Shown one piece after another: positions 1 to 64,000 of a DNA stretch of 64,000 bases. The DNA comes from Actinoallomurus purpureus. Its GTDB lineage: Bacteria; Actinomycetota; Actinomycetes; Streptosporangiales; Streptosporangiaceae. The DNA is taken from NCBI RefSeq assembly GCF_024055795.1, contig NZ_JAMXMY010000010.1, forward strand, positions 124,001 to 188,000, in the 5' to 3' direction. Positions within the stretch are counted from its first letter, which is position 1, and every line of letters starts with the position of its first letter. Under the pieces are notes generated by a model, which ran no database searches, was not told where the DNA came from, and was given only the letters and a program-made list of their open reading frames with translations. The position numbers and the translations under genes were made by a program.

Positions 1-190
1 GACCGGGTGATGGGCCTGTACTGAGAGCGCGCCCGGCTCGTGAGGAGGCCATGCTGCCGCCGACCCCTCGACTCGGCGGTTCGGTGGTCTTAACTCCACC
101 CTCAACTGTGGTGCAGGTGACCGTGCCCCCAGCAGGTCCGGAATGGCAGTTTTGGTGGGCACGCAGCCGACCTCGCAGGGAGACGAACAG

Positions 191-1429
191 ATGACGGGCA
201 TATCTCGACGCCGCGCGGCGCTGGCCCTGGCCGGTGTGACCTCACTCGCGGTCACCACCATCACGGCCGGGACCACCGCCGGCGCCGCCAGTCCGATCGC
301 CGCGGAGCGAGCCGCCGACGTCACGGCGACCGGACTGGACCCGGCAGCCCTGCAGAAGGCGATCGACATCCAGCCGAACGATCACCTGGCCGGAGTCGTC
401 GCCCGCGTACGACAGGGGACCGGGCGGTGGGCCGGACAGGCGCCGGACAGCGTGACCGGCAAGCCCATCCCGCTGAACGCCCATTTCCGGGTGGGCAGCA
501 TCTCCAAGACATTCGTGGCCACCATCGCACTCCAACTCGGCGCCGAGCACGTCATCGACCTCGACCACACCATTCAGAGCTACCTGCCCGGGCTGCTGCC
601 GGACCAGTATCAACCGATCACCATCCGGCAGCTCCTCAACATGACCAGCGGTCTTCCGAGCCCCGGCGAAGGCGCCCCCGCCGAGACCGTCGATCAAGTG
701 ATCGCGCACCGAGGCGACTACCAGACCCTCGACCAGCTGATCCAGGGGACCCTGCGCCCCGAGGACCGGCCGTGGCCTGGTCCGCACTTCGCACCAGGCA
801 CAGAGCAGTCGTACAACACCCTGAACTACCGGATCGTCGCCGACCTCATCGAGAAGCGAACCGGGCACTCGTACGCGGACGAACTCGCCACCCGGATCCT
901 CCGCCCCCTGCGACTGACGCAGACGTTCCCGGACGTCTCACCGGCCGGCCGGGTCCGACCGATGCCACGCCCCTACCTGCACGGATACGTCCCCGACAGC
1001 AAGGGAACGCTCGTCGACGTCAGCCAGCAGGCCGGCGACGACTCGGGCATCATCTCGACGCCGGGCGACATCGACCGTTTCTTCACCGGTCTGTTCGGCG
1101 GCGAACTGTTGCGGCCGGCGCAGTGGAGGGAGATGGTGACCGTGCCGGACGTCGCCTATGCCGACCCGAGCGACTGCGTCATCGGACCCGACAAGGGGAA
1201 GGCCTGTTACGCCCTCGGCCTCGAACGCATCAGGCTCAGTAACGGAACGACACTGTGGGGTAAGACCGGGCATGACCTCGGCTACGCCGGCGCGTTCTTC
1301 CGCACCTCGACCGGATCCGGTGATGGCGACCGCCGCATCTTCTACGCGGTCGCCCAGACGTCACTGAGCGGCGGTACGCCTCCCACGGCCCCGCGCCTCG
1401 CCGGCGCCATGGGGATGCCGCTGTCCTGA
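191..1429 (+). CDS. Exported serine hydrolase (beta-lactamase / D-Ala-D-Ala carboxypeptidase family)
   Basis: 412-residue penicillin-binding-protein-like serine hydrolase, probably acting on peptidoglycan peptides or another amide/ester outside the cell. The N-terminus (SRRRAALALAG followed by a hydrophobic stretch) resembles a Tat signal. The catalytic SxxK is SISK at residues 103-106 and the KTG box is at 358-360. The usual YxN motif appears as YNT at 208-210, so the Asn is displaced or replaced. The ATG at 191 is chosen because AGGGAG lies about 7 bases upstream; an in-frame ATG at 143 has no such site and would put 16 residues before the signal. It stands alone, with an ABC operon starting about 290 bases downstream. 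The family is clear; the substrate cannot be told. Confidence 0.85.
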   Translation: MTGISRRRAALALAGVTSLAVTTITAGTTAGAASPIAAERAADVTATGLDPAALQKAIDIQPNDHLAGVVARVRQGTGRWAGQAPDSVTGKPIPLNAHFRVGSISKTFVATIALQLGAEHVIDLDHTIQSYLPGLLPDQYQPITIRQLLNMTSGLPSPGEGAPAETVDQVIAHRGDYQTLDQLIQGTLRPEDRPWPGPHFAPGTEQSYNTLNYRIVADLIEKRTGHSYADELATRILRPLRLTQTFPDVSPAGRVRPMPRPYLHGYVPDSKGTLVDVSQQAGDDSGIISTPGDIDRFFTGLFGGELLRPAQWREMVTVPDVAYADPSDCVIGPDKGKACYALGLERIRLSNGTTLWGKTGHDLGYAGAFFRTSTGSGDGDRRIFYAVAQTSLSGGTPPTAPRLAGAMGMPLS

Positions 1430-1563
1430 CCCGGCGAGCGGGTGGCAGGGGCTCCTCGGCACATGAGCATGGCGTGTACCGACGAACACGCAGGCTGCCG
1501 CCAGCGCACGGGGCGGCGGCCATCCAGCGGCTGATGGGTTCACGATCACGGTTCGCGGGTCAA

Positions 1564-1579
1564 CCGATCGGTGGATCGG
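1564..1579. promoter_or_regulatory. Inverted repeat upstream of the ABC/two-component operon
   Basis: CCGATC-GGTG-GATCGG forms a perfect 6-bp dyad inside the 288-base gap before the ABC ATPase gene. It may be an operator for the NarL-type regulator encoded by the same operon, but nothing in the sequence proves this. No other gene or RNA is visible between 1430 and 1717. Confidence 0.3.
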
Positions 1580-1717
1580 CTCAACCGTCCGGCCCATCCG
1601 GTGTTTCAGCCCGTGACCTCCGGGATTTCGCCGGGCGGTCGATACCGCGTCCGGGCGGATTTCGCGAGGCTGAAGGCACAGGACCGCGATGGACCGGAAT
1701 GCCGGGAGGGTGACCGC

Positions 1718-2665
1718 ATGCCAGCAGTGATCGAGGTGCAGAACCTGCACAAGAGCTACGGGGACACCGTGGCGGTCGACGATGTCTCCTTCAGCGTCCA
1801 GGAGGGGGAGATCTTCGGGATCCTCGGCCCCAACGGCGCGGGCAAGACCACGACGGTGGAGTGCGTCGAGGGGCTGCGCAGGCCGGACCGGGGTGAGATC
1901 AGCGTGCTCGGCTTGGACCCGCAGCGGGACCGCGCCGAGCTGACTCAGCGGCTCGGCGCGCAACTCCAGGACGGCGAGCTGCCCGGCCGGCTGAAGGTCG
2001 GAGAGGCGCTCGCGCTCTACAGCTCCTTCTACCGGACCCCGGCGGACTGGCGTGCGCTGATGGACACGCTCGGGCTCGCCGACAAGAGCTCGACGAGGTA
2101 CGGGAAGCTGTCCGGCGGCCAGAAGCAGCGGCTCTCGATCGCGCTGGCGCTGGTCGGGAACCCGCGGGTGGCGGTGCTCGACGAGCTGACCACCGGCCTC
2201 GACCCGCAGGCCAGACGCGACACCTGGCAGCTGATCGAGGACGTACGCTCCCGCGGCGTCACGATCGTGCTCGTCACCCACTTCATGGAGGAGGCCGAGC
2301 GGCTGTGTGACCGGATCGCGCTGATCGACACCGGCCGCGTCGTCGCGGTGGACACCCCGGCCGGGCTGACCGAACGGGTCCAGACCGAACACCGGATCCG
2401 CTTCCAGCCGTCCGTGCCGTTCGACGACCGGCTGCTGACCAGCCTGCCCGACGTGACCAGCGTCATCCACCGGGGCGATGTCGTGGTGGTCACGGGCAAC
2501 GACAACGCGCTGAACGCGGTCACCTCCGTGCTGGCCCGCAACAACATCGTGGCGCGGCAGCTGCGCGTGGAGCAGGCCAGCCTGGAGGACGCCTTCGTCG
2601 CGCTGACCGGCAGGCACCCGGAAAGCGAGCAGCACGCGCGCGAGAGCCGGCCCGGCCAGAACTAG
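1718..2665 (+). CDS. ABC transporter ATP-binding protein (ABC-2 exporter type)
   Basis: 315-residue nucleotide-binding subunit of an ABC-2 exporter of the drug-resistance (DrrA/CcmA-like) type. Walker A is GPNGAGKT, the signature is LSGGQKQR, Walker B is VAVLDELTTGLDP (with Leu where Pro is usual after DE) and the H-loop is VTHFMEEAE. A C-terminal extension of about 90 residues is typical of this subfamily. The start at 1718 is preceded by GGGAGGG at 1704-1710; the open frame extends further upstream but lacks a ribosome site. First gene of an operon with a permease, histidine kinase and response regulator, suggesting export of a toxic or signalling compound under two-component control. Confidence 0.9.
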   Translation: MPAVIEVQNLHKSYGDTVAVDDVSFSVQEGEIFGILGPNGAGKTTTVECVEGLRRPDRGEISVLGLDPQRDRAELTQRLGAQLQDGELPGRLKVGEALALYSSFYRTPADWRALMDTLGLADKSSTRYGKLSGGQKQRLSIALALVGNPRVAVLDELTTGLDPQARRDTWQLIEDVRSRGVTIVLVTHFMEEAERLCDRIALIDTGRVVAVDTPAGLTERVQTEHRIRFQPSVPFDDRLLTSLPDVTSVIHRGDVVVVTGNDNALNAVTSVLARNNIVARQLRVEQASLEDAFVALTGRHPESEQHARESRPGQN

Positions 2666-2700
2666 CCGACCCGGTCAGACCAGGATCAGGAGGAATGCTC

Positions 2701-3483
2701 ATGTCCGTCACCGCCACCGCATCACCACCGGCGGCCGCGTCGCGTCCCGGGCTCGGGCGGCTCACCGTCACCGAGCTGAAGCTCTTCATCCGCGAGCGGG
2801 TCGGGCCCATCTGGGGCGTCGGGTTCCCGCTGCTGCTGCTGATCATCTTCGGCAGCATCCACTCCTTCAACAAGCCGCAGAAGGACTTCGGCGGCGCCAC
2901 CACGCTCGAGATCTACGTGCCCGTTCTGATCGTGTTCTCGATCGCGATCCTCGCGCTCAGCGCGCTGCCGATGGTGCTGGCCGGCTACCGGGAGAAAGGC
3001 ATCCTGCGCCGGCTGCAGACGACGCCGATGGGTCCGGTCCGGCTGCTCACCGCCCAGCTCGCGGTCAACTTCGCCGTCACGGTGGTCATGGTGATCGTGA
3101 TCCTTGTGGTGGCCAGACTGGGGTACGGCGTGGCCCTGCCGAAGCAGCTCGCCGGGTTCGCCATCGCCGTGCTGCTCGCCGCCGCCGCGCTACTGGCGGT
3201 CGGCCTGTTCGTCGCCGCGACGGCCGGGAGCGGGCGGGCCGCGCAGGCGATCGGCACGATCCTGTTCTTCCCGATGATGTTCTTCGCCGGCCTGTGGGTG
3301 CCCATCGCACAAATGCCCAAGCTCCTGCGCTACATCAGCCACGGCACCCCGCTCGGCGCGGCGGTCCAGGCGCTGCAGGGGGCTGCTGAGGGGCACTGGC
3401 CGCACGCGCAGCAACTGCTGGTCATGGCGGCGTACGCGGTGGCGTTCGGGCTGGCCGCGGCTAAATTGTTCCGCTGGGAGTAG
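2701..3483 (+). CDS. ABC-2 type transporter permease
   Basis: 260-residue integral membrane protein with about six hydrophobic segments, including a helix after residue 38 (FPLLLLIIFGSI) and a conserved terminal block around FFPMMFFAGLWVPIAQMP, typical of ABC-2 permeases. It partners the ATPase 35 bases upstream. Two in-frame ATGs occur (2695 and 2701); AGGAGG at 2688-2693 is only one base from the first but seven from the second, so 2701 is chosen. The next gene begins about 20 bases downstream, consistent with one transcript. Confidence 0.88.
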   Translation: MSVTATASPPAAASRPGLGRLTVTELKLFIRERVGPIWGVGFPLLLLIIFGSIHSFNKPQKDFGGATTLEIYVPVLIVFSIAILALSALPMVLAGYREKGILRRLQTTPMGPVRLLTAQLAVNFAVTVVMVIVILVVARLGYGVALPKQLAGFAIAVLLAAAALLAVGLFVAATAGSGRAAQAIGTILFFPMMFFAGLWVPIAQMPKLLRYISHGTPLGAAVQALQGAAEGHWPHAQQLLVMAAYAVAFGLAAAKLFRWE

Positions 3484-3504
3484 GTTGCAGCGGGAAGGAT
3501 GCAG

Positions 3505-4827
3505 ATGAGCGATCCGATGCTGCACACCCAGCAGGCTCAACAGGCTCGGCGACTGCTTCCGTTAGTGACCGTCGTGCCCTACGTGCTGCTGGCGATCCTG
3601 ACCGGTGTCACGGTGGCGATCAGACGGTCCAACGGTGATTCCTTCGTCATCGATCTCGCGCTGTGCGCGCTGACGGCGGCGTGGATGCTGTGGATGTTCA
3701 CGCTGCATCCGGCCTGGCGGGAGCGCCCGCGGGTGATGGGGCTGTTCGTGGGCGTGCTGATCGTGCTCATGGCGATCCTGGTGGTCAGGGATCCCTGGTT
3801 CGGGTTCTTCACACCCGCCGGCTACTTCTACTCCTTCCGGTTCTTCTCCTGGCCGTCGGAGCTGGCCGCCATCAGCGGGGTGGCGATCGTGGCGGGCACC
3901 GCGCAGGCATCCGGCATACCCAAGACGAACGTCTACGGCGTACTCGCCTACCTGGCCGTCCTCGCCGTGAACGTCGTTCCGATGTGTGGTCTGGCCTGGC
4001 TCGGCCAGAAGGGCGATGAGCACGACGAACTGCGTGAGCAGGCCCTCGCGGAGGTGAGCGAGGCGAACCGCAGGCTCGAGGCGAGCCTGGCCGAGAACGC
4101 CGGCCTGCAGCAGCAGTTGCTGACCCAGGCGAGGGAGGCCGGGGTCTCCGACGAGCGGCAGCGGATGGCCCGCGAGATCCACGACACGCTGGCGCAGGGG
4201 CTCACCGGGATCGTCACCCAGCTGCAGGCGGCCGAGCAGTTCGCCGATGATCAGGCGCTGTGGCGCCGGCATGTTCAGGCGGCGACCCGGCTGGCCAGGG
4301 AAAGCCTGTCCGAGGCGCGACGGTCGGTCCACGCGCTGCGTCCCGAGGCGCTGGAGGTGGCACGGCTGAGCGAGGCGCTGGCCGGCGTCGCCGAGCGCTG
4401 GTCGGCGCTGCACGGCATCGCGGTCCAGGTCACCACGACCGGCACGGCACGGCCGATGCCGCCGGAGGCCGATGTCGCGCTGCTGCGTACCGCACAGGAG
4501 GCGCTGGCGAACGTCGCCAAGCACGCGCGGGCGACCAAGGTCGGGCTGACACTGTCCTACATGGAGAACGAGGTCGCGTTGGACGTGCGTGACGACGGCA
4601 GGGGCTTCGAGCCGGACCGGTTCGACGACGGCGGCGATCCGCCGGGCGTGGGAGACGACGGCCCGCGGCGTCTGGACGCGAGCGTACCGGGCGGCGGGTT
4701 CGGCCTGGTCGCGATGCGGCAGCGTATCGAGAGCCTGTCCGGGACGCTCCAGGTCGAATCGGAACCGGGTGCCGGCACGGCCATCTCGGCCTGCATTCCG
4801 GCCGCGCCCGCGGGAGCCGGCGCATGA
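3505..4827 (+). CDS. Sensor histidine kinase (NarL-partner, HisKA_3 type)
   Basis: 440-residue membrane sensor kinase. About four to five transmembrane helices occupy the first 170 residues, then a coiled linker (EVSEANRRLEASLAENAGLQQQ) leads to the HisKA_3 phosphoacceptor box ERQRMAREIHDTLAQG, with the phosphorylated His near residue 226, and a C-terminal HATPase domain with DVRDDGRGFE and GGGFGLVAMRQRI. The ATG at 3505 follows GGGAAGG by six bases; the ATG at 3499 abuts that site and is unlikely. Its stop overlaps the start of the response regulator (ATGA), so the two are translationally coupled. It likely senses an envelope stress or compound handled by the upstream exporter. Confidence 0.9.
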   Translation: MSDPMLHTQQAQQARRLLPLVTVVPYVLLAILTGVTVAIRRSNGDSFVIDLALCALTAAWMLWMFTLHPAWRERPRVMGLFVGVLIVLMAILVVRDPWFGFFTPAGYFYSFRFFSWPSELAAISGVAIVAGTAQASGIPKTNVYGVLAYLAVLAVNVVPMCGLAWLGQKGDEHDELREQALAEVSEANRRLEASLAENAGLQQQLLTQAREAGVSDERQRMAREIHDTLAQGLTGIVTQLQAAEQFADDQALWRRHVQAATRLARESLSEARRSVHALRPEALEVARLSEALAGVAERWSALHGIAVQVTTTGTARPMPPEADVALLRTAQEALANVAKHARATKVGLTLSYMENEVALDVRDDGRGFEPDRFDDGGDPPGVGDDGPRRLDASVPGGGFGLVAMRQRIESLSGTLQVESEPGAGTAISACIPAAPAGAGA

Positions 4828-5495
4828 GCCCCGCGACCGGCGCCCCGATCAGGCTGCTGATCGCGGATGACCACCCCGTGGTCAGGGACGGGTTGAGCGG
4901 CATGTTCGCGCGCGACCCCGGCTTCGAGGTGCTCGGCGAGGCCGGCGACGGCGCCGAGGCGATCCGGCTCGCCCAGGCCCTCACACCCGACGTGATCCTG
5001 ATGGACCTGCGGATGCCCGGCATGGACGGCCTGACCGCGATCACCGAGCTGGCCCGGCGGGGCATCACCGCGCGTGTGCTCGTGCTGACCACCTACGACA
5101 CCGACAGCTACGTCCTGCCGGCGATCGAGGCGGGTGCCACCGGCTACCTGCTCAAGGACGCTCCCCGCGACGAACTGCTGCGAGCGGTACGCGCGGCGGC
5201 CCACGGCCAGGCGGTGCTCTCGCCGTCGGTGGCGACCCGGCTGATGAGCCGGGTCCGGGAGCCCGAGACCAAGCCGCTCAGCCGGCGAGAGCTCGAGATC
5301 CTGGAACTGGTCGCGGCCGGGACCACCAACCGGAACGCGGCGGCCAAGCTGCTCATCAGCGAAGCCACCGTCAAGACCCACCTGCTGAACATCTACGCCA
5401 AGCTCGAGGTCGGCGACCGCGCCGCGGCGGTCGCCGAGGCGTTCAACCGGGGACTGCTCACCCCGATACGCCGGAACAGCCGTGACGCCCCATGA
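4824..5495 (+). CDS. Response regulator, NarL/LuxR family
   Basis: 223 residues: an N-terminal receiver domain (DDHPVVRDGL, phospho-acceptor Asp at residue 61 in LMDLRMPGMDG, Lys in YLLKDAP) and a C-terminal LuxR-type helix-turn-helix (LSRRELEILELVAAG through EATVKTHLLNIYAKL). The start codon overlaps the kinase stop in ATGA. It presumably controls the operon itself, and the dyad at 1564-1579 is one candidate site. Last gene of the operon. Confidence 0.93.
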   Translation: MSPATGAPIRLLIADDHPVVRDGLSGMFARDPGFEVLGEAGDGAEAIRLAQALTPDVILMDLRMPGMDGLTAITELARRGITARVLVLTTYDTDSYVLPAIEAGATGYLLKDAPRDELLRAVRAAAHGQAVLSPSVATRLMSRVREPETKPLSRRELEILELVAAGTTNRNAAAKLLISEATVKTHLLNIYAKLEVGDRAAAVAEAFNRGLLTPIRRNSRDAP

Positions 5496-5963
5496 TCGAG
5501 CGATTTCTTGGTGACCGAGGAACGACTCGATGGCGGGAACATCGGCGGCGCGTCCACATCGACCTGCAGGGCGGCGCCGGTGCGCCCTGACACGCTGACC
5601 GCCACCGCCGCCCTTCGGGCACGTTGCGCGTCCCGTCGGACTCAGTAGCGCTGGGCTGATTCTTGTTCCGTCCGGTCGGCCGTGGCGGCGTTCCGCTTCC
5701 ACGCTCGCGCCTTGACGCGGACCCATGCCTATCTGCCGAACATGATGATGACGACGACCTCCTTGGTGCGCTGGTACCAAGCCGATCACCGCTGCTCAAC
5801 GCGGGACATCACGGGCGAACGCCTGGATGAGGTCAGCGACCTCGTTGGGAGTTGACGTCCGCGGCCTGATCTCGGTTGTGCAGCACGATCCGTTCGGCGG
5901 ACGGTCCGCAGTAAAGACGTCCATTGAGAAGGCGTCCCCAAAAGAGAGACAAGGAGACGAGCT
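5496..5963. other. Gene-free stretch
   Basis: About 470 bases with no convincing coding region. A short open frame on the minus strand ends around 5744 with a hydrophobic VVVIIMF tail, but nothing family-like can be recognised. AAGGAGA at 5951-5957 is the ribosome site of the next gene. It may contain decayed sequence, but no repeat or insertion end was found. Confidence 0.4.
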
Positions 5964-6398
5964 GTGTGGGATCTGCGAGTCGGTGTGATCGGCCCCGGCG
6001 ACGAGTTCGACACGGATCAAGCACGAGTCATGGTCACCCGCGCCTTTGACGACATCGCCGCTCGGTACCCACGGAAGCTGGTGACGGTGGTGGCGGGACT
6101 GGCGAACAGCGGCATGGACCAGATCGCGTACGAGGAGGCTCGCGGGCGCCGCTGGGACACCGCAGGTATCGCCTGCGACATGCTGGCCGAGCGGGACTGG
6201 TTCCCCGTCGATGAGGTCCTCGACATCGTCCCTGGGCACTGGGGCGCGGAGCGTCCCCGGTTCCTGCGTTCGATCCACGTCCTGATCCGCGTCGGTGTGC
6301 TGTACACGCTCCCCGCCGAGGCCGAAGAACTCGAACAACTCAAAACGCAGGGCAGACTGGTGGTACTCGATTACGAACTGCCGGCGCGGTCCTCGTGA
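5964..6398 (+). CDS. Hypothetical protein, possibly a SLOG/Rossmann-like nucleotide-binding fold
   Basis: 144 residues, GTG start with AAGGAGA seven bases upstream. The pattern beta-GxxGPGDEF, then VVAGLANSGMDQIAYEEARGRRWDTAGIAC, resembles the glycine-rich loop and following helix of SLOG/LOG-like nucleotide-binding domains, but this is a weak impression by eye. No signal peptide or membrane helix. It stands alone between a two-component operon and the 3' end of dnaB on the other strand, and no partner suggests a role. Coding quality is good (high third-position GC and a clear ribosome site). Confidence 0.6.
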   Translation: MWDLRVGVIGPGDEFDTDQARVMVTRAFDDIAARYPRKLVTVVAGLANSGMDQIAYEEARGRRWDTAGIACDMLAERDWFPVDEVLDIVPGHWGAERPRFLRSIHVLIRVGVLYTLPAEAEELEQLKTQGRLVVLDYELPARSS

Positions 6399-6471
6399 CC
6401 AACTGCCTCGTTCACCGGTCACCCCACCCCAGACACCGATCTCCGTTAACGGGCAACTACCGAACGTCACA

Positions 6472-6530
6472 AGTGCTCATGATCACCCGGATCTGCTCGG
6501 ACAGTGCTCATGATCTGCCGCCAGTGCTCA
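6472..6530. repeat. Three direct copies of AGTGCTCA
   Basis: AGTGCTCA occurs at 6472-6479, 6503-6510 and 6523-6530; the first two extend to AGTGCTCATGATC. Such short direct repeats near one point resemble the multiple sub-terminal repeats of some insertion sequences, but no inverted partner was found nearby, so this is at most a single relic end. It lies between the 3' ends of the orphan gene and dnaB. Confidence 0.45.
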
Positions 6531-6561
6531 CGAAAACGCGGACCCTACAGCGAGGCCGTCG

Positions 6562-9219
6562 TCAGTGGGCCATGTCGACGAAGCGGCTGTAGTGGCCCTG
6601 GAAGGCGACGGTCACGGTGGCGGTGGGGCCGTTACGGTGCTTGGCCACGATCAGGTCGGCCTCGCCCGCCCGCGGGGACTCCTTCTCGTAGGCGTCCTCG
6701 CGGTGCAGCAGGATGACCATGTCGGCATCCTGCTCGATAGATCCCGATTCACGTAGATCGGACACCATGGGCTTTTTGTCCGTTCGCTGTTCCGGGCCAC
6801 GGTTGAGCTGGGACAGCGCGATCACCGGCACCCCGAGCTCCTTGGCGAGGAGCTTGAGCGACCGGGAGAACTCCGAGACCTCGACCTGGCGGCTCTCCAC
6901 CCGCTTGCCGGACTGCATGAGCTGGAGGTAGTCGATGATGACCAGGCGCAGGTCGTGCTGCTGCTTGAGCCGCCGGCACTTGGCGCGGATCTCCATCATC
7001 GACATGTTCGGCGAGTCGTCGATGAACAGCGGCGCCTCGGCGACCTCGCTCATCCGCCGCGCCAGGCGGGTCCAGTCCTCGTCGTTCATCGAGCCGGACC
7101 TCATGGCGTGCAGCGCGACCCGCGCCTCGGCCGACAGCAGGCGCATGGTGATCTCGTTGCGCCCCATCTCCAGCGAGAACACCACGGTCGCCAGCTGATG
7201 CTTGATCGCCGCCGCCCGAGCCAAGTCGAGAGCCAATGTGGAGTTGTGCACAACCAGGTCGTTCGCCACGAAGTTGTGCCAAGTCGGCACGGTCAGGTCG
7301 TAGACCCGCTCGTGTCCGGCATCTTCGATCGAAACGATTTTGTCCCAGATCAGGTCGGAGTCGGCGATCTGGCGGAGCACCGCGGAGTCCAACGCCTTGG
7401 CGATCTCCATCAATCGGTGCCGGCTCATCTGCTGGCCGACATGCCATTTGTGGGTCACCGGGCGGCCAGTGCGCCGACTCAGCTCCCTCATGGGCATGTC
7501 ACCCATCTCATCGAGGATCTGCTCCCAGATGTCTCCGGGGATCAGGTCGACGTTCGGCTTGGCGACGCGCTCGCCGATCACCTCGAGTAGCCGCTCGACC
7601 TGCTGCTCCTTGGCGAAGATGCCCACGATCTGCGCGAACCGCCGGATCTGGTCGATGTCGTGGATGTAGACGTTCCACGCTGGCCGTCGCTCTCCCTTGT
7701 AGGCGACCGTCCGCGGGCAGACGCGCGCCGTGACGCCGAGGCGGAGCAGCAGGTGAGCGACATCACGGGCAAGCCGCTCGCTCACGCTGCAGTAGCCGAT
7801 CTGCGGCTGGCCAGACGCCGTCTGCACCGATGCCCAGCCGTCCGTAGCGAAGAGCCTGGACAGGAACAGCGCGATCTGCCGTTCCGACAGTCGGAAGACC
7901 TCATCCGGAACGTACTTGTGGTGGGAGTTCAGCCCCATGAGGCCCCAGGCGGCCAGACGTTCGGTCAGCGGATTTGGCCGACCCGGCGGCGTCGTAAAGC
8001 TGAGCGCGGTCGGATGACGATGCTCCGGGGTGGTCTCCGTGCAGGTCTTGTCGTGGCACGGTCGCATCGCCAGCGAGCGTGCCGCAATGCCGAACTCTGC
8101 CGCCCAGTGTTCGGCGTCCTCCTTAATGTTCGAATCAAGGACGCTGAGCCGGGGCGTGGCGTTGGTGAGACATCCATCACCGATGAGGTACGCGGTGAGT
8201 GCAACGAGCGCGTCCGGCAACTTCTCGGTCCCCTGAGTCCGAACCTCGCGAGGAGCGGCGATGCGGTCACCCGGCCGCAGATCCTCCAGCGGCACCCAGC
8301 CCCGCAGCGTGAAGAACGGGTGATTCGGCGTGGCTGTAACGGTGCGGCCCAGCTGCGTGGTGAGCCTCCGGACTGAACGGACGCCGTTATCGAGGAAGTC
8401 ACTCGGCTGGACCTGTTCGAACCGCCAAGCGGCGTTCAGCGCGTGGACACGGAGGTCCTCACCGGCCTGTCCGCGCCGTACGAACTCGTCGATGCGGATG
8501 CGGACACCGGTGCGGGGGTCGACGATCAGCGTGCTCCCCGCCAGGCACTTCCCGATGGCCGGTCTTGCGGCGATGATGACCATTTGTCCGGGATGGAGGC
8601 CGTTGGTCAGGGCGTCCAAGTCGGTGAAGCCGGTCGGGACGCCGACCATCTGGCCGCCGCGGCTGCCGATCGCCTCGATCTCGTCGAGCGCACCCGGCAT
8701 GATGTCGCTGAGCGGGGCGTAGTCCTCGCCGGTGCGCTTGTCGGCGATGGCATAGACCTCGGCCTGCGCCCGGTCGAGCAGGTCGTTGGCGTCGGCGCCG
8801 TCGGTGCTGTAGCCGAGCTGGGCGATGCGGGTGCCGACCTCGACGAGCCGACGGAGGATCGCCTTCTCCTGAACGATCTTCGAGTAGTAGCCGGCGTTGG
8901 CCGCCGTGGGCACCGAGGCGACGAGGGTGTGGAGGTAGGGCGCGTCGCCGATGCGGCTGAGCTCGCCGCGCTTGAGCAGCTCATCCTTGATCGTGATGGC
9001 GTCGACCGGGTCGCCCCGCCCGTACAGGTCGAGGACCCGATCGAAGACGGTCTGGTGGGCCGGCCGGTAGAAGTCGCGCGTCTGGACGATCTCGATGACC
9101 TCGGCGATCGCTGTCTGGGACAGCAGCATGCTGCCCAGGACGCACTGCTCGGCAGCCAGATCGTGCGGCGGGGTGCGCTCGAACTCCCGCTCGTGGGACG
9201 GCATCTCGGTGACGCTCAT
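6562..9219 (-). CDS. dnaB: Replicative DNA helicase DnaB with in-frame intein
   Basis: 885-codon precursor. The two exteins (residues 1-224 and 660-885) add to 450 residues, the normal length for hexameric DnaB. The N-terminal domain begins PHDLAAEQCVLGSMLLS. The Walker A loop ARPAIGK is interrupted after the Lys and resumes at STLALDLA. The C-terminal RecA-like part shows Walker B LVIIDYLQLM, the SQLNRGPEQR segment and DLRESGSIEQDADMV. The protein must be spliced to unwind DNA at the fork. The ATG at 9219 is chosen from the conserved start of the family; an ATG five codons later is possible. The gene is monocistronic, with DnaA-box-like sites upstream that suggest coupling to initiation. Confidence 0.96.
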   Translation of the reverse strand: MSVTEMPSHEREFERTPPHDLAAEQCVLGSMLLSQTAIAEVIEIVQTRDFYRPAHQTVFDRVLDLYGRGDPVDAITIKDELLKRGELSRIGDAPYLHTLVASVPTAANAGYYSKIVQEKAILRRLVEVGTRIAQLGYSTDGADANDLLDRAQAEVYAIADKRTGEDYAPLSDIMPGALDEIEAIGSRGGQMVGVPTGFTDLDALTNGLHPGQMVIIAARPAIGKCLAGSTLIVDPRTGVRIRIDEFVRRGQAGEDLRVHALNAAWRFEQVQPSDFLDNGVRSVRRLTTQLGRTVTATPNHPFFTLRGWVPLEDLRPGDRIAAPREVRTQGTEKLPDALVALTAYLIGDGCLTNATPRLSVLDSNIKEDAEHWAAEFGIAARSLAMRPCHDKTCTETTPEHRHPTALSFTTPPGRPNPLTERLAAWGLMGLNSHHKYVPDEVFRLSERQIALFLSRLFATDGWASVQTASGQPQIGYCSVSERLARDVAHLLLRLGVTARVCPRTVAYKGERRPAWNVYIHDIDQIRRFAQIVGIFAKEQQVERLLEVIGERVAKPNVDLIPGDIWEQILDEMGDMPMRELSRRTGRPVTHKWHVGQQMSRHRLMEIAKALDSAVLRQIADSDLIWDKIVSIEDAGHERVYDLTVPTWHNFVANDLVVHNSTLALDLARAAAIKHQLATVVFSLEMGRNEITMRLLSAEARVALHAMRSGSMNDEDWTRLARRMSEVAEAPLFIDDSPNMSMMEIRAKCRRLKQQHDLRLVIIDYLQLMQSGKRVESRQVEVSEFSRSLKLLAKELGVPVIALSQLNRGPEQRTDKKPMVSDLRESGSIEQDADMVILLHREDAYEKESPRAGEADLIVAKHRNGPTATVTVAFQGHYSRFVDMAH
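7243..8547 (-). mobile_element. DnaB intein with LAGLIDADG homing endonuclease
   Basis: 435 residues (225-659 of the precursor). It begins with Cys (CLAGSTLI), carries the splicing block B TxxH as TPNH, two LAGLIDADG-like motifs (LTAYLIGDGC and LSRLFATDGW, each keeping its acidic residue) and ends VYDLTVPTWHNFVANDLVVHN; the +1 extein residue is Ser. This is a class 1 intein with an apparently intact DOD endonuclease, so it may still home. The insertion point is within the P-loop between Lys and Ser, a site where removal by splicing is essential for function, which protects it from loss. Confidence 0.95.
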
Positions 9220-9317
9220 TCCGGCACCCCCTCAACCGTCTCAATCGTTCTCGTCTTCCACGTCTATCCCACCGGTCTGACAGTCTGCGGCCGGTGCGAG
9301 AGGAAGGCAAAATGATC

Positions 9318-9488
9318 TGTGGAGGGCTCTGTGGACGGCCTGTGCAAACACGCCGATCCGACTGTGCACATCGCCTGTGGATAACCTGTGGATCGCCGGA
9401 TCGACCACCCGAATATCGGCGCTGACCTGGAGATACTCCGTCCACCGCCTGTGGGGGAAAGAAAGTTCGGACGGCAGTCATCCACAGG
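9318..9488. promoter_or_regulatory. Cluster of DnaA-box-like sites upstream of dnaB
   Basis: TGTGGA occurs at 9318, 9330, 9376 and 9387 and its complement TCCACA at 9481. TGTGGATAA at 9376-9384 is an exact complement of the consensus TTATCCACA; the others match six to seven of nine positions. TGTGCACA at 9363-9370 is a further near match. The 326-base gap between dnaB and the divergent MATE gene has no other gene. DnaA binding here is inferred. Confidence 0.55.
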
Positions 9489-9545
9489 GCCACCCACAGG
9501 TCCGAGTAAGTGTCAACTCAGATTTGTCGGTTACAGTGGCACATC

Positions 9546-10877
9546 ATGACGTTCCGGCACCCCCATGACCGGGAGATCCTCCGCCTCGCGGTCCCGGCGC
9601 TCGGCGCGCTCGTCGCCGAGCCGCTGTTCCTCCTCACCGACTCGGCGATCGTCGGTCATCTCGGCACCGTCTCCCTCGGCGCGCTCGGGGTCGCCAGCCA
9701 GATCCTCGGCACGCTCGTCAACCTCTGCGTCTTCCTCGCGTACGGCACCACCGCCTCCGTCTCCCGGCAGATCGGCGCGGGGAACCGGCGGGCGGCCGTG
9801 CGCCAGGGCGTCGACGGCATCTGGCTCGCCGTCCTCATCGGCGTCGGCGTCGCCGTGGCCGGTCAGCCGCTCACCCCGGCCGTCGTCCGCGCGTTCGGCG
9901 CGTCGGCCGTGCTCGCGCCACAGGCGGAGACGTACGTCCACGTCAGTCTGCTGGGCGTGCCGGGCATGCTGATCGTGCTGGCCGGCACCGGAGTGCTGCG
10001 CGGCATGCAGGACACCAGGACGCCGCTGTTCGTGTCGGTCGGGATGTTCGCCCTGAACGCCGGGCTCAATGCCGCCCTGGTGCTGGGCCTGGGGCTGGGC
10101 ATCGCGGGATCGGCCTGGGGCACGGTACTGGCCCAGACCGCAGGCGCGGGCGTGTACGTCCTGATGGTGGCGCGAGGCGCGCGACGGCACGGTGCGCCGC
10201 TCCGGCCCGACCTGGCCGGGCTCCGGGCGTCCGCGACGGCCGGCGTCGGTCTCCTGATCCGGACGCTGAGCCTGCGCGTCGTCCTGATCGTCGCCACCAT
10301 GGTCGCCGCGCGGCTGGGCGACGCTCAGATCGCCGCGCACCAGATCGCGGCGAACGTGTGGACGCTGCTGGCGTTCGCACTGGACGCGATCGCGATCGCC
10401 GGGCAGGCGATCACCGGCCGCCGGCTCGGCGCGGGGGACGTCGGGGGCGCCCGCGCTGCGACTCGCCGCATGGTCGCGTGGGGCCTCGCCTGCGGAGTCG
10501 TGTTCGCGCTCGCGCTGCTCGCCGCCCGGCCGTGGCTGCCGGACCCGTTCACGGACGACACGGCCGTGCGCTCCCAGCTGCTGGGCGCGCTTGTGATCGT
10601 GGCGCTGCTGCAGCCGATCGCCGGGGTCGTCTTCGTCCTCGACGGTGTGCTGATCGGCGCGGGCGACATGGGCTTTCTGGCGGTGGCCGGGGTGATCCAG
10701 ACGGCGGCGTTCCTGCCGGTCGCCTGGCTCGCGTACGCGCTGGGCGGCGGGCTCGTGTCGTTGTGGCTCGCGATGGGCGTCTGGATGCTCGCCCGGCTGG
10801 TCACGCTGGGCCTGCGGGCGCGGAGCGACGCCTGGCTCGTCGCGGGCGCCCGTACGCGGGTGAGCGCGGCCCCGTGA
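9546..10877 (+). CDS. MATE family efflux transporter (DinF-like)
   Basis: 443-residue multidrug/toxin extrusion protein with about 12 transmembrane helices, beginning HDREILRLAVPALGALVAEPLFLLTDSAIVGHLG, the typical DinF-subfamily opening. It exports organic cations or drugs in exchange for H+ or Na+. The start at ATG 9546 is preceded by TACAGT eight bases upstream with no ribosome site, suggesting leaderless translation; an upstream GTG at 9510 would add 12 residues. Divergent from dnaB. Confidence 0.88.
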   Translation: MTFRHPHDREILRLAVPALGALVAEPLFLLTDSAIVGHLGTVSLGALGVASQILGTLVNLCVFLAYGTTASVSRQIGAGNRRAAVRQGVDGIWLAVLIGVGVAVAGQPLTPAVVRAFGASAVLAPQAETYVHVSLLGVPGMLIVLAGTGVLRGMQDTRTPLFVSVGMFALNAGLNAALVLGLGLGIAGSAWGTVLAQTAGAGVYVLMVARGARRHGAPLRPDLAGLRASATAGVGLLIRTLSLRVVLIVATMVAARLGDAQIAAHQIAANVWTLLAFALDAIAIAGQAITGRRLGAGDVGGARAATRRMVAWGLACGVVFALALLAARPWLPDPFTDDTAVRSQLLGALVIVALLQPIAGVVFVLDGVLIGAGDMGFLAVAGVIQTAAFLPVAWLAYALGGGLVSLWLAMGVWMLARLVTLGLRARSDAWLVAGARTRVSAAP

Positions 10878-10959
10878 CCGGAACCGCGATCAGGACGCGG
10901 CTTCCCGTGAGATCGAGACCGGGGTCAGCGCGCGGCGTCCCGTGAGGCCGGGACCGGGG

Positions 10960-11589
10960 TCAGCGCGGGGCGTCCCGTGAGGCCCGGGCCGCGACCTGGG
11001 CGCGCATGCCGTCCAGCATCCGCTGCAGGCCGTACTCGAAGAGCGCGTCACGGTCCAGGGCGGCGGCCCCGGCCGCGGTGATGATCGGGAACTTCTCCAC
11101 GTCGAACTCGACGCCGGCGTCGTCCTCACGCTCCGCGTCATTCTGTTCGTCCAGCACGAACCCGACCACGTAGTGACCGAGGACGATCACAGCGCGTACG
11201 GCGTCTTCGGGGCTGAACCCGGCGTCCACCAGGGCGCTCAGCACGCGCTCGAGACGCGGCCAGCTCTCGGGTGTCGGCCGGTTTCCGGCCGCGAGCCGCG
11301 CGCCGTCGCGGTGCGCGAGCAACCCTCGCCGCTGAATCCGCATCCCCTCGGCGAGCCATTCGTCCCACGACTGGCCGGCCGCCGGGGGTTCGATGGTGAT
11401 GCCGGCCTCGTCCCTGGCGAAGAGCGTCAGGTGGTCGAGGAGGTCCCGCTTGTTCTTGAAGTGCCAGTAGAGCGCGGGTGCCTGGACGCCCAGCTCCTTG
11501 GCCAGCCGGCGCAGCGACAGCCCGTCCAGGCCGACCTCGTCGAGCAGCCGCAGGGCGGTACGGAGCACCGTCTCACGTTCCAGCGCCAT
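10960..11589 (-). CDS. TetR family transcriptional regulator (tetracycline-repressor type)
   Basis: 209 residues. The N-terminal helix-turn-helix spans about residues 8-50 (TALRLLDEVGLDGLSLRRLAKELGVQAPALYWHFKNKRDLL), very like TetR itself, and the rest fits the TetR_C ligand-binding domain. The start is set by AGGAGGAGATCC directly upstream. Divergent from an FAD monooxygenase with three operator-like repeats in the 84-base gap, so it probably represses both genes and responds to the monooxygenase substrate. Confidence 0.92.
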   Translation of the reverse strand: MALERETVLRTALRLLDEVGLDGLSLRRLAKELGVQAPALYWHFKNKRDLLDHLTLFARDEAGITIEPPAAGQSWDEWLAEGMRIQRRGLLAHRDGARLAAGNRPTPESWPRLERVLSALVDAGFSPEDAVRAVIVLGHYVVGFVLDEQNDAEREDDAGVEFDVEKFPIITAAGAAALDRDALFEYGLQRMLDGMRAQVAARASRDAPR

Positions 11590-11612
11590 GGATCTCCTCC
11601 TCCTGTTGACAA

Positions 11613-11666
11613 CTTAACACCGTTCAATCATCCTTAACACCGTTAAGGATTTAACACTGTTAAGGA
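11613..11666. promoter_or_regulatory. Tandem TetR-type operators
   Basis: Three related units in the divergent gap: TTAACACCGTT at 11614-11624, CTTAACACCGTTAAG at 11633-11647 and TTTAACACTGTTAAG at 11650-11664. The second and third are near-perfect dyads. They overlap the ribosome site of the monooxygenase (AAGGAG) and follow a TTGACA at 11606-11611. This is a good candidate binding site for the adjacent TetR protein. Confidence 0.75.
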
Positions 11667-11673
11667 GCGAACG

Positions 11674-13176
11674 ATGTCGTACGACGTTGTGATCGTCGGT
11701 GCCGGCCCGATCGGCCTCTTCCTCGCCTGTGAGCTCCGGCTGCAGGGGGTGCGCACGATCGTCCTGGAGCGGCGGACCGAGATCGACCCGACCCTCAAGG
11801 CCGGCGCCGTCGGCGGCCGGGGCGCCGACATCCTCACCCGCCGGGGCATCGTCGAGCTGCTGGGCGACCTGCCCTCGATGGCCGACCTGATGGGCGGCAG
11901 GAAGCCCGCCGCCCAGAGCCTGCAGGCCAAGACCGCGAAGGCGGGCCCGCCGACCGTGGGGCACTTCGCCGGGCTGTGGATCCTGCGCGGCGGCTCGACT
12001 CCGGCCGGAATGCCGATCATCGCCGGTCAGCAGGCGCTCGAGGTCGCCCTCGAGAAGTACGCGATCGAGCTGGGCGCCGACGTAAGGCGCGGCCACGCTC
12101 TCACCGGCATCGACCAGGACGACACCGGTGTCTCGCTCACCGTCGAGGGACCCGAGGCGTACGAACTGCGCGCGGGATGGCTGGTCGGCTGTGACGGGGG
12201 CCGTAGCGCCGTCCGCAAGCTCACCGGATTCGCCTTCCCGGGTGTCGACGGAGTGATCACCGGCCACCAGGCGCTCGTCGAGGTCGACGCCCCGGACTTC
12301 TTCCCGTTCGGCTGGCACCGGACCGAGCACGGGCTGCTGGCACGAGGGCCGATGCCGCAGCGGGTCCTGGCCGCCGAGTTCGACGGGCCGCCCGTCGACC
12401 GCTCCGCGCCGGTCACCCGCGAGGAGCTGCAGGCGTCGCTCCGGCGGCTGTCCGGCACCGAGGTCACCGTCACCGCCGTGCACAGCGCCACACGATTCAC
12501 CGACAACACGCGGCAGGCGGAGACGTACCGCGTCGGCCGGGTCCTGCTGGCCGGTGACGCCGCCCACGTGCATCCGCCCTTCGGTGGCCAAGGCCTCACG
12601 CTCGGCCTCGGAGACGCCGCCAACCTCGGATGGAAGCTCGCCGCCGAGGTGGCCGGCCGAGCACCGGACGGGCTGCTCGACACCTACACGACCGAACGGC
12701 ACCCGGCCGCGGCGCGCGTCCTGCACAACACGCGGGCGCAGGTGGCACTGCTGGCCCCCGGCCCGCGTGTCGACGCGCTGCGCGACGTCTTCACCGCCCT
12801 GGCGTCCACAGAGGAGGCCAACCGCCTGCTCACCGACCTCATGGGCGATCTCGACCTTCGGTACGAGGTGGACTGCGACCACCCGCTCGCCGGCCGCTAC
12901 TGCCCGGACCTGTCCCTGACCGTCTCCGGTACGGCGACGACCGTGGCGGACCTGTCACGAAGCGGCGGCCCCCTGCTGCTCGACCTCGACGACCGTTCCA
13001 GCCTGCGGGACACCGTACGTCCGTGGGCGGACCGGCTCGAGGTCGTGACGGCACGGGCGGAGGAGGTTCCGGCCCCCGTCGTGCTCGTACGGCCGGACGG
13101 GTACGTCGCCTGGGCGGGCGAGGACGCCGACGGCCTGCGGCGGGCCTGCGCGCGCTGGTTCGGCTCGCCGCGCTGA
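11674..13176 (+). CDS. FAD-dependent aromatic monooxygenase (TetX/rifampicin-monooxygenase-like)
   Basis: 500 residues of the class A flavoprotein hydroxylase family. The dinucleotide fold VVIVGAGPIGLFLACEL is at residues 5-21, the DG motif LVGCDGGRSAVRKL near 170-185, the GD motif LLAGDAAHVHPPFGGQGLTLGLGDA near 290-315, and a C-terminal thioredoxin-like tail ends PVVLVRPDGYVAWAGED. It hydroxylates an aromatic polyketide, antibiotic or phenol using NAD(P)H and O2. Divergent TetR control suggests a detoxification or resistance role. The AAGGAG ribosome site sits inside the operator. The true substrate is unknown. Confidence 0.92.
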   Translation: MSYDVVIVGAGPIGLFLACELRLQGVRTIVLERRTEIDPTLKAGAVGGRGADILTRRGIVELLGDLPSMADLMGGRKPAAQSLQAKTAKAGPPTVGHFAGLWILRGGSTPAGMPIIAGQQALEVALEKYAIELGADVRRGHALTGIDQDDTGVSLTVEGPEAYELRAGWLVGCDGGRSAVRKLTGFAFPGVDGVITGHQALVEVDAPDFFPFGWHRTEHGLLARGPMPQRVLAAEFDGPPVDRSAPVTREELQASLRRLSGTEVTVTAVHSATRFTDNTRQAETYRVGRVLLAGDAAHVHPPFGGQGLTLGLGDAANLGWKLAAEVAGRAPDGLLDTYTTERHPAAARVLHNTRAQVALLAPGPRVDALRDVFTALASTEEANRLLTDLMGDLDLRYEVDCDHPLAGRYCPDLSLTVSGTATTVADLSRSGGPLLLDLDDRSSLRDTVRPWADRLEVVTARAEEVPAPVVLVRPDGYVAWAGEDADGLRRACARWFGSPR

Positions 13177-13213
13177 CCGGCCGTACGGGCCCGGCCTCCC
13201 GCCCACCGCGGCA

Positions 13214-13277
13214 TAGGGGCTGTCTGACAAATCCGCTGTCCGACTGCACGAACGGGATTTGTTCAGGACACGCCCTA
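13214..13277. mobile_element. 60-bp MITE-like inverted repeat with TA duplication
   Basis: The left arm GGGGCTGTCTGACAAATCC starts at 13216; the right arm, read inward from 13275, is GGGCGTGTCCTGAACAAATC. The arms match along their length apart from small indels and enclose a core of roughly 20 bases. TA at 13214-13215 and 13276-13277 flanks it, as expected for Tc1/mariner-like (IS630) insertions. The stop codon of the convergent TetR gene (CTA on the plus strand at 13275-13277) is made from the element's last base plus TA. As a strong hairpin between convergent genes it could also end transcription. Confidence 0.6.
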
Positions 13278-13931
13278 AGCGCCGCCTGCTGGGGTGAAAG
13301 CGGTCAGTATCGCGGTGAGGCCGACCTCGAAGTGATCGCCGGGTTCGGTGGCGTCGGCGGCCTCGGCCAGCAGGTTGTAATCGGGCGTGCCCGGGGCGGG
13401 TCGCCGGCTTCGGGCGCCGGCGCCCAGGCGCAGGACGGCCACGCTGAGAGCGTGTCCGAGGGTGTACTCCCGCAGGCAGCGGATGATCCGAAGGCCGGCG
13501 TCCGGCGCGAAGCCCGCGTCCTGAAGTCGCGTGACCATCGCGACGCCCGCGTCGATCGACGCCGGGGAGCGGACCGGCCGGGTGGCAAAGATCGTGACGG
13601 CGTGGGGGTGTCGCAGCAGGGCGTCACGAAGGCGGTGGCAGTACCGCTCGGCCAGCTCTCGCCAGGTGCCGTCCCACGGCAGAGAGGCGACGTCGACCTC
13701 GTCGAAGATCGCCTCGGCGATGCCGTCGAAGAGCGCCTCCTGGTCCGCGACGTGACGGTAGACGGCCATGGGGTCGACTCCCAGCGCGGCGCCGAGCCTG
13801 CGCATGGAGAACTTCGGCAGGCCGTCGGCGTCGATGAGGGCCAGCGCGGCGGAGACGATCTGGCCGCGGTCGAGCGGCGCCCGGGCAGGTCGCGACGGCG
13901 GTGTCCCGTTGGTACGGCCCTTGGGTGTCAT
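13275..13931 (-). CDS. TetR family transcriptional regulator
   Basis: 218 residues with a helix-turn-helix near residues 25-70 (SAALALIDADGLPKFSMRRLGAALGVDPMAVYRHVADQEALFDGI) and a C-terminal domain like TetR_C of the tetracycline-repressor group. The start at 13931 shares its A with the stop of the upstream hydrolase (TGATG), so the pair is translationally coupled; a longer reading to 14105 would overlap the hydrolase in another frame and is rejected. Its stop codon is supplied by the MITE-like insertion, so the natural C-terminus may have been altered. The dyads at 14860-14907 are its likely operator. Confidence 0.88.
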   Translation of the reverse strand: MTPKGRTNGTPPSRPARAPLDRGQIVSAALALIDADGLPKFSMRRLGAALGVDPMAVYRHVADQEALFDGIAEAIFDEVDVASLPWDGTWRELAERYCHRLRDALLRHPHAVTIFATRPVRSPASIDAGVAMVTRLQDAGFAPDAGLRIIRCLREYTLGHALSVAVLRLGAGARSRRPAPGTPDYNLLAEAADATEPGDHFEVGLTAILTAFTPAGGA

Positions 13932-14827
13932 CAGGAGTAGCGGTCCAGGATCGTGGTGAGCCGGGTGGTGAACTCCTCCGGAGACTCCTGATACGACATG
14001 TGGCCTCCGGGGAACCGCTCGCAGGATACGCCGACCCGTTCGGCGAGCACGAGCGCAGGCCGATGGTACGGACGGCCGGTGCTGTCGTCGCCGACGGCCG
14101 TGCACCAGCGGACGTCCGCCGTGCGCAGGGCGGTGAGGTCGGGCCGGTAGGCGAAGCAGATCTCCGGGAGCTCGCGCCCGATGTTCAGACCGGCGTTGCC
14201 CAGCATGCGGGTCATCGGCGACGGCTCACGGCCGGTGAGCCGCCGCACCATCGAACCCACGGCCAGCCCGCACCGCGTGGCGACGGCGATCACCGCCTGC
14301 CCGGCCGCGGACCGGAAGATCCACGGCGGGTGGGGCATCGTCATCGCGCCGAACGCCGCGAACGCCCGCATGGGCCCCTTGTCCCGGCAGAGACGGAAGA
14401 TGTGGTCCAGCTCCCGTCGTTCGGCGCTGTCGTCCGGCAGCAGCTGGACGAGGGGAGGCTCGTGGGCCACGGCGCCCAGCAGGCGGTCGGCGTGCCGGGC
14501 CACCAGCTCCACGGTGATGACCGCCCCACCGCTGCTGCCGAAGACGTACGCGCGGTCGATCCCGTAGTGGTCCAGGATCGCGACGACGTCGCCGGCCTGG
14601 TCGGGTATGCCGATCGCGCTGTCGGGCTCGGTGTACCGGCTACGGGAGTTCCCGCGCCGGTCGAGCGTGATGACCGTGAACCGCCCTGCCAGCAGCGGAA
14701 CCACCTCCTCGTACATGGCCGCGTCGCCTCCACCGCCCGGGATCAGCACCAACGTGGGACCCTCGCCGGCCCTCTCGACGTGCAGCAGCGCCCCCTTGGT
14801 CTGAACCAGTTCCTCCGCGGCCTCCAT
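13931..14827 (-). CDS. Alpha/beta-fold hydrolase
   Basis: 298 residues. Oxyanion segment LVLIPGGGGDAAMYEEVVP, the RF-VITLDRRGNSRS strand, nucleophile elbow GSSGGA near residue 100, and a C-terminal GGHMSYQESPEEF supplying the catalytic His. Probably an esterase or C-C hydrolase of a xenobiotic or metabolite. First gene of a two-gene operon with the TetR regulator; GGGAG lies 12 bases before the ATG. The substrate is unknown. Confidence 0.9.
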   Translation of the reverse strand: MEAAEELVQTKGALLHVERAGEGPTLVLIPGGGGDAAMYEEVVPLLAGRFTVITLDRRGNSRSRYTEPDSAIGIPDQAGDVVAILDHYGIDRAYVFGSSGGAVITVELVARHADRLLGAVAHEPPLVQLLPDDSAERRELDHIFRLCRDKGPMRAFAAFGAMTMPHPPWIFRSAAGQAVIAVATRCGLAVGSMVRRLTGREPSPMTRMLGNAGLNIGRELPEICFAYRPDLTALRTADVRWCTAVGDDSTGRPYHRPALVLAERVGVSCERFPGGHMSYQESPEEFTTRLTTILDRYS

Positions 14828-14859
14828 CGCCCCACACTCCCTTGGTCGCCGACAGACGT

Positions 14860-14907
14860 GTCTACGATGTAGACCCCTGCATCTACGGCGTAGACTACAG
14901 CGTAGAC
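14860..14907. promoter_or_regulatory. Three overlapping TetR operator dyads
   Basis: GTCTAC-GAT-GTAGAC at 14860-14874, ATCTAC-GGC-GTAGAC at 14881-14895 and GACTAC-AGC-GTAGAC at 14893-14907 all share the CTAC-N3-GTAG core, the last two overlapping. They lie 33-80 bases upstream of the hydrolase-TetR operon, so autoregulation by that TetR is very likely. Confidence 0.8.
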
Positions 14908-15021
14908 ATAGCGATGGGAACAGCGGAGCTGTCGGCGGAGGCGAAGATCTCCGGCACTCGCACGACCATCCGGCCGAGACTCAGGACCACCCGGTCCGCT
15001 CACTCGGACGGGGCGTGGGCG

Positions 15022-15390
15022 TCATGCCTCGGGGATGTCGGATTCGGCGCGGTCGGCGGCGATCAGCTCGTCGAGCAGGGTGACGGTGGCGGCGGCGACG
15101 TCCTCCAGCGGGGCGTCAGGGGAGACCGAATCGACCTCGAACGCCCGCCGGACGGTCTGCGCGAGCAGGGCCGCCCGCCGGTCGAGGCCGTCTTCGGGGC
15201 CGGATTCCTCGGCGCGCAGGAAGCCCTCGAAGGTCGCCTGGTAGGCGTAGCCGAGCTCGTCGATGTCCATGTCGTCGCGGAGCAGGCCGTGTGCGGAGAG
15301 CAGCTTCAGGTAGGCGTGGGCCATCCTGCCGTGCCGTTCATCGATGGCGGTGTCACGGGAGGCGACCAGCTTGCCGAGCAGGTCGGGGTC
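15022..15390 (-). pseudogene. 3' remnant of a TetR-type regulator gene
   Basis: About 122 codons matching only the C-terminal ligand-binding part of a TetR regulator, starting at GDPDLLGKLVASRDTAIDER and ending at DRAESDIPEA. No helix-turn-helix precedes it: just upstream of codon GDP (near 15390) the frame runs into sequence that is clearly the reverse strand of a flavoprotein gene. The 5' half, including the DNA-binding domain, has been deleted. Non-functional as a regulator. Confidence 0.8.
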
Positions 15391-15728
15391 GCCGCGTCGC
15401 GCTCCTCGGCGACGCCGCCTCATCGGTGTCGTTGTTCGGCGACGGCTCCACCCTCGCCATGGCGGGCGCGTACACCCTCGCCGAGGAACTGGCCGCCACC
15501 CCCGCCGACCCGCAGGCGGCCTTCGCGCGGTACGAGGCACGGCACCGCACCCTGGTCGATCCCAAGCAGAACAACGTCGCGACGGCCGCCGCACTGATGG
15601 TCCCCGCCACCCGCACCGGAATCGCGGCCCGGAACCTGGCGACCCGCCTCTGGCCCGCCGCCGCCGCGGTCGGACGGGTACGCGACCGCGTCACCCCACG
15701 CCGCGGGACCGCACACGTGGCCGCCTGA
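15391..15728 (+). pseudogene. 3' remnant of an FAD-dependent monooxygenase gene
   Basis: About 112 codons reading GRRVALLGDAASSVSLFGDGS and on through LAEELAATPADPQAAFARYEARH, which is the GD motif and C-terminal third of a flavoprotein monooxygenase. The N-terminal FAD-binding fold is missing; the preceding bases belong to the reverse-oriented TetR remnant. The two remnants point away from each other at their junction (about 15388-15400), so one deletion removed the 5' halves and shared promoter of a divergent pair. Confidence 0.8.
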
Positions 15729-15912
15729 TCCCGGCCTCCGACCGTCGCCGGCGTCGCCCGATGAGCCGGAAAGGGGTTGCGAGGATGTCGGTGGCCTCCG
15801 GCAGGCTTACCTCGACGCGGCACGTGAGCGCCATGTCCGGCGGCGAAGATGACCGCGCGTCGAAGGCGCGGAAATACGCTCCCGTGTCGGTCGGTGACGC
15901 TAGACTTCGAAC

Positions 15913-16101
15913 ATGTGTTCTACAAAAGGGGAGCGCCTGGCTCGCCTCACTCGAGCGATCGACGACCTGGCGGCCGAAGGCCTGGGCGGCCTTCCGCCGG
16001 ACGCGTGGGCTGAGCGGGTGGCTGGCATCTGGGCCCTCGTCGAGGGGCTCGACCCCGAGATCGCCCGCCGCCGCGCCTGCTATTCGACCGTGGAGTCCTG
16101 A
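15913..16101 (+). CDS. Small hypothetical protein (62 residues)
   Basis: Helical, acidic-basic 62-residue protein (LARLTRAIDDLAAEGLGGLPPDAWAERVAGIWALVEGLDPEIARR). The pattern recalls the N-terminal helices of DUF222/HNH proteins, but no nuclease part follows; this resemblance is only by eye. TAGACT at 15901-15906 lies six bases before the ATG and there is no ribosome site, which fits a leaderless mRNA. No functional clue from the neighbours. Confidence 0.6.
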   Translation: MCSTKGERLARLTRAIDDLAAEGLGGLPPDAWAERVAGIWALVEGLDPEIARRRACYSTVES

Positions 16102-16180
16102 GCGATGGGGCCGGGCGCGGCCCGGCGCGGCCCGGGCCTCCTCGCCGGGACGCCGAGCACCCGCCGCGTCCGCCGCACCG

Positions 16181-16260
16181 GCCCGTCAGCCCGTCAGCCC
16201 GTCAGCCCGTCAGCCCGTCAGCCCGTCAGCCCGTCAGCCCGTCAGCCCGTCAGCCCGTCA
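16181..16260. repeat. Ten tandem copies of the octamer GCCCGTCA
   Basis: An exact 8-bp unit repeated ten times without interruption. The final unit contains the stop codon (TCA on the plus strand at 16258-16260) of the amidase gene on the minus strand. Because the unit is not a multiple of three, all frames through it encode the same repeating peptide (SARQPVSP in the plus sense). Copy number probably varies between strains by slippage. Confidence 0.95.
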
Positions 16261-17034
16261 GCCCGGATGATCCCGCAGCCGGCGGTGATGACGCGAGGTC
16301 ATGCGCCGTCGCTCGTCGGGCGGCGGCGGCCCGGTGCGGCGGGCCAGGTCGTCCAGCGCACGCGCCACCTCCTCCCGCAGGCGGGGCAGCCGCCGGTACA
16401 GCACATCGCCCGGGCAGTCCGTCTGGTTGTAGTCGCGGTGACCGATGATCGCGACGGCCGGATCGAGCTGGTGGGCCGTGCACAGCCAGACACAGACGCC
16501 GACCAGTGACTCCCACAGGCCGCCGGGCACGTCCTCTTTCAGGTACGTTCCCTCGTTCTCGATGCCGATCGTGTGATCGTTGTGATGCAGCGACTGCGCG
16601 CCGACGACCAACCGCCCCTGCTGGATGGCCTGCAGCGAACCGGCCCGCCCCTCCATGACGTGACCACCCCGGCTGATCGTCAGCTGCTCCCCGATGTCGT
16701 CCCAGCCCTGGGACTGCATGTGGTCATGCTGGATCTGCCGCGAAAGCGCGAAGGCGTGAGCCCGCGACAGGCTCGGCACATTGGGCGACGCGGTGTGGTG
16801 CACGATGATGTGGTCCGGCGCGCGGTCGAGCACCCGAGACGGGCGCCTGGGCGGCGCCGCACCCCACTCCTTGCGCGTGTACACCCTCGGCGTCACGTCG
16901 GCGTTCGCCCACATCATCCCGCCGGCCATCATGACGTCGGCGGCGACGACACCCAGCATCGCCCGCAGCACATTCCGGCGCAGCGTCCCCTCACCCACGA
17001 CCGCGGCCACCCCCCGTGGACGACTGATCGCCAA
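16258..17034 (-). CDS. N-acetylmuramoyl-L-alanine amidase / peptidoglycan recognition-like protein
   Basis: About 258 residues, amidase_2/PGRP fold. Zn ligands are His in IIVHHTAS, a central His in IGIENEG/HHNDHTIG context and the GHRDYNQTDCPGD block near the C-terminus, all present, so it should cleave the MurNAc-L-Ala bond. The N-terminus has a hydrophobic segment (LRAMLGVVAADVMMAGGMM) acting as signal or anchor. The TTG at 17034 is the longest start; a GTG eight codons later or an ATG near residue 26 is also possible. Its last codons run into the octamer array, so its stop position depends on that array. A parS site lies just upstream. Confidence 0.88.
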   Translation of the reverse strand: MAISRPRGVAAVVGEGTLRRNVLRAMLGVVAADVMMAGGMMWANADVTPRVYTRKEWGAAPPRRPSRVLDRAPDHIIVHHTASPNVPSLSRAHAFALSRQIQHDHMQSQGWDDIGEQLTISRGGHVMEGRAGSLQAIQQGRLVVGAQSLHHNDHTIGIENEGTYLKEDVPGGLWESLVGVCVWLCTAHQLDPAVAIIGHRDYNQTDCPGDVLYRRLPRLREEVARALDDLARRTGPPPPDERRRMTSRHHRRLRDHPG

Positions 17035-17077
17035 GCGTAGTGATCAGAGCACGGAATGCGAGGAGGCCGAATTGGGT

Positions 17078-17091
17078 GTTTCACGTGGAAC
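17078..17091. promoter_or_regulatory. parS site (one mismatch)
   Basis: GTTTCACGTGGAAC differs at one position from the perfect palindrome GTTTCACGTGAAAC found twice near parAB. It lies between the amidase and rplI genes, about 40 kb from parB. ParB should nucleate here. Confidence 0.85.
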
Positions 17092-17159
17092 TACGGCACC
17101 CGAGAACGCGCGAAAGGCCGGGTCCGTGGGGAACCCGGCCCTTCATGCTGATCGAAAGG

Positions 17160-17606
17160 TCAGCCGGCGAGAACCTCGAGAGAGATCTTCGCGCTCACCT
17201 CAGGGTGCAGGCGCACCGCGACCTCGTGAGAGCCGACCGTCTTGATCGGGTTCTTCACCTCGATGCGGCGCTTGTCCAGCACCGGGCCACCGGACGCCTT
17301 CACGGCACCGGCGATGTCGGACGGGGTGATGGCACCGAACAGCCGGCCGCTGTCACCGGCGCGCGTCCGCAGCCGGACCTTGAGCTTCTCCAGGTCGCCG
17401 CGGATGGCCTCCGCCTGGTCGACACTGGCGATCTCACGGGCCGCGCGGGCCTTGCGGATCGAGTCGATCTGCTTCTCCGCACCGCGGGTCCACAGGATCG
17501 CGAAGCCGCGCGGGATCAGGTAGTTACGGCCGTAACCGTCCTTGACCTCGACGACCTCGCCGGGAGCGCCGAGGCCGGAGACCTGCTGAGTCAGGATGAG
17601 CTTCAT
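17160..17606 (-). CDS. rplI: 50S ribosomal protein bL9
   Basis: 148 residues, full length. The N-terminal rRNA-binding domain [36 protein letters not shown] is canonical, followed by the long connecting helix and C-terminal domain ending KISLEVLAG. Last gene of the rpsF-ssb-rpsR-rplI operon; AAGGAG lies before the ATG. Confidence 0.98.
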
Positions 17607-17623
17607 GAAGAGTGACTCCTTTC

Positions 17624-17860
17624 TCAGCGAGCCGTGCTGGTGTACGGCAGCAGCGCCATCTCGCGGGCGTTCTTGATCGCGGTGGCGACGTCACGCTGGT
17701 GCTGGGTGCAGTTGCCCGTCACCCGGCGAGCGCGGATCTTGCCGCGGTCGGAGATGAACTTGCGCAGCAGCGCCGTGTCCTTGTAGTCGACGTAGGAGAG
17801 CTTCTCCTGGCAGAACAGGCAAACCTTCTTCTTCGGCTTGCGTGGTGGTGGTTTCGCCAT
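17624..17860 (-). CDS. rpsR: 30S ribosomal protein bS18 (zinc-binding C+ form)
   Basis: 78 residues with the conserved core [25 protein letters not shown]. Cys14, Cys17 and Cys51 with His54 form the CxxC...CxxH zinc ribbon of the C+ paralogue; many actinobacteria also keep a zinc-independent copy elsewhere, often under Zur. Cotranscribed between ssb and rplI. Confidence 0.97.
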
Positions 17861-17935
17861 CGTGGTGCCCCTTAAGAAGAGAGCCCCGCTTACGCGGGAA
17901 TGGTCGGTCGGATGATGAGTGATGCCCGTGAAGAC

Positions 17936-18523
17936 TTAGAACGGCGGGTCGTCGGAGAATCCACCACCGCCGCCGCCCCCGGTCGCCCAGGGGTCGTCGG
18001 CAGGTGCGTTGCCACCTCCGCCGAAGCCGCCTCCGCCCTGACCGCCCTGACCGCCCTGACTGCCGCCGAAGCCGCCGCCCTGACCGCCGCCGCCCTGACC
18101 CCCGCCGCCGAAGCCGCCGCCACCGCCCCCGCCGAAGCCGCCTCCGCCACCCTGCCGCTGGCTCTTGTTGACCTTGGCGGTGGCGTTCTTCAGGGACGGG
18201 CCGACATCGTCGGCCTCTATCTCGAAGACGGTGCGCTTCTCACCCTCGCGGGTCTCGTACGACCGCTGCTTCAGACGGCCCTGAACCATGACCCGCATGC
18301 CGCGCTGGAGGCTCTCGGCGACGTTCTCGGCCGCCTGCCGCCAGACGTTGCAGGTCATGAACAGGCTCTCGCCGTCCTTCCACTCACCGGACTGCTGGTC
18401 GCGGAAGCGAGGGGTGGAGGCCACGCGGAAGGTCGCCACCGCTTGCCCGTTGGGGGTGAAGCGGAGTTCGGGGTCGGCGACCAGGTTGCCGACGATCGTG
18501 ATCTGGGTGTCGCCTGCTGCCAT
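17936..18523 (-). CDS. ssb: Single-stranded DNA-binding protein
   Basis: 195 residues. The OB-fold spans residues 1-110 ([32 protein letters not shown]), then a Gly/Gln-rich linker of about 60 residues, and the acidic tip FSDDPPF (DDPPF) that recruits partners such as PriA or RecO. Coats ssDNA at replication forks. In the rpsF operon, 65 bases from rpsF. Confidence 0.98.
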
Positions 18524-18588
18524 GCGGCTCTCCGGTTACGGATCGTTTCGTGTCGTGGGCTGACAGGTCCTGGGCTAGCAGGAGACGG

Positions 18589-18879
18589 TCAGTGGGCCTC
18601 GGGGCGGATGACCTTGGTGCGCAGGATCGTCTCCTGCAGGTTCAGCTGCCGGTCAAGCTCTTTGACCGTGGCGGGCGTGGCCGTCAGGTCGACGATCGCG
18701 TAGATGCCTTCGGACTTCTTGGCGATGTCGTACGACAGGCGCCGGCGGCCCCAGACGTCGACCTTCTCCACGCTGCCACCATCGTCCTTCACCACGGTGA
18801 GGAACTGGTCGAGCGACGGCTGGACCGTGCGCTCCTCGGTGTTCGGGTCGAGGATGACCATCACTTCGTAACGACGCAT
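18589..18879 (-). CDS. rpsF: 30S ribosomal protein bS6
   Basis: 96 residues starting [17 protein letters not shown], the canonical opening. The ATG at 18879 is preceded by AGGAGGT about ten bases upstream; the frame extends further but not as S6. First gene of the rpsF-ssb-rpsR-rplI operon. The promoter should lie within 18880-19022. Confidence 0.98.
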
Positions 18880-19022
18880 GCGGGTCCCAACCTCCTTTGG
18901 ACTGGTGCGGTCACGGTCTCTCCGTGACAGGAGGGCTCTTGCGTCGCCCCGCGTATCGGAACGCGAGACCGACACAGGCTACCAACAACCGGCAGCTCAA
19001 TCGGCACGCTTGCGGTGACCGG

Positions 19023-19166
19023 CTAACGGCCCCGGCGCCGGTCGAGCTCGGACATGATGTCGGCCATCCGCGACCGCATGCGAGCCGTCTGGGTCGTCAG
19101 CATGGACAGCTCCTCGACCAACTCGGCGTCGTCGATGCCGGCCAGGTCACGAGTGATCATCGTCAT
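19023..19166 (-). CDS. Small helical protein of 47 residues upstream of rpsF
   Basis: Minus-strand frame beginning MTMITRDLAGIDDAELVEE, continuing LSMLTTQTARMRSRMADIM and closing SELDRRRGR. It has a clear GGAGG ribosome site five to six bases from the ATG at 19166. It looks like one or two amphipathic helices with heptad-like spacing of Leu/Met, so a coiled-coil or partner-binding role is plausible. No family is recognised. It lies about 140 bases ahead of the rpsF operon and may share its transcript. Confidence 0.72.
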   Translation of the reverse strand: MTMITRDLAGIDDAELVEELSMLTTQTARMRSRMADIMSELDRRRGR

Positions 19167-19315
19167 GGCATCCTCCGTTCGAAACCACGTTCGACACTAT
19201 CGCGCGGGACCGACAGAACGCTCGCCGCCCCGACGACCCCGACCAGGGGCTTGACCAGCACCGCGACGAGGAACACCCTGGGAGAAACCGTCCCTCGGAG
19301 GAGGTGGCAGACCGA

Positions 19316-19603
19316 ATGTCACCAGCAGCGATTCCACGACGCCTCACCGCTCGCCAGGCACATCCTTTGGAGAACTCCCTCGCGATCGCCACCGTGGTCG
19401 CCGGCTTCGTCGCCTTCGTTCTCGGCGCCGTCCACGACACGCACTTCATCGCCGTGTGCGTGGGGATCGCGGCGTTCTTCTTCGGCCTCTACTCCCAGAT
19501 GGTCTCCGCGACCACCCCCGAGCGCTGGCTGAACGTCCTGGGGATCGGCATGGCGTTCGTCGGCGTCGGCCTCGGCCTGTCCCATGGCGGCTTCGCGATC
19601 TGA
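19316..19603 (+). CDS. Small membrane protein (about three transmembrane helices)
   Basis: 95 residues; hydrophobic segments at about 20-40 ([16 protein letters not shown]), 43-62 ([19 protein letters not shown]) and 72-90 ([17 protein letters not shown]). The ATG at 19316 follows GGAGGAGGTGG; a GTG at 19304 lies inside that site and is rejected. No function can be assigned. Confidence 0.7.
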
Positions 19604-19701
19604 CCCCGGCCGCCGGTCCTCTTCACCGGACCGGCTGTTCCGCGTCACCGGATCCTCGCCGGTCGCCGTCCTCGTCCGACCGCACGCGTAGGCTCGTCGT
19701 C

Positions 19702-20460
19702 ATGCTGCGAATCGGAGCCCACGTCGACCAGACCGACCCGCTCGCCGCCGCGGCCGCGAAGAAGGCCGAGGCGGTCCAGTTCTTCCTCGGAGATCCCCAG
19801 GGTTGGAAGGCCCCCGTCCTGCCCGAGGGCCACGAGGCGATCCGCGACTCCGACGTCGACGTGTACGTCCACGCGCCGTACGTCGTCAACGTCGCGTCGC
19901 CCAACAACCGCATCCGGATCCCGAGCCGCAAGATCCTCACGCAGCAACTCGAGGGTGCGGCGAAGATCGGCGCCAAGGGTCTGATCGTGCACGGCGGCCA
20001 CGTGCTGAAGAACGACGATCCGCAGTCCGGCTTCGACAACTGGCGGAAGGTCTTCGAGCGGATGGAGGACCGCCCGGTCCCCGTTCTCATCGAGAACACC
20101 GCGGGCGGCGACAACGCCATGGCCCGCAAGCTCGACCGGATCGCCCGGTTGTGGGAGGCCCTCGACGGTTTCGACGTCGGGTTCTGCCTGGACACCTGCC
20201 ACGCCCACGCGGCGGGTGAGGATCTCGTCGACGTCGTGGAGCGCGTCAAGGCCATCACCGGCCGGATCGACCTGGTGCACTGCAACGACAGCCGTGACGC
20301 CTTCGGCTCCGGCGCCGACCGGCACGCCAACATCGGCGATGGGCAGATCGACCCGGAGCTGATCCTCGCCGTCATACGCGCGGCCGGAGCGCCGGTGATC
20401 GTGGAGACGCCCGGCGACGGGCAGGCCGCCGACATCGCCTGGCTCCGCGAGCACCTCTGA
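19702..20460 (+). CDS. nfo: Endonuclease IV family AP endonuclease
   Basis: 252 residues with the TIM-barrel metal ligands of AP endonuclease 2: [48 protein letters not shown] and VIVETPG. It nicks DNA 5' to abasic sites in base-excision repair with three metal ions. The ATG at 19702 follows TAGGCT by seven bases with no ribosome site, consistent with leaderless translation. Monocistronic. Confidence 0.92.
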
Positions 20461-20501
20461 CCTCGCCGCCGTCCGTGCACCGGTGAGGGCCAGGCGGCCG
20501 G

Positions 20502-20884
20502 TCAGGCGGATCCGGGTTCCCCATCCACCGCGGCGTGGGCGTCCAGGCCGGTGCCTCGGGTGAACGCCGCCCGGAACGCCTCGTCGCCCAGAGTGACTCG
20601 GGCCGCCGTGGCGATCCGGTCGACGTCGCCGCGCTCGCCGGGCGGCAGTGGAGCCCCGATGGAGCGGCGCAGCGCCGAGGCCGCCCCGAGCAGGGTCGCG
20701 GCGCGTCCGGCCCGGCCCGCGCACGCCTCGGCCCCGGCGAGTCCCTCGACGGCGAGGGCGACCGCACGGGGGTCGCCGATGGCGCGTGCCGCGACGTATC
20801 CCGCGCGGTGCAGTCGCACGGCCTCGGCATCATCGCCGCGCTGCTCGGCGATGAACCCGACGCCACCACCGGCGACCTCGGCTG
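20502..20884 (-). pseudogene. 3' remnant of an AfsR/LuxR-type ATPase regulator
   Basis: About 125 codons (SAAEVAGGGVGFIAEQRGDDAEA through LLGAASALRRSIGAPLPPGERGDVDRI) match the extreme C-terminal TPR-like tail seen in large SARP/LuxR ATPase regulators. The BTAD, NB-ARC and most TPR parts are absent; an in-frame TAG lies about 80 bases further upstream. An ATG at 20819 could open a 105-codon frame, but no ribosome site supports it. A decayed fragment. Confidence 0.6.
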
Positions 20885-20981
20885 CTGACCAGGGCGTCTC
20901 GCGCCGGAAGACGCCTCCCGGCGCGAGCCCCCCTCCGTCGAGACCGCAGCATGAATCACCGTCTTGAAGCCCGCCGGCCCC

Positions 20982-21188
20982 CTATCGCCGATGAGCGCTC
21001 GTCTGTTCCCGGCGGGCCATCAACCGGTCGTACAGTTCGGTCGGACTCATGGCGACCATGACGCGATCCCTGCCCTGGATGGCGATCCACCGCCGGCCGT
21101 CCCAAAGAAAACCGACGTGAGGGAATGTGCGGCGGAGGTGATACAGCCACACTGACGGATCGATCGCCTCATCGGACCAGGCGATCAA
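20982..21188 (-). CDS. Small hypothetical protein (68 residues)
   Basis: TTG start whose bases overlap the TGA of the preceding 97-residue gene, so it is translationally coupled to it. Sequence IDPSVWLYHLRRTFPHVGFLW then DGRRWIAIQGRDRVMVAMSP looks globular with no membrane helix or known motif. Third gene of an apparent XRE-regulator operon. Confidence 0.6.
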   Translation of the reverse strand: MIAWSDEAIDPSVWLYHLRRTFPHVGFLWDGRRWIAIQGRDRVMVAMSPTELYDRLMARREQTSAHRR

Positions 21189-21478
21189 CGGTGGTCACCC
21201 CACACGACCCGCCGTACGGCCGCGGCTGCGGCGTCGAGGTCGTCGGCGCGGCAGATCGGCTCGCCCCACGACCAGTGCAGCCACCAGTCGCCATCGTCCC
21301 GCAGGCTGCACGCGATCTCCTCCGACATCGCGTGGGCGTACGGATTGATCACCACCAGCACCGGCGGCCTCGCCGGATCGATCTGTACGACGCGCCCCAC
21401 CAATCCGGTCTCTTCGGCGCACTTCTTTACATTCTGCAGATGACGGATCATCGTTCCGGCAGGCGTCTCCTCGCCCAT
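21185..21478 (-). CDS. Hypothetical protein (97 residues), partner of the XRE regulator
   Basis: Contains VVQIDPARPPVLVVINPYAH and a Trp-rich stretch DWWLHWSWGEPI, followed by DDLDAAAAAVRRVV. No recognised domain. Lies 152 bases downstream of the XRE/TPR regulator in the same orientation and overlaps the 68-residue gene. The trio likely acts together, but the role is unknown. Confidence 0.68.
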   Translation of the reverse strand: MGEETPAGTMIRHLQNVKKCAEETGLVGRVVQIDPARPPVLVVINPYAHAMSEEIACSLRDDGDWWLHWSWGEPICRADDLDAAAAAVRRVVWGDHR

Positions 21479-21630
21479 GACCCATCCACCTTCCGTTGCC
21501 GAGTTCCGACCCGTTCACACATGGCGATCGACGGATCGCGCTGCGTAGCAATGGAAACGGTAGGCAGACACCGGAAGCCCAGGAGGGACAGCCCGTCCCC
21601 ATTCGCCTCGACAGGCCGGGAGGATTCCGG

Positions 21631-22857
21631 CTAACCGGCCGGGAGAACCCCGATTCGCTCCGCCAGCCTCACGGCGTCGGCCTTAAGACCGCCCCGCGAA
21701 GTACGCACCAATTCGACGGCGACTCCGCGCGTCAACGGGGAGAACGGCACTTCCTCCGGCGACTCGACATACGCCAGCTCCAGATAGCGCCGAGCGTCCT
21801 CAAGTTCGCGCCGCTGCATGTGGCCCGCAGCGATCTCTCCGTAGAGACGTCCTCGGCGTTCACGTGACGGAACCTCGCCCGGGACGATCCGTTCCGCCCT
21901 GGCGACCGCCTCACCGAAACGGCGCAGTTCGGCCGCGAGGCTCACACCGTGGATGTCCACGTTGGAAGACCCGAATATCGTCTGCGGATGAAAATAACCA
22001 TTGGGAAGATTTCTGGCGACCTCGTCGGCAACATCCCAAAGCTGCCAGGCCTCGCCGTCCCGTCCCTGATAGGCGGCGCTGATCGCCATATGCAGACAGA
22101 GACTGCCGTAAAGACCGGCGGCGTCGTTGTCGCCTTCCATGTGCCTCCGCAGTTCGGTCGCGGCCTCGCGTACGGTGCGCAGAGCCGCGTCGGCATCCAC
22201 GGACCGCAGCACGTGGCCATGCGTCCATGCGCCGAACGCCAGACTGACCGGGTCGTCGGCCGCCTGCGCCGCCCGGGCCGCCCGGTCGGCGATCACCCGG
22301 CCGATCTCAGGCTCGACCAGGTCCACCGCCAAGTGCTGCGCCAGGCCATAGGCGCTGGCAAGAGCGGCATTGGCCGCACGCCGCATGGCTCCTTCCAGAA
22401 CGATCGCCGACCGCTCGAGTTCGCCGATCAGAGCGGGCAGCACACTCGCGACCACCGAATGGTTGTCGGCCAGGGAATGCCAGTCCTGCCAGGCTCGCCG
22501 TACTCGAGAAGACAGCTCTTGCACATCCGGTGCGGCGGTGTCGGTCCGGGCCAGACGGAATCTCGTCTCACCGACGATCGTCCGGACTGCTGTCGCAGCC
22601 GGGTGCGCCGGCCCCTCCCACGCACTGACGGGCATCGGCATGGCGCCGTTGATGAGCTCGGACAGATCATCGACTTTCAGGACCCGCGCCAGCCGGACGA
22701 GCGCCGGGATCGACACTCCTCGTTGCCCCGCCTCGATTCGCTTGAGCCAGTCCGAGGAGTAACCGACGAGATTCGCCACAACGGCACGTGTCATGCCACG
22801 TTTCTCACGGAAGTGACGAATGCGCTCACCCGTCGAAAAGTCGGCACGTAGCTCCAT
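21631..22857 (-). CDS. XRE family transcriptional regulator with TPR-like C-terminus
   Basis: 408 residues. Helix-turn-helix at about residues 8-65 (GERIRHFREKRGMTRAVVANLVGYSSDWLKRIEAGQRG), then a long helical region with TPR-like repeats (ARRYLELAYVESPEEV near the end). The architecture resembles peptide- or metabolite-sensing XRE/TPR regulators common in actinomycetes. The ATG at 22857 has GGAGGG just upstream; a longer frame to 23025 lacks a site and crosses a hairpin. Two small genes follow. Confidence 0.88.
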   Translation of the reverse strand: MELRADFSTGERIRHFREKRGMTRAVVANLVGYSSDWLKRIEAGQRGVSIPALVRLARVLKVDDLSELINGAMPMPVSAWEGPAHPAATAVRTIVGETRFRLARTDTAAPDVQELSSRVRRAWQDWHSLADNHSVVASVLPALIGELERSAIVLEGAMRRAANAALASAYGLAQHLAVDLVEPEIGRVIADRAARAAQAADDPVSLAFGAWTHGHVLRSVDADAALRTVREAATELRRHMEGDNDAAGLYGSLCLHMAISAAYQGRDGEAWQLWDVADEVARNLPNGYFHPQTIFGSSNVDIHGVSLAAELRRFGEAVARAERIVPGEVPSRERRGRLYGEIAAGHMQRRELEDARRYLELAYVESPEEVPFSPLTRGVAVELVRTSRGGLKADAVRLAERIGVLPAG

Positions 22858-22917
22858 GAGCCCTCCGGAGGAGAGGGAATCCCAGTCCCAGATTATCCGG
22901 GCCATACGGTTGATCAT

Positions 22918-22953
22918 CGAGGGTTTTCGCTTCCATCGGTGCGAAAACCCTCG
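22918..22953. promoter_or_regulatory. Perfect 13-bp inverted repeat upstream of the XRE gene
   Basis: CGAGGGTTTTCGC and its exact complement GCGAAAACCCTCG flank a 10-base loop, 61-96 bases before the XRE start. The minus strand also shows GGATAAT between it and the gene, a possible -10. It could be an operator or a hairpin in a leader. No gene is seen between 22858 and 23272. Confidence 0.6.
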
Positions 22954-23173
22954 CCGATCATGGCCTCCTGGACGCCTGCGGCCGCTTGAAGAGCGTCCCG
23001 GTTCGGCCCGGGACCCGGTCCGCACTGGACGCCATCGGAACCGGTCCCGGCCCTCCCTCCAGCGAGGGGGGAGGGGGACACCTCGCGCGGGGGACGTGGT
23101 GCGGGTAGGGCGAAGGCCATGATCGTGGCGTCGGCGTCACGCCTCGGCTGAGGCGATCGGCGGGCGAGACTTT

Positions 23174-23257
23174 TCCACAGCCTGTGGATGACTTGCCGCC
23201 GTGGTGGACCGCCCGATACGCCGCGCACACGTCGCCCGCATCTCCACAGCCTGTGGA
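23174..23257. repeat. Two copies of the palindrome TCCACAGCCTGTGGA
   Basis: Identical 15-bp palindromes at 23174-23188 and 23243-23257, 69 bases apart. The first is preceded by TTT (TTTTCCACA) and followed by TGA; the second is followed by AAA. Each half is DnaA-box-like (TTTTCCACA versus TTATCCACA), so each copy looks like two boxes head to head. Located in the gene-free gap between barstar and the XRE gene. Confidence 0.75.
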
Positions 23258-23272
23258 AAACGGGGAGACGGC

Positions 23273-23722
23273 TCAGTCGTCCGGAAGTCCTACCGGGGTG
23301 TCCTCGCGGTCCTCCTCGGTGACCAGCAGGAGCACGGCCATCGGGGTCGGGGTGTTCCGCCAGGACTCGACGGCGGTGCCGAAGACGTCCAGCAGCGTCC
23401 GGTGGGCCTCGGGGTCGGCGTCGGCCAGCTCACGCCAGCGGTCGTACACCACCAGGTAACCGGAGTTCGCCGGTACCCAGGACAGGTCGGTCAGGCTGTC
23501 CTGGAGGGCGTCCCAGTTGCGGCCGAAGTAGGACGGCAGGAGGAACTCCTCGACACAGCGGTCGAGGAGCGCCTGCTTGTCGTGGACACCGTGGCCGTTG
23601 AGCCAGAAGGCCCGCCATCCGGCGCGTTCGGCCTCGGTGACACCACGCGCGGCCTCCTTCCGGTCGACGGGCCAGGTGTACACGCCCGGCTCCCGGTGTC
23701 CGGCCAGCAGCTCCGCGATCAT
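23273..23722 (-). CDS. Barstar family ribonuclease-inhibitor-like protein
   Basis: 149 residues; the core WLNGHGVHDKQALLDRCVEEF followed by LLPSYFGRNWDALQDSLTDL is the barstar signature. No barnase-type ribonuclease is seen next to it, so it may be an orphan immunity or regulatory protein. Same orientation as the glycosyltransferases upstream, 78 bases away. Confidence 0.85.
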   Translation of the reverse strand: MIAELLAGHREPGVYTWPVDRKEAARGVTEAERAGWRAFWLNGHGVHDKQALLDRCVEEFLLPSYFGRNWDALQDSLTDLSWVPANSGYLVVYDRWRELADADPEAHRTLLDVFGTAVESWRNTPTPMAVLLLVTEEDREDTPVGLPDD

Positions 23723-23800
23723 GAGTCACCCGCTCGAAGGTTCGACGGTCGTACCGGTCGCTGTTCTACCTTCGATGATCCTCCGTACACCCGTCCCGCG

Positions 23801-25003
23801 TCAGCCCGCCCATCCTCCGGAGTTGTAGATCACGACTTCGGCCGTCATCAGGGGCACGAAGACGGCGATCAACACGAGGTACGCGGGGCGCCGGCACCGG
23901 CCGGCCGCCAGCCACAGCGGCCACCACAGCAGCGTCGCCCGGCCGATCGACAGGTAGTACGCCGAGGTCAGCAGCGAGGCCAGCTGCAACCCGACGTACG
24001 CGCTCTCCGCCCACCGGCGCCGGGCCAGCAGCCAGCAGGTCAGCGCGACGCCCACGGCGGCCGCGATCAGTTCCACCCGGAAGGCCGTGGTGAACTGATC
24101 GTGCGTATCGAAGGCCGCCTGCCACGTCGTCCGCAGGGAGGTCCACGGCGACACCGTCGAGCGTCCCCAGCCGGCCTGCTGCGCGTGCTGCCACGCCGAC
24201 CAGTCGCCCGTACGCCGCCACTGGTAGACGGTGTAGCCCAGGGCCGGCAGGAACGGCACGGCCAGCCACGGGGCCGCCCGCCACCGCCGGTCCGCGGTGA
24301 CGAACTCCACGATCAGCGCGACGGCGAGGAAGAGTCCCGTCACCCGCACGCACGTCGCGCCCGCGGCGCACAGGGTCGCGGCCGCCCATCGCCGCTGCCG
24401 CGCCAGCAGCCAGGCCGGCAGGGCGAACGCCAGGAAGAGGCTCTCGGAGTAACCGGCGAACAGGAACACGGCATACGGGCTGAGCAGCAGCGCGAGCACC
24501 GCCCGCGGACCCACGAGACCGGTGCTCCCGGACGAGCCGGCGTGCGCCCCCAGCCTCGGGCGGCGGTCGGCGTGCGCACCGGCCGCCGCGGCCCCGTCCG
24601 TCTCCGCGAGGTTCTCGCCGAGCCGGGACAGCGCCACCATGGCCACCGCTCCGGCCACGAAACCGATCAGCAGTGCCGACAGCCGCCAGTCGGGGATGAG
24701 CGGATGGACGGCGCGCAGCATGAGCGGCAGGCCCGGAAAGAACGCCGGCAGCCCGGCGTCCGGTGGGTGAGCGGGGTTCCCGCCGTAGCCGTACTGGGCG
24801 ATCTCGATGAAATGGTCGACGTCCCACTGGGTCCATCGATCGAGAAAGGAGTCGTGCAGGTCACCGTGCGACCACAGCGCCGAGGCGAGGAGCGAGATCC
24901 CCAGCACGGCGATACGCGTACCGCCCCAGGCGCCCAGGGCGAGACGGTCGCCATGGCGGAGCCGGTCCGCGCCGATGCCGTACCGGCGTCTCGCCTGGTC
25001 CAT
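23801..25003 (-). CDS. Polytopic mannosyltransferase-like protein (PIG-V type)
   Basis: 400 residues with about nine to ten transmembrane helices. The WTQWDVDHFIEIAQYGYG motif after the first helix and FFPGLPLMLRAVHPL are typical of PIG-V-like polyprenyl-phosphomannose-dependent transferases. Likely glycosylates a lipid or cell-envelope glycan outside the membrane. Its ATG is three bases from the stop of the GT87 gene. Confidence 0.75.
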   Translation of the reverse strand: MDQARRRYGIGADRLRHGDRLALGAWGGTRIAVLGISLLASALWSHGDLHDSFLDRWTQWDVDHFIEIAQYGYGGNPAHPPDAGLPAFFPGLPLMLRAVHPLIPDWRLSALLIGFVAGAVAMVALSRLGENLAETDGAAAAGAHADRRPRLGAHAGSSGSTGLVGPRAVLALLLSPYAVFLFAGYSESLFLAFALPAWLLARQRRWAAATLCAAGATCVRVTGLFLAVALIVEFVTADRRWRAAPWLAVPFLPALGYTVYQWRRTGDWSAWQHAQQAGWGRSTVSPWTSLRTTWQAAFDTHDQFTTAFRVELIAAAVGVALTCWLLARRRWAESAYVGLQLASLLTSAYYLSIGRATLLWWPLWLAAGRCRRPAYLVLIAVFVPLMTAEVVIYNSGGWAG

Positions 25004-25006
25004 GGG

Positions 25007-26428
25007 TCAGGCGGGCCACGGAGCGGGACGGCGCACCAGCGCGACGCGGTCCTCGGCGCCGTCGAGGACGCCGCCCGCCGGATCGTCCACGCCGTCGGCT
25101 CGCACGACGTCGAGCCGGGGCACGAGGATGTCGACCACGACGAGGACGACCAGGAGCAGCACGGTCAGGAAGCGTGCCAGCAGGGCGATGTAGTAGACGT
25201 TGTCATCGATGCCCGCCGCCGGGGCGTGCCCGGAGAAGACGGCGGACAGGGTGGCGGACAGCCCCACGCCGGGATGCTGTTTCGCTCCGGCCAGGAGGTA
25301 CCACCAGATGCCGAAGAAGTAGACGACCTCCCCCGCCTGCCACAGCAGGAAGGCAGGGAGCTTAGGCCGGGCCAGCGCGACCAGCGGCACCAGCCACAGG
25401 ACGTACTGCGGCGACCAGACCTTGTTGGTCAGCAGGAACGCCGCCAGCGTCAGGAACAGCACCTGCGGCAGCCGGGGACGGCGCGGGGCGAACAGCACGA
25501 GCAGCGCGACGGCCAACGCGAGGACGACGAATCCGACCTCGCCCATCAGGTTCAGTGTCGGCACGTTGTCGACGGACGACATGCCCTTGCGCTCGGCCAG
25601 GAAGAAGACCGAGCCCCAGTCGACCGAGCGTTTCTGGTTGAACGTGTAGAACCGGCTCCAGCTGTCCCAGGCCGCCAGCATGATCGGCACATTGACGACC
25701 AGCCACGCGACGACCGTGCCCGCCAGCAACCGGCCGAACTCCCGCCACTTCCCCGCGCGCAGGCACAGCAGGAACAGCGGACCGAGGAAGATCAGGGGAT
25801 AGAACTTCGCCGCGACCGCGAGACCCAGCAATCCGCCCGCGAGACCGGGGCGACGGCGCGCCCAGGCCGCCAGCGCCAGCGCGGACAGGGCGACGGCGAG
25901 CAGGTCCCAGTTGATGTACGCGGTGAGGAGCAGCGCGGGCGACGCCGCGACCATCAGCCCGGCCCGGCGACTCTGCCGCCCGGCGACCAGCGCCGTCGCG
26001 AGCACGGTCACCGCCGCGCAGAGCACGAGGAGCACGGCGGTCAGGTTGAAGAACCACATGCCGCGTGAAACGACGTCGGCACCACCGAACCAGCGCGCCG
26101 GCGTCGCCGCGGCCTGCATGAGGCCGCCGGTGAGCACCGGGTACTCGACCGGCTCAGGGATCTTGTCGAGGTACGGGATCTTGCCGTCGGCCAGGCCGCG
26201 CCCGAAGTACAGCGGATAGATGTCGGTGTAGCAGGCGTTGCGGACCGTCGGGATGAAGTCGAAGCCCGCCCGCTTGCACGGGACCTTCTGCAGGTACCCC
26301 AGGACGGACACGACGGCGGTCGTGGACACGAGCAGCGGCAGCAGCTGCCGGAGGCCCGTACGGACACCGGCGGGGCCGGGGGAGCCCGCGGCTCCCCCGG
26401 CCCCGTCGATCAGTTGTGACTCCGGCAT
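25007..26428 (-). CDS. Polytopic glycosyltransferase (GT87 / DUF2029 family)
   Basis: 473 residues with about ten transmembrane segments; the extracytoplasmic loop carries FIPTVRNACYTDIYPLYFGRG and PEPVEYPVLTG, characteristic of GT87 polyprenyl-phosphomannose-dependent alpha-mannosyltransferases. Starts nine bases after the PBP stop, so it is cotranscribed with it. This PBP-GT87 pairing is common in actinobacteria and points to envelope glycan assembly. Confidence 0.85.
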   Translation of the reverse strand: MPESQLIDGAGGAAGSPGPAGVRTGLRQLLPLLVSTTAVVSVLGYLQKVPCKRAGFDFIPTVRNACYTDIYPLYFGRGLADGKIPYLDKIPEPVEYPVLTGGLMQAAATPARWFGGADVVSRGMWFFNLTAVLLVLCAAVTVLATALVAGRQSRRAGLMVAASPALLLTAYINWDLLAVALSALALAAWARRRPGLAGGLLGLAVAAKFYPLIFLGPLFLLCLRAGKWREFGRLLAGTVVAWLVVNVPIMLAAWDSWSRFYTFNQKRSVDWGSVFFLAERKGMSSVDNVPTLNLMGEVGFVVLALAVALLVLFAPRRPRLPQVLFLTLAAFLLTNKVWSPQYVLWLVPLVALARPKLPAFLLWQAGEVVYFFGIWWYLLAGAKQHPGVGLSATLSAVFSGHAPAAGIDDNVYYIALLARFLTVLLLVVLVVVDILVPRLDVVRADGVDDPAGGVLDGAEDRVALVRRPAPWPA

Positions 26429-26437
26429 GCCAGCAGG

Positions 26438-29011
26438 TTATTCCCTGAAGGGCCGCGCCGCCCGTCCCTGCGTCTCGTTACGCCCTCCCCCGCCGCCGCC
26501 CGAGCCCGGCGTGGGCGACGAGCAGTTGAGGTCCCACGGCTTGCACGTGCCAGTCGGAGTCGGAGAAGTGGGCCCGGTCGAGTGACACTGCGGGCGGTTC
26601 GGGTGCTTGATGCACCCCCGCGGGTCGGTCGGGTCCTGCGTCTTGCTCGGCTTGCAGTGGTCGAGCTGCGGGATCTGACCCTCCTGGCACGTCGGCGTCG
26701 GCGACGGCGTCGGCGTGGTCGCCGTCGGGCTCGGCGTGGCGAACATCTTGTTCTCGCCGACGTACGCCGGCGGCGGGAACGACCCGGTCGTCGTGCCGTC
26801 CAGCGCCTGGGTCATGTAGTCGTGCCAGATGCGCGCGGGCAGGTCACCACCGTTGATGTGGCCGTATCCGCCGACGTTCTGCAGCTTCTTGTAGTAGCCC
26901 GCATGCTTGTGCTTGCCCTTGGTGACCTGATCGACATACCGCCACATGCCGACCGTCGTCACGTACTGCTTCGGCTTGGAGCCCGTGGTCGGCGGCGTGA
27001 AACCGGAGAACCAGGCGGCATAGTTGTCGTTGGTCGTGCCGGTCTTTCCCGCCACCTCACGGTTGGCGAGCTGGGCGTTCTTGCCGGTACCGCGCTTGAC
27101 GACCGCCTGCATGGCGAACTGGACGTCCTTGATGACCTCCGAGGGGATCACCTGTTTCCCGCTCTTCGACGGTTCCGCGAGCATCTTGTGCTTGGAGTCC
27201 TCGACCCTGCGGATGCTGTGCGGGACGATGTACGTCCCGTCGTTGGCGAGCGTGGCGTATCCGCCGGCCAGGTCCAACGGGCGCATGTCCGACTGCCCCA
27301 GGAAGAAACCACCCTCGCCCGGGTGCCCTCGCTGTAGCGCCGCCTTGGGAAGGCCGGCGTCCTCGGCGACCTGGAGGACGTTCTGCCAATGCGCCTTGAA
27401 CCCGAGCGGCACGTACACCGTGTTGAGGGAGTCCGCCGTCGCGTCGACCAGGTTGACGACCTTGTTGGTGTTCCCTTCGTCGTTGTAGAAGGCGTGGCCG
27501 CTCGGATCCGAGCGAGGCACGCGATCACCGCTGGTGTTGATGTAAGCGGGGTTGGTCGCGTCCATCGTCGTCTTAAGGCTGATGCCCTGTTTGAGCGCGG
27601 TGGCGAGAACGAACGGCTTGAACGAGGAGCCGACCTGCGCCGTCGAGAAGTAGGCGTCGTCCACGGATCGTTTGGTGAAGTCCTTGCCGCCGTATGCCGC
27701 CTTGACCTCGCCGGTCTTCGCGTCGATCGTGACCACGCCGACACGCGTGTCGCTGGGCATTCCGCGCAGCCTCTGCTTCACCACCGCCGCGGCCTTCTGC
27801 TGCAGATCGGGGTCCCAGCTCGTGTAGACCCGCAGGCCACCGGTCTCGATCTTGGTCTGATCGATCGTCTTCATGGAGAGCAGTGCCTGGCGTACCCGCT
27901 CGAGGATGTAGCCGTTCTGCCCTTGCCAGGCGCTGCCCTTGGACTTGCGGACCGACGGCAGGTGGTTCTGGTAACGGGCGACGTCCGCGTCGGAGATCTT
28001 GCCCATCGTGCGCATACCCTGGAGCACCCAGTTGTAGCGCTCCAGGGTGTCCGTGTGCTGCTGTCCCTTGCCGAGGGGCGTGTAGTACCCGGGCTGCTTG
28101 ATGTTCGACGCGAGGAGCGCCGCCTGCGGGATCGTGAGCTTTTGGGCGGTGGTGCCGAACCAGATGCGGGCCGCGCTCTCCACGCTGAAGGCGCCCTGGT
28201 TCCCCTTCACCGGCGCGCCGAAGTAAATGGTGTTCAGGTAGTCCAGCAGAATCTGGTCCTTGCTGTTCTGCTTGTTGACCTTCACCGCGATGAAGATCTC
28301 TTTGAACTTCCGGGTGAACGTGCGCTCCTGCTCCAGGTAGGCGTTCTTGACGTACTGCTGGGTGACGGTCGAGCCGCCCTGGGTGTCGCCGCCCGTGAGG
28401 TTGTTGTACACCGCGCGGCCGATGCCTGTAGGCGAGATCGCCGCCTCGTGGTAGAAATGGCGGTCCTCGGCCGCGAGCGCGGCCGCCTGCATGGGCGGGC
28501 TGACCTTGTCCAGGCTGGGCAGCATCTGGCGCGTGGCGCCGAACCGCCCCATGACCTTAGGGTTCTTGGCGCTATCGCCCCAGTAGATGGTGGTGCCCTG
28601 CTCCTGGACGCTCGCGTTGATCTTCGGCACCTTGACCATCGCGTACGCAACGCCCACCGCGCAAATGGACGCAAGCGTGCCGATGCCGAAGACGGCGAGC
28701 CACAGCTTCCACGACAGGAGGCGGCGCCAGCCCTTCCTCTTGGCCTTCTTGCCCGAGCCGCGGCGGGTGCCGTCACCGCCGCCGCCCCCAGGACGCCGGC
28801 GACCCGGGCCACCGCCGCCACCTGAGCCTCCGGGTCCGCCAGGACCTCCGGGACCGCCGGGACCACCGGGTCGACCCGGGCCACCCGGGCGTGGCCCGCT
28901 GGGGAGCGCGGGGAGGTTGGATCCCTCAACCTGCGGCTGCGGCCGGGTCGGGGCAGGACCAGCAGACCCCGATCGACCGTACTCTGGCCCGTAATCGCTG
29001 CTGTAACTCAC
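26438..29011 (-). CDS. Bifunctional class A penicillin-binding protein
   Basis: About 857 residues. A Pro/Gly-rich cytoplasmic N-tail, one transmembrane helix (LWLAVFGIGTLASICAVGVAYAM), a GT51 glycosyltransferase with EDRHFYHEA and GGSTVTQQYVKNAYL, and a transpeptidase with SSFK (in STAQVGSSFKPF), SLN and KTGTT, then a Pro/Thr-rich tail of about 100 residues. It polymerises and cross-links peptidoglycan. GTG 29011 is preferred because GAGG lies six bases upstream; a TTG at 29044 would add 11 residues. First gene of the operon with two glycosyltransferases. Confidence 0.93.
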   Translation of the reverse strand: MSYSSDYGPEYGRSGSAGPAPTRPQPQVEGSNLPALPSGPRPGGPGRPGGPGGPGGPGGPGGSGGGGGPGRRRPGGGGGDGTRRGSGKKAKRKGWRRLLSWKLWLAVFGIGTLASICAVGVAYAMVKVPKINASVQEQGTTIYWGDSAKNPKVMGRFGATRQMLPSLDKVSPPMQAAALAAEDRHFYHEAAISPTGIGRAVYNNLTGGDTQGGSTVTQQYVKNAYLEQERTFTRKFKEIFIAVKVNKQNSKDQILLDYLNTIYFGAPVKGNQGAFSVESAARIWFGTTAQKLTIPQAALLASNIKQPGYYTPLGKGQQHTDTLERYNWVLQGMRTMGKISDADVARYQNHLPSVRKSKGSAWQGQNGYILERVRQALLSMKTIDQTKIETGGLRVYTSWDPDLQQKAAAVVKQRLRGMPSDTRVGVVTIDAKTGEVKAAYGGKDFTKRSVDDAYFSTAQVGSSFKPFVLATALKQGISLKTTMDATNPAYINTSGDRVPRSDPSGHAFYNDEGNTNKVVNLVDATADSLNTVYVPLGFKAHWQNVLQVAEDAGLPKAALQRGHPGEGGFFLGQSDMRPLDLAGGYATLANDGTYIVPHSIRRVEDSKHKMLAEPSKSGKQVIPSEVIKDVQFAMQAVVKRGTGKNAQLANREVAGKTGTTNDNYAAWFSGFTPPTTGSKPKQYVTTVGMWRYVDQVTKGKHKHAGYYKKLQNVGGYGHINGGDLPARIWHDYMTQALDGTTTGSFPPPAYVGENKMFATPSPTATTPTPSPTPTCQEGQIPQLDHCKPSKTQDPTDPRGCIKHPNRPQCHSTGPTSPTPTGTCKPWDLNCSSPTPGSGGGGGGRNETQGRAARPFRE

Positions 29012-29113
29012 GCGACCTCGTTCACTGGGGTACGGCTTTTTCAATCCGTCCGACAGTACTGTGTAGGCAAGTGAGCGAGGACCGCCTGCCGGGTACGCCG
29101 CGCTGTCGTGCGA

Positions 29114-29512
29114 CTACTCTCGGACGCTATGTCCCTGGTCGGGAGCGGTCTCTCCGTGCCCAAGGACGTAGGACAGTGTCAGGTAGTTCCAGGAACAACC
29201 CTGACACACTTCAACCACATAGACCCGGAATTCACCGAATTCACGGGCCATGGCCTGGAGCTCGTCCGCCACCTTGACCCGTCCCGCGTACCGGCCCAAC
29301 TCGTCGCCGTACACATAGGTGACATGGGTGAGCCGCTCCTTCCGGCAGACGGGACAGGGCCGGTCGGTGGGCTCGCCATGGTACTTCGCCGCTCGCAGGA
29401 GATATGGGTGCGCGTCGCACGCGTCCGCGACGGTCAGGCCGCCGGATGACAGCTCGGCCAACGTGGCCCGCCGGGCGAGCCCGTAGTCGACGACCAGTCG
29501 CTGGGACCACAT
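29114..29512 (-). CDS. DUF5318 family protein
   Basis: 132 residues with two Cys pairs, CPVC and CQGC, that could bind zinc, and the family opening RLVVDYGLARRATLAELSSG. A small cytoplasmic protein conserved beside PBP genes of actinobacteria; function unknown. Lies about 100 bases upstream of the PBP start. Confidence 0.85.
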   Translation of the reverse strand: MWSQRLVVDYGLARRATLAELSSGGLTVADACDAHPYLLRAAKYHGEPTDRPCPVCRKERLTHVTYVYGDELGRYAGRVKVADELQAMAREFGEFRVYVVEVCQGCSWNYLTLSYVLGHGETAPDQGHSVRE

Positions 29513-29746
29513 GTCAGCAGACTACGACGGTCGGCAATCCCCGATCCGTGACATTCCAGGCACCGTACGTGCGTCTTCCCTGAACACACCCGCCGTCCCG
29601 AGCCCGGGCCGCCTCCGTCGAGTTCGGGAGATTCGCCCTTTCGTAGCCGGTGCCGAAGGGCGATTCTTCCGGCCCCGACCTGGGCCGCGACCCCGTCGTC
29701 CGGACGCCGCGCTTGCCAGGGGCGCCGGGGGGGACGTATCTTCCTG

Positions 29747-29785
29747 ATGTATCGAGTCGATACATTCGATCGATACATCGAATCG
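29747..29785. promoter_or_regulatory. PadR operator (overlapping palindromes)
   Basis: ATGTATCG-AGT-CGATACAT at 29747-29765 is a perfect dyad, and ATTCGAT...ATCGAAT follows at 29764-29783. ATGTAT/ATACAT-type dyads are typical PadR sites. It lies 20-60 bases before the padR start, so autorepression is likely. Nothing else is visible in 29513-29746. Confidence 0.75.
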
Positions 29786-29805
29786 AGCGGTCGAACGGAG
29801 GGGCC

Positions 29806-30378
29806 ATGAGAAGCAAGGCCGGCGTGCTGGAGCTCGCCGTGCTCGGGCTGCTTCACGAGGCCCCCATGCACGGGTACGAGCTGCGCAAGCGGCTCAACAC
29901 GCTGCTCGGCATGTTCCGCGCGTTCTCATACGGGTCCCTCTACCCCTGCCTCAAGCAGCTGCTCGAGCAGGGACTGATCACAGAGGATGACGAGGAGCCC
30001 GTCGCGGCACGTCCGGGGGGCACCCGGCGCTCGAAGATCGTCTACAAGCTCACGGCCGAGGGGAAGGAGCGCCTTCAGGAGCTCCTGTCCGAGGCCGGCC
30101 CGGCGTCCTGGGAGGACGAGGGGTTCGGAGTGCATTTCGCCTTCTTCGCCCAGACCCGCGCCGACGTACGGCTGCGGATCCTCGAGGGCCGGCGCAGCCG
30201 ACTCGAGGAACGGCTGGAGAGCGTACGCGCCGCGCTGGCACGTACGCGGGAGCGTGTGGACAACTACACGCTCGAGCTTCAGCAGCACGGGTTGGAGTCG
30301 GTCGAGCGCGAAGTCCGGTGGCTCAACGAGCTGATCGGGCGCGAGCGCGCACAGCAAGCAGATGAGAACAACGGCTGA
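29806..30378 (+). CDS. PadR family transcriptional regulator
   Basis: 190 residues. Winged helix at residues 5-85 (LELAVLGLLHEAPMHGYELRKRL, YGSLYPCLKQLLEQGLI) and a C-terminal coiled dimerisation helix (RLEERLESVRAALARTRERV). ATG 29806 with GGAGGGG upstream. In actinobacteria this gene commonly precedes ino1 and is thought to control it; here ino1 starts 46 bases downstream. Confidence 0.92.
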   Translation: MRSKAGVLELAVLGLLHEAPMHGYELRKRLNTLLGMFRAFSYGSLYPCLKQLLEQGLITEDDEEPVAARPGGTRRSKIVYKLTAEGKERLQELLSEAGPASWEDEGFGVHFAFFAQTRADVRLRILEGRRSRLEERLESVRAALARTRERVDNYTLELQQHGLESVEREVRWLNELIGRERAQQADENNG

Positions 30379-30423
30379 GGGCGCAAGGTCGTCCCCCCGC
30401 ACAGAAAGCAAAGGAGCATCCGG

Positions 30424-31503
30424 ATGGGTTCAGTGCGCGTGGCCATCGTCGGTGTCGGCAACTGCGCGAGCTCGCTCGTCCAGGGAGTCGAGTACTACAA
30501 GGACGCCTCGCCCGAGACTCGTGTCCCTGGTCTGATGCACGTACAGTTCGGCGACTACCACGTCGGCGACCTGGAGTTCGTCGCCGCATTCGACGTCGAC
30601 GCCAAGAAGGTCGGCCGCGACCTGTCCGAGGCGATCGTCGCAAGTGAGAACAACACGATCAAGATCTGCGACGTGCCGCCGGCCGGCGTCACCGTGCAGC
30701 GCGGTCACACCTTCGACGGTCTCGGCGAGTACTACCGCGAGATCATCGAGGAGTCGGACGAGAAGCCGGTCGACGTCGTCCAGGTGCTCAAGGACACCCG
30801 GGCCGACGTGCTCGTGTCCTACCTGCCGGTGGGCTCGGAGGACGCGGACCGCTTCTACGCCCAGTGCGCCCTCGACGCCAAGGTCGGGTTCGTCAACGCG
30901 CTGCCGGTCTTCATCGCCAGCAACGCGGAGTGGGCGCAGAAGTTCACCGACGCCGGTGTCCCGATCGTCGGTGACGACATCAAGTCCCAGGTCGGCGCCA
31001 CGATCACGCACCGCGTGATGGCCAAGCTGTTCGAGGACCGCGGGGTCGAGCTGCTGCGCACGTACCAGCTCAACTTCGGCGGCAACATGGACTTCATGAA
31101 CATGCTGGAGCGCAAGCGCCTCCAGTCGAAGAAGATCTCCAAGACCCAGTCGGTCACCTCGCAGATCCCGCACGAGATGGCCAGGGCCGACGTCCACATC
31201 GGCCCGTCCGACCACGTGCCGTGGCTCGACGACCGCAAGTGGGCGTACGTCCGCCTGGAGGGCAAGTCCTTCGGCGACACCCCGCTGAACCTCGAGTACA
31301 AGCTCGAGGTCTGGGACTCCCCGAACTCCGCGGGCGTCATCATCGACGCGGTCCGTGCCGCCAAGACCGCCATGGACCGCGGCATCGGCGGGCCGATCCT
31401 GTCGGCGAGCTCCTACTTCATGAAGTCGCCGCCGGTGCAGTACAGCGACGACGAGGCCCGCGACGCCGTGGAGGCATTCATCCGCGGGGACGTGGAGCGC
31501 TGA
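30424..31503 (+). CDS. ino1: Inositol-3-phosphate synthase
   Basis: 359 residues, the short actinobacterial form. NAD-binding [18 protein letters not shown] at the N-terminus, catalytic-region [16 protein letters not shown] and [13 protein letters not shown]. Converts glucose-6-phosphate to inositol-1-phosphate for phosphatidylinositol and mycothiol. Follows padR and is probably cotranscribed. Confidence 0.96.
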
Positions 31504-31596
31504 CCGCATAGTCAACGACAAGGCTCAGGCGACCATCGAGTGATCGTCGAGCAGGGGCGCTGAACCGAGGAGTACGGCGGTTCGAGTGCCGTCCAG

Positions 31597-31630
31597 CGAG
31601 GCCCGCACGCCACCCGGCGTGCGGGCCTCG
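31597..31630 (+). terminator. Hairpin terminator after ino1
   Basis: Perfect 15-bp stem (CGAGGCCCGCACGCC and complement) with an ACCC loop, 94 bases past the ino1 stop. No T-run follows, as is usual in actinobacteria. Confidence 0.8.
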
Positions 31631-32064
31631 CGCATGAGCCGGTGGAGTCGCGGCCCGGGTGGGTCCGTCCACGCCACAACCCGGTGTTCCCCCCACCTGA
31701 GCTGGGGTCATACCCTGGACCGCGGCCGGACGTCGACGCGCTGACGTCCGGTCTGGTAGGTGGTCGCGCGGAGACGGCGTTCGCCGTGTCATCGGGGGAG
31801 AGAAGGCGCTGTGGTCAGAGTCGAACGGTGATCTAGCGCCGCTGACCTCGGTAGATACTGAGAGCGGCGCCCATCTCACCCATAGTGCATGAGCAATAAC
31901 AAACTTATTGCGCGATCTCAACGGTTGAGTAACTGGTACCACTCGTTACCAGGCTGAGCTGGACAGAAGCCGTAACTCACGGTGTTCTTCCACCTTGGAC
32001 GCGCCATGACCTGGTGCATCTCAACACGGTGCAAGACGGCCGCAACGGCCGGATGGAGGGCTAC
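31631..32064 (+). other. Gene-free leader and promoter region of the oligopeptide importer
   Basis: About 430 bases without a gene. The stretch 31870-31960 is unusually AT-rich for this chromosome and holds the dyad GCAATAA-CAAAC-TTATTGC at 31893-31911, plus GGTACCACTCGTTACC. This likely carries the promoter and operator of the solute-binding protein gene. Confidence 0.5.
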
Positions 32065-33870
32065 ATGATTGGCAGGAAGTCAGGGCTGACGGCTGCCGCC
32101 GCGATCGGCACCCTTGCCCTGGGCCTCGCCGCCTGCGGCGGAGGTTCCGGTGGCAGCAGCGGTTCGGACGATGGCAAGCCGAAGAAGGGGGGCATCCTCA
32201 AGGTCGTCGGCGCCGGCGGACAGGACAACCTGGACCCCACGAGCGCCTACAGCACTGTGTCGAGCGCCCTCCAGCGCACGTATTCACGGCAGCTCTTCGC
32301 GTACCCGGCGTCGAAGGACCCGAAGGCCGCTTCGACCCCGGTCCCCGACGTCGCAGCGTCGATGCCGACGCTGGACAACGGCGGGATCAGCAAGGACGGG
32401 CTGACCTACAAGATCCAGCTGCGGCACGGCGTCATGTGGAACAGCAGCCCTGCGCGTGAGATGGTGGCCGGCGACTTCGTCCGCGCTTTCAAGCACATGT
32501 GCAACCCGGCCTCGCCGGTCGGCGCGCCGAACTACTACGTGCCGAACATCAAGGGCATGCAGTCCTACTGCGACCCCTTCCTGAAGGACAAGAAGCTCCA
32601 GCAGGACGCCAAGGGGATCGCGGACTACGAGAACGGTCACGAGATCTCCGGCGTCAAGGCGCTGGACAACTACACGATCCAGTTCGACCTGACGAAGCCG
32701 GCCTCTGACTTCATCAGCCTGCTGGCCATGACGTTCGCGTCCGCGGTGCCGGTCGAGTACTACCAGTACATTCCGGGCAGCGTGAACCAGTTCAAGCACC
32801 TCGTCTCGGCCGGGCCGTACCAGATCACCTCGTACGACCCGAACAAGTCGATCACCATGGACAAGAACCCGAACTGGAAGGCGGACACGGACCCGCTCCG
32901 CCACCAGTACGTGGACAAGATCCAGGTCACCGAGGGCCAGGGCTCGCCCGAGGCGGTCCAGCAGCAGCTCGAGGGGGGCACCTCGGCCGACATCTCGCTG
33001 GACCAGCCGGTGCCGGCGTCCGCGCTCGGCCGCCTGGCCGCCAAGAACGACCCGAACCTGACGGTCAACGGCCCGCCCATCTCGAACCCGTATCTGGTCT
33101 TCAACCTGAAGAGCCCGAACGAGAAGAAGGCCATGCAGAACCTCAAGGTTCGGCAGGCCATCGAGTACGCGATCAACAAGGTCGCGCTGGCGAAGGTCTA
33201 CGGCGGCCCGAAGTACAACACGCCGCTGAACACGATCATCCCGCCGGACAGCGTCGGCTACCAGGACTACAACCTGTACCCGACCAACGGCAGCCAGGGC
33301 GACGCGAACAAGTGCAAGCAGCTGCTCTCCGAGGCCGGCTACCCGAACGGGCTCAAGATCAAGGCCGCGTACCGGCAGGCGGGTAACCACCCGGCGATCT
33401 TCCAGAGCTACGCGCAGGACCTCCAGGCGTGCGGCATCACCGTCACGGGCGTGCCGGTGCCGCAGGCGGACTTCTACTCGCAGTTCCTGCAGAAGACCGA
33501 CAACACCATCGCGGGCAAGTGGGACGTCGCCGCGCCGGGCTGGGTGCCGGACTGGTTCGGCAACAACGGCCGGTCGGTCGTCTCGCCGCTGTTCGACGGC
33601 CGCAACTGGGCCGACGGAACCTCGAACTACGGTGGTTACGACAGCCCCGTCACCAACGGCCTGATCGACAAGGCCCTCGAGGCCAAGACGGTCGACGAGG
33701 CCGCCAACTTCTGGCACCAGGCCGACCAGCAGATCATGAAGGACGCGGCGATCGTGCCCTTCATGGCGCAGAAGACCCCGTGGTACCACTCCTCGAAGGT
33801 CAAGGGCGCCACCTGGCTCCCGATCGCGCAGCAGTTCGACTTCACGAACCTGTGGCTCAGCGGTAGCTGA
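32065..33870 (+). CDS. Oligopeptide ABC transporter solute-binding lipoprotein
   Basis: 601 residues, family 5 extracellular solute-binding protein. Signal peptide ends with the lipobox LAAC followed by a Gly/Ser linker, so it is tethered to the outer face of the membrane. Captures peptides for the OppBCDF-like importer encoded next. ATG 32065 is chosen by GGAGGG ten bases upstream; a longer frame from 32014 would push the signal inward. Confidence 0.93.
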   Translation: MIGRKSGLTAAAAIGTLALGLAACGGGSGGSSGSDDGKPKKGGILKVVGAGGQDNLDPTSAYSTVSSALQRTYSRQLFAYPASKDPKAASTPVPDVAASMPTLDNGGISKDGLTYKIQLRHGVMWNSSPAREMVAGDFVRAFKHMCNPASPVGAPNYYVPNIKGMQSYCDPFLKDKKLQQDAKGIADYENGHEISGVKALDNYTIQFDLTKPASDFISLLAMTFASAVPVEYYQYIPGSVNQFKHLVSAGPYQITSYDPNKSITMDKNPNWKADTDPLRHQYVDKIQVTEGQGSPEAVQQQLEGGTSADISLDQPVPASALGRLAAKNDPNLTVNGPPISNPYLVFNLKSPNEKKAMQNLKVRQAIEYAINKVALAKVYGGPKYNTPLNTIIPPDSVGYQDYNLYPTNGSQGDANKCKQLLSEAGYPNGLKIKAAYRQAGNHPAIFQSYAQDLQACGITVTGVPVPQADFYSQFLQKTDNTIAGKWDVAAPGWVPDWFGNNGRSVVSPLFDGRNWADGTSNYGGYDSPVTNGLIDKALEAKTVDEAANFWHQADQQIMKDAAIVPFMAQKTPWYHSSKVKGATWLPIAQQFDFTNLWLSGS

Positions 33871-33892
33871 TCCACGCATCTCCCCACGCGAT

Positions 33893-33925
33893 GCGGCCGG
33901 GCCCCGGACTCCGGTGCCCGGCCGC
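33893..33925 (+). terminator. Hairpin after the solute-binding protein gene
   Basis: GCGGCCGGGC and its complement GCCCGGCCGC enclose a loop with an inner CCGG-ACT-CCGG dyad. Probably attenuates transcription so that the binding protein is made in excess over the membrane subunits. Confidence 0.7.
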
Positions 33926-34046
33926 GTCACATGGCACCCCCCCGCAGATCGCCTCGCATTCCTTGCCCGGCCGAGTCGCCGAGACCGCTCTCATCAGGTA
34001 AACATGCTGTGGCTCTGCTCTCTAAACAGTTCTCGAAGGGGAGGAC

Positions 34047-35129
34047 ATGAGCCTTCTCGAGGTCCATGACCTAAAGGTCTCCTTCGACACCTCTGACGGA
34101 GTGGTCAAAGCCGTCCGCGGGGTGTCGTTCAGTGTCGACCGGGGGCAAACCCTCGGCATCGTCGGCGAGTCGGGCTCCGGTAAGAGCGTGTCCACCCAGA
34201 CGCTCCTCGGGCTGACCGGCGGCGCACGGATCGAAGGGCGGGCTCTTTTCGAAGGTCAAGATCTCTTGACCATGAGCGAAGACCACCTCCGGCGGATCCG
34301 TGGCAAGGAGATCGCCATGATCTTCCAGGATCCGCTCTCCAGCCTCCACCCGCTGTACAAGGTGGGCCGGCAGATCGTGGAGATGATCCGCCAGCACGAG
34401 CCGGAGGTCACCAAGCAGCAGGCCCGCAAGCGGGCCGTCGAACTGCTCGGCATGGTGGGCATCCCGCAGCCGGACCAGCGGGTGGACGACTACCCGCACC
34501 AGTTCTCCGGCGGTATGCGGCAGCGCGCGATGATCGCGATGGCGCTCTCGCTGAATCCCAAGCTGATCGTCGCCGACGAGCCGACGACCGCGCTGGACGC
34601 GACCGTTCAGGCGCAGATCCTCGACCTCATGCTGCGCCTGCAGCGTGAGTTCGACAGCGCGCTCATCATGATCACACACGATCTGGGAGTCATCGCCGAC
34701 CTCGCCGACAACGTGCTGGTGATGTACGGCGGAAAGCCCGTGGAACAAGCCGACCGGCGCTCCCTCTACTACCGGCCGCACCACCCGTACACCAAGGGAC
34801 TGCTCGAGTCCATCCCCGGGTCCAGCGGCGCGAAGGACCGGCTCAAGCCGATTCCCGGCCAGCCGCCCTCCCTCATCAACCCGCCGACGGGCTGCACGTT
34901 CCACCCGCGCTGCCCGTACATCATGGACCGGTGTGTCACGGATGAGCCGCAGCTGAGGCCGGTGCTCGATGCGGACGGCGGAACCAATCCGAACCACCGG
35001 TCGGCGTGCTGGCTCCCCATTGAGGCCATCGGCCTGAAACCCGAGGCGGAGGGGATTCGCCAGGAGGCGGTCGCGGTGGGACGTACCACGGCGACCAACA
35101 TCACCACCCAGGGGGCGGAGGCACAGTGA
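34047..35129 (+). CDS. Oligopeptide ABC transporter ATP-binding protein (OppD-like)
   Basis: 360 residues. Walker A GESGSGKS, signature FSGGMRQR, Walker B LIVADEPTTALD, H-loop ITHDLG, and the C-terminal oligopeptide-transporter extension GCTFHPRCPYIMDRC. Powers import with the following ATPase. AGGGGAGG before the ATG; overlaps the next gene by GTGA. Confidence 0.94.
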   Translation: MSLLEVHDLKVSFDTSDGVVKAVRGVSFSVDRGQTLGIVGESGSGKSVSTQTLLGLTGGARIEGRALFEGQDLLTMSEDHLRRIRGKEIAMIFQDPLSSLHPLYKVGRQIVEMIRQHEPEVTKQQARKRAVELLGMVGIPQPDQRVDDYPHQFSGGMRQRAMIAMALSLNPKLIVADEPTTALDATVQAQILDLMLRLQREFDSALIMITHDLGVIADLADNVLVMYGGKPVEQADRRSLYYRPHHPYTKGLLESIPGSSGAKDRLKPIPGQPPSLINPPTGCTFHPRCPYIMDRCVTDEPQLRPVLDADGGTNPNHRSACWLPIEAIGLKPEAEGIRQEAVAVGRTTATNITTQGAEAQ

Positions 35130-36187
35130 GCCAGAGTGGTGACGCCCTCGTCAAGCTCGAAGGCGTCTACAAGCACTTTCCCATCAAGCAGGGGATCTTC
35201 TTCAAGAAGGAGGTCGGCCGCGTCCACGCGGTCGACGGCGTCGATCTCGAGGTACGCCGCGGAGAGACCCTGGGCATCGTCGGTGAGAGCGGCTGCGGCA
35301 AGTCGACGCTGGCCCGCTGCATCACCGGTCTGCACCCGATCACGAAGGGGCGCATCCTCTTCGAGGGGCAGGACATCGGCAGGTCGCCGGGCAAGGCGTT
35401 CCGGCGCGACGTTCAGATGATCTTCCAGGACCCGTACGGCTCGCTGAACCCGCGCCGCCGGGTCGGTTCGATCATCGGCGACCCGTTCGACATCCACGGC
35501 ACCGCCTCCGGTGCCGAGCGGAAGCGTCGGGTGCAGGAGCTGATGGAGCTCGTGGGTCTGAACCCCGAGCACTTCAACCGGTTCCCCGCGGAGTTCTCCG
35601 GCGGGCAGCGGCAGCGCATCGGCGTCGCACGGGCCCTGGCGCTCAAGCCCAAGCTCATCGTCTGCGACGAGCCGGTGTCGGCCCTCGACGTGTCGATCCA
35701 GGCGCAGGTCATCAACCTGCTGAAGGACCTGCAGGACGAGCTTGGCCTGACCTACATCTTCATCGCCCACGACCTGTCGGTGGTCCGTTACGTGTCCAAC
35801 CGGGTGGCCGTGATGTACCTCGGCAAGATCGCCGAGGGGGCGGAGGGCGAGGAGCTGTACGAGCGGCCCCGGCACCCCTACACCAACGCGCTGCTGTCGG
35901 CCGCGTCGGTCGCCGACCCGGACGCCGCCGAGAAGCGGGAACGCATCGTCCTCATCGGCGACGTACCCTCGCCGATCAAGCCGCCGTCCGGCTGCCGTTT
36001 CCACCCGCGCTGCCCGAAGGCACAGGAGACGTGCGTCGGCGAGGTCCCCGTCCTCATCGCGCGTGCGGGCGACCCCGCCGATCACGTCACGGCGTGTCAC
36101 TTCCCGGTCGAGGCCGGAGAGCACCTCGCCCGTGAGCAGGCGGCGATCGAGCAGCTGTCCACCGAGCCCACGCTCCCGAGTGCATAG
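35126..36187 (+). CDS. Oligopeptide ABC transporter ATP-binding protein (OppF-like)
   Basis: 353 residues. Walker A GESGCGKS, signature FSGGQRQRI, Walker [16 protein letters not shown]-loop IAHDLS and the C-terminal [15 protein letters not shown] segment. GTG start overlaps the stop of the OppD-like gene and has GGCGGAGG upstream. Forms the NBD heterodimer with it. Confidence 0.94.
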
Positions 36188-36196
36188 GCGGCGACC

Positions 36197-37180
36197 ATGA
36201 GCCTCACCGACCTCGAAGCCGACGCCTCGCTTCCGGCCGCGGAAGAAGTAGCGGCGGCCGGCCCCATCCAGGGGCGCAGCCCGTGGCAGCTCGCCTGGGC
36301 ACGACTGCGCCGCGACAAGGCGGCGATGATATCCCTCGCGATCATCGTCCTGCTCATCGTCATGGCGCTGATCGCCCCGCTGATCTCCAAGTGGATCGGG
36401 TACGCCCCCGCCTTCGGCGACCGGAAACTCGGTATCACCGAGGACGGCCTGCCGGTCGGACTCAACGGGCACCACCCGCTCGGCACCGACCGCCTCGGGC
36501 GTGACCTCCTCGTCCGGGCCGTGTACGGCGCGCGCATCTCGCTCATCGTCGGCCTCGTCTCGACCGCCCTGGCCACCATCCTCGGCGTCGTCGTCGGCGC
36601 GATGGCGGGCTACTTCGGCGGTGTCATCGACACGGTCCTGGCCCGCTTCATGGACGTGACGCTGTCGTTCCCGTACCTGCTGTTCGCCATCGCGCTGGCG
36701 GCGGCGTTCGGGGCCAGCACCCCGCTGACGGTCTTGGTCATCACCTTCTTCTCGTGGGCCTCCATCGGCCGGATCGTGCGCGGGCAGGTCATCTCGATCA
36801 AACAACGGGAGTTCGTCGAGGCGGCACGATCCCTCGGCGCGGGCAACATACGGATCATCTTCATCGACGTGATCCCGAACCTGCTCGCCCCGCTGATCGT
36901 GCTGGCCACGATGACGATCCCGGTCGCGATCGTCTTCGAGTCGACGCTGTCCTTCCTGGGGGCCGGCATCGACCCCCGGACGCCGAGCTGGGGCAACATG
37001 CTCAGCGACGCCACCGAGACCTACCAGGTCGCCTGGTGGACGCTGGTCGTGCCAGCCGCCTTCCTGCTGATCACGACGCTGGCGTTCAACATCCTCGGCG
37101 ACGCCGTGCGCGACGCGCTGGACCCCCGCTCCGAGCGTCTCTTCGCGGCCCAGAAGGCCGGCCGGAAAAAGAAGAAGTAA
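36197..37180 (+). CDS. Oligopeptide ABC transporter permease (OppC-like)
   Basis: 327 residues; N-terminal cytoplasmic tail, about six transmembrane helices, the HPLGTDRLGRDLLVRAVYGARISL motif that marks OppC/DppC, and the EAA loop EAARSLGAGNIRIIFIDVIPN. Pairs with the OppB-like protein to form the channel. Nine bases after the OppF-like gene. Confidence 0.94.
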   Translation: MSLTDLEADASLPAAEEVAAAGPIQGRSPWQLAWARLRRDKAAMISLAIIVLLIVMALIAPLISKWIGYAPAFGDRKLGITEDGLPVGLNGHHPLGTDRLGRDLLVRAVYGARISLIVGLVSTALATILGVVVGAMAGYFGGVIDTVLARFMDVTLSFPYLLFAIALAAAFGASTPLTVLVITFFSWASIGRIVRGQVISIKQREFVEAARSLGAGNIRIIFIDVIPNLLAPLIVLATMTIPVAIVFESTLSFLGAGIDPRTPSWGNMLSDATETYQVAWWTLVVPAAFLLITTLAFNILGDAVRDALDPRSERLFAAQKAGRKKKK

Positions 37181-37192
37181 GGGACCACCGAC

Positions 37193-38137
37193 ATGCTTCG
37201 TTTCCTGATCCGGCGGATCGTCTTCGGCGTGGTGGTGTTGTGGATCGTCACCCTGGGCGTCTTCCTGCTGTTCTTCGCGACCTCGAAGGACCCGGCCGCC
37301 CGCTTCGCCGGCAAGTCGGCGACGGCGGACACGCTCGCACTCGTGCGCCACAAGCTCGGCCTCGACCAACCGCTCACCGTGCAGTACTGGCACTTCCTGA
37401 CGCGTCTGCTGAAGGGTGACCTGGGGTACTCCTTCGTCACTCAGAGCCCGGTCAACGACATGATCAAGAGCGCGCTGCCCGCCAGCCTGTCCTTGATTCT
37501 GGGGGCCGCGATCATCTGGCTCCTCACCGGGATCGTCACCGGGGTGATCAGCGCGACAAAGGCCCGGACGCTGCTCGACCGCGGCATCACCGCGGCGGTC
37601 CTCGTCGGCATCTCGATGCCCGCGTTCGTCGTCGCGCTCACGCTGTTGCTCGTGTTCACCAGCAAGCTGCCGATCTTCCCCGGCCCGGGCTACACCGCCC
37701 TCACGCAGAACCCGGCCGGCTGGTTCCAGCACCTGGTGCTGCCGTGGGTGACGCTCGCTCTCCTGCAGTCGGCGATCTACACGCGGCTGACCCGCGGTTC
37801 GCTGCTGGACGTGCTGGGTGAGGACTACATCCGCACCGCGCGGGCGAAGGGCCTGCCGGAGAACAAGGTGATCTACCGCCACGGCCTTCGCTCGGCGCTG
37901 ACGCCGGTGCTCACCCAGTTCGGCGTGGACGTCGGCGTGCTGATCGGCGGCACGCTCGTCACTGAGACGGTGTTCGGCCTGCAGGGCATCGGCCAGCTCA
38001 CGGTCAGGTCGCTCACCACTGGCGACCTGCCGGTCATCATGGCCGTGGTCCTCATCGCGTCGTTCTTCGTCGTCCTCGCGAACATCGTGGTCGACATCGT
38101 GTACTCCTTCCTCGACCCCCGCGTCCGTCTCGAGTAG
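37193..38137 (+). CDS. Oligopeptide ABC transporter permease (OppB-like)
   Basis: 314 residues with six transmembrane helices; opens FLIRRIVFGVVVLWIVTLGVF, has the DQPLTVQYWHFLTRLLKGDLGYS segment and EAA-type loop RTARAKGLPENKVIYRHGLRSAL. Last gene of the importer, whose A-D-F-C-B order is the reverse of the usual B-C-D-F. Confidence 0.94.
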   Translation: MLRFLIRRIVFGVVVLWIVTLGVFLLFFATSKDPAARFAGKSATADTLALVRHKLGLDQPLTVQYWHFLTRLLKGDLGYSFVTQSPVNDMIKSALPASLSLILGAAIIWLLTGIVTGVISATKARTLLDRGITAAVLVGISMPAFVVALTLLLVFTSKLPIFPGPGYTALTQNPAGWFQHLVLPWVTLALLQSAIYTRLTRGSLLDVLGEDYIRTARAKGLPENKVIYRHGLRSALTPVLTQFGVDVGVLIGGTLVTETVFGLQGIGQLTVRSLTTGDLPVIMAVVLIASFFVVLANIVVDIVYSFLDPRVRLE

Positions 38138-38150
38138 CGGCACTCCGCCC

Positions 38151-38192
38151 GCGAACGGCCGGTCGTCCCCTCGGGGGCGGCCGGCCGTTCGC
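38151..38192 (+). terminator. Terminator of the oligopeptide transporter operon
   Basis: GCGAACGGCCGG and its exact complement CCGGCCGTTCGC with a loop containing an inner CCCC-TC-GGGG stem, 14 bases past the last stop. Confidence 0.85.
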
Positions 38193-38209
38193 TCCTCTAG
38201 TCTGGGGCG

Positions 38210-39514
38210 ATGTCCTACGCCGCCGACCTGCGTCTGGTCATCCGGGGTCAGGACTTCCGCCGTCTGTTCGCGACGCGCGTCGTCTCGGCCCTCGCCGACG
38301 GCGTATTCCAGGTGGCCCTCGCGGGCTACGTCCTGTTCTCCCCCGAGCAGCAGGCCACCGCCGCGGAGGCCGCCGCCACGGCCGCGGTGCTCCTCCTGCC
38401 GTACTCCGTGCTCGGCCCGTTCGCCGGGGTCTTCATCGACCGGTGGCGGCGCCGTCAGATCCTCGTCCGCGCCCCGCTCATCCGCGCCGTCGCCGTGGCG
38501 GCGACGGCGCTGCTGCTGACGCGCGGCGACGACGGCATCCCCTTCTTCCTCGCGGCGCTGATGGTCTTCGCCGTCAACCGGTTCTTCCTCTCCGCCCTGT
38601 CGGCAGCGCTGCCCCGCGTCGTCGGCGCGCCGGAGCTCATCACCGCCAACGCCGTGTCGGTGACCTCCGGGACGATGATGACGTTCGCCGGCGCCGGGGT
38701 CGGTTACGTCCTGCGGGTGCTGTTCGGCGCCGGCCGGAGCGGCACGGCCGGCATCCTCTTCGCCGCCGCCGCCCTCTACGTCGCCACCGCGCTCATCGCC
38801 ACACGCATGGACCGCGACCGGCTCGGCCCGGAGATGAGCGAGCTGCGGACCGACACCCGCGAGGCGCTCGGCCGGGTGCTGCACGGGCTGCTCGACGGCG
38901 CCCGGCACGTACGGGACCGGCGCCCGGCCGCGGCGGCGCTCGGCGCGATCGGCGCCCACCGGTTCCTCTACGGCATCGCCACGATCATGACCGTGCTGCT
39001 GTTCCGGAACTACTTCGCGAGCAGCGCGGAGGCCGGTCTGGGCGGGTTCGCCGTCGTCCTCGTCGTGTCCGGTGTCGGATACTTCCTCGCCGCCGTCATC
39101 ACCCCGCTCGTCACCGCGCGGATCCGCAAGGAGGCGTGGATCGCGGCCCAGCTGGCGTTCGCCGGCGTCGCCGAGGTGATCCTCGCGGCACCGTTCTCGC
39201 CGGTGCCGTTCATCATGGGCGCCTTCGTGCTGGGCCTCGTCTCGCAGGGCGTGAAGCTGTGCGTGGACACGATCGTGCAGACGTCCATCGCCGACGCCTT
39301 CCGCGGCCGGGTCTTCTCGTTCTACGACATGATCTTCAACGGCCTGTACGTCGCCGGCTTCGCCCTGGCCGCCGCCCTGCTGCCCGCGAACGGCAGGTCG
39401 TACGGCGTACTCGCCCTCATCGGCGGCGGCTACGCCCTGGCAGCTCTCGCCTACTGGCTGTCCGCCAAAGACACTTCTGAAGTTGCTACCGCCGGTAGTA
39501 ACCTGACGCCATGA
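38210..39514 (+). CDS. MFS transporter
   Basis: 434 residues with about 12 transmembrane helices; opens RLVIRGQDFRRLFATRVVSALADGVFQVALAGYVLF, with FAGVFIDRWRRRQILVRAP after helix 2 (motif A). A drug/metabolite efflux protein of the actinobacterial MFS_1 group. TAGTCT at 38198-38203 is six bases from the ATG, with no ribosome site: leaderless. Its stop overlaps the antitoxin start (ATGA). Confidence 0.9.
   Translation: MSYAADLRLVIRGQDFRRLFATRVVSALADGVFQVALAGYVLFSPEQQATAAEAAATAAVLLLPYSVLGPFAGVFIDRWRRRQILVRAPLIRAVAVAATALLLTRGDDGIPFFLAALMVFAVNRFFLSALSAALPRVVGAPELITANAVSVTSGTMMTFAGAGVGYVLRVLFGAGRSGTAGILFAAAALYVATALIATRMDRDRLGPEMSELRTDTREALGRVLHGLLDGARHVRDRRPAAAALGAIGAHRFLYGIATIMTVLLFRNYFASSAEAGLGGFAVVLVVSGVGYFLAAVITPLVTARIRKEAWIAAQLAFAGVAEVILAAPFSPVPFIMGAFVLGLVSQGVKLCVDTIVQTSIADAFRGRVFSFYDMIFNGLYVAGFALAAALLPANGRSYGVLALIGGGYALAALAYWLSAKDTSEVATAGSNLTP
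39482..39504 (+). promoter_or_regulatory. Promoter/operator of the toxin-antitoxin pair
   Basis: GTTGCTACC-GCC-GGTAGTAAC (39482-39502) is a dyad with one mismatch; the putative -10 TAACCT (39499-39504) overlaps its right arm and lies six bases before the antitoxin ATG. It overlaps the end of the MFS coding sequence. Fits autorepression by the antitoxin. Confidence 0.7.
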
Positions 39515-39804
39515 GTGACCCTCACAGGGCAGACAACTCCGAACGTACCGTATCCGACCGAGTGCGGAAAGTTAGCGTTTCGATGCCGGAATCGCTCATC
39601 ACGCAGGTCAGAGAGCGCGTAGATTCCGGGTCGTTCAGCCGTTACGTCACGGAGGCAGTCATGCGTCAGCTCCAGATGGACAACCTCGACGACCTCATCG
39701 CCGACTACGTGACACGGCACGGCCCCCTGCCCCAAGAGGCACTCGACAAAGCGGAGAAGGCGTGGAACGAACTCGAGGCCAAATGGGCCGAGGAAGGTTT
39801 CTAG
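39511..39804 (+). CDS. Ribbon-helix-helix antitoxin (VapB/ParD-like)
   Basis: 97 residues; the RHH segment RVRKVSVSMPESLITQVRERVDSGSFSRYVTEAVMRQL binds DNA, and the acidic C-tail ending EALDKAEKAWNELEAKWAEE should wrap the toxin. Start overlaps the MFS stop (ATGA). Overlaps the toxin gene by 22 bases, as is usual in type II modules. Confidence 0.85.
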   Translation: MSDPHRADNSERTVSDRVRKVSVSMPESLITQVRERVDSGSFSRYVTEAVMRQLQMDNLDDLIADYVTRHGPLPQEALDKAEKAWNELEAKWAEEGF

Positions 39805-40196
39805 CCCGCACTCTCGTGCTCGACTCGGAAGGGCTCTCGAAGCTCGCCCAAGAGGATCCCGCAGTCGTCCCGCACATCGTCGAAGCACGCAAGCGCCAGG
39901 CTCCGGTGGTGGCCAGCGCGGTGACGCTCGCGGAGGTGCTTCGCGGCACTCCTCGCGACGCGGCGGTGCACCGTGTCCTCAAAAAGGTGGAGGTCGTACC
40001 CCTGACGCGGGAGCTCGGACGGGCCGCTGGTGCGCTCCTCGGCCGCAGTGGCCTTCCGGCCACCGCGACGATCGATGCCATGGTGGTGGCGACGGCACTC
40101 GTCCAGACGCGGCCGGTCATCATCTTGACCAGTGATCCGAATGACCTCAAGAGTCTGATCGAAGGCGAGGCGGGCGTGGGAGTCCTGGCCGTCTGA
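39783..40196 (+). CDS. PIN-domain toxin (VapC-like)
   Basis: 137 residues with PIN-domain acids in LVLDSEGLSKL, TLAEVLRG, ATIDAMVVATAL and ILTSDPNDL. A probable Mg-dependent ribonuclease neutralised by the RHH protein. ATG 39783 chosen; a longer frame from 39762 lies further inside the antitoxin gene. Confidence 0.85.
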   Translation: MGRGRFLARTLVLDSEGLSKLAQEDPAVVPHIVEARKRQAPVVASAVTLAEVLRGTPRDAAVHRVLKKVEVVPLTRELGRAAGALLGRSGLPATATIDAMVVATALVQTRPVIILTSDPNDLKSLIEGEAGVGVLAV

Positions 40197-40228
40197 CCGG
40201 CCCGCCTCTCGGAACTCCGAAGTGGTCG

Positions 40229-41431
40229 TCAGCGAGGTGTGAAGATCGGGTGCCAGGCGCCGACCGCGTCGCTGTTCTGGTATCCGGTGAGCGGTGTGAT
40301 GGTCTTTCCGTCGACGCTCACCAGCACGTACCGGTTGTAGAACTCCCCTCTTCCCGAGCATGCCTTGGTCTGACACGCGACCGCGATCAGATGCCTGTCG
40401 TCCGCCCAGGCCTTGAGTTGTTCCACCGGTTGGACGCCGACTTGCTTCCCCGTCGTGACGTCCTGGACGGCCGTGGCCGGATCCAGCCCGAGGTTGTGTC
40501 TGCGCCAGTCGGCGATGGTCTTCCCGGGCACAGCATGGGGATTTCCGCGTGAGAGGAAGCGACCGCTCGGGGACAGTCCGGCGTCACCCACGTAGGTCTC
40601 GTCCTCGTGCGGCGGCGCGGGCTGCGGCCTGCCGTTCAGGTCGTAGAAGTGCTTGGCCGGCTCTGTGTTCGTGGGGGCCCACAGCAGCCTCCCGTTGCGG
40701 CTCCAGCCGAGGTCCTGCCTGGCGCCTATGGTGTTCCGGTCCGCCGGGAGGGCATGGAAGGCCGCCTTGCCCGACGCGGCGGTCACCAAGTAGTAGCCGG
40801 TCCGCGAACTCGTCCCCACCCCACCGGGCGCGTCCGGAGTTCTGTCGTAGGTGGTCACGAGCAGCCGCCGGCCGTCCGGGGACCACGCCAGGCCGCCGGC
40901 CCGGCGCCCCAGGGTGATCCAGCGGGTGACCTTCTGCGTCCGCATGTCCAGCAGACCGACCCGGGCGGCCGGGAGCGGCCCCTCGAGGACGGCGGCCTGC
41001 CCGAGGCCGGGGGCCACGTCGACGTACGTCCAGGACGTCCTCCGATAGCCGCCTGATGCCGGGTCGTACAGGTACCAGATGTTCTGGCGCACCGCCTTTC
41101 CGCCCGCGGACGACTGCTGCCCGATGTAGTAGGCGGAGATCGCCACCCGGCCCGCCGCGACGAGGCGCCGAGGCGGCGCGTGCGTGGGGTCCGCGTGCAG
41201 CGAGGTGTCATTCGGCATGAGGGGCGCCGCCGGACGCGACGCGGACTCGGTCCGGAGGTCGACCGTGACCACCGTCGTCGCGACCGCGGCCACCGCCCCC
41301 GCGACCAGCGCGGCGCTCCGGATCCGCCGGCGGGTGCGTCGGCGCAGCGCCCGATCGGCCAGGCCGGTGGGCACCCGGGCCTCGGCCGACCATTCCTGAA
41401 GCGACCGCTGGATCAGCGTCTCGAGCTTCAC
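40229..41431 (-). CDS. Membrane-anchored beta-propeller-like protein, partner of ECF sigma
   Basis: 400 residues: a short cytoplasmic N-domain (LETLIQRSLQEWSAEARVPTGLADRALRRRTRRRI), one transmembrane helix (AALVAGAVAAVATTVVTV), and an external part with WD40/TolB-like strands (GGLAWSPDGRRLLVTTYD, WSRNGRLLWAP, LSPSGRFLSRG). Starts GTG overlapping the sigma stop (GTGA), with GGAGGT upstream. Such genes after SigE-family sigma factors are thought to regulate them, but no zinc anti-sigma motif is visible. Confidence 0.8.
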   Translation of the reverse strand: MKLETLIQRSLQEWSAEARVPTGLADRALRRRTRRRIRSAALVAGAVAAVATTVVTVDLRTESASRPAAPLMPNDTSLHADPTHAPPRRLVAAGRVAISAYYIGQQSSAGGKAVRQNIWYLYDPASGGYRRTSWTYVDVAPGLGQAAVLEGPLPAARVGLLDMRTQKVTRWITLGRRAGGLAWSPDGRRLLVTTYDRTPDAPGGVGTSSRTGYYLVTAASGKAAFHALPADRNTIGARQDLGWSRNGRLLWAPTNTEPAKHFYDLNGRPQPAPPHEDETYVGDAGLSPSGRFLSRGNPHAVPGKTIADWRRHNLGLDPATAVQDVTTGKQVGVQPVEQLKAWADDRHLIAVACQTKACSGRGEFYNRYVLVSVDGKTITPLTGYQNSDAVGAWHPIFTPR

Positions 41432-41946
41432 TGGGGGACCTCCGTCATGTTCTTCAGGGCGGCGAGTTCGGGCGCCAGTTGCCGGAGACGGGCCAGGGAT
41501 CGGTGCGTCGTGCTGCGTACGGTGCCGACGCTGCAGTCGAGGACCCGGGCGACCTCGGACTCGGGCATGTCCTCGAAGTAGCGAAGGACCAGAACGGTGC
41601 GCTGCCGGGCGGTGAGCCGCGCCATCGCCCGGCGTACGGTGACCCTGAGGTCGACGGCGGCGGTGTCGTCGTCCCGTGCCTCCTCGGGCGGGAGCGCGAC
41701 CTGGGTCTCGCGCCGCCGCCACTTGAGTCGCCACCAGCTGACCTGCTGGTGGTACATCACGCGCCGGACGTAACCATCGGGATCGTCGACGGCGCGCCAG
41801 CGGCTCGCGGTCTTGGCGAGCGCGATCTGCAGCAGGTCCTCGGCCGACTGCTGATCGCCGCCGGTCAGGAGGTAGGCCAGGCGCATCAGTGCGGGCGACC
41901 GTGCCACCACGAATTCCTGGAAATGTCGCTCAGCCGCGTCATCCAT
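41428..41946 (-). CDS. ECF RNA polymerase sigma factor, SigE family
   Basis: 172 residues. Region 2 spans FQEFVVARSPALMRLAYLLTGGDQQSAEDLLQIALAKTASRW, and region 4 ARLTARQRTVLVLRYFEDMPESEVARVLDCSVGTVRSTTHRSL. ATG 41946 has GGAGG four bases upstream; the GTG at 41952 is inside that site. Translationally coupled to the propeller gene. Its upstream block recurs before the 72-residue gene, suggesting an autoregulated promoter. Confidence 0.93.
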   Translation of the reverse strand: MDDAAERHFQEFVVARSPALMRLAYLLTGGDQQSAEDLLQIALAKTASRWRAVDDPDGYVRRVMYHQQVSWWRLKWRRRETQVALPPEEARDDDTAAVDLRVTVRRAMARLTARQRTVLVLRYFEDMPESEVARVLDCSVGTVRSTTHRSLARLRQLAPELAALKNMTEVPQ

Positions 41947-42004
41947 CGTCACCTCCGAAGTGCGTCAGCCCCCTTAGACGCCTCCGGGCCGCCGCGGCTA
42001 TGCG
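41947..42004 (-). promoter_or_regulatory. Promoter block A (copy before the sigma gene)
   Basis: 58 bases nearly identical (about 50 of 56 aligned) to 42284-42339. On the minus strand it reads GCATAGCCG, then GGCCCGGAGGCGTCTAAGG, then TGACGCA and the GGAGGTGACG ribosome site. CGTC with an upstream GGA-type element is a plausible ECF promoter. Confidence 0.75.
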
Positions 42005-42063
42005 TCGGCACCTACCGAAAATCTCTCGGTCCACCGTCTCCCGCATGAGCTCGGCGAATACCG

Positions 42064-42282
42064 TCACCACAGCTCGTCCGGGTCGCCGTCCGGGTTCAGG
42101 CCGTGCGAGTCGTCTCCGGCGTGGAGATGCGATTCGGGCCCGAGGACCAACGCGACGTTCCGCCTGAGGACTTCGATCATCCGCGTCATCCGGCCCCGCG
42201 CCGGCACTTCCTCGTGTGGGCCGTCTTCGGCGGTCGGCCGCGCCTCGGCTCTCAACGACACCACGTGGCTTGCGGTGGACAT
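42064..42282 (-). CDS. Small hypothetical protein sharing the sigma gene's promoter block
   Basis: 72 residues with a strong GGAGGTGACGA ribosome site. Sequence STASHVVSLRAEARPTAEDG then a helical MTRMIEVLRRNVALVLGP and an acidic tail (HAGDDSHGLNPDGDPDELW). No family recognised. Its 5' region is a near-duplicate of that of the sigma factor, so both are likely controlled together. Confidence 0.65.
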   Translation of the reverse strand: MSTASHVVSLRAEARPTAEDGPHEEVPARGRMTRMIEVLRRNVALVLGPESHLHAGDDSHGLNPDGDPDELW

Positions 42283-42283
42283 T

Positions 42284-42339
42284 CGTCACCTCCGGGTTGC
42301 GTCACCCCTAAGACGCCTCCGGGCCGTCCCGGCTATGCG
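42284..42339 (-). promoter_or_regulatory. Promoter block B (copy before the 72-residue gene)
   Basis: 56-base near-duplicate of 41947-42004, placed at the same distance from the start codon. Differences are concentrated in non-core positions, while GGCCCGGAGGCGTCT and GGAGGTGACG are exact. Confidence 0.75.
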
Positions 42340-42411
42340 GCCGAAAACACCCTTTAGGGCGGCCCTGACTTGACGGCGGCCGCCGCGCGCGTGCCGGAGT
42401 GGGGCGACCCG

Positions 42412-43692
42412 TCAGACGGCCGTGGCGTGCTCCCGCGCGGCGGCCACCATGGCGGTCGTGACACGCGCCAGGTCGACGTCGGACGTCACGTACGGCGGCA
42501 TGGTGTAGATCAGGTTGCGGAACGGCCGGAGCCACACGCCGTGCGCCATGACGGTCTCTGCGGCGGCGGCGACGTCGACCGGGCCGGTCAGTTCGATCAC
42601 GCCGATCGCGCCCAGCACCCGTACGTCGGCCACGCCGGGCAGGTCGCGCGCGGGCTCGAGGCCGGCCGTGAGCAGCTTCTCGATCCCGGACACCTCGGTC
42701 CGCCAGTCGCGCTCCAGCAGGAGCTCGATCGACGCGGTCGCGACGGCGCAGGCGAGCGGGTTGGCCATGTACGTCGGGCCGTGCATCAGCACGCCCGCCT
42801 CGCCGTCGGCGATGCCGCGGGCGACCCGGTCGGTGCACAGGGTGGCGGCCATCGTCAGGTAGCCGCCCGTGAGCGCCTTCCCCACGCACATGATGTCCGG
42901 GTGGACCCCGGCGTGCTCGCAGGCGAACAGCGTGCCGGTGCGCCCGAACCCGGTGGCGATCTCGTCGAGGATCAGCAGCACGTCGTGTTCGTCGGCCAGG
43001 TCGCGGAGCAGGCGGAGGTACGCCGGGTCGTAGAAGCGCATGCCGCCGGCCCCCTGGACGACCGGCTCGACGATGATGGCGGCCAACTCGCCGGCGTGGG
43101 CGGCGACGAGGCGTTCGAGCTCCGCGGCGTACGCGGCCTCGTACGCGGCCGGTGGCAGGGGCGCGAAGACGTGAGCGGGCAGCAGGTCCGTGAACAGGTG
43201 ATGCATGCCGCCGACGGGGTCACAGACCGCCATCGCGCCGAAGGTGTCCCCGTGGTACCCGCCGCGCAGCGTGAACAGCCGCGTCCGGTCCGTACGGCCG
43301 CGCGACCGCCAGTACTGCAGGGCCATCTTGATCGCGACCTCGACCGAGACCGACCCGGAGTCGGCGAAGAACACCTTCGTGAGCGGCTCCGGAGTGTGGT
43401 CGACCAGCAGCTCGGCGAGGCGTACGGCCGGGGGATGGGTGAGGCCGCCGAACATCACGTGGGCCATGGCGCCGAGCTGGCGGGTGACGGCCGCGTCGAG
43501 GACGGGATGGGCGTACCCGTGGATCGCCGCCCACCACGAGGACATCCCGTCGATGAGCTCCCGGCCGTCGCCGAGAGTCAGGCGGACGCCCTCGGCCGCG
43601 ACGACCGGGTGCACCGGCGTGGTCGCGGGCATCGAGGCGTACGGATGCCAGATGTGCTCCCGGTCGAACGCGAGCAGTTCCTCAGGGCCCAT
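42412..43692 (-). CDS. bioA: Adenosylmethionine-8-amino-7-oxononanoate aminotransferase
   Basis: 426 residues, class III aminotransferase. Opens [17 protein letters not shown], has [31 protein letters not shown] and the PLP Lys in [11 protein letters not shown]. Makes diaminopelargonate in biotin synthesis. No bioB/bioD beside it. CATGAT lies eight bases before the ATG, a possible leaderless start. Confidence 0.95.
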
Positions 43693-43725
43693 GCGACGCC
43701 ATCATGGCACCTTCGCCGGGGGTGG

Positions 43726-45156
43726 TCAGTCCTGCTCGCGGGCCCACTCCCGGAGCGCATCGGCGGCGGCCTCCTTGCCGATCGGCCCCCGGTCGAGCCG
43801 CACGTCGAGCAGGAACTTGTACGCCTTGCCGACGGCCGGACCGGGCTTGATGCCGAGGATCTGCTGGATCTCGTTGCCGTCCAGCTCAGGCCGGATACTG
43901 GCGAGCTCCTCCTCCTGCTGGAGCCGGGCGATCCGCTCCTCGAGCTGGTCGTACGTGCGGGCCAGCGCGGTGGCCTTGCGCCGGTTGCGGGTGGTGCAGT
44001 CGGCGCGGGTCAGCTTGTGCAGCCGGGACAGCAGGTGCCCGCCGTCGCGTACGTAGCGGCGCACCGCCGCGTCGGTCCACTCGCCCGTGCCGTACCCGTG
44101 GAAGCGCAGGTGCAGCTCGACGAGGCGGGACACGTCGGCGACGACGTCCTTGGGGTACCGCAGCGCGGTGAGACGGCTCTTGGTCATCGCCGCCCCCACG
44201 ACCTCGTGGTGGTGGAAGGTCACCCGGCCGCCCTCGACGAAGGAGCGGGTCTTCGGCTTGCCGATGTCGTGCAGGATGGCGGCGAGCCGCAGGATGAGGT
44301 CGGGGCCGTCCTCCTCCTGGGCGATCGCCTGTTCGAGCACGATCAGGGAGTGCTCGTAGACGTCCTTGTGCCGGTGGTGCTCGTCGATCTCCAGCCGGAG
44401 CTTCGGCAGCTCGGGCAGCACACGGTCGGCCAGCCGGGTGTCGACCAGCAGCGTGAGCCCGGCGCGCGGATAGGTGCCGAGCAGCAGCTTGGACAGTTCG
44501 TCGCGGACGCGCTCGGCCGAGACGATCTCGATGCGGTCGGCCATCGCCTTCATCGCGGCCACGGCCGCGGGGTCCACGCTGAAGCCGAGCTGCGCGGCGA
44601 ACCGCGCGGCGCGCATCATGCGCAGCGGATCGTCACCGAAGGAGTCCTCGGGGCGCCCGGGGGTCCGGATGAGCCTGGCCCGCAGGTCCTTCAGGCCGCC
44701 GAAGGGGTCCACGAACTCGTGACCGGGCAGGCGTGCCGCCATGGCGTTGACCGCGAAGTCGCGGCGGGCGAGGTCCCCTTCGAGGGACGTGCCGTACGTC
44801 ACCTCCGGCTTGCGCGAGTCGGGATCGTAGGACTCGCTCCGGTACGTGGTGATCTCAAGCTGGTGATCGCCCTTGCGGAGCCCGATCGTGCCGTACTCGA
44901 TGCCGATCGTCCAGACGGCATCCGCCCAGCCTTCGACGATCTCCAGGACCCGGTCGGGGTGGGCGTCCGTGGCGAAGTCGAGGTCGTTGACGGCACGGCC
45001 GAGCAGGGCGTCGCGCACCGGGCCGCCGACGAGGGCGAGCTGGTGGCCCGCTGCCACGAAACGCCGCCCGATCTCGTCGGCGAGGGGCGTCACGCGCCGT
45101 AGCAGCTCGCTGACTGCCACGTGGTGGTCGGAGGTCACGTCATGGTCGTTCGGCAC
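43726..45156 (-). CDS. cca: CCA tRNA nucleotidyltransferase
   Basis: 476 residues (GTG start). Nucleotidyltransferase head LVGGPVRDALLGRAVNDLDFATDAHP with the DxD pair, RRDFAVNAMA, and the HD domain LAAILHDIGKPKT. Adds or repairs the tRNA 3' CCA end. TACTCT lies eight bases before GTG 45156, suggesting leaderless; a start at 45207 would place this box inside the gene. Divergent from the deacylase/NUDIX operon, as in mycobacteria. Confidence 0.95.
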   Translation of the reverse strand: MPNDHDVTSDHHVAVSELLRRVTPLADEIGRRFVAAGHQLALVGGPVRDALLGRAVNDLDFATDAHPDRVLEIVEGWADAVWTIGIEYGTIGLRKGDHQLEITTYRSESYDPDSRKPEVTYGTSLEGDLARRDFAVNAMAARLPGHEFVDPFGGLKDLRARLIRTPGRPEDSFGDDPLRMMRAARFAAQLGFSVDPAAVAAMKAMADRIEIVSAERVRDELSKLLLGTYPRAGLTLLVDTRLADRVLPELPKLRLEIDEHHRHKDVYEHSLIVLEQAIAQEEDGPDLILRLAAILHDIGKPKTRSFVEGGRVTFHHHEVVGAAMTKSRLTALRYPKDVVADVSRLVELHLRFHGYGTGEWTDAAVRRYVRDGGHLLSRLHKLTRADCTTRNRRKATALARTYDQLEERIARLQQEEELASIRPELDGNEIQQILGIKPGPAVGKAYKFLLDVRLDRGPIGKEAAADALREWAREQD

Positions 45157-45271
45157 GGCAATCGAGAGTAGGTCCTCGCACGTGGCGGGCAAAACGCGAA
45201 TCACCAAGCCGGTGATCCGCTATTGCCGCGAAATCGGGGTAAATCTGCAGAACAAGGCCACGGAGACCACG

Positions 45272-45802
45272 ATGAAGGACGCACTCTCCATCCATCGGCT
45301 CTTGCTGGAGCGTCAGACGACACATGAGATCGTACGCCTGCCGAAGCACATCGGCTGCGCGGACGATCTCCCGGAGGTGCTCGGTCTCCCGCCGTTCCGC
45401 TGCCTGTGCACGCGGATCTTCCTCCCGTACGAGCCCGGTCGCCTGTACACCGGCCGGCACCCGCTCGTCGCGGTGATCGTCACGGCGGGGAGCCGGCCCG
45501 CGCCGTCGGTCGTCGCCGAGGCCCTCGACGTACCGGAGGTGCGCCCGGCGCCGGTCGACCTGATCAACGAGGTCACCGACTACGCCGCAGAACTCGTGGC
45601 GCCGCTGCTGCTGCCCGCCAACGTGGTCATGTTCGTCGACCAACAGGCCGCCTGCGTCGACGATGTCGTCTACACGGCCACCGGCGAGGCGTGGACGGCC
45701 CTGGGGATTCACACCCTGGACCTGTTCGCGCTCTGTGATGCCAAACCGACGCCGATCCCCTGCACGCACGCCTCCGATCGCCCGCGTCGAAGCGATCATT
45801 GA
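45272..45802 (+). CDS. YbaK/aminoacyl-tRNA deacylase-domain protein
   Basis: 176 residues; [39 protein letters not shown] and [20 protein letters not shown] follow the YbaK/ProX editing fold. Probably hydrolyses mischarged aminoacyl-tRNA. GGAG eight bases before the ATG. Reads directly into the NUDIX gene. Confidence 0.8.
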
Positions 45803-45837
45803 CCGAGAACGTACGCGCGGCTACTACGATTGCGGCC

Positions 45838-46317
45838 GTGTCCCGCCCGCGCAGACCGAGCAGTCGTCGGCCCGCCGGCCCGCCGGGCCGTCACCGCGAG
45901 GAGACGTCGGCGGGCGGCCTCGTCGTCGACACGGTGGGCACGCCGCGGGCCGCGTTGATCGCCAGATACGACCGTGACGGCCGGCTCCTGTGGTCGCTGC
46001 CGAAAGGTCATGTCGAGGCCGACGAGACAATCGAGGAGGCGGCCGTGCGCGAGGTCGAGGAGGAGACCGGCATCCGCGGCCGGATCATCGCCCCACTCGG
46101 CGCCGTCGACTACTGGTTCTCCGCCGACCGGAGTCGGGTGCACAAGACCGTGCATCACCACCTGCTGATCGCCGTCGGAGGCGCCCTGTCCGACGGCGAC
46201 GTGGAGGTCGCCGAGGTCGCCTGGGTGCCGCTCGACGAGGTCGCCGACCGTCTCGCCTACGCCGACGAGCGAGCCCTCGTCGCCAAGGTGCCCGAACTGC
46301 TCACGGGAACCGCATGA
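45838..46317 (+). CDS. NUDIX hydrolase (MutT-like)
   Basis: 159 residues. Complete Nudix box [20 protein letters not shown] followed by TGI. Counterpart by position of mycobacterial mutT4, between cca and the DUF6049/murJ genes. Hydrolyses a nucleoside diphosphate derivative. GTG 45838 is seven bases after TACGAT; a TTG at 45799 would put this box inside the gene. Overlaps the next gene by ATGA. Confidence 0.92.
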
Positions 46318-48404
46318 AACGGCTGCTCGCCCTGGTCGTCCCGCTGGTGCTGACCGGCGGGCCCGCGCTCGCCGTGACCCCGCCTCCGCACCACCCCGCG
46401 AGCACCACGCACACCTCGCACTCCACGACCGCCGCGCGGGCCTCCCGCGACAAGCAGCCCACCGGGAAACAGCTCGTCGGCGTCGTCATCGACTCGGTCA
46501 GCCCCAAATACGTGCGGAAGCCCTCGGAGATCCTCAAGCTGCACGGCCAGGTGCAGAACCAGGCCGACAGCACCTTCCAGCGGCTCACGGTGCGCCTCCG
46601 GTACTCCGCGAGCGCTGTGCAGAGCCGCGGGGCGCTCCAGATGTACGCCGACGGGAAGGGCTTCGACCCGGGGACGGTCGGTGCCCCGAAGGTGGTGTCG
46701 GCCGTGCAACCGGGCGGCCAGCAATCGTGGGCGCTCTCGCTGCCCGTCAGCCGCATGCACCTCCCGAAATCCGGCGTCTACCCGATCAGCGTCGAGGTGC
46801 TGAACGCCGCCAACACGGTCGTCGGCAAGCAACGCACGTTCGTCACCTACTTCCCGGCGAACAGCCCCGGGAAGACCAACGTCTCGTGGGTCTGGCCGGT
46901 GATCGACCAACCGCACCGCGCCGACGACTCGACGTTCGTCGACGACAAGCTCGAACGCCTGCTCAACACCGGTGGACGGCTGGACGACCTGGTGACCGCG
47001 GCGGACCCCTACAAGAAGGTCACCTGGCTGCTCGACCCCGCTCTGGCGGACGACGCGGCGCAGATGACGAACAAGGACGGCTACACGATCAAGGGCACCG
47101 CGCAGCAGCCGCAGAGCATCGCCGCGGGCGGCTGGCTGAACAAACTGCGCGGCACGCTCGCGAACAAGCGCGTCATCGCCACGCCGTACGCCGACCCGGA
47201 CGTCATGGCCCTGTCGCGCGCCGGCATGGCGCAGCACATCAGGGACTCCACCGACGCGGTGGGGTTCGCTCTGGGCCGGGCGAAGCTCCTTTCGGAGAGC
47301 ACGTCGGTGGCGGTGCCGCCGGACGGCCTCGCCGACCAGCAGACCCTGACGAACCTCGTCAAGGCCGGTGCTCGCACGATCCTGCTGAACAGCACCGTCC
47401 TGCCCCACCCAGCGCAGAACTACACCGCGAACCCCCTCGCCCGGAAACAGGTCGCCGGCGCGAACGTCAAGCTCGTCGCGTACGACGACACGATCAACAA
47501 GGTCCTCGCCACGGACACCGATGAGCCGGGGGGAGTCGCCCTCGCCGAGCAGCGGTTCCTCGCCGAGACGGCCATGGTCACCAACGAGCTGCCGTTCAAC
47601 CCGCGCACCCTCGTCGTCGTCCCGCCGCGCCGGTGGAACCCGGGTCCCATCCTCGCCAAGGACCTGCTGAACCTCTCTGCGCACGCGCCGTGGATGCGTC
47701 AGGTCGCCCTGAGCACCGTCGAGAGGCAGAAGAAGGCGGAGCCGCGCACCTTCCAGCCGCAGAAGGGCCAGACCGGCCTGCCGAAGCGCTACCTGAAGCA
47801 GGTCAAGGACCTCAACGGAGACGTCCGGCGATTCACCACGATCTTCCAGCCTCAGGCCAGCGGGTTCACCCTCGGAATCACGAGGGTCGAGTCGTCGGCC
47901 TGGGCCGACCAGACCCACAGCGGGTCGCGGCTCCGTCAGACCCTGGCGAACGAGCTCCACAGCGCCGAGGGCAAGGTCAAGGTCCTCAACGACCACTGGG
48001 ACCTGGCGGGCAGATCCGGGCAGGTGCCGATCACGATCTCCAACGAGCTCGAGCACGGCACGGTCAGAATCAAACTGAACGCCTACTCGCAGAACGACAC
48101 GAGGCTCCACGTCGAGGGCCCGGGACAGAAGCAGAGCGAGATCACCCTCGAGGCCGGGCACAAAGAGCAGGTCACCCTCTACATGAAGGCCGCCGCCAAC
48201 GGCCCCGCCTACGTCAACATCCAACTCCTCGCACCTGACGGCGAGCCGTTCGCCGAGACCCGGGTGCTCCGGGTGCGCGCGACCGGCTACGGGCGAACCG
48301 CACTGCTCATCACCGGCATCTCACTTGCCGTACTCTTCGTCGGCGTCGGATATCGCGTCATACGGCGCCGAGGCGACGAAGCGGAGGACACGACCGGTGG
48401 CTGA
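46314..48404 (+). CDS. DUF6049 family secreted, membrane-anchored protein
   Basis: 696 residues: signal peptide ([18 protein letters not shown]), a large extracytoplasmic part with beta-rich domains, and a C-terminal helix ([19 protein letters not shown]) before [11 protein letters not shown]. Position matches mycobacterial Rv3909 upstream of mviN. Likely assists the lipid II flippase complex; the exact role is unknown. Overlaps NUDIX (ATGA) and murJ (8 bases). Confidence 0.9.
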
Positions 48405-50133
48405 GGCCGAACCAAGTCCCGAGGTCGCGGTGACGGCGACCGATCTCCCGACGATCTCCCCCGAGGAGCCCGGCGAGGAGCCCGGCCGCGGCCGTGGGGG
48501 GGTCAGCGGGCTACTGAAGTCCAGTGCCGTCATGGCCCTGGGCACCGTCGCCTCACGGCTCACCGGCTTCATCCGCACCGCGGTGCTCGTCGTCGCGCTC
48601 GGCACCCAGGCGCTCGGCGACGTCTACAACACCGCGAACACCTTCCCCAACGTCATCTACGACCTGCTGCTCGGCGGCGTGCTCACCGCCGTGCACGTGC
48701 CGATGCTGGTCCGCGCGCTGGAGAAGGACCGCAAGTACGGCGAGGAGTACGAAGCACGCCTGCTGACGCTCGTGCTCGGCGCGCTCCTGGCTCTGACCGC
48801 GGTCGCGATGCTCTGCGCACCGCTGCTGGTCGACCTGTACGCCAGCTCGTACAACAAGCAGAAGCACGACCTGGCCGTCCTCTTCGCGCTGTTCTTCCTG
48901 CCGCAGATCTTCTTCTACGGCGTCGGCGCGCTGGCCGGCGCGTCGCTCAACGCGCGCGGCAGCTTCGGGGCGCCCATGTGGACGCCGGTGCTCAACAACG
49001 TCATCGTGATCGCGGTCGGCCTCGGGTTCCTCTTCGTGGCCGGCCCGGGCGTCAATCCCGGGAACATCACGCACACCGAGGTCATCCTGCTGGCGGGCGG
49101 TACGACCCTCGGCATCGTGATCCAGACGATCGCCATGTGGCCGTCCCTGCGCAAGGTGGGCTTCCGGTACCGTCCGCGCTTCGACTTCCGCCGGGAGGAG
49201 CTGGCGCCGGTCGGCGGTATGGCGCTGTGGACCCTGCTGTACGTCGCGATCCAGCAGGTCGGCTTCGTCGTCAACACGAACATCGCCAACAGCGCCGGCC
49301 AGCGCGGCAGTGACGAGGGCATCCCGTACGGCGTCGGCCTCACGCCCTGGAGCAACGCCTACCTGCTGTTCCAACTGCCGTACGCGATCGTCGGCGTCTC
49401 GGTGGTGACGGCGCTGCTGCCGCAGATGAGCCGGCACGCCTCCGACCGGCGGTTCGACCTGGTCAGAGAGAACATGTCCTCCGCGCTGAACCTGTCGTCG
49501 GTGGTCATCGTGCCGTCCGCCGCGCTGCTGTTCGCGCTCGCCCCCGAGCTCACCACGCTGTTCTTCGCGCACGGGTCCACGCAGATCTCGGGTGCCCTGA
49601 TGATCGCCAACGTCCTGCAGGCGTTCACGTTCGCCCTCGTGCCGTTCGCCATCTACCAGCTGCTGCTCCGGGTGTTCTACGCCCTCGCCGACACCCGCAC
49701 CCCCGCCATGATGGCGATCTTCAACGTCGCGATCAGCATCAGCCTCGGCCTGGTCGGCTACTACACGCTGCCCACGAACATGATCGTGGAGGGCATCTCG
49801 ATCGCCCTGGGCGTCTCCTGGACGTTCGGCTGCGTCGTGGCGGCCCTGATCCTGCGCCGTCGCCTGAACGGACTGGGCGCCCGGCACATCGTCACGTCCC
49901 ACCTGAAGATCGCGATCGCGACGATCCCGGCGTTCGGCTTCGCGCTCGCGGTGCACCTGCTGAGCTTCAAGTTCTTCTACTACCACGTGATCTCATCGCT
50001 GGGCGTTCTGGTGATCGGCGGAGGCGGCGCGATGGTGCTGTACTTCCTGGTGGCACGCGTTATGCGGGTCCCCGAGGTGGAGTCGCTACAGCGAACCCTG
50101 ATGGCCAGATTGCCCGGTCGTGGGGCGAGTTAG
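48397..50133 (+). CDS. murJ: Lipid II flippase MurJ (MviN)
   Basis: 578 residues with an acidic N-tail then about 14 transmembrane helices. Conserved SRLTGFIRTAVLVVALG and NTANTFPNVIYDLLLGGVLTAVHVP. Flips lipid II across the membrane. GTG 48397 with GGAGGA 11 bases upstream, overlapping DUF6049. Lacks the fused pseudokinase domain of mycobacterial MviN; that part is a separate gene here. Confidence 0.95.
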   Translation: MAEAEPSPEVAVTATDLPTISPEEPGEEPGRGRGGVSGLLKSSAVMALGTVASRLTGFIRTAVLVVALGTQALGDVYNTANTFPNVIYDLLLGGVLTAVHVPMLVRALEKDRKYGEEYEARLLTLVLGALLALTAVAMLCAPLLVDLYASSYNKQKHDLAVLFALFFLPQIFFYGVGALAGASLNARGSFGAPMWTPVLNNVIVIAVGLGFLFVAGPGVNPGNITHTEVILLAGGTTLGIVIQTIAMWPSLRKVGFRYRPRFDFRREELAPVGGMALWTLLYVAIQQVGFVVNTNIANSAGQRGSDEGIPYGVGLTPWSNAYLLFQLPYAIVGVSVVTALLPQMSRHASDRRFDLVRENMSSALNLSSVVIVPSAALLFALAPELTTLFFAHGSTQISGALMIANVLQAFTFALVPFAIYQLLLRVFYALADTRTPAMMAIFNVAISISLGLVGYYTLPTNMIVEGISIALGVSWTFGCVVAALILRRRLNGLGARHIVTSHLKIAIATIPAFGFALAVHLLSFKFFYYHVISSLGVLVIGGGGAMVLYFLVARVMRVPEVESLQRTLMARLPGRGAS

Positions 50134-50298
50134 GACGTGCTGCCCGTAAGGTGGGAGAGCGCGACTCGCGCCGGGTAGTAATCCAGCGACGCTCCTCGAG
50201 CGTCCTACCATCGGGCGGGATCGTGAGAAGTCTTCCTCCGCCCACAAGGGAGAGAGGGAGGGTCGAAGGCGTAAGGGAGCCACGGCACTGAACATGGG

Positions 50299-51894
50299 AT
50301 GCGACCACCTACGCCGGACGCCGCGTTGAGCACGTCCGTCATCGAACCTGGAACCCGCCTCGCCGGTCGATACCGCCTGGACGACCGCGTCAGCGAAGCG
50401 GGCGGATCTACGTTCTGGAAGGCGACGGACGAGATCCTCGCCCGCTCTGTCGCCGTGCTCACCTTTGCCACGGGCTTTCCCCGGGTGGGCGACGTGGTGA
50501 CCGCGGCCCGCGCCGCGAGCCGGCTCACCGACCCGCGGCTGACCCAGGTCTTCGACGCCGACGACAGCGGCGAGCGCGCGTACGTCGTCAGCGAGTGGGT
50601 CACCGGAGAGACCCTCGAGGATCTCCTCGCCCAGGGGCCCATGGAGGCCGACCGGGCCGCCGCCTTCCTGCTCGAGGCCGCCGAGGCGCTGACCTCCGCG
50701 CACGCCGCCGGCCTGGCCCACCTCTGCGTCACCCCCCACAACCTCGTCTGGACCAGCGGCGGCACCGTCAAGATCACAGGGCTCGGCGTCGAGGCCGTCC
50801 TGTCCGGTGCGACGTCCGACACCCCGGCGCTGGACGACGTGCAGGGCCTCGGCAACATGCTCTACGCCGCGCTCACCGGTCACTGGCCGGGCGGCGAGGG
50901 CATCATCCTGCCCCCCGCGCCGACCGGGGCCGACGGCCGGCCGCTCGTGCCGAGCCAGGTCCGCGCCGGCATCCCGCACAACCTCGACGCGATCGTCTGC
51001 CGGGCGCTGGGCCTCCCTCTCCAGGGCTCGCAGGAGCGGTTCGACGCCCCCGCGGCGTTCGCCGACGCCCTCGCGAAGGTCCCCCGATCACCGCTGCCGT
51101 TCGTGCCGCTCGTCGGCTCGACCCCGCCAGGTGTCGTGCCCCGGCCCGACCACGCCCCGGACCGTACGGCCTCGATGTCCGCTGCGGCGTCTCAGCCGAT
51201 CCCCCCGGTGCAGACCGTGCCGGACAGCGCCCGCATGCGCCCCCCGCAGCCGCCGCAGTACTCCACCGGCGGTCACCGCGCCGACGGCGGCCGGAGCGGC
51301 CAGGGCTCGGTCAACAAGCCCCTCATGGCCGCGCTCGTCGCGGTCGTACTCGTCGTCGTCGCCGTCGGCGCCTGGGGCCTGTCCCAGCTGAACGACAACA
51401 GCGCCGCCAAGAACACCAAGGGCCGCACCCAGACGAGCCCCTCCCAGTCCACCACCAAGCCGTCGGCCACGAAGCTCGACCCGCAGAAGGCCGAGGCCTA
51501 CGATCCCCGAGGCCGTGACAACACCGCCAAACAGAATCCCGAATACGCCATCGATGGCAAGAGCTCGACGGTCTGGAAGAGCCAGCATTACGGCGATGCC
51601 AGCTACGGCAAGTTGCAGAGCGGGTTGGGCCTGCTCATCGACCTGGGCAAGACGGCGACCATCGACAAGGTGAAGATCAGCGCCCCAGAAGGATCCGCCG
51701 GCACTCTTGAGGTCCGGATCGGCGACTCCGGCACCCAGTCCATGAAGAAGGTGGGCACCGGCACCGGCACGGGGACGAACACCATCGACGCTGGGCACGC
51801 CAAGGGCAAGTACGTCCTGCTGTGGTACCCGAAGCTTCCGAACTTCGGCAATTGGATCATCCAGATCAAAGACGTCGAAGTGACCGGATCGTAA
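50299..51894 (+). CDS. Pseudokinase with C-terminal discoidin-like domain, MurJ-associated
   Basis: 531 residues. Residues 15-270 have a Ser/Thr kinase fold (GTRLAGRYRLDDRVSEAGGSTFWKATDE), but the Lys of the VAVK strand is replaced (VAVLTF), HRD is lost (HLCVTPHNL) and DFG reads GLG, so it is catalytically dead. A transmembrane helix (LMAALVAVVLVVVAVGAWGL) precedes an external F5/8-type lectin-like domain (SSTVWKSQHYGDASYGKL). Matches the pseudokinase part of mycobacterial MviN, which binds a forkhead protein. Confidence 0.88.
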   Translation: MRPPTPDAALSTSVIEPGTRLAGRYRLDDRVSEAGGSTFWKATDEILARSVAVLTFATGFPRVGDVVTAARAASRLTDPRLTQVFDADDSGERAYVVSEWVTGETLEDLLAQGPMEADRAAAFLLEAAEALTSAHAAGLAHLCVTPHNLVWTSGGTVKITGLGVEAVLSGATSDTPALDDVQGLGNMLYAALTGHWPGGEGIILPPAPTGADGRPLVPSQVRAGIPHNLDAIVCRALGLPLQGSQERFDAPAAFADALAKVPRSPLPFVPLVGSTPPGVVPRPDHAPDRTASMSAAASQPIPPVQTVPDSARMRPPQPPQYSTGGHRADGGRSGQGSVNKPLMAALVAVVLVVVAVGAWGLSQLNDNSAAKNTKGRTQTSPSQSTTKPSATKLDPQKAEAYDPRGRDNTAKQNPEYAIDGKSSTVWKSQHYGDASYGKLQSGLGLLIDLGKTATIDKVKISAPEGSAGTLEVRIGDSGTQSMKKVGTGTGTGTNTIDAGHAKGKYVLLWYPKLPNFGNWIIQIKDVEVTGS

Positions 51895-52084
51895 TGATCC
51901 AGTCACGGCGGACGTGAGGGTACCGAGACGGCTACCATCGTGAGCGTGTTGAGGCCCCCTACGACGCGAGATCAGGTGCTGGCCGGGCGAGGCGGCAGGA
52001 TCTTGCGGGGGGCGTCGGGGGGCACGCTGGGCGAGGGCGGTACACCATCGGCGGGGTCGCCGGGTACGGAGCGGGCTGACGAAT

Positions 52085-52714
52085 ATGGCGGTCATGCGCG
52101 GGGGACGTTCGGTCGAGGCCGTCCCGGACAAAGAGCTGCTGTCGCGGCACGCGAACGGTGATCCGTACGCGTTCACGGAGCTGGTGCAGAGGCACCGAGA
52201 CCGCATGTGGGCCGTCGCGCTGCGCACGCTCGGCGACCACGAGGAGGCCGCCGACGCCCTGCAGGACGCCTTCCTGTCGGCCTACCGCGCGGCGGGCCGG
52301 TTCCGCGGCGACGCGGCCGTCACGACGTGGTTGCACCGGATCGTGGTCAACGCCTGCCTCGACCGGATACGGCGGCGCTCGATCCGGCCGGTCGTGCCGA
52401 TGGGCGACGACGCCACCCTCGACTCCATCGCCCCGAAGAACTCCGACCCGACCTCCGCGCACGAGCTGTCCCTCGACGTGAGCGAGGCGCTGCGGCGCAT
52501 ACCCTTCGAACAGCGGGCCGCGCTCGTGCTGGTCGACATGATGGGATACGCCGTCGACGAGGCCGCCAAGGTGCTGGAGGTGCCGCCGGGCACCATCAAG
52601 AGCCGGTGCGCCCGCGGCCGGGCCCGCCTCGCACCGCTTCTCGGGCACCTACGGAACCAGGGACGCGGCTCGGGCGTCGAAACTGCGGAGGAAGGAGGTG
52701 GCACATCCGCGTGA
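52085..52714 (+). CDS. sigM: ECF RNA polymerase sigma factor SigM
   Basis: 209 residues. Region 2 reads AFTELVQRHRDRMWAVALRTLGDHEEAADALQDAFLSAYRAAGRF, and region 4 ends with AAKVLEVPPGTIKSRCARGRARLAPLL. By synteny (murJ-sigM-anti-sigma-trxB) this is SigM, which answers oxidative/disulfide stress in mycobacteria and streptomycetes (SigR-like). Stop overlaps the anti-sigma start. Confidence 0.92.
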   Translation: MAVMRGGRSVEAVPDKELLSRHANGDPYAFTELVQRHRDRMWAVALRTLGDHEEAADALQDAFLSAYRAAGRFRGDAAVTTWLHRIVVNACLDRIRRRSIRPVVPMGDDATLDSIAPKNSDPTSAHELSLDVSEALRRIPFEQRAALVLVDMMGYAVDEAAKVLEVPPGTIKSRCARGRARLAPLLGHLRNQGRGSGVETAEEGGGTSA

Positions 52715-53472
52715 CTGCCGCACACCTTGACTACGATGCGCTGGCCGACCTCGCCGAGGGGATTCTCGACGATGCCACGGCCATATCCGCAGAACAACAC
52801 CTGGCCGAATGCGACGAGTGTCGTGATCGGGCCACCGAGGTCGCGGAGGTGTCCCGCGCTCTCGCGGAGGCACCGATTCCGCCGATGCCCGCTCACCTGG
52901 TCGAGCGCCTCGACGCTGCCATAGCGGCCGAGGCGGCCTCGCATGTGCCAGGGCATCGGCACGCCCGGCGATTTCAGTTTCTCGCCGCGGCGGCGGCCGC
53001 AGTGGTGGTCGTCGGCGGCGGGGGCGTCATCGCCCGCACCGTCCTGGAGGACGGGGACTCCAACAGCGCGACCGTCTCCCAGCGTCCGGTGGAAGAGCCC
53101 TCACGCCCGCACACGGGAGGCACCCAGCCTCGACCGCGGGCCGCGAGTTCGGTTCCGTACACCGCCGTTCAGAGCGGCACCCGCTACACCTCGGCGGAGC
53201 TGGAGTCTCAGCTCGCCTCGGCGCTGTCCATGTCGACCACCGGACAGCATGCGCTGAGCGCGGCGATCAACGGCTCGGTGGCCGCCTGCGTCGGCCGGGT
53301 CAGTGGCGGGAAGCCCCCGTTGCTGGTCGACTCGGCCACGTACGACGGCCGGCCGGCGACGGTCATCGCCCTTCCGGGGGCCGATGTCACGCACGCCGAC
53401 GTCTGGATCGTCGGAACGAAGTGTTCCGCCGATGACACCGACCTGATCGCGCACCGGCAGATCGCCCACTGA
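52711..53472 (+). CDS. Anti-sigma factor with zinc finger (ZAS type)
   Basis: 253 residues. N-terminal HLAECDECR zinc-anti-sigma motif, one transmembrane helix (FLAAAAAAVVVVGGGGVIAR) and an external domain. GTG overlaps the sigM TGA with AGGAGGTGG upstream. Holds SigM at the membrane until a signal releases it. Confidence 0.9.
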   Translation: MTAAHLDYDALADLAEGILDDATAISAEQHLAECDECRDRATEVAEVSRALAEAPIPPMPAHLVERLDAAIAAEAASHVPGHRHARRFQFLAAAAAAVVVVGGGGVIARTVLEDGDSNSATVSQRPVEEPSRPHTGGTQPRPRAASSVPYTAVQSGTRYTSAELESQLASALSMSTTGQHALSAAINGSVAACVGRVSGGKPPLLVDSATYDGRPATVIALPGADVTHADVWIVGTKCSADDTDLIAHRQIAH

Positions 53473-53479
53473 TCTGTAT

Positions 53480-53530
53480 GCGCCGTACGGCCGCGCCGTC
53501 CCGGACGAGGACGGTGCGGCCGTACGGCGC
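53480..53530 (+). terminator. Long hairpin after the sigM operon
   Basis: GCGCCGTACGGCCGCGCCG and its complement form a stem of about 22 bp with one imperfect pair and a short loop. It begins 8 bases past the stop. Confidence 0.8.
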
Positions 53531-53646
53531 GCGCGTGGCGCGGGTGGGAATCCCCGCGCCCTAGGATCGGTTTACGTCACTGCGAGCGAGGTAACCGGGC
53601 AAACAGGACCGGTACGGCTTCGCGGACGCGATCGGAGAGAGGCACT

Positions 53647-54609
53647 GTGGTGAGCGACGACGTCCGGAACGTGATCATCATCGGTTCGGGGCCGGCGGGC
53701 TACTCCGCAGCGGTCTACGCCGCCCGAGGCGACCTGAAACCGCTGGTGTTCGAGGGCTCGGTGACCGCCGGTGGCGCGCTGATGAACACCACCGACGTGG
53801 AGAACTTCCCGGGCTTCCCCGACGGCATCATGGGCCCCGACCTGATGGACAACCTGCGCAAGCAGGCCGAACGGTTCGGTGCCGAACTGGTCACCGACGA
53901 CGTGACCGAGGTCGACCTGGCGGCGTCGCCGAAGGTCGTCAAGGTCGGCGACGACACCTACCTCGCCAAGGCGGTCGTGATCGCCACGGGGTCGAAGTAC
54001 CGCGAGCTCGGGCTGCCGAAGGAGAAGCAGCTCTCCGGTCGCGGCGTCTCCTGGTGCGCCACCTGTGACGGCTTCTTCTTCCGCGACAAGGACATCGCGG
54101 TGGTCGGCGGCGGCGACTCGGCGATGGAAGAGGCGATCTTCCTGACGCGGTTCGCGCGGTCGGTCACGATCATCCACCGTCGCCACGAGCTCCGCGCCAG
54201 CAGGATCATGCAGGACCGTGCGTTCTCCAACGAGAAGATCCGGTTCGCCTGGAACAGCGAGGTCGCCGAGATCCTCGGGGACGAGAAGCTGACCGGCGTG
54301 CGGCTTCGCGACATCAACACGGGCGAGGAGAGAACCTTGGAGCTCTCCGGCCTGTTCATCGCGATCGGGCACGATCCGCGCACGGAACTCTTCACCGACC
54401 AGCTGGAACTGGACGAGGACGGATACCTCAGCGTCCAGGCGCCGACGACCCACACCACCATCCCCGGCGTCTTCGGCGCGGGCGATGTGGTCGACCACCG
54501 CTACCGCCAGGCGATCACCGCGGCCGGCACCGGTGCCGCCGCCGCCCTCGACGCGGAGCACTGGCTCCAGGAGGAGGGGATCGCGGAGCTGACCCCGCAG
54601 CAGGTCTGA
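53647..54609 (+). CDS. trxB: Thioredoxin reductase
   Basis: 320 residues: FAD-binding [18 protein letters not shown], redox CATC at residues 137-140, NADPH-binding [12 protein letters not shown], and the closing [27 protein letters not shown]. Reduces thioredoxin. Normally trxA follows it in Actinobacteria; here it does not. Confidence 0.96.
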
Positions 54610-54667
54610 TCCGCTCCCTCGATCGACGCCCGATCGGCTTTTCCCCGGCCTCCCGCGGCCAGGTGGA

Positions 54668-54699
54668 CGATGGCCCCGCGTTATCACGCGGGGCCATCG
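54668..54699 (+). terminator. Terminator of trxB
   Basis: 13-bp perfect stem CGATGGCCCCGCG / CGCGGGGCCATCG with TTATCA loop, followed by CTATTTC. The remaining gap to 54963 shows nothing else. Confidence 0.88.
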
Positions 54700-54963
54700 C
54701 TATTTCACGGCTCCTACCTGCGAAAACGCGCCAGGGCCTCGCTGTCGGGCGATCTCGGTCACCCCGGTGTCATCGGCTCAATCCGAGGGCTCAGTGGCCC
54801 CAGGGGGCTCTCAGGCCACAGAATGACCGTTCCTGGGCCGACGGGGTGCTGGATCTCGCTCGAAGAGCGCCACCTGCCGAGAGAACCGCGGTTTGAACGG
54901 CGTGGCGCCTTGCGCAGAGGACCGCGAACCGTTCGCGCATCCGCAGCGAGCGCCGACAACGCT

Positions 54964-56215
54964 TGTGAGGTCCCGGTTGATCTGGCCACCGCCCATGTTT
55001 CCGACCTCCGGTCGGCCAGTTCCCTCCGGACGTGTGGGCGTCTCATTTGAAGTGGCCAATTTCCGGGTGCGTCGGCTTTGTCCGGTGGGCTACGCTGTGC
55101 GGCGATGATTACCGGGACGGCATTGCGCCACACACGGATTGGCGACCCGGTGCTCTTCTGAGCGCCGTACGGGCCGGTGCGGGCCCGCTGTTCGATCGAG
55201 GGTCTAGCGCTGCCGCGCGGGCTCCGCCTCCGTCGTGTTGATCACAGGCTCGACACATCAACCACGACAGGAGAGGTCATGCCCACCAAGACTCTGCAGA
55301 TTCCCACCACCGACGGCCAGGCCGACGCCTTCGCCGCGTTCCCCGACCACGGCGAGCGGCACCCAGGGGTGCTGATGTACGCGGACGGTTTCGGCATCCG
55401 GCCCGTGCTGCGGGAGATGGCCCGCGAACTGGCCGGGCACGGGTACTACGTGCTCGTCCCCAACTTCTTCTACCGGCACGGCCCGGCACCGGTGATCGAA
55501 CTTCCCGAGCACATCGGAGAAGAGGTCCGGCCCGCGGTCATCGCCCAGCTGATGCCCTTGATCGAGGCGCACACCACCGAACGTGTCCTGAGCGACGCCG
55601 ACGCCTACCTCAGGTTCCTCACCACCCAGCCCGAGGTCAGCGCCGGACCGGTCGCGGTGACCGGCTACTGCATAGGCGGCCTCCTGGCGATGCGCACCGC
55701 CGTGGCCCACCCCGGCCAGGTTGCCGCCGTCGCCGGATTCCACGGCCCCGTGGGCGCCGACGGGCCCGACAGCCTCTCCAAGCTCACCGCCCAGGTCCAC
55801 CTCGGCCACGCCGAAACCGACATCACGCCCGAGGCCCTCGGCGAGCTCAACCAGGCCCTGGATACCGCAGGTGTCGACTACACCTCCGAGATCTACCCCG
55901 GCACCGTCCACGGCTTCACCATGTCCGACACCGACGCCTTCAACCCCTCCGCACTGCAACGCCACTGGGACCGCCTGCTCCCCCTCCTCGACCGCACCCT
56001 GGCCAACAGCTGAGGCTCCGGCTCGGAAAACAAACCCGAAGTACACGAGGCCAGGCCCTCATTCGGGGCTGTACCGCGCGGCTTCCCAAGCTGACCGCGC
56101 ATGCTGCCGTTGAGGGCGTGGCTTCCGGGAGCCGCCCACTGGCCGCATCTCCCGGGACGGGCCACCTACTTGGCCACATCACCGCGGAATCGGCCAGATC
56201 AGCGGCGACCTGACA
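54964..56215. mobile_element. 1.25-kb IS21-ended mobile cassette carrying a dienelactone hydrolase
   Basis: The left end TGTGAGGTCCCGGTTGATCT and the inverted right end TGTCAGGTCGCCGCTGATCT, each followed by GGCC, agree at 20 of 24 positions. Both ends repeat TGGCCA-type sub-terminal boxes (left 54983, 55013, 55053; right 56192, 56172, 56140 in inverse sense), a hallmark of IS21-family ends. ACGCT flanks it directly at 54959-54963 and 56216-56220, a 5-bp target duplication. No istA or istB is present; the only gene is the hydrolase at 55279. Looks like a passenger cassette mobilised in trans. IS21 assignment is inference from end structure. Confidence 0.72.
55279..56013 (+). CDS. Dienelactone hydrolase family protein
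   Basis: 244 residues. Nucleophile elbow GYCIGG with catalytic Cys, Asp/His partners in AETDITPE and TVHGFTMSD near the C-terminus, and the family opening TTDGQADAFAAFPD, HPGVLMYADGFGIRP. May hydrolyse dienelactones or other lactone/ester compounds. AGGAGAGGTC before the ATG; the frame extends upstream but without a site. Sole cargo of the IS21-ended element. Confidence 0.9.
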   Translation: MPTKTLQIPTTDGQADAFAAFPDHGERHPGVLMYADGFGIRPVLREMARELAGHGYYVLVPNFFYRHGPAPVIELPEHIGEEVRPAVIAQLMPLIEAHTTERVLSDADAYLRFLTTQPEVSAGPVAVTGYCIGGLLAMRTAVAHPGQVAAVAGFHGPVGADGPDSLSKLTAQVHLGHAETDITPEALGELNQALDTAGVDYTSEIYPGTVHGFTMSDTDAFNPSALQRHWDRLLPLLDRTLANS

Positions 56216-56483
56216 ACGCTGGGGCACTCGCGGCCACCCGACCCGATCGACACGTGGCACCGGCCGCACCGTTCCGGGCCGACTCGGCTACGGCGGCCAT
56301 CTCGCCCGTGGCGACGTGAGCCGACGCCGATCGCTCCCTGGGCGACACCATCGACCGCCTTCCGAGCGGCGGCGAGCGTATCCGCCCCGCCGGCTGCCCC
56401 ACCGCCCCACCGTGCCCGGTCCCTGCAGGCTGCCGCCTTGTCGGACCGGATGGCGGAGGGGGGCCGGTGAACGTGAGAGGCCG
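56216..56483. other. Gene-free stretch right of the cassette
   Basis: Begins with the ACGCT target copy. No conserved frame or hairpin is recognised. Together with the right end of the cassette, the sequence from 56014 to 56483 holds no gene. Confidence 0.5.
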
Positions 56484-57101
56484 TCAGACGGGCCGGAGGG
56501 CGCCTTCGGGGGACATGGAGCCGAGGAGGCGTTCCAGGGCGACCTCGACGTCCTCACGCCAGGAGATGGCGGACTTGAGCTCGAGCCGCAGGCGTGGGAA
56601 CCGGTGGTGTGGCCGTACCGTCTTGAACCCCACCGCGAGCATGTACTCGGCGGGCAGGACGCAGCCGGGCTTCTCCCACTTCAGGTCGCCGAAGGCCTCG
56701 ATCGCTCGGATGCCCCGCCGGGTGAGGTCCTTCGCGACGCCCTGCACGAGCATCCGCCCGAGCCCACCACCCTGGAACTCGGGGATGATGTGCGCGGTCA
56801 TCAGGAGGGCGGCGTCGGCGCTCACGGGGCTCGTCGGAAAGGCGACGGAGCGCGGGACGTAGAGCGGCGGTGCGAACAGGACGTACCCCGCGGGCACTCC
56901 GTCGACGTACACGATCTTTCCGCAGCTTCCCCATTCGAGGAGCGTGGCGGAGATCCAGGCCTCCTTCTCCAGCTCCGTGTCGCCGCAGTCCTCGGCGCGC
57001 TGCTTGCTCACCGGATCGAGCTCCCAGAACACGCACCTGCGACACCGAGATGGCAGGTCCTCAAGATTGTCGAGCGTGATATTCACCAGGCGACGCGACA
57101 C
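56484..57101 (-). CDS. GNAT family N-acetyltransferase
   Basis: 205 residues. The acetyl-CoA loop is in TAHIIPEFQGGGLGRMLVQG, and the N-terminus LVNITLDNLEDLPSRCRRCVFWELDP is the conserved mark of a family found next to parB in Actinobacteria. Target unknown. GTG start. Confidence 0.85.
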   Translation of the reverse strand: MSRRLVNITLDNLEDLPSRCRRCVFWELDPVSKQRAEDCGDTELEKEAWISATLLEWGSCGKIVYVDGVPAGYVLFAPPLYVPRSVAFPTSPVSADAALLMTAHIIPEFQGGGLGRMLVQGVAKDLTRRGIRAIEAFGDLKWEKPGCVLPAEYMLAVGFKTVRPHHRFPRLRLELKSAISWREDVEVALERLLGSMSPEGALRPV

Positions 57102-57213
57102 CGGCCAGTCCCCCTTCTTGGGCGGAGCGCCTTCATCCCCAGGAACCTATTCCCGCTTCAGGAGAACCTAAGAGCTTCCGCTCGAACTACGGCTTCGCGA
57201 GCGGATGGCCGCT

Positions 57214-57227
57214 GTTTCACGTGAAAC
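57214..57227. promoter_or_regulatory. parS site (perfect)
   Basis: GTTTCACGTGAAAC, a perfect palindrome, 18 bases past the end of parB. ParB nucleates here to form the partition complex near the origin. Confidence 0.95.
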
Positions 57228-57244
57228 CATCCGCCCGAACACAG

Positions 57245-58195
57245 CTACACCTGCGGACGACCGTCCGGTGTCATCGCGTTGACGATCCGCTCCAGATCCT
57301 CGAGCGTCGCGAACTCGACCACGATCTTCCCCTTGCGCTGGCCGAGGTCGACGCTCACCTTGGTCTCGTAGAGCTCCGACAGCTCGGAGGCGAGTTCTCT
57401 GATCCGGGGGTTCTCCGGCCTGTTCGGCGCCTTCCGGCGGGCGGCCTGCTTGGTCTCGCCGCCCTCGCCCACCGCGATGAGCTCTTCCACGGCCCGGACC
57501 GAGAGGCCCTCCTCCACGATCCGCTTGGCCAGATACTCCTGCCGCTCCGCGCTCTCCAGGCCCAGAAGCGCTCGGGCATGGCCGGCGCTGAGGACTCCGG
57601 CGGCGACGCGCCGCTGGACGGCGGGCGGCAGGTTCAGGAGACGCAGGGTGTTGGTGATGTGCGGCCGCGAGCGCCCGATGCGCGTGGCCAGCTCGTCGTG
57701 CGTCGCACCGAAGTCGTCGAGCAGCTGCTGGTACGCCGCGGCCTCCTCCAGCGCGTTGAGCTGTTGCCGGTGGAGGTTCTCCATCAGCGCGTCGCGCAGC
57801 ATCTCGTTGTCGCCGGTGTCCCGGACGATCGCCGGGACCTTCTCCAGCTCCGCAAGCTTGGAGGCGCGCAGACGCCGCTCGCCCATGATGAGCTCATAGC
57901 GGTTCGGTCCGAGCTCGCGGACGACGATCGGCTGCAGAAGGCCGACGATTTTGATCGACGCCGCCAGCTCGTCCAACGCGTACTCGTCGAACGTCTGCCG
58001 GGGCTGCCGTGCGTTGGGGATGATCTCCGCAATGGGGATCTCGGCGAAGTGTGCGCCGGCCACCGCCTGCGGCTGGGGCGCGGCGTCGGCCGGTGCCGAC
58101 GTGGGGGCTTCGGCAGGCGTCGACGCCGGTTGTGCGGGCGCCGTCGGGATCAACGCGCCCAGCCCCTTACCGAGACCTCGTCGTTGCTGGCTCAC
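57245..58195 (-). CDS. parB: Chromosome partitioning protein ParB
   Basis: 316 residues. N-tail [13 protein letters not shown] (ParA-stimulating), CTP-binding box with NPRQP-like NARQPRQ and GERRLRA (residues 105-111), and a central helix-turn-helix. Binds parS and spreads as a CTP clamp. Follows parA by about 88 bases. Confidence 0.96.
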
Positions 58196-58283
58196 TTCGT
58201 ACCTTCCCTAGCGCTGCGTCCTACCAGAGCGTCACCCATCACGACCGGGGCCCGTGTCGCGCGCCTCGGTGCCTTCGGTTCGG

Positions 58284-59576
58284 TCATGCGCCGCCCTCCG
58301 CACCCCGATAGGCCATCTCACGGGCGGCCTCCGTATAGGCGAGGGCGCCGCTGGAACTCGGGTCGTAGGTCAGCACGGACTCGCCATAGCTGGGCGCTTC
58401 GGAGACCCGGACGCTGCGGGGGATGACCGTGCTCAGCACCAGGTCGCCGAAGTGGCTGCGCACCTCGTCCGCGACCTGGGCGGCCAGGCGGGTCCGCGCG
58501 TCGTACATCGTGAGGAGGATCGTGGAGACGGCGAGGTTCGGATTGAGGTGCTGTCGGACGAGGTCGACCGTGTGGAGAAGCTGCGTGAGACCCTCGAGCG
58601 CGTAGTACTCCGTCTGAATCGGAATGAGCAGCTCGTCGGCGCCCGTCAGCGCGTTGACGGTGAGCAGACCGAGTGAGGGCGGGCAGTCGATGAGCACGTA
58701 GTCGAACTTCTCGGTGTCGTACGCCTCGATCGCGCGCCGCAGGCGATTCTCACGCGCCACCATCGGGACCAGGTCGACCTCGGCGCCCGCGAGATGCAGC
58801 GTCGCAGGCGCGCAGTACAGATTCGGCAGTCCCTCGGCCGGGACGACGACGTCCTCGAACGGGCCGCCTTCAAGAATCACGTGATAGACGGACGGGATGT
58901 CCGCGTGGTGCTCGACGCCCAACGCGGTCGAGGCGTTCCCCTGAGGGTCAAGGTCGACCACCAGCACCCGCGACCCGTGCATCGCCAGGGCCGCAGCGAG
59001 GTTGACCGTGCTCGTCGTCTTGCCTACGCCGCCCTTCTGGTTGGCGATCGTGATGATGCGGCACCGTGGCGGCCTCGGCCACTCCTTCTCATCCCGCTTC
59101 GCAACCGCCTTGAACGCGGCCGCCGTCGCCCGTACGACCGGCCGCGTCGTTTCACGTGAAACATCGGCCGACTTGAGTGCCTCACTTACCAACTTCGACT
59201 CCCCATGGGCCGGGTCACGTTGCGACGTCTCTTTGACAGGATCGAGAGCGGCGAGATCGCCGGTCGATTCCCCGTCGGAGGCGGGAGTGACAGGCGGCTC
59301 CGCCGGAGTGTCCGGTGGCGGCGCCACCGAAGGCGCCGCCACCGAGGGCATCGCGGCCGGAGGTGCCGGCGCCGTTGCTGTTGTGATCAGAGGCGGGACG
59401 GCAGGCGGTGCGGTCGCCGCCGGTGCCTTTACGGCCGGTGCCGAGCCGGGAATCACCGCCGGGGGAGGCGAGGTCGCGGACGCTCCCGGCCAGCCGAGGC
59501 CGGTGGCGTCCTGCGGCGACGCTCCCGCAGCGCGGTCCGGCCAGCCCAAGCCTTCTGCTGTCGTCAAGGCCGTCAC
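58284..59576 (-). CDS. parA: Chromosome partitioning ATPase ParA
   Basis: 430 residues. Core P-loop ANQKGGVGKTTSTVNLAAALA (deviant Walker A), VVDLDPQGNAST, and VLIDCPPSLGLLT. An unusual N-terminal extension of about 160 residues is Ala/Pro-rich with repeated GLGWP. GTG overlaps the rsmG stop (GTGA). A parS lies inside its coding sequence. Confidence 0.94.
   Translation of the reverse strand: MTALTTAEGLGWPDRAAGASPQDATGLGWPGASATSPPPAVIPGSAPAVKAPAATAPPAVPPLITTATAPAPPAAMPSVAAPSVAPPPDTPAEPPVTPASDGESTGDLAALDPVKETSQRDPAHGESKLVSEALKSADVSRETTRPVVRATAAAFKAVAKRDEKEWPRPPRCRIITIANQKGGVGKTTSTVNLAAALAMHGSRVLVVDLDPQGNASTALGVEHHADIPSVYHVILEGGPFEDVVVPAEGLPNLYCAPATLHLAGAEVDLVPMVARENRLRRAIEAYDTEKFDYVLIDCPPSLGLLTVNALTGADELLIPIQTEYYALEGLTQLLHTVDLVRQHLNPNLAVSTILLTMYDARTRLAAQVADEVRSHFGDLVLSTVIPRSVRVSEAPSYGESVLTYDPSSSGALAYTEAAREMAYRGAEGGA
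59149..59162. promoter_or_regulatory. parS site (perfect) inside parA
   Basis: GTTTCACGTGAAAC within the parA coding region, just upstream of the conserved ATPase core. Encodes part of the linker (VSRETT). Confidence 0.95.
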
Positions 59577-60271
59577 CTCTTCCGTTCACCGCGCCGGCGC
59601 CCGCCGCGACGAGAATTCGTCCGTTTCCCCGAAGGTCGCGGAGCCTCGCCGGCGACGACACGGACGATCGTCGCCGGAGGCTCGACTTTACCGTGACCCA
59701 CCTGAAGCACCTCTGCGTCACGAACGCCGAATTCACTCAGAATGGCGCTCGCCTCTTCGAGCTCGGCCGCCGCGCGCTCTCCCTTGAGCGCCAGCAGCTC
59801 ACCGCCCGGCCGCAGCAGGGGCAGCGCCCAGCCCGCCAGCCGTTCCAAAGGTGCCACCGCGCGGGCCGTGACGATGTCGGCGGCGAACTCGTCGACGACC
59901 TCCTCCGCACGGCCCCGGCGAACCTCCACATTGGACAGCCCGAGGAGGTCGACGCATTCCTGCAGGAAGACGGTGCGGCGAAGGAGCGGCTCGAGAAGCG
60001 TCACGGACAGGTCCGCACGGGCGATCGCGAGCACGAGCCCGGGAAGCCCGGCACCCGAGCCGATGTCGACGACGGTCGCCCCGGCGGGGATGACCTCGGC
60101 CATCACGGCGCAGTTGAGCAGGTGCCGCTCCCACAGGCGCTCGACCTCGCGTGGTCCGATGAGCCCGCGTTCGACTCCGGGGCCGGCGAGGAACTCGGCA
60201 TATCTCTCCGCGGTGGGCAGGGCTTCGGCGAAGATCTCACGGGCGATCGACGGCGCAGGAAGTAGTGGCAT
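59573..60271 (-). CDS. rsmG: 16S rRNA (guanine-527-N7)-methyltransferase
   Basis: 232 residues. GATVVDIGSGAGLPGLVLAIARADL is the SAM site; RAVAPLERLAGWALPLLRPGG follows. Methylates G527. First gene of rsmG-parA-parB. Confidence 0.96.
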   Translation of the reverse strand: MPLLPAPSIAREIFAEALPTAERYAEFLAGPGVERGLIGPREVERLWERHLLNCAVMAEVIPAGATVVDIGSGAGLPGLVLAIARADLSVTLLEPLLRRTVFLQECVDLLGLSNVEVRRGRAEEVVDEFAADIVTARAVAPLERLAGWALPLLRPGGELLALKGERAAAELEEASAILSEFGVRDAEVLQVGHGKVEPPATIVRVVAGEAPRPSGKRTNSRRGGRRRGERKR

Positions 60272-60739
60272 GGCTCAGCGGCTCAGAAACGTCGTATGGG
60301 TCCCCACAGTGATGGAATGCTTCCACATCGCGTGGCCTCCGGGAAACGCCGACCCGCGTGAGCGGCCCGGCGGTCGCCCTGCCGAACCGCGCCGACGCCG
60401 CTCCCGTGCCGCAGGGTCCCGCAATAACGGCATCCCGCGCCCTTCTCCGATATCCCCCATGTGCTCGGGGAGCAGGCGTCGGATCGTGCCCGGTGATTAC
60501 ACCAAGGAGCACCCTCGGCGGCCCGCGACGCCGAGAACAGCCGCACCGACGGCCGGGTGGCGCGGCCGGGCGTCCGGCGCGCGAGGGCGCGGCCCGGCGC
60601 ACCGGCGGACGCGTGCTGCGTGCGCGTCCGGCGGCGTCGGCTCGTCTTTCCCACAAGGAAATCGCGGCTCTATGCATATCTCGTGTGGACCGGGTACGTC
60701 TCCGGCCGGCCGATCCATCCCCGGAAGGAGCCGTCTCAC
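60272..60739. other. Divergent promoter region between rsmG and a DUF6458 gene
   Basis: 468 bases without a gene, containing the promoters of both. A GC-rich block at 60540-60620 has many short repeats of GGCGC but no clear hairpin. GGAAGGAG at 60723-60730 serves the next gene. Confidence 0.5.
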
Positions 60740-61048
60740 ATGGGCATCGGAACGGGCCTGGCGTTCATCGCCATAGGAGCGATTCTCGCCTTCGCCTTGA
60801 ACGTCCACGTCAGCGGGATCGACATCCAGATGATCGGATGGATCCTGATGTTCGTCGGCGCAGCGTGGCTGGCGTTCACATTCGCCTACACGCGTCCGCG
60901 CCGCCGAAGGCACGTCGCGGAGATCGTCCAGGACGATCCGCTGTTCGTCAGTCAGGAGGAGACCCCCGTGGAGTACACGGAGCCACCTGTCCGCCCGCGG
61001 TCCGTTTCGCAGGCTCACCGCGACATCACCAGGTACGAACCGGAATAA
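60740..61048 (+). CDS. DUF6458 family small membrane protein
   Basis: 102 residues, two transmembrane helices (GLAFIAIGAILAFALNV and MIGWILMFVGAAWLAFTF) and a charged tail. ATG 60740 with GGAAGGAG upstream. Placed on the opposite strand between jag and rsmG, genes that are usually adjacent. Confidence 0.8.
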   Translation: MGIGTGLAFIAIGAILAFALNVHVSGIDIQMIGWILMFVGAAWLAFTFAYTRPRRRRHVAEIVQDDPLFVSQEETPVEYTEPPVRPRSVSQAHRDITRYEPE

Positions 61049-61095
61049 GCCGACCCGACCAACCGTGGGCTGACCGGCCGACCCGTCCAAAAGAC

Positions 61096-61127
61096 ACGGC
61101 CCCGCCACTGAGCAGTGGCGGGGCCGT
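61096..61127. terminator. Bidirectional terminator
   Basis: ACGGCCCCGCCACT and its exact complement with a GAGC tetraloop; flanked by AAGAC and GTCTTCC so it works both ways for the convergent DUF6458 and jag genes. Confidence 0.9.
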
Positions 61128-61203
61128 TCGTCTTCCTGTCAGCCTCAGGCGTTCGTCCGTCGACGACGCGCGCGGGTCGAACCCGCAGGAGGCCGGGGTC
61201 GGT

Positions 61204-61749
61204 TCACTCGGCGTAGACGACGACGTAGCGGTTGGGCTCCTCGCCCTCCGACTCGCTCCGCAGTCCCATGGCGGCGATCGCGTCGTGGACGACCTTTCGC
61301 TCGAACGGCGTCATCGGCGACAGGGCCTTCGGTTCACCTGTGCGCTTGACCTCTTCACCGATGTCCGTGCCGAGCTTGGACAGCTCCGACCGGCGGCGCT
61401 CACGGAAGCCGCCGACGTCGAGCATGAGCCGGCTCCGCTCGCCCGTCCTGCGGTGCACCGCCAGGCGGGTGAGCTCCTGGAGCGCCTCCAGCACCTCACC
61501 CTTGCCGCCGACGAGCTCGTCCAGCGTGGCGCCGACGACGGACACCATGGCCCGCTCGCCCTCGACGTCCATGTCGATGTCGCCGTCGAGGTCGGCGATG
61601 TCCAGGAGGCCCTCGATGTAATCCGCCGCGATCTCGCCTTCCTGCTCGAGCGCCTTGACGTCGACCTTGACGGTCGTCTCCGGGGTCTCGGCTTCGGCTT
61701 GGCTCACTCCGGGCTCCTCTTGCGTACTGCTGCTGGACTGGGAAGTCAC
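61204..61749 (-). CDS. jag: Jag/KhpB-like RNA-binding protein (KH-R3H)
   Basis: 181 residues; KH domain (MVSVVGATLDELVGGKGEVLEALQ) and R3H domain (LTRLAVHRRTG, ALSPMTPFERKVVHDAI). GTG one base after the yidC stop. Binds RNA and affects cell growth. Confidence 0.92.
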   Translation of the reverse strand: MTSQSSSSTQEEPGVSQAEAETPETTVKVDVKALEQEGEIAADYIEGLLDIADLDGDIDMDVEGERAMVSVVGATLDELVGGKGEVLEALQELTRLAVHRRTGERSRLMLDVGGFRERRRSELSKLGTDIGEEVKRTGEPKALSPMTPFERKVVHDAIAAMGLRSESEGEEPNRYVVVYAE

Positions 61750-61750
61750 G

Positions 61751-62791
61751 CTATCGCTTCCTCTTGCTCCGCGACTGACGTGTCGGCTGTTGCCGTGCGA
61801 CCTTCGACGACGTGTCGTCCACCGGCTCGTCCGCCTCGACCTCGGCGCTCTTCTTCCCCTTACCCACGAGAGCGTTGCCCGCTGCGGGCTTCGCGGCACC
61901 GTTCTTGGCCGCCCGGGTCGTGGTCTTGGCGGTGCCGGCCTTGGCCGTCCCGGTCTTGGCCCCAGTGGCCGGCTTGGCACCCGTCTTCGCTCCGGCGGCG
62001 CCGTTGCCCTCGGCGTCGGGGACGTTCGTCGGGTACTTCTTGTACACGTAGTGCGACTGGGCGAGGGTCCACGAGTTGGTGGTGACCCAGTAGATGAGCA
62101 CGCCCAGCGGCAGGGTCAGGCCGAAGAGCCCGAACAGCGGCGAGAGGTACACCAGGAACTTCTGGGACTGCATCATCGGGTTGTCGGCCGTCATGGTCTG
62201 CATCGACCGGCCGACGCTCGACTTCATCGTGAAGAAGGTCGTCGTCGAGCTGATCGCGACGGCGAGGCCGGTGACGACCATCGCGCCGACGAGCCCGCTG
62301 GAGAAGGCGTCCTTGAAGGTCGAGGGGATGTGCGCGCCGAAGATGTCGGCGTTCTGGGCGCTCTGGATGAGGTCGGCGGAGATGCCGAACTTCGAGTGGC
62401 CCTTCGGCGTCGTGGAGATCGCTCGGAGCACGTTGTACAGCGAGATGAAGATGGGGAACTGCACCACCAGGGGGAGGCAGCCGGAGAGAGGGTTGGCGCC
62501 CGCCTCCTGGTAGAGCTTCATCATCTCCTGGTTGAGGCGCTGCTTGTCCTTCTTGTACTTCTTGCGCAGCGCCTGAACCTGCGGCTGCAGCTCCTGCATC
62601 TTCCGCGACGCGTGGATCTGCTTCACGAACAGCGGGAAGAGGATGAGCCGCATGAGGACGGTCAGCAGGAAGATCGACAGGCCCCACGCCCATCCGCTGT
62701 CCGCCGGGAAGATCAGGCTCAGGCCGGCGTGGATCTGTACGATCACCCACGCGACGGCCTCGAACAGCGGATCGAGGAAGCTGAGACTCAC
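61751..62791 (-). CDS. yidC: Membrane protein insertase YidC
   Basis: 346 residues, five helices; LTVLMRLILFPLFVKQIHASRKMQELQP, NPLSGCLPLVVQFPIFISLY. A Lys/Ala-rich C-tail. Inserts membrane proteins with SecYEG. GTG 62791 set by AGGAG seven bases upstream. Confidence 0.96.
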   Translation of the reverse strand: MSLSFLDPLFEAVAWVIVQIHAGLSLIFPADSGWAWGLSIFLLTVLMRLILFPLFVKQIHASRKMQELQPQVQALRKKYKKDKQRLNQEMMKLYQEAGANPLSGCLPLVVQFPIFISLYNVLRAISTTPKGHSKFGISADLIQSAQNADIFGAHIPSTFKDAFSSGLVGAMVVTGLAVAISSTTTFFTMKSSVGRSMQTMTADNPMMQSQKFLVYLSPLFGLFGLTLPLGVLIYWVTTNSWTLAQSHYVYKKYPTNVPDAEGNGAAGAKTGAKPATGAKTGTAKAGTAKTTTRAAKNGAAKPAAGNALVGKGKKSAEVEADEPVDDTSSKVARQQPTRQSRSKRKR

Positions 62792-62801
62792 CGGCTGGCT
62801 C

Positions 62802-63098
62802 CTATGTGCTCTCCGAAACAGTGCCGCTGGGGCGCGGCGTGAGGTCTTGGGGTGATTCGCCCTTCCGCGGCGGGACCGGGTCGTACCCGCCGGCGTGGAA
62901 GGGGTGGCAACGAGCGATGCGGCACACCGCGAGCCAGCCACCGCGGAGGGCGCCGTGGGTGCGGAGCGCCTCCAGGGCGTACGCGCTGCAGGTCGGCTGG
63001 TAGCGGCACACCGGGCCGAAGAGCGGGCTGAGGAACCGACGGTAGAAGAGGATGGGCATCGTCAGAGCCCGAGCCGCGAGCGTCGGCTTGTCCGTCAT
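62802..63098 (-). CDS. yidD: Membrane protein insertion efficiency factor YidD
   Basis: 98 residues; [20 protein letters not shown] then [20 protein letters not shown] and [14 protein letters not shown], all invariant YidD features. Start overlaps the rnpA stop (ATGA). Confidence 0.96.
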
Positions 63099-63454
63099 GT
63101 CCGCCTCTTGACCTGTCGCTGCAGGAGCCGGTCGAGTGCCGCTTCGAGATCCGCGGCGAGTTCGTCGTGGCGTGCGGTCGCCGCTTTGGCGTTGGCCCGC
63201 ACGACAAGCAGGCTACCCGGTGCCAGCCGATGCAGATGCTCCCGAAGGATGTGCCGGAGCCTGCGGCGGACCCTGTTGCGGGCGACCGCGTCACCGACCT
63301 GTCGGCCGACCGTGAAGCCGACCCGGGCGGGTTCGTCGACGTCATCCCGGAACTGCAGGTGAAGAACGAGATTAGGCCGTCCGGCACGATCACCGCGCCG
63401 GACGGCCGAAGTGAACTCTTCTCGCCGCCGCATCCGGTGTCCGGACGGCAGCAC
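63095..63454 (-). CDS. rnpA: Ribonuclease P protein component
   Basis: 119 residues. [49 protein letters not shown] is the RNR motif. Cofactor of RNase P in tRNA 5' maturation. Confidence 0.97.
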
Positions 63455-63466
63455 GGTCGCCGCTGC

Positions 63467-63604
63467 TCAGACCGCGACGTGCTCGCGCCCCTTGCGGCGG
63501 CGTGACGACAGGATCGCCCGCCCCGCTCGGGTGCGCATGCGAAGCCGGAAGCCGTGCTTCTTGTGCCGGCGGCGGTTGTTCGGCTGGTAAGTACGCTTGC
63601 TCAC
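63467..63604 (-). CDS. rpmH: 50S ribosomal protein bL34
   Basis: 45 residues, [33 protein letters not shown] 63604 with GGAG six bases upstream. First gene of the rpmH-rnpA-yidD-yidC-jag run. Confidence 0.97.
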
Positions 63605-63915
63605 TCGAGGCTCCAGTGGGGTGCTGCGGTCAATGTACTGATGTCGCATCGGGCGCCGGGACCCCGCGTACAGCAGGGGATCGGCGACCTGCGGGCGCGC
63701 AGCACCGCCGTCGATGCGACTCGACCGTCGTACGTTACGGTCTGCGCCGCCCTCCGGTCAAACCGAGCACACATATCCCCAATGACGCCGCGCCTTGTGC
63801 ACAAGTTGTGGACAACCCTGTGGATGACGCGTGAGAGAGTGTTCGTCTGACGTTGTGCGGGAGGAGAACGCCCACTACCGGGGCGCCGGCCGCTTTGAGG
63901 GAGGGGAACCAGGAT
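63605..63915. promoter_or_regulatory. rpmH-dnaA intergenic region with DnaA boxes
   Basis: TTGTGCACAA at 63795-63804, TTGTGGACAA at 63806-63815 (complement of TTGTCCACAA) and CTGTGGATGA at 63819-63828 form a tight cluster about 90 bases before dnaA, suited to autoregulation. The main oriC in this group usually lies beyond dnaA, outside this window. Confidence 0.8.
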
Positions 63916-64000
63916 ATGGACGGGCTGGATCTTGCGCTCGTGTGGACGAGGGCACTGGAGGCCCTGCCCAACGATCTGCCCCCGCAGCATCGTGCCTGGC
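63916..64000 (+). CDS. dnaA: Chromosomal replication initiator DnaA (start only)
   Basis: First 28 codons, cut by the window edge: DGLDLALVWTRALEALPNDL then PPQHRAW, matching DnaA domain I. Position beside rpmH confirms. AACCAGGAT precedes the ATG. Confidence 0.93.
   Translation, partial: MDGLDLALVWTRALEALPNDLPPQHRAW

Follow-up and report, generated by a model that had tools for sequence, protein, structure and literature searches.

A dienelactone hydrolase gene between Tn7-type ends in Actinoallomurus purpureus: a probable non-autonomous transposon

RESULTS

An intact hydrolase gene lies between inverted repeats and a 5-bp duplication

We analyzed a stretch of 64,000 nucleotides from Actinoallomurus purpureus (contig NZ_JAMXMY010000010.1, positions 124,001 to 188,000), hereafter called the window. 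The interval that separates trxB from a GNAT gene, adjacent to parB, contains two copies of ACGCT that enclose an element of exactly 1,252 bp (window 54964-56215), whose insertion is intergenic. No tRNA gene was found in window 50000-60000. The features are as follows, in window coordinates.

54959..54963, plus strand: target-site duplication, left copy (ACGCT, 5 bp)
54964..55070, plus strand: left end, with terminal TGT and three TGGCC-type boxes
55065..56045, plus strand: hydrolase unit common to other actinomycetes (85-97% DNA identity, 80 loci)
55083..55278, plus strand: conserved 5' leader of the hydrolase (leader alignment)
55105..55161, plus strand: upstream reading frame of 18 codons, ATG to TGA, retained within the leader
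55279..56013, plus strand: intact passenger gene encoding a 244-aa protein of the dienelactone hydrolase family (PF01738, E 3e-38)
56125..56215, minus strand: right end, with four TGGCC-type boxes and terminal ACA
56216..56220, plus strand: target-site duplication, right copy (ACGCT, 5 bp)

A preliminary description of this DNA had interpreted the segment as a passenger gene carried between IS21-family ends, and the anatomy that it gave withstood reexamination. A recount found the terminal 24-mers identical at 20 of 24 positions, an independent inverted-repeat search recovered the same pair as 25 nt with 84% identity, the direct ACGCT duplication is present at both borders, and the 1,252 bp contain one intact hydrolase gene and neither istA nor istB. 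The three boxes reported for each end were recovered at the left end, whereas the right end has four. These boxes were called with a loose motif of our own making (TGGCC) and are thus motif matches: those of the left end (TGGCC/CGGCC) start at 54983, 55013, and 55053 (element positions 20, 50, and 90), and those of the right end occupy 56192-56196, 56172-56176, 56160-56164, and 56141-56145 (positions 20, 40, 52, and 71). We presume that they are TnsB sites. The element thus has the three spread boxes at the left, the four closely spaced boxes at the right, and the 5-bp target-site duplication that are characteristic of Tn7-like transposons; Tn7 itself is described as having three separated sites at its left end and four overlapping ones at its right end (PMC13370975). 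A miniature inverted-repeat element (MITE), which would be short and non-coding, was excluded by the length of 1,252 bp and the intact gene.

Inverted repeats of this quality are not rare by themselves. Among all candidate elements of 800 to 2,000 bp in the 64-kb window, we counted 18 inverted-repeat pairs matching at 20 or more of 24 positions, which would favor a chance inverted repeat, or two unrelated remnant ends, around a gene native to the locus. Against this explanation, a perfect 5-bp direct repeat outside the pair occurred in only 1 of the 18 cases, namely, the ACGCT element.

The ends match those of a complete Tn7-like transposon

When the last 101 bp of the element were used as a query against 341 genomes of the family, matches were obtained at 15 places in 13 genomes, the window's own included, and 10 of the 15, in 8 genomes, had an E value of 4e-8 or better. 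One genome, G328, contains an element of 7,163 bp (L121:6536-13698) with a CCTAT duplication, flanked by left and right ends akin to those of the window. It carries a run of four genes, tnsA, tnsB, tnsC, and tniQ, whose reading frames are all open and whose products are as follows.

TnsA-like endonuclease, 249 aa: NF033179 TnsA_like_Actin, E 1e-90; no match among solved protein chains
TnsB, 734 aa: Mu-transpos_C, E 2e-7; solved TnsB of Tn6677, E 4e-7
TnsC, 370 aa: TniB ATPase, E 2e-16; solved ShTnsC, E 1e-11
TniQ, 340 aa: PF06527, E 2e-4, below the curated cut-off

The homology is strong at the right end of the window element, where 78 bp match the outer right end of G328 with 92% identity (E 5e-23), and modest at the left end, where 111 columns align with the G328 left end at 68% identity (E 1e-9) and 106-111 columns with the left ends of genomes G185 and G328 at 68-70%; the left tip of the window element is TGTGAG, against TGTCAG. 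With the left end of G328 as a family-wide query, G328, G335, and G185 were found at an E value of 4e-24 or better and 11 other genomes at 4e-4 or weaker each, and the genome of the window gave no match. The right end of G328 matched 2 of 394 genomes of the class, those of the window and G012, and had no match on plasmids. That both ends of the window element resemble transposon ends elsewhere over 78-111 bp also argues against chance or remnant ends.

The layout of the boxes is largely shared. In each of the five right ends measured, boxes occur at positions 20, 40, and 52; a fourth lies at 71 in the window element and in both right ends of G328, and at 87-88 in G185 and G335. All four left ends have boxes at 20 and 50, and a third is placed at 90 in the window element and at 98 in the elements of G185 and G328, with none in that region of G335. 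The left ends of G185, G328, and G335, unlike that of the window, have an extra TGACC at position 39, and G185 shows another at 27; by this loose counting, three left-end boxes are clean only in the window. Perfect 5-bp duplications border all four elements with both ends paired (window, ACGCT; G185, GCCAC; G328, CCTAT; G335, TCGGC).

Since ends of this kind also border the complete TnsA-TnsB-TnsC-TniQ transposon of G328, we conclude that the ends of the window element are of Tn7 type, and their earlier assignment to the IS21 family has to be abandoned. In contrast to the G328 element, the interior of the window element gave no match to TnsA, TnsB, TnsC, or TniQ of G328 by tblastn (E up to 1), and no tns remnant was detected in this search. 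Without a TnsB and TnsC of its own, it is a non-autonomous derivative and not a full Tn7-like member. Its anatomy is that of a mobile insertion cassette, with a passenger gene in place of transposition genes between the ends, as first described, and the corollary that any movement would have to occur in trans also stands.

IS21 elements and resident Tn7-like loci in the genome of the window

IS21 ends share several traits with those found here, namely, TGT and ACA termini, internal repeats, and short duplications, and IstA and IstB are distant kin of TnsB and TnsC. One TnsB resident in the genome gave a weak hit to the IS21 model, with an E value of 4e-6 and 26 bits where the cut-off is 160. 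To our knowledge, IS21 elements lack the TnsA endonuclease and TniQ, both of which are encoded in the four-gene run of the complete element with these ends. Furthermore, no IstB-like IS21 gene was recognized in a PF01695 search of the window's genome: the three matches, one over the cut-off and two below it, lie in frames of 629, 641, and 442 aa, respectively, and IstB proteins are much shorter. Neither istA or istB between the ends nor a full IS21 copy with the same ends was found, the full element being a TnsABC-TniQ transposon. On these grounds we rejected an IS21 origin, and an IS21-family mobile insertion cassette appears scarcely credible.

The genome of the window has two TnsABC-TniQ loci, L130 (G000:C33) and L131 (G000:C11), whose TnsBs share 60% and 52% identity with the G328 protein. 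A TGGCC array was absent from the 350 bp upstream of both resident tnsA genes, the C33 locus having other repeats there, and the cassette ends had no counterpart in the two resident stretches at a BLAST E value below 0.1. Nor was a second copy of the right end present in the genome at an E value of 0.01 or better, as only three matches of 17-20 bases were obtained. TnsB relatives at 63-68% identity (G162, G129, and G359) are likewise preceded by other sequences upstream of tnsA, so the box sequence seems to change fast between clades, and we did not count the resident TnsBs as partners. The fitting transposase that the preliminary description expected elsewhere in the genome was therefore not found. 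The C33 locus adjoins a lon-like gene and shows a duplication of end-like repeats (about L130:9020-9076 and 9264-9345).

Beyond this genome, no TnsB match at E 1e-50 was found in 7 genus-mates. Among 72,556 plasmid records, 111 contain a TnsB relative at an E value of 1e-60 or better; most of them bear the name Streptomyces or Rhodococcus, and plasmids are a possible entry route for a helper transposase.

Other cassettes and deletion derivatives with such ends

Two further elements have paired ends of this kind around other genes. That of G185 (L122:619-1765, 1,147 bp, GCCAC) carries a TIGR03086 gene, of mycothiol-dependent type (E 1e-44), and that of G335 (L124:5352-7380, 2,029 bp, TCGGC) has a 222-aa frame without a Pfam match. 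Neither contains an intact tns gene by tblastn. A remnant of tnsA, its 22 opening codons, survives in the G335 element (91% identical, E 2e-6), and the G185 element perhaps retains the 11 terminal codons of tniQ (E 0.04), as would be expected after internal deletions. No defense family was recognized among the four passengers, and the G185 cassette had no match on plasmids. A tRNA gene was considered as a shared target of the four elements, and one was found in G185 only. There, the left flank of the cassette (L122:528-623) recurs at the start of the contig (1-96), exactly over the 23 bases compared, with a tRNA-Arg gene between the copies; this repeat may reflect biology or an assembly edge.

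Inner ends are present in two of the elements. In G335 they delimit a 245-bp left-right derivative (L124:5352-5596). In G328, an apparent 202-bp derivative (L121:6536-6737), with a left end of only ∼25-35 bp, precedes cargo genes for an alpha/beta hydrolase and a TetR protein and then a full right-to-left element at 8451-13698; as a whole, L121:6536-13698 looks like a composite Tn7-like transposon. The 5-bp duplications that we found stand at the outermost ends, which suggests that the outermost ends of directly repeated copies can carry the DNA between them.

The right ends of G272, G012, and G173 are single, and that of G339 is part of an element in which tnsA and tnsB, but not tnsC or tniQ, were found. 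Searching the fetched stretches for the expected duplication adjoining a transposon tip, with at most one mismatch, gave no full partner for the right ends of G272, G339, G012, and G173.

The hydrolase gene is found at many other loci

The hydrolase, often with its leader of ∼200 bp, occurs across several actinomycete families at 85-97% DNA identity. We kept 80 of 313 loci (L028-L107), all 80 of which have flanks of more than 300 bp on both sides, and added the window. At a BLAST threshold of our own choice, the 81 loci fell into 80 downstream contexts and 59 upstream clusters. Third codon positions differ from those of the window by 11% on average (68 of the 80 loci, those of equal length); for comparison, trxB differs by 13-19% at all positions within the genus. 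Tn7-type ends were found at none of the 80 other loci, so that the gene also has other means of spreading; one of these loci (L067) gave a distant TnsB-like match. The gene is also on 55 plasmid records, none of which covers 80% of the element. The window element had no match in phages, nor had its hydrolase in phage protein families.

We looked for hidden cassettes by an inverted-repeat search of the flanks of the 80 loci and the window, and none stood clearly above mismatched pairs. The score of the window itself was equaled or exceeded by 2.75% of 400 mismatched pairs, a figure that taken alone would favor chance ends, and L083 and L031 scored above it and L032 and L063 equal to it; this test alone would thus have missed the window element. 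No common ends were detected among the 81 loci. The upstream cluster of 22 loci has another common sequence, which in the single member examined (L053:5406-5897, minus strand) holds a divergent gene, MarR-like by eye. Among the literature matches listed, no title or abstract opening fitted a mobile hydrolase of this kind.

Mean column identity in the leader is 88% (alignment of the window with 36 of 51 leader loci). A predicted hairpin pairs the AGGAG ribosome site, in the manner of a translation attenuator, with covariation near absent (two-sided change in 1 of 41 predicted pairs) and no Rfam match for the leader. In a sample of 52 of the 80 loci, selected by an inner motif of the leader, the upstream frame has its ATG in 51 and its TGA in all 52. 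Changes per codon position number 21, 92, and 77, which gives no sign of protein-level constraint.

The wandering of this gene raises the question of the order of events. An end-only Tn7-like deletion derivative might have inserted first, generating the ACGCT duplication, and the hydrolase might have landed inside it later, the two never having moved together. The hydrolase unit has sharp boundaries and stands in a different place in almost every species without these ends, and short end-only derivatives seem to exist, to judge from the 245-bp and 202-bp segments described above. Moreover, a second copy of the hydrolase cassette was not found at the right ends, at the 80 hydrolase loci, or on the plasmid records, and the hydrolase was absent from the DNA fetched around the other nine strong right ends of the 341 family genomes. 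Set against this, the unit starts ∼12-30 bp past the last left-end box and ends before the right end, as captured cargo would, and such ends surround other genes in G185 and G335, so that capture seems to recur. We therefore consider a later landing rather unlikely.

The trxB-GNAT gap among genus-mates

In the sister species Actinoallomurus spadix, a hydrolase gene lies in the same trxB-GNAT gap without flanking inverted repeats, which would favor chance or remnant ends around a native gene. In a tree of the hydrolases, whose bootstrap had not settled, the window copy fell in a four-row group with those of Actinomadura alba (97% identical), Amycolatopsis rhizosphaerae, and Streptoalloteichus hindustanus (support 90/87, moderate), and that of A. 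spadix grouped with Actinoallomurus iriomotensis (support 100/91). As the two copies are on different branches, they are probably separate arrivals, which argues against a gene native to the locus. Together with the duplication and the kinship of both ends, this makes the chance or remnant explanation very unlikely. The preliminary description had named two findings that would speak against a cassette: orthologous loci with the hydrolase but without the repeats, which A. spadix provides, and a lack of related ends anywhere, which does not hold.

The content of the gap (window 54610-56483) varies among genus-mates. One (G001) has unrelated DNA there, and five others have ∼690-790 bp between the matching flanks. 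In G007, the left flank up to ∼54912 joins the right flank from ∼56474 within 13 bp, so ∼300 bp are absent besides the cassette. A. spadix aligned to window 56221-56455 at 94 of 235 positions with 59 gaps, which is near background, and permissive scoring extends the alignment through this interval. The empty site with a single ACGCT that had been predicted did not emerge, as a comparison of the joined flanks with seven genus-mates gave no clean junction.

DISCUSSION

An intact hydrolase gene stands in the trxB-GNAT gap between a perfect 5-bp duplication and ends akin to those of a complete transposon. We interpret the window element, with a probability of about 70%, as a non-autonomous Tn7-like transposon in which one passenger of the dienelactone hydrolase family takes the place of tnsABC-tniQ. 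Its movement as a unit, its partner, and the route of capture are inferred. Two observations pull this reading in opposite directions, the weak left-end search on one side and the tns remnants of G335 and G185 on the other.

As its transposition machinery has been lost, the cassette probably travels only via that of a complete relative. TnsA and TnsB of a G328-type element, arriving with other DNA, would excise it in trans, and TnsC and TniQ would direct it into the trxB-GNAT gap, with ACGCT duplicated at its borders. It may have originated when two transposon copies, or a short deletion derivative and a copy, came to lie in direct orientation around the gene and the outermost ends were used; the elements of G328 and G335 resemble such a stage of directly repeated copies. 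More tentatively, natural “mini-Tn7” cassettes of 1-2 kb that lack intact transposition genes may form a family in actinomycetes, each with a passenger gene, the hydrolase among them; they would arise from directly repeated copies bracketing genes, through use of the outermost ends. This wider proposal is a possibility to which we give less than even odds.

The closest known systems are the actinobacterial Tn7-like transposons with TnsA_like_Actin, TnsB, TnsC, and TniQ, which have the same end sequence, box layout, and 5-bp duplication and a complete representative in the family, that of G328. The window element differs in encoding none of the four transposition proteins and only a passenger gene. 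The G328 element presumably belongs to the Actinobacteria-dominated Tn7-like clade, of which no member has been characterized experimentally according to an excerpt of PMC8649781. That survey, as its excerpt describes it, began from core transposition genes, and surveys of this design would miss cargo on relatives without such genes. Among the matches listed in a mostly open-access literature, titles, abstract openings, and passages revealed no native passenger cassette of Tn7-like type that lacks transposition genes. Should such cassettes move, single genes could exploit the Tn7 pathway at no cost of their own. The window ends, of ∼107 and 90 bp, are also a ready substrate for testing actinobacterial Tn7-like transposons.

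Defective integron carriers of the Tn402/Tn5053 type belong to the Tn7-like superfamily as non-autonomous members, and they combine 5-bp duplications with foreign cargo. They carry integron platforms, often with tni remnants, whereas the window element has one metabolic gene and no remnant that we could find. Mobile insertion cassettes likewise consist of element ends around passenger genes without a transposase and are expected to move in trans; they are known from insertion sequence ends, whereas the ends described here come from a four-protein Tn7-like system. Such cassettes are listed among the elements moved in trans in an excerpt of PMC4133298, which also describes end-only miniature elements derived from Tn3 that, without a transposase, acquire and mobilize DNA as composite-like non-autonomous transposons. 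The principle of using the outermost ends is comparable to that proposed for the window element, but these miniature elements belong to the Tn3 family, with other ends and another chemistry.
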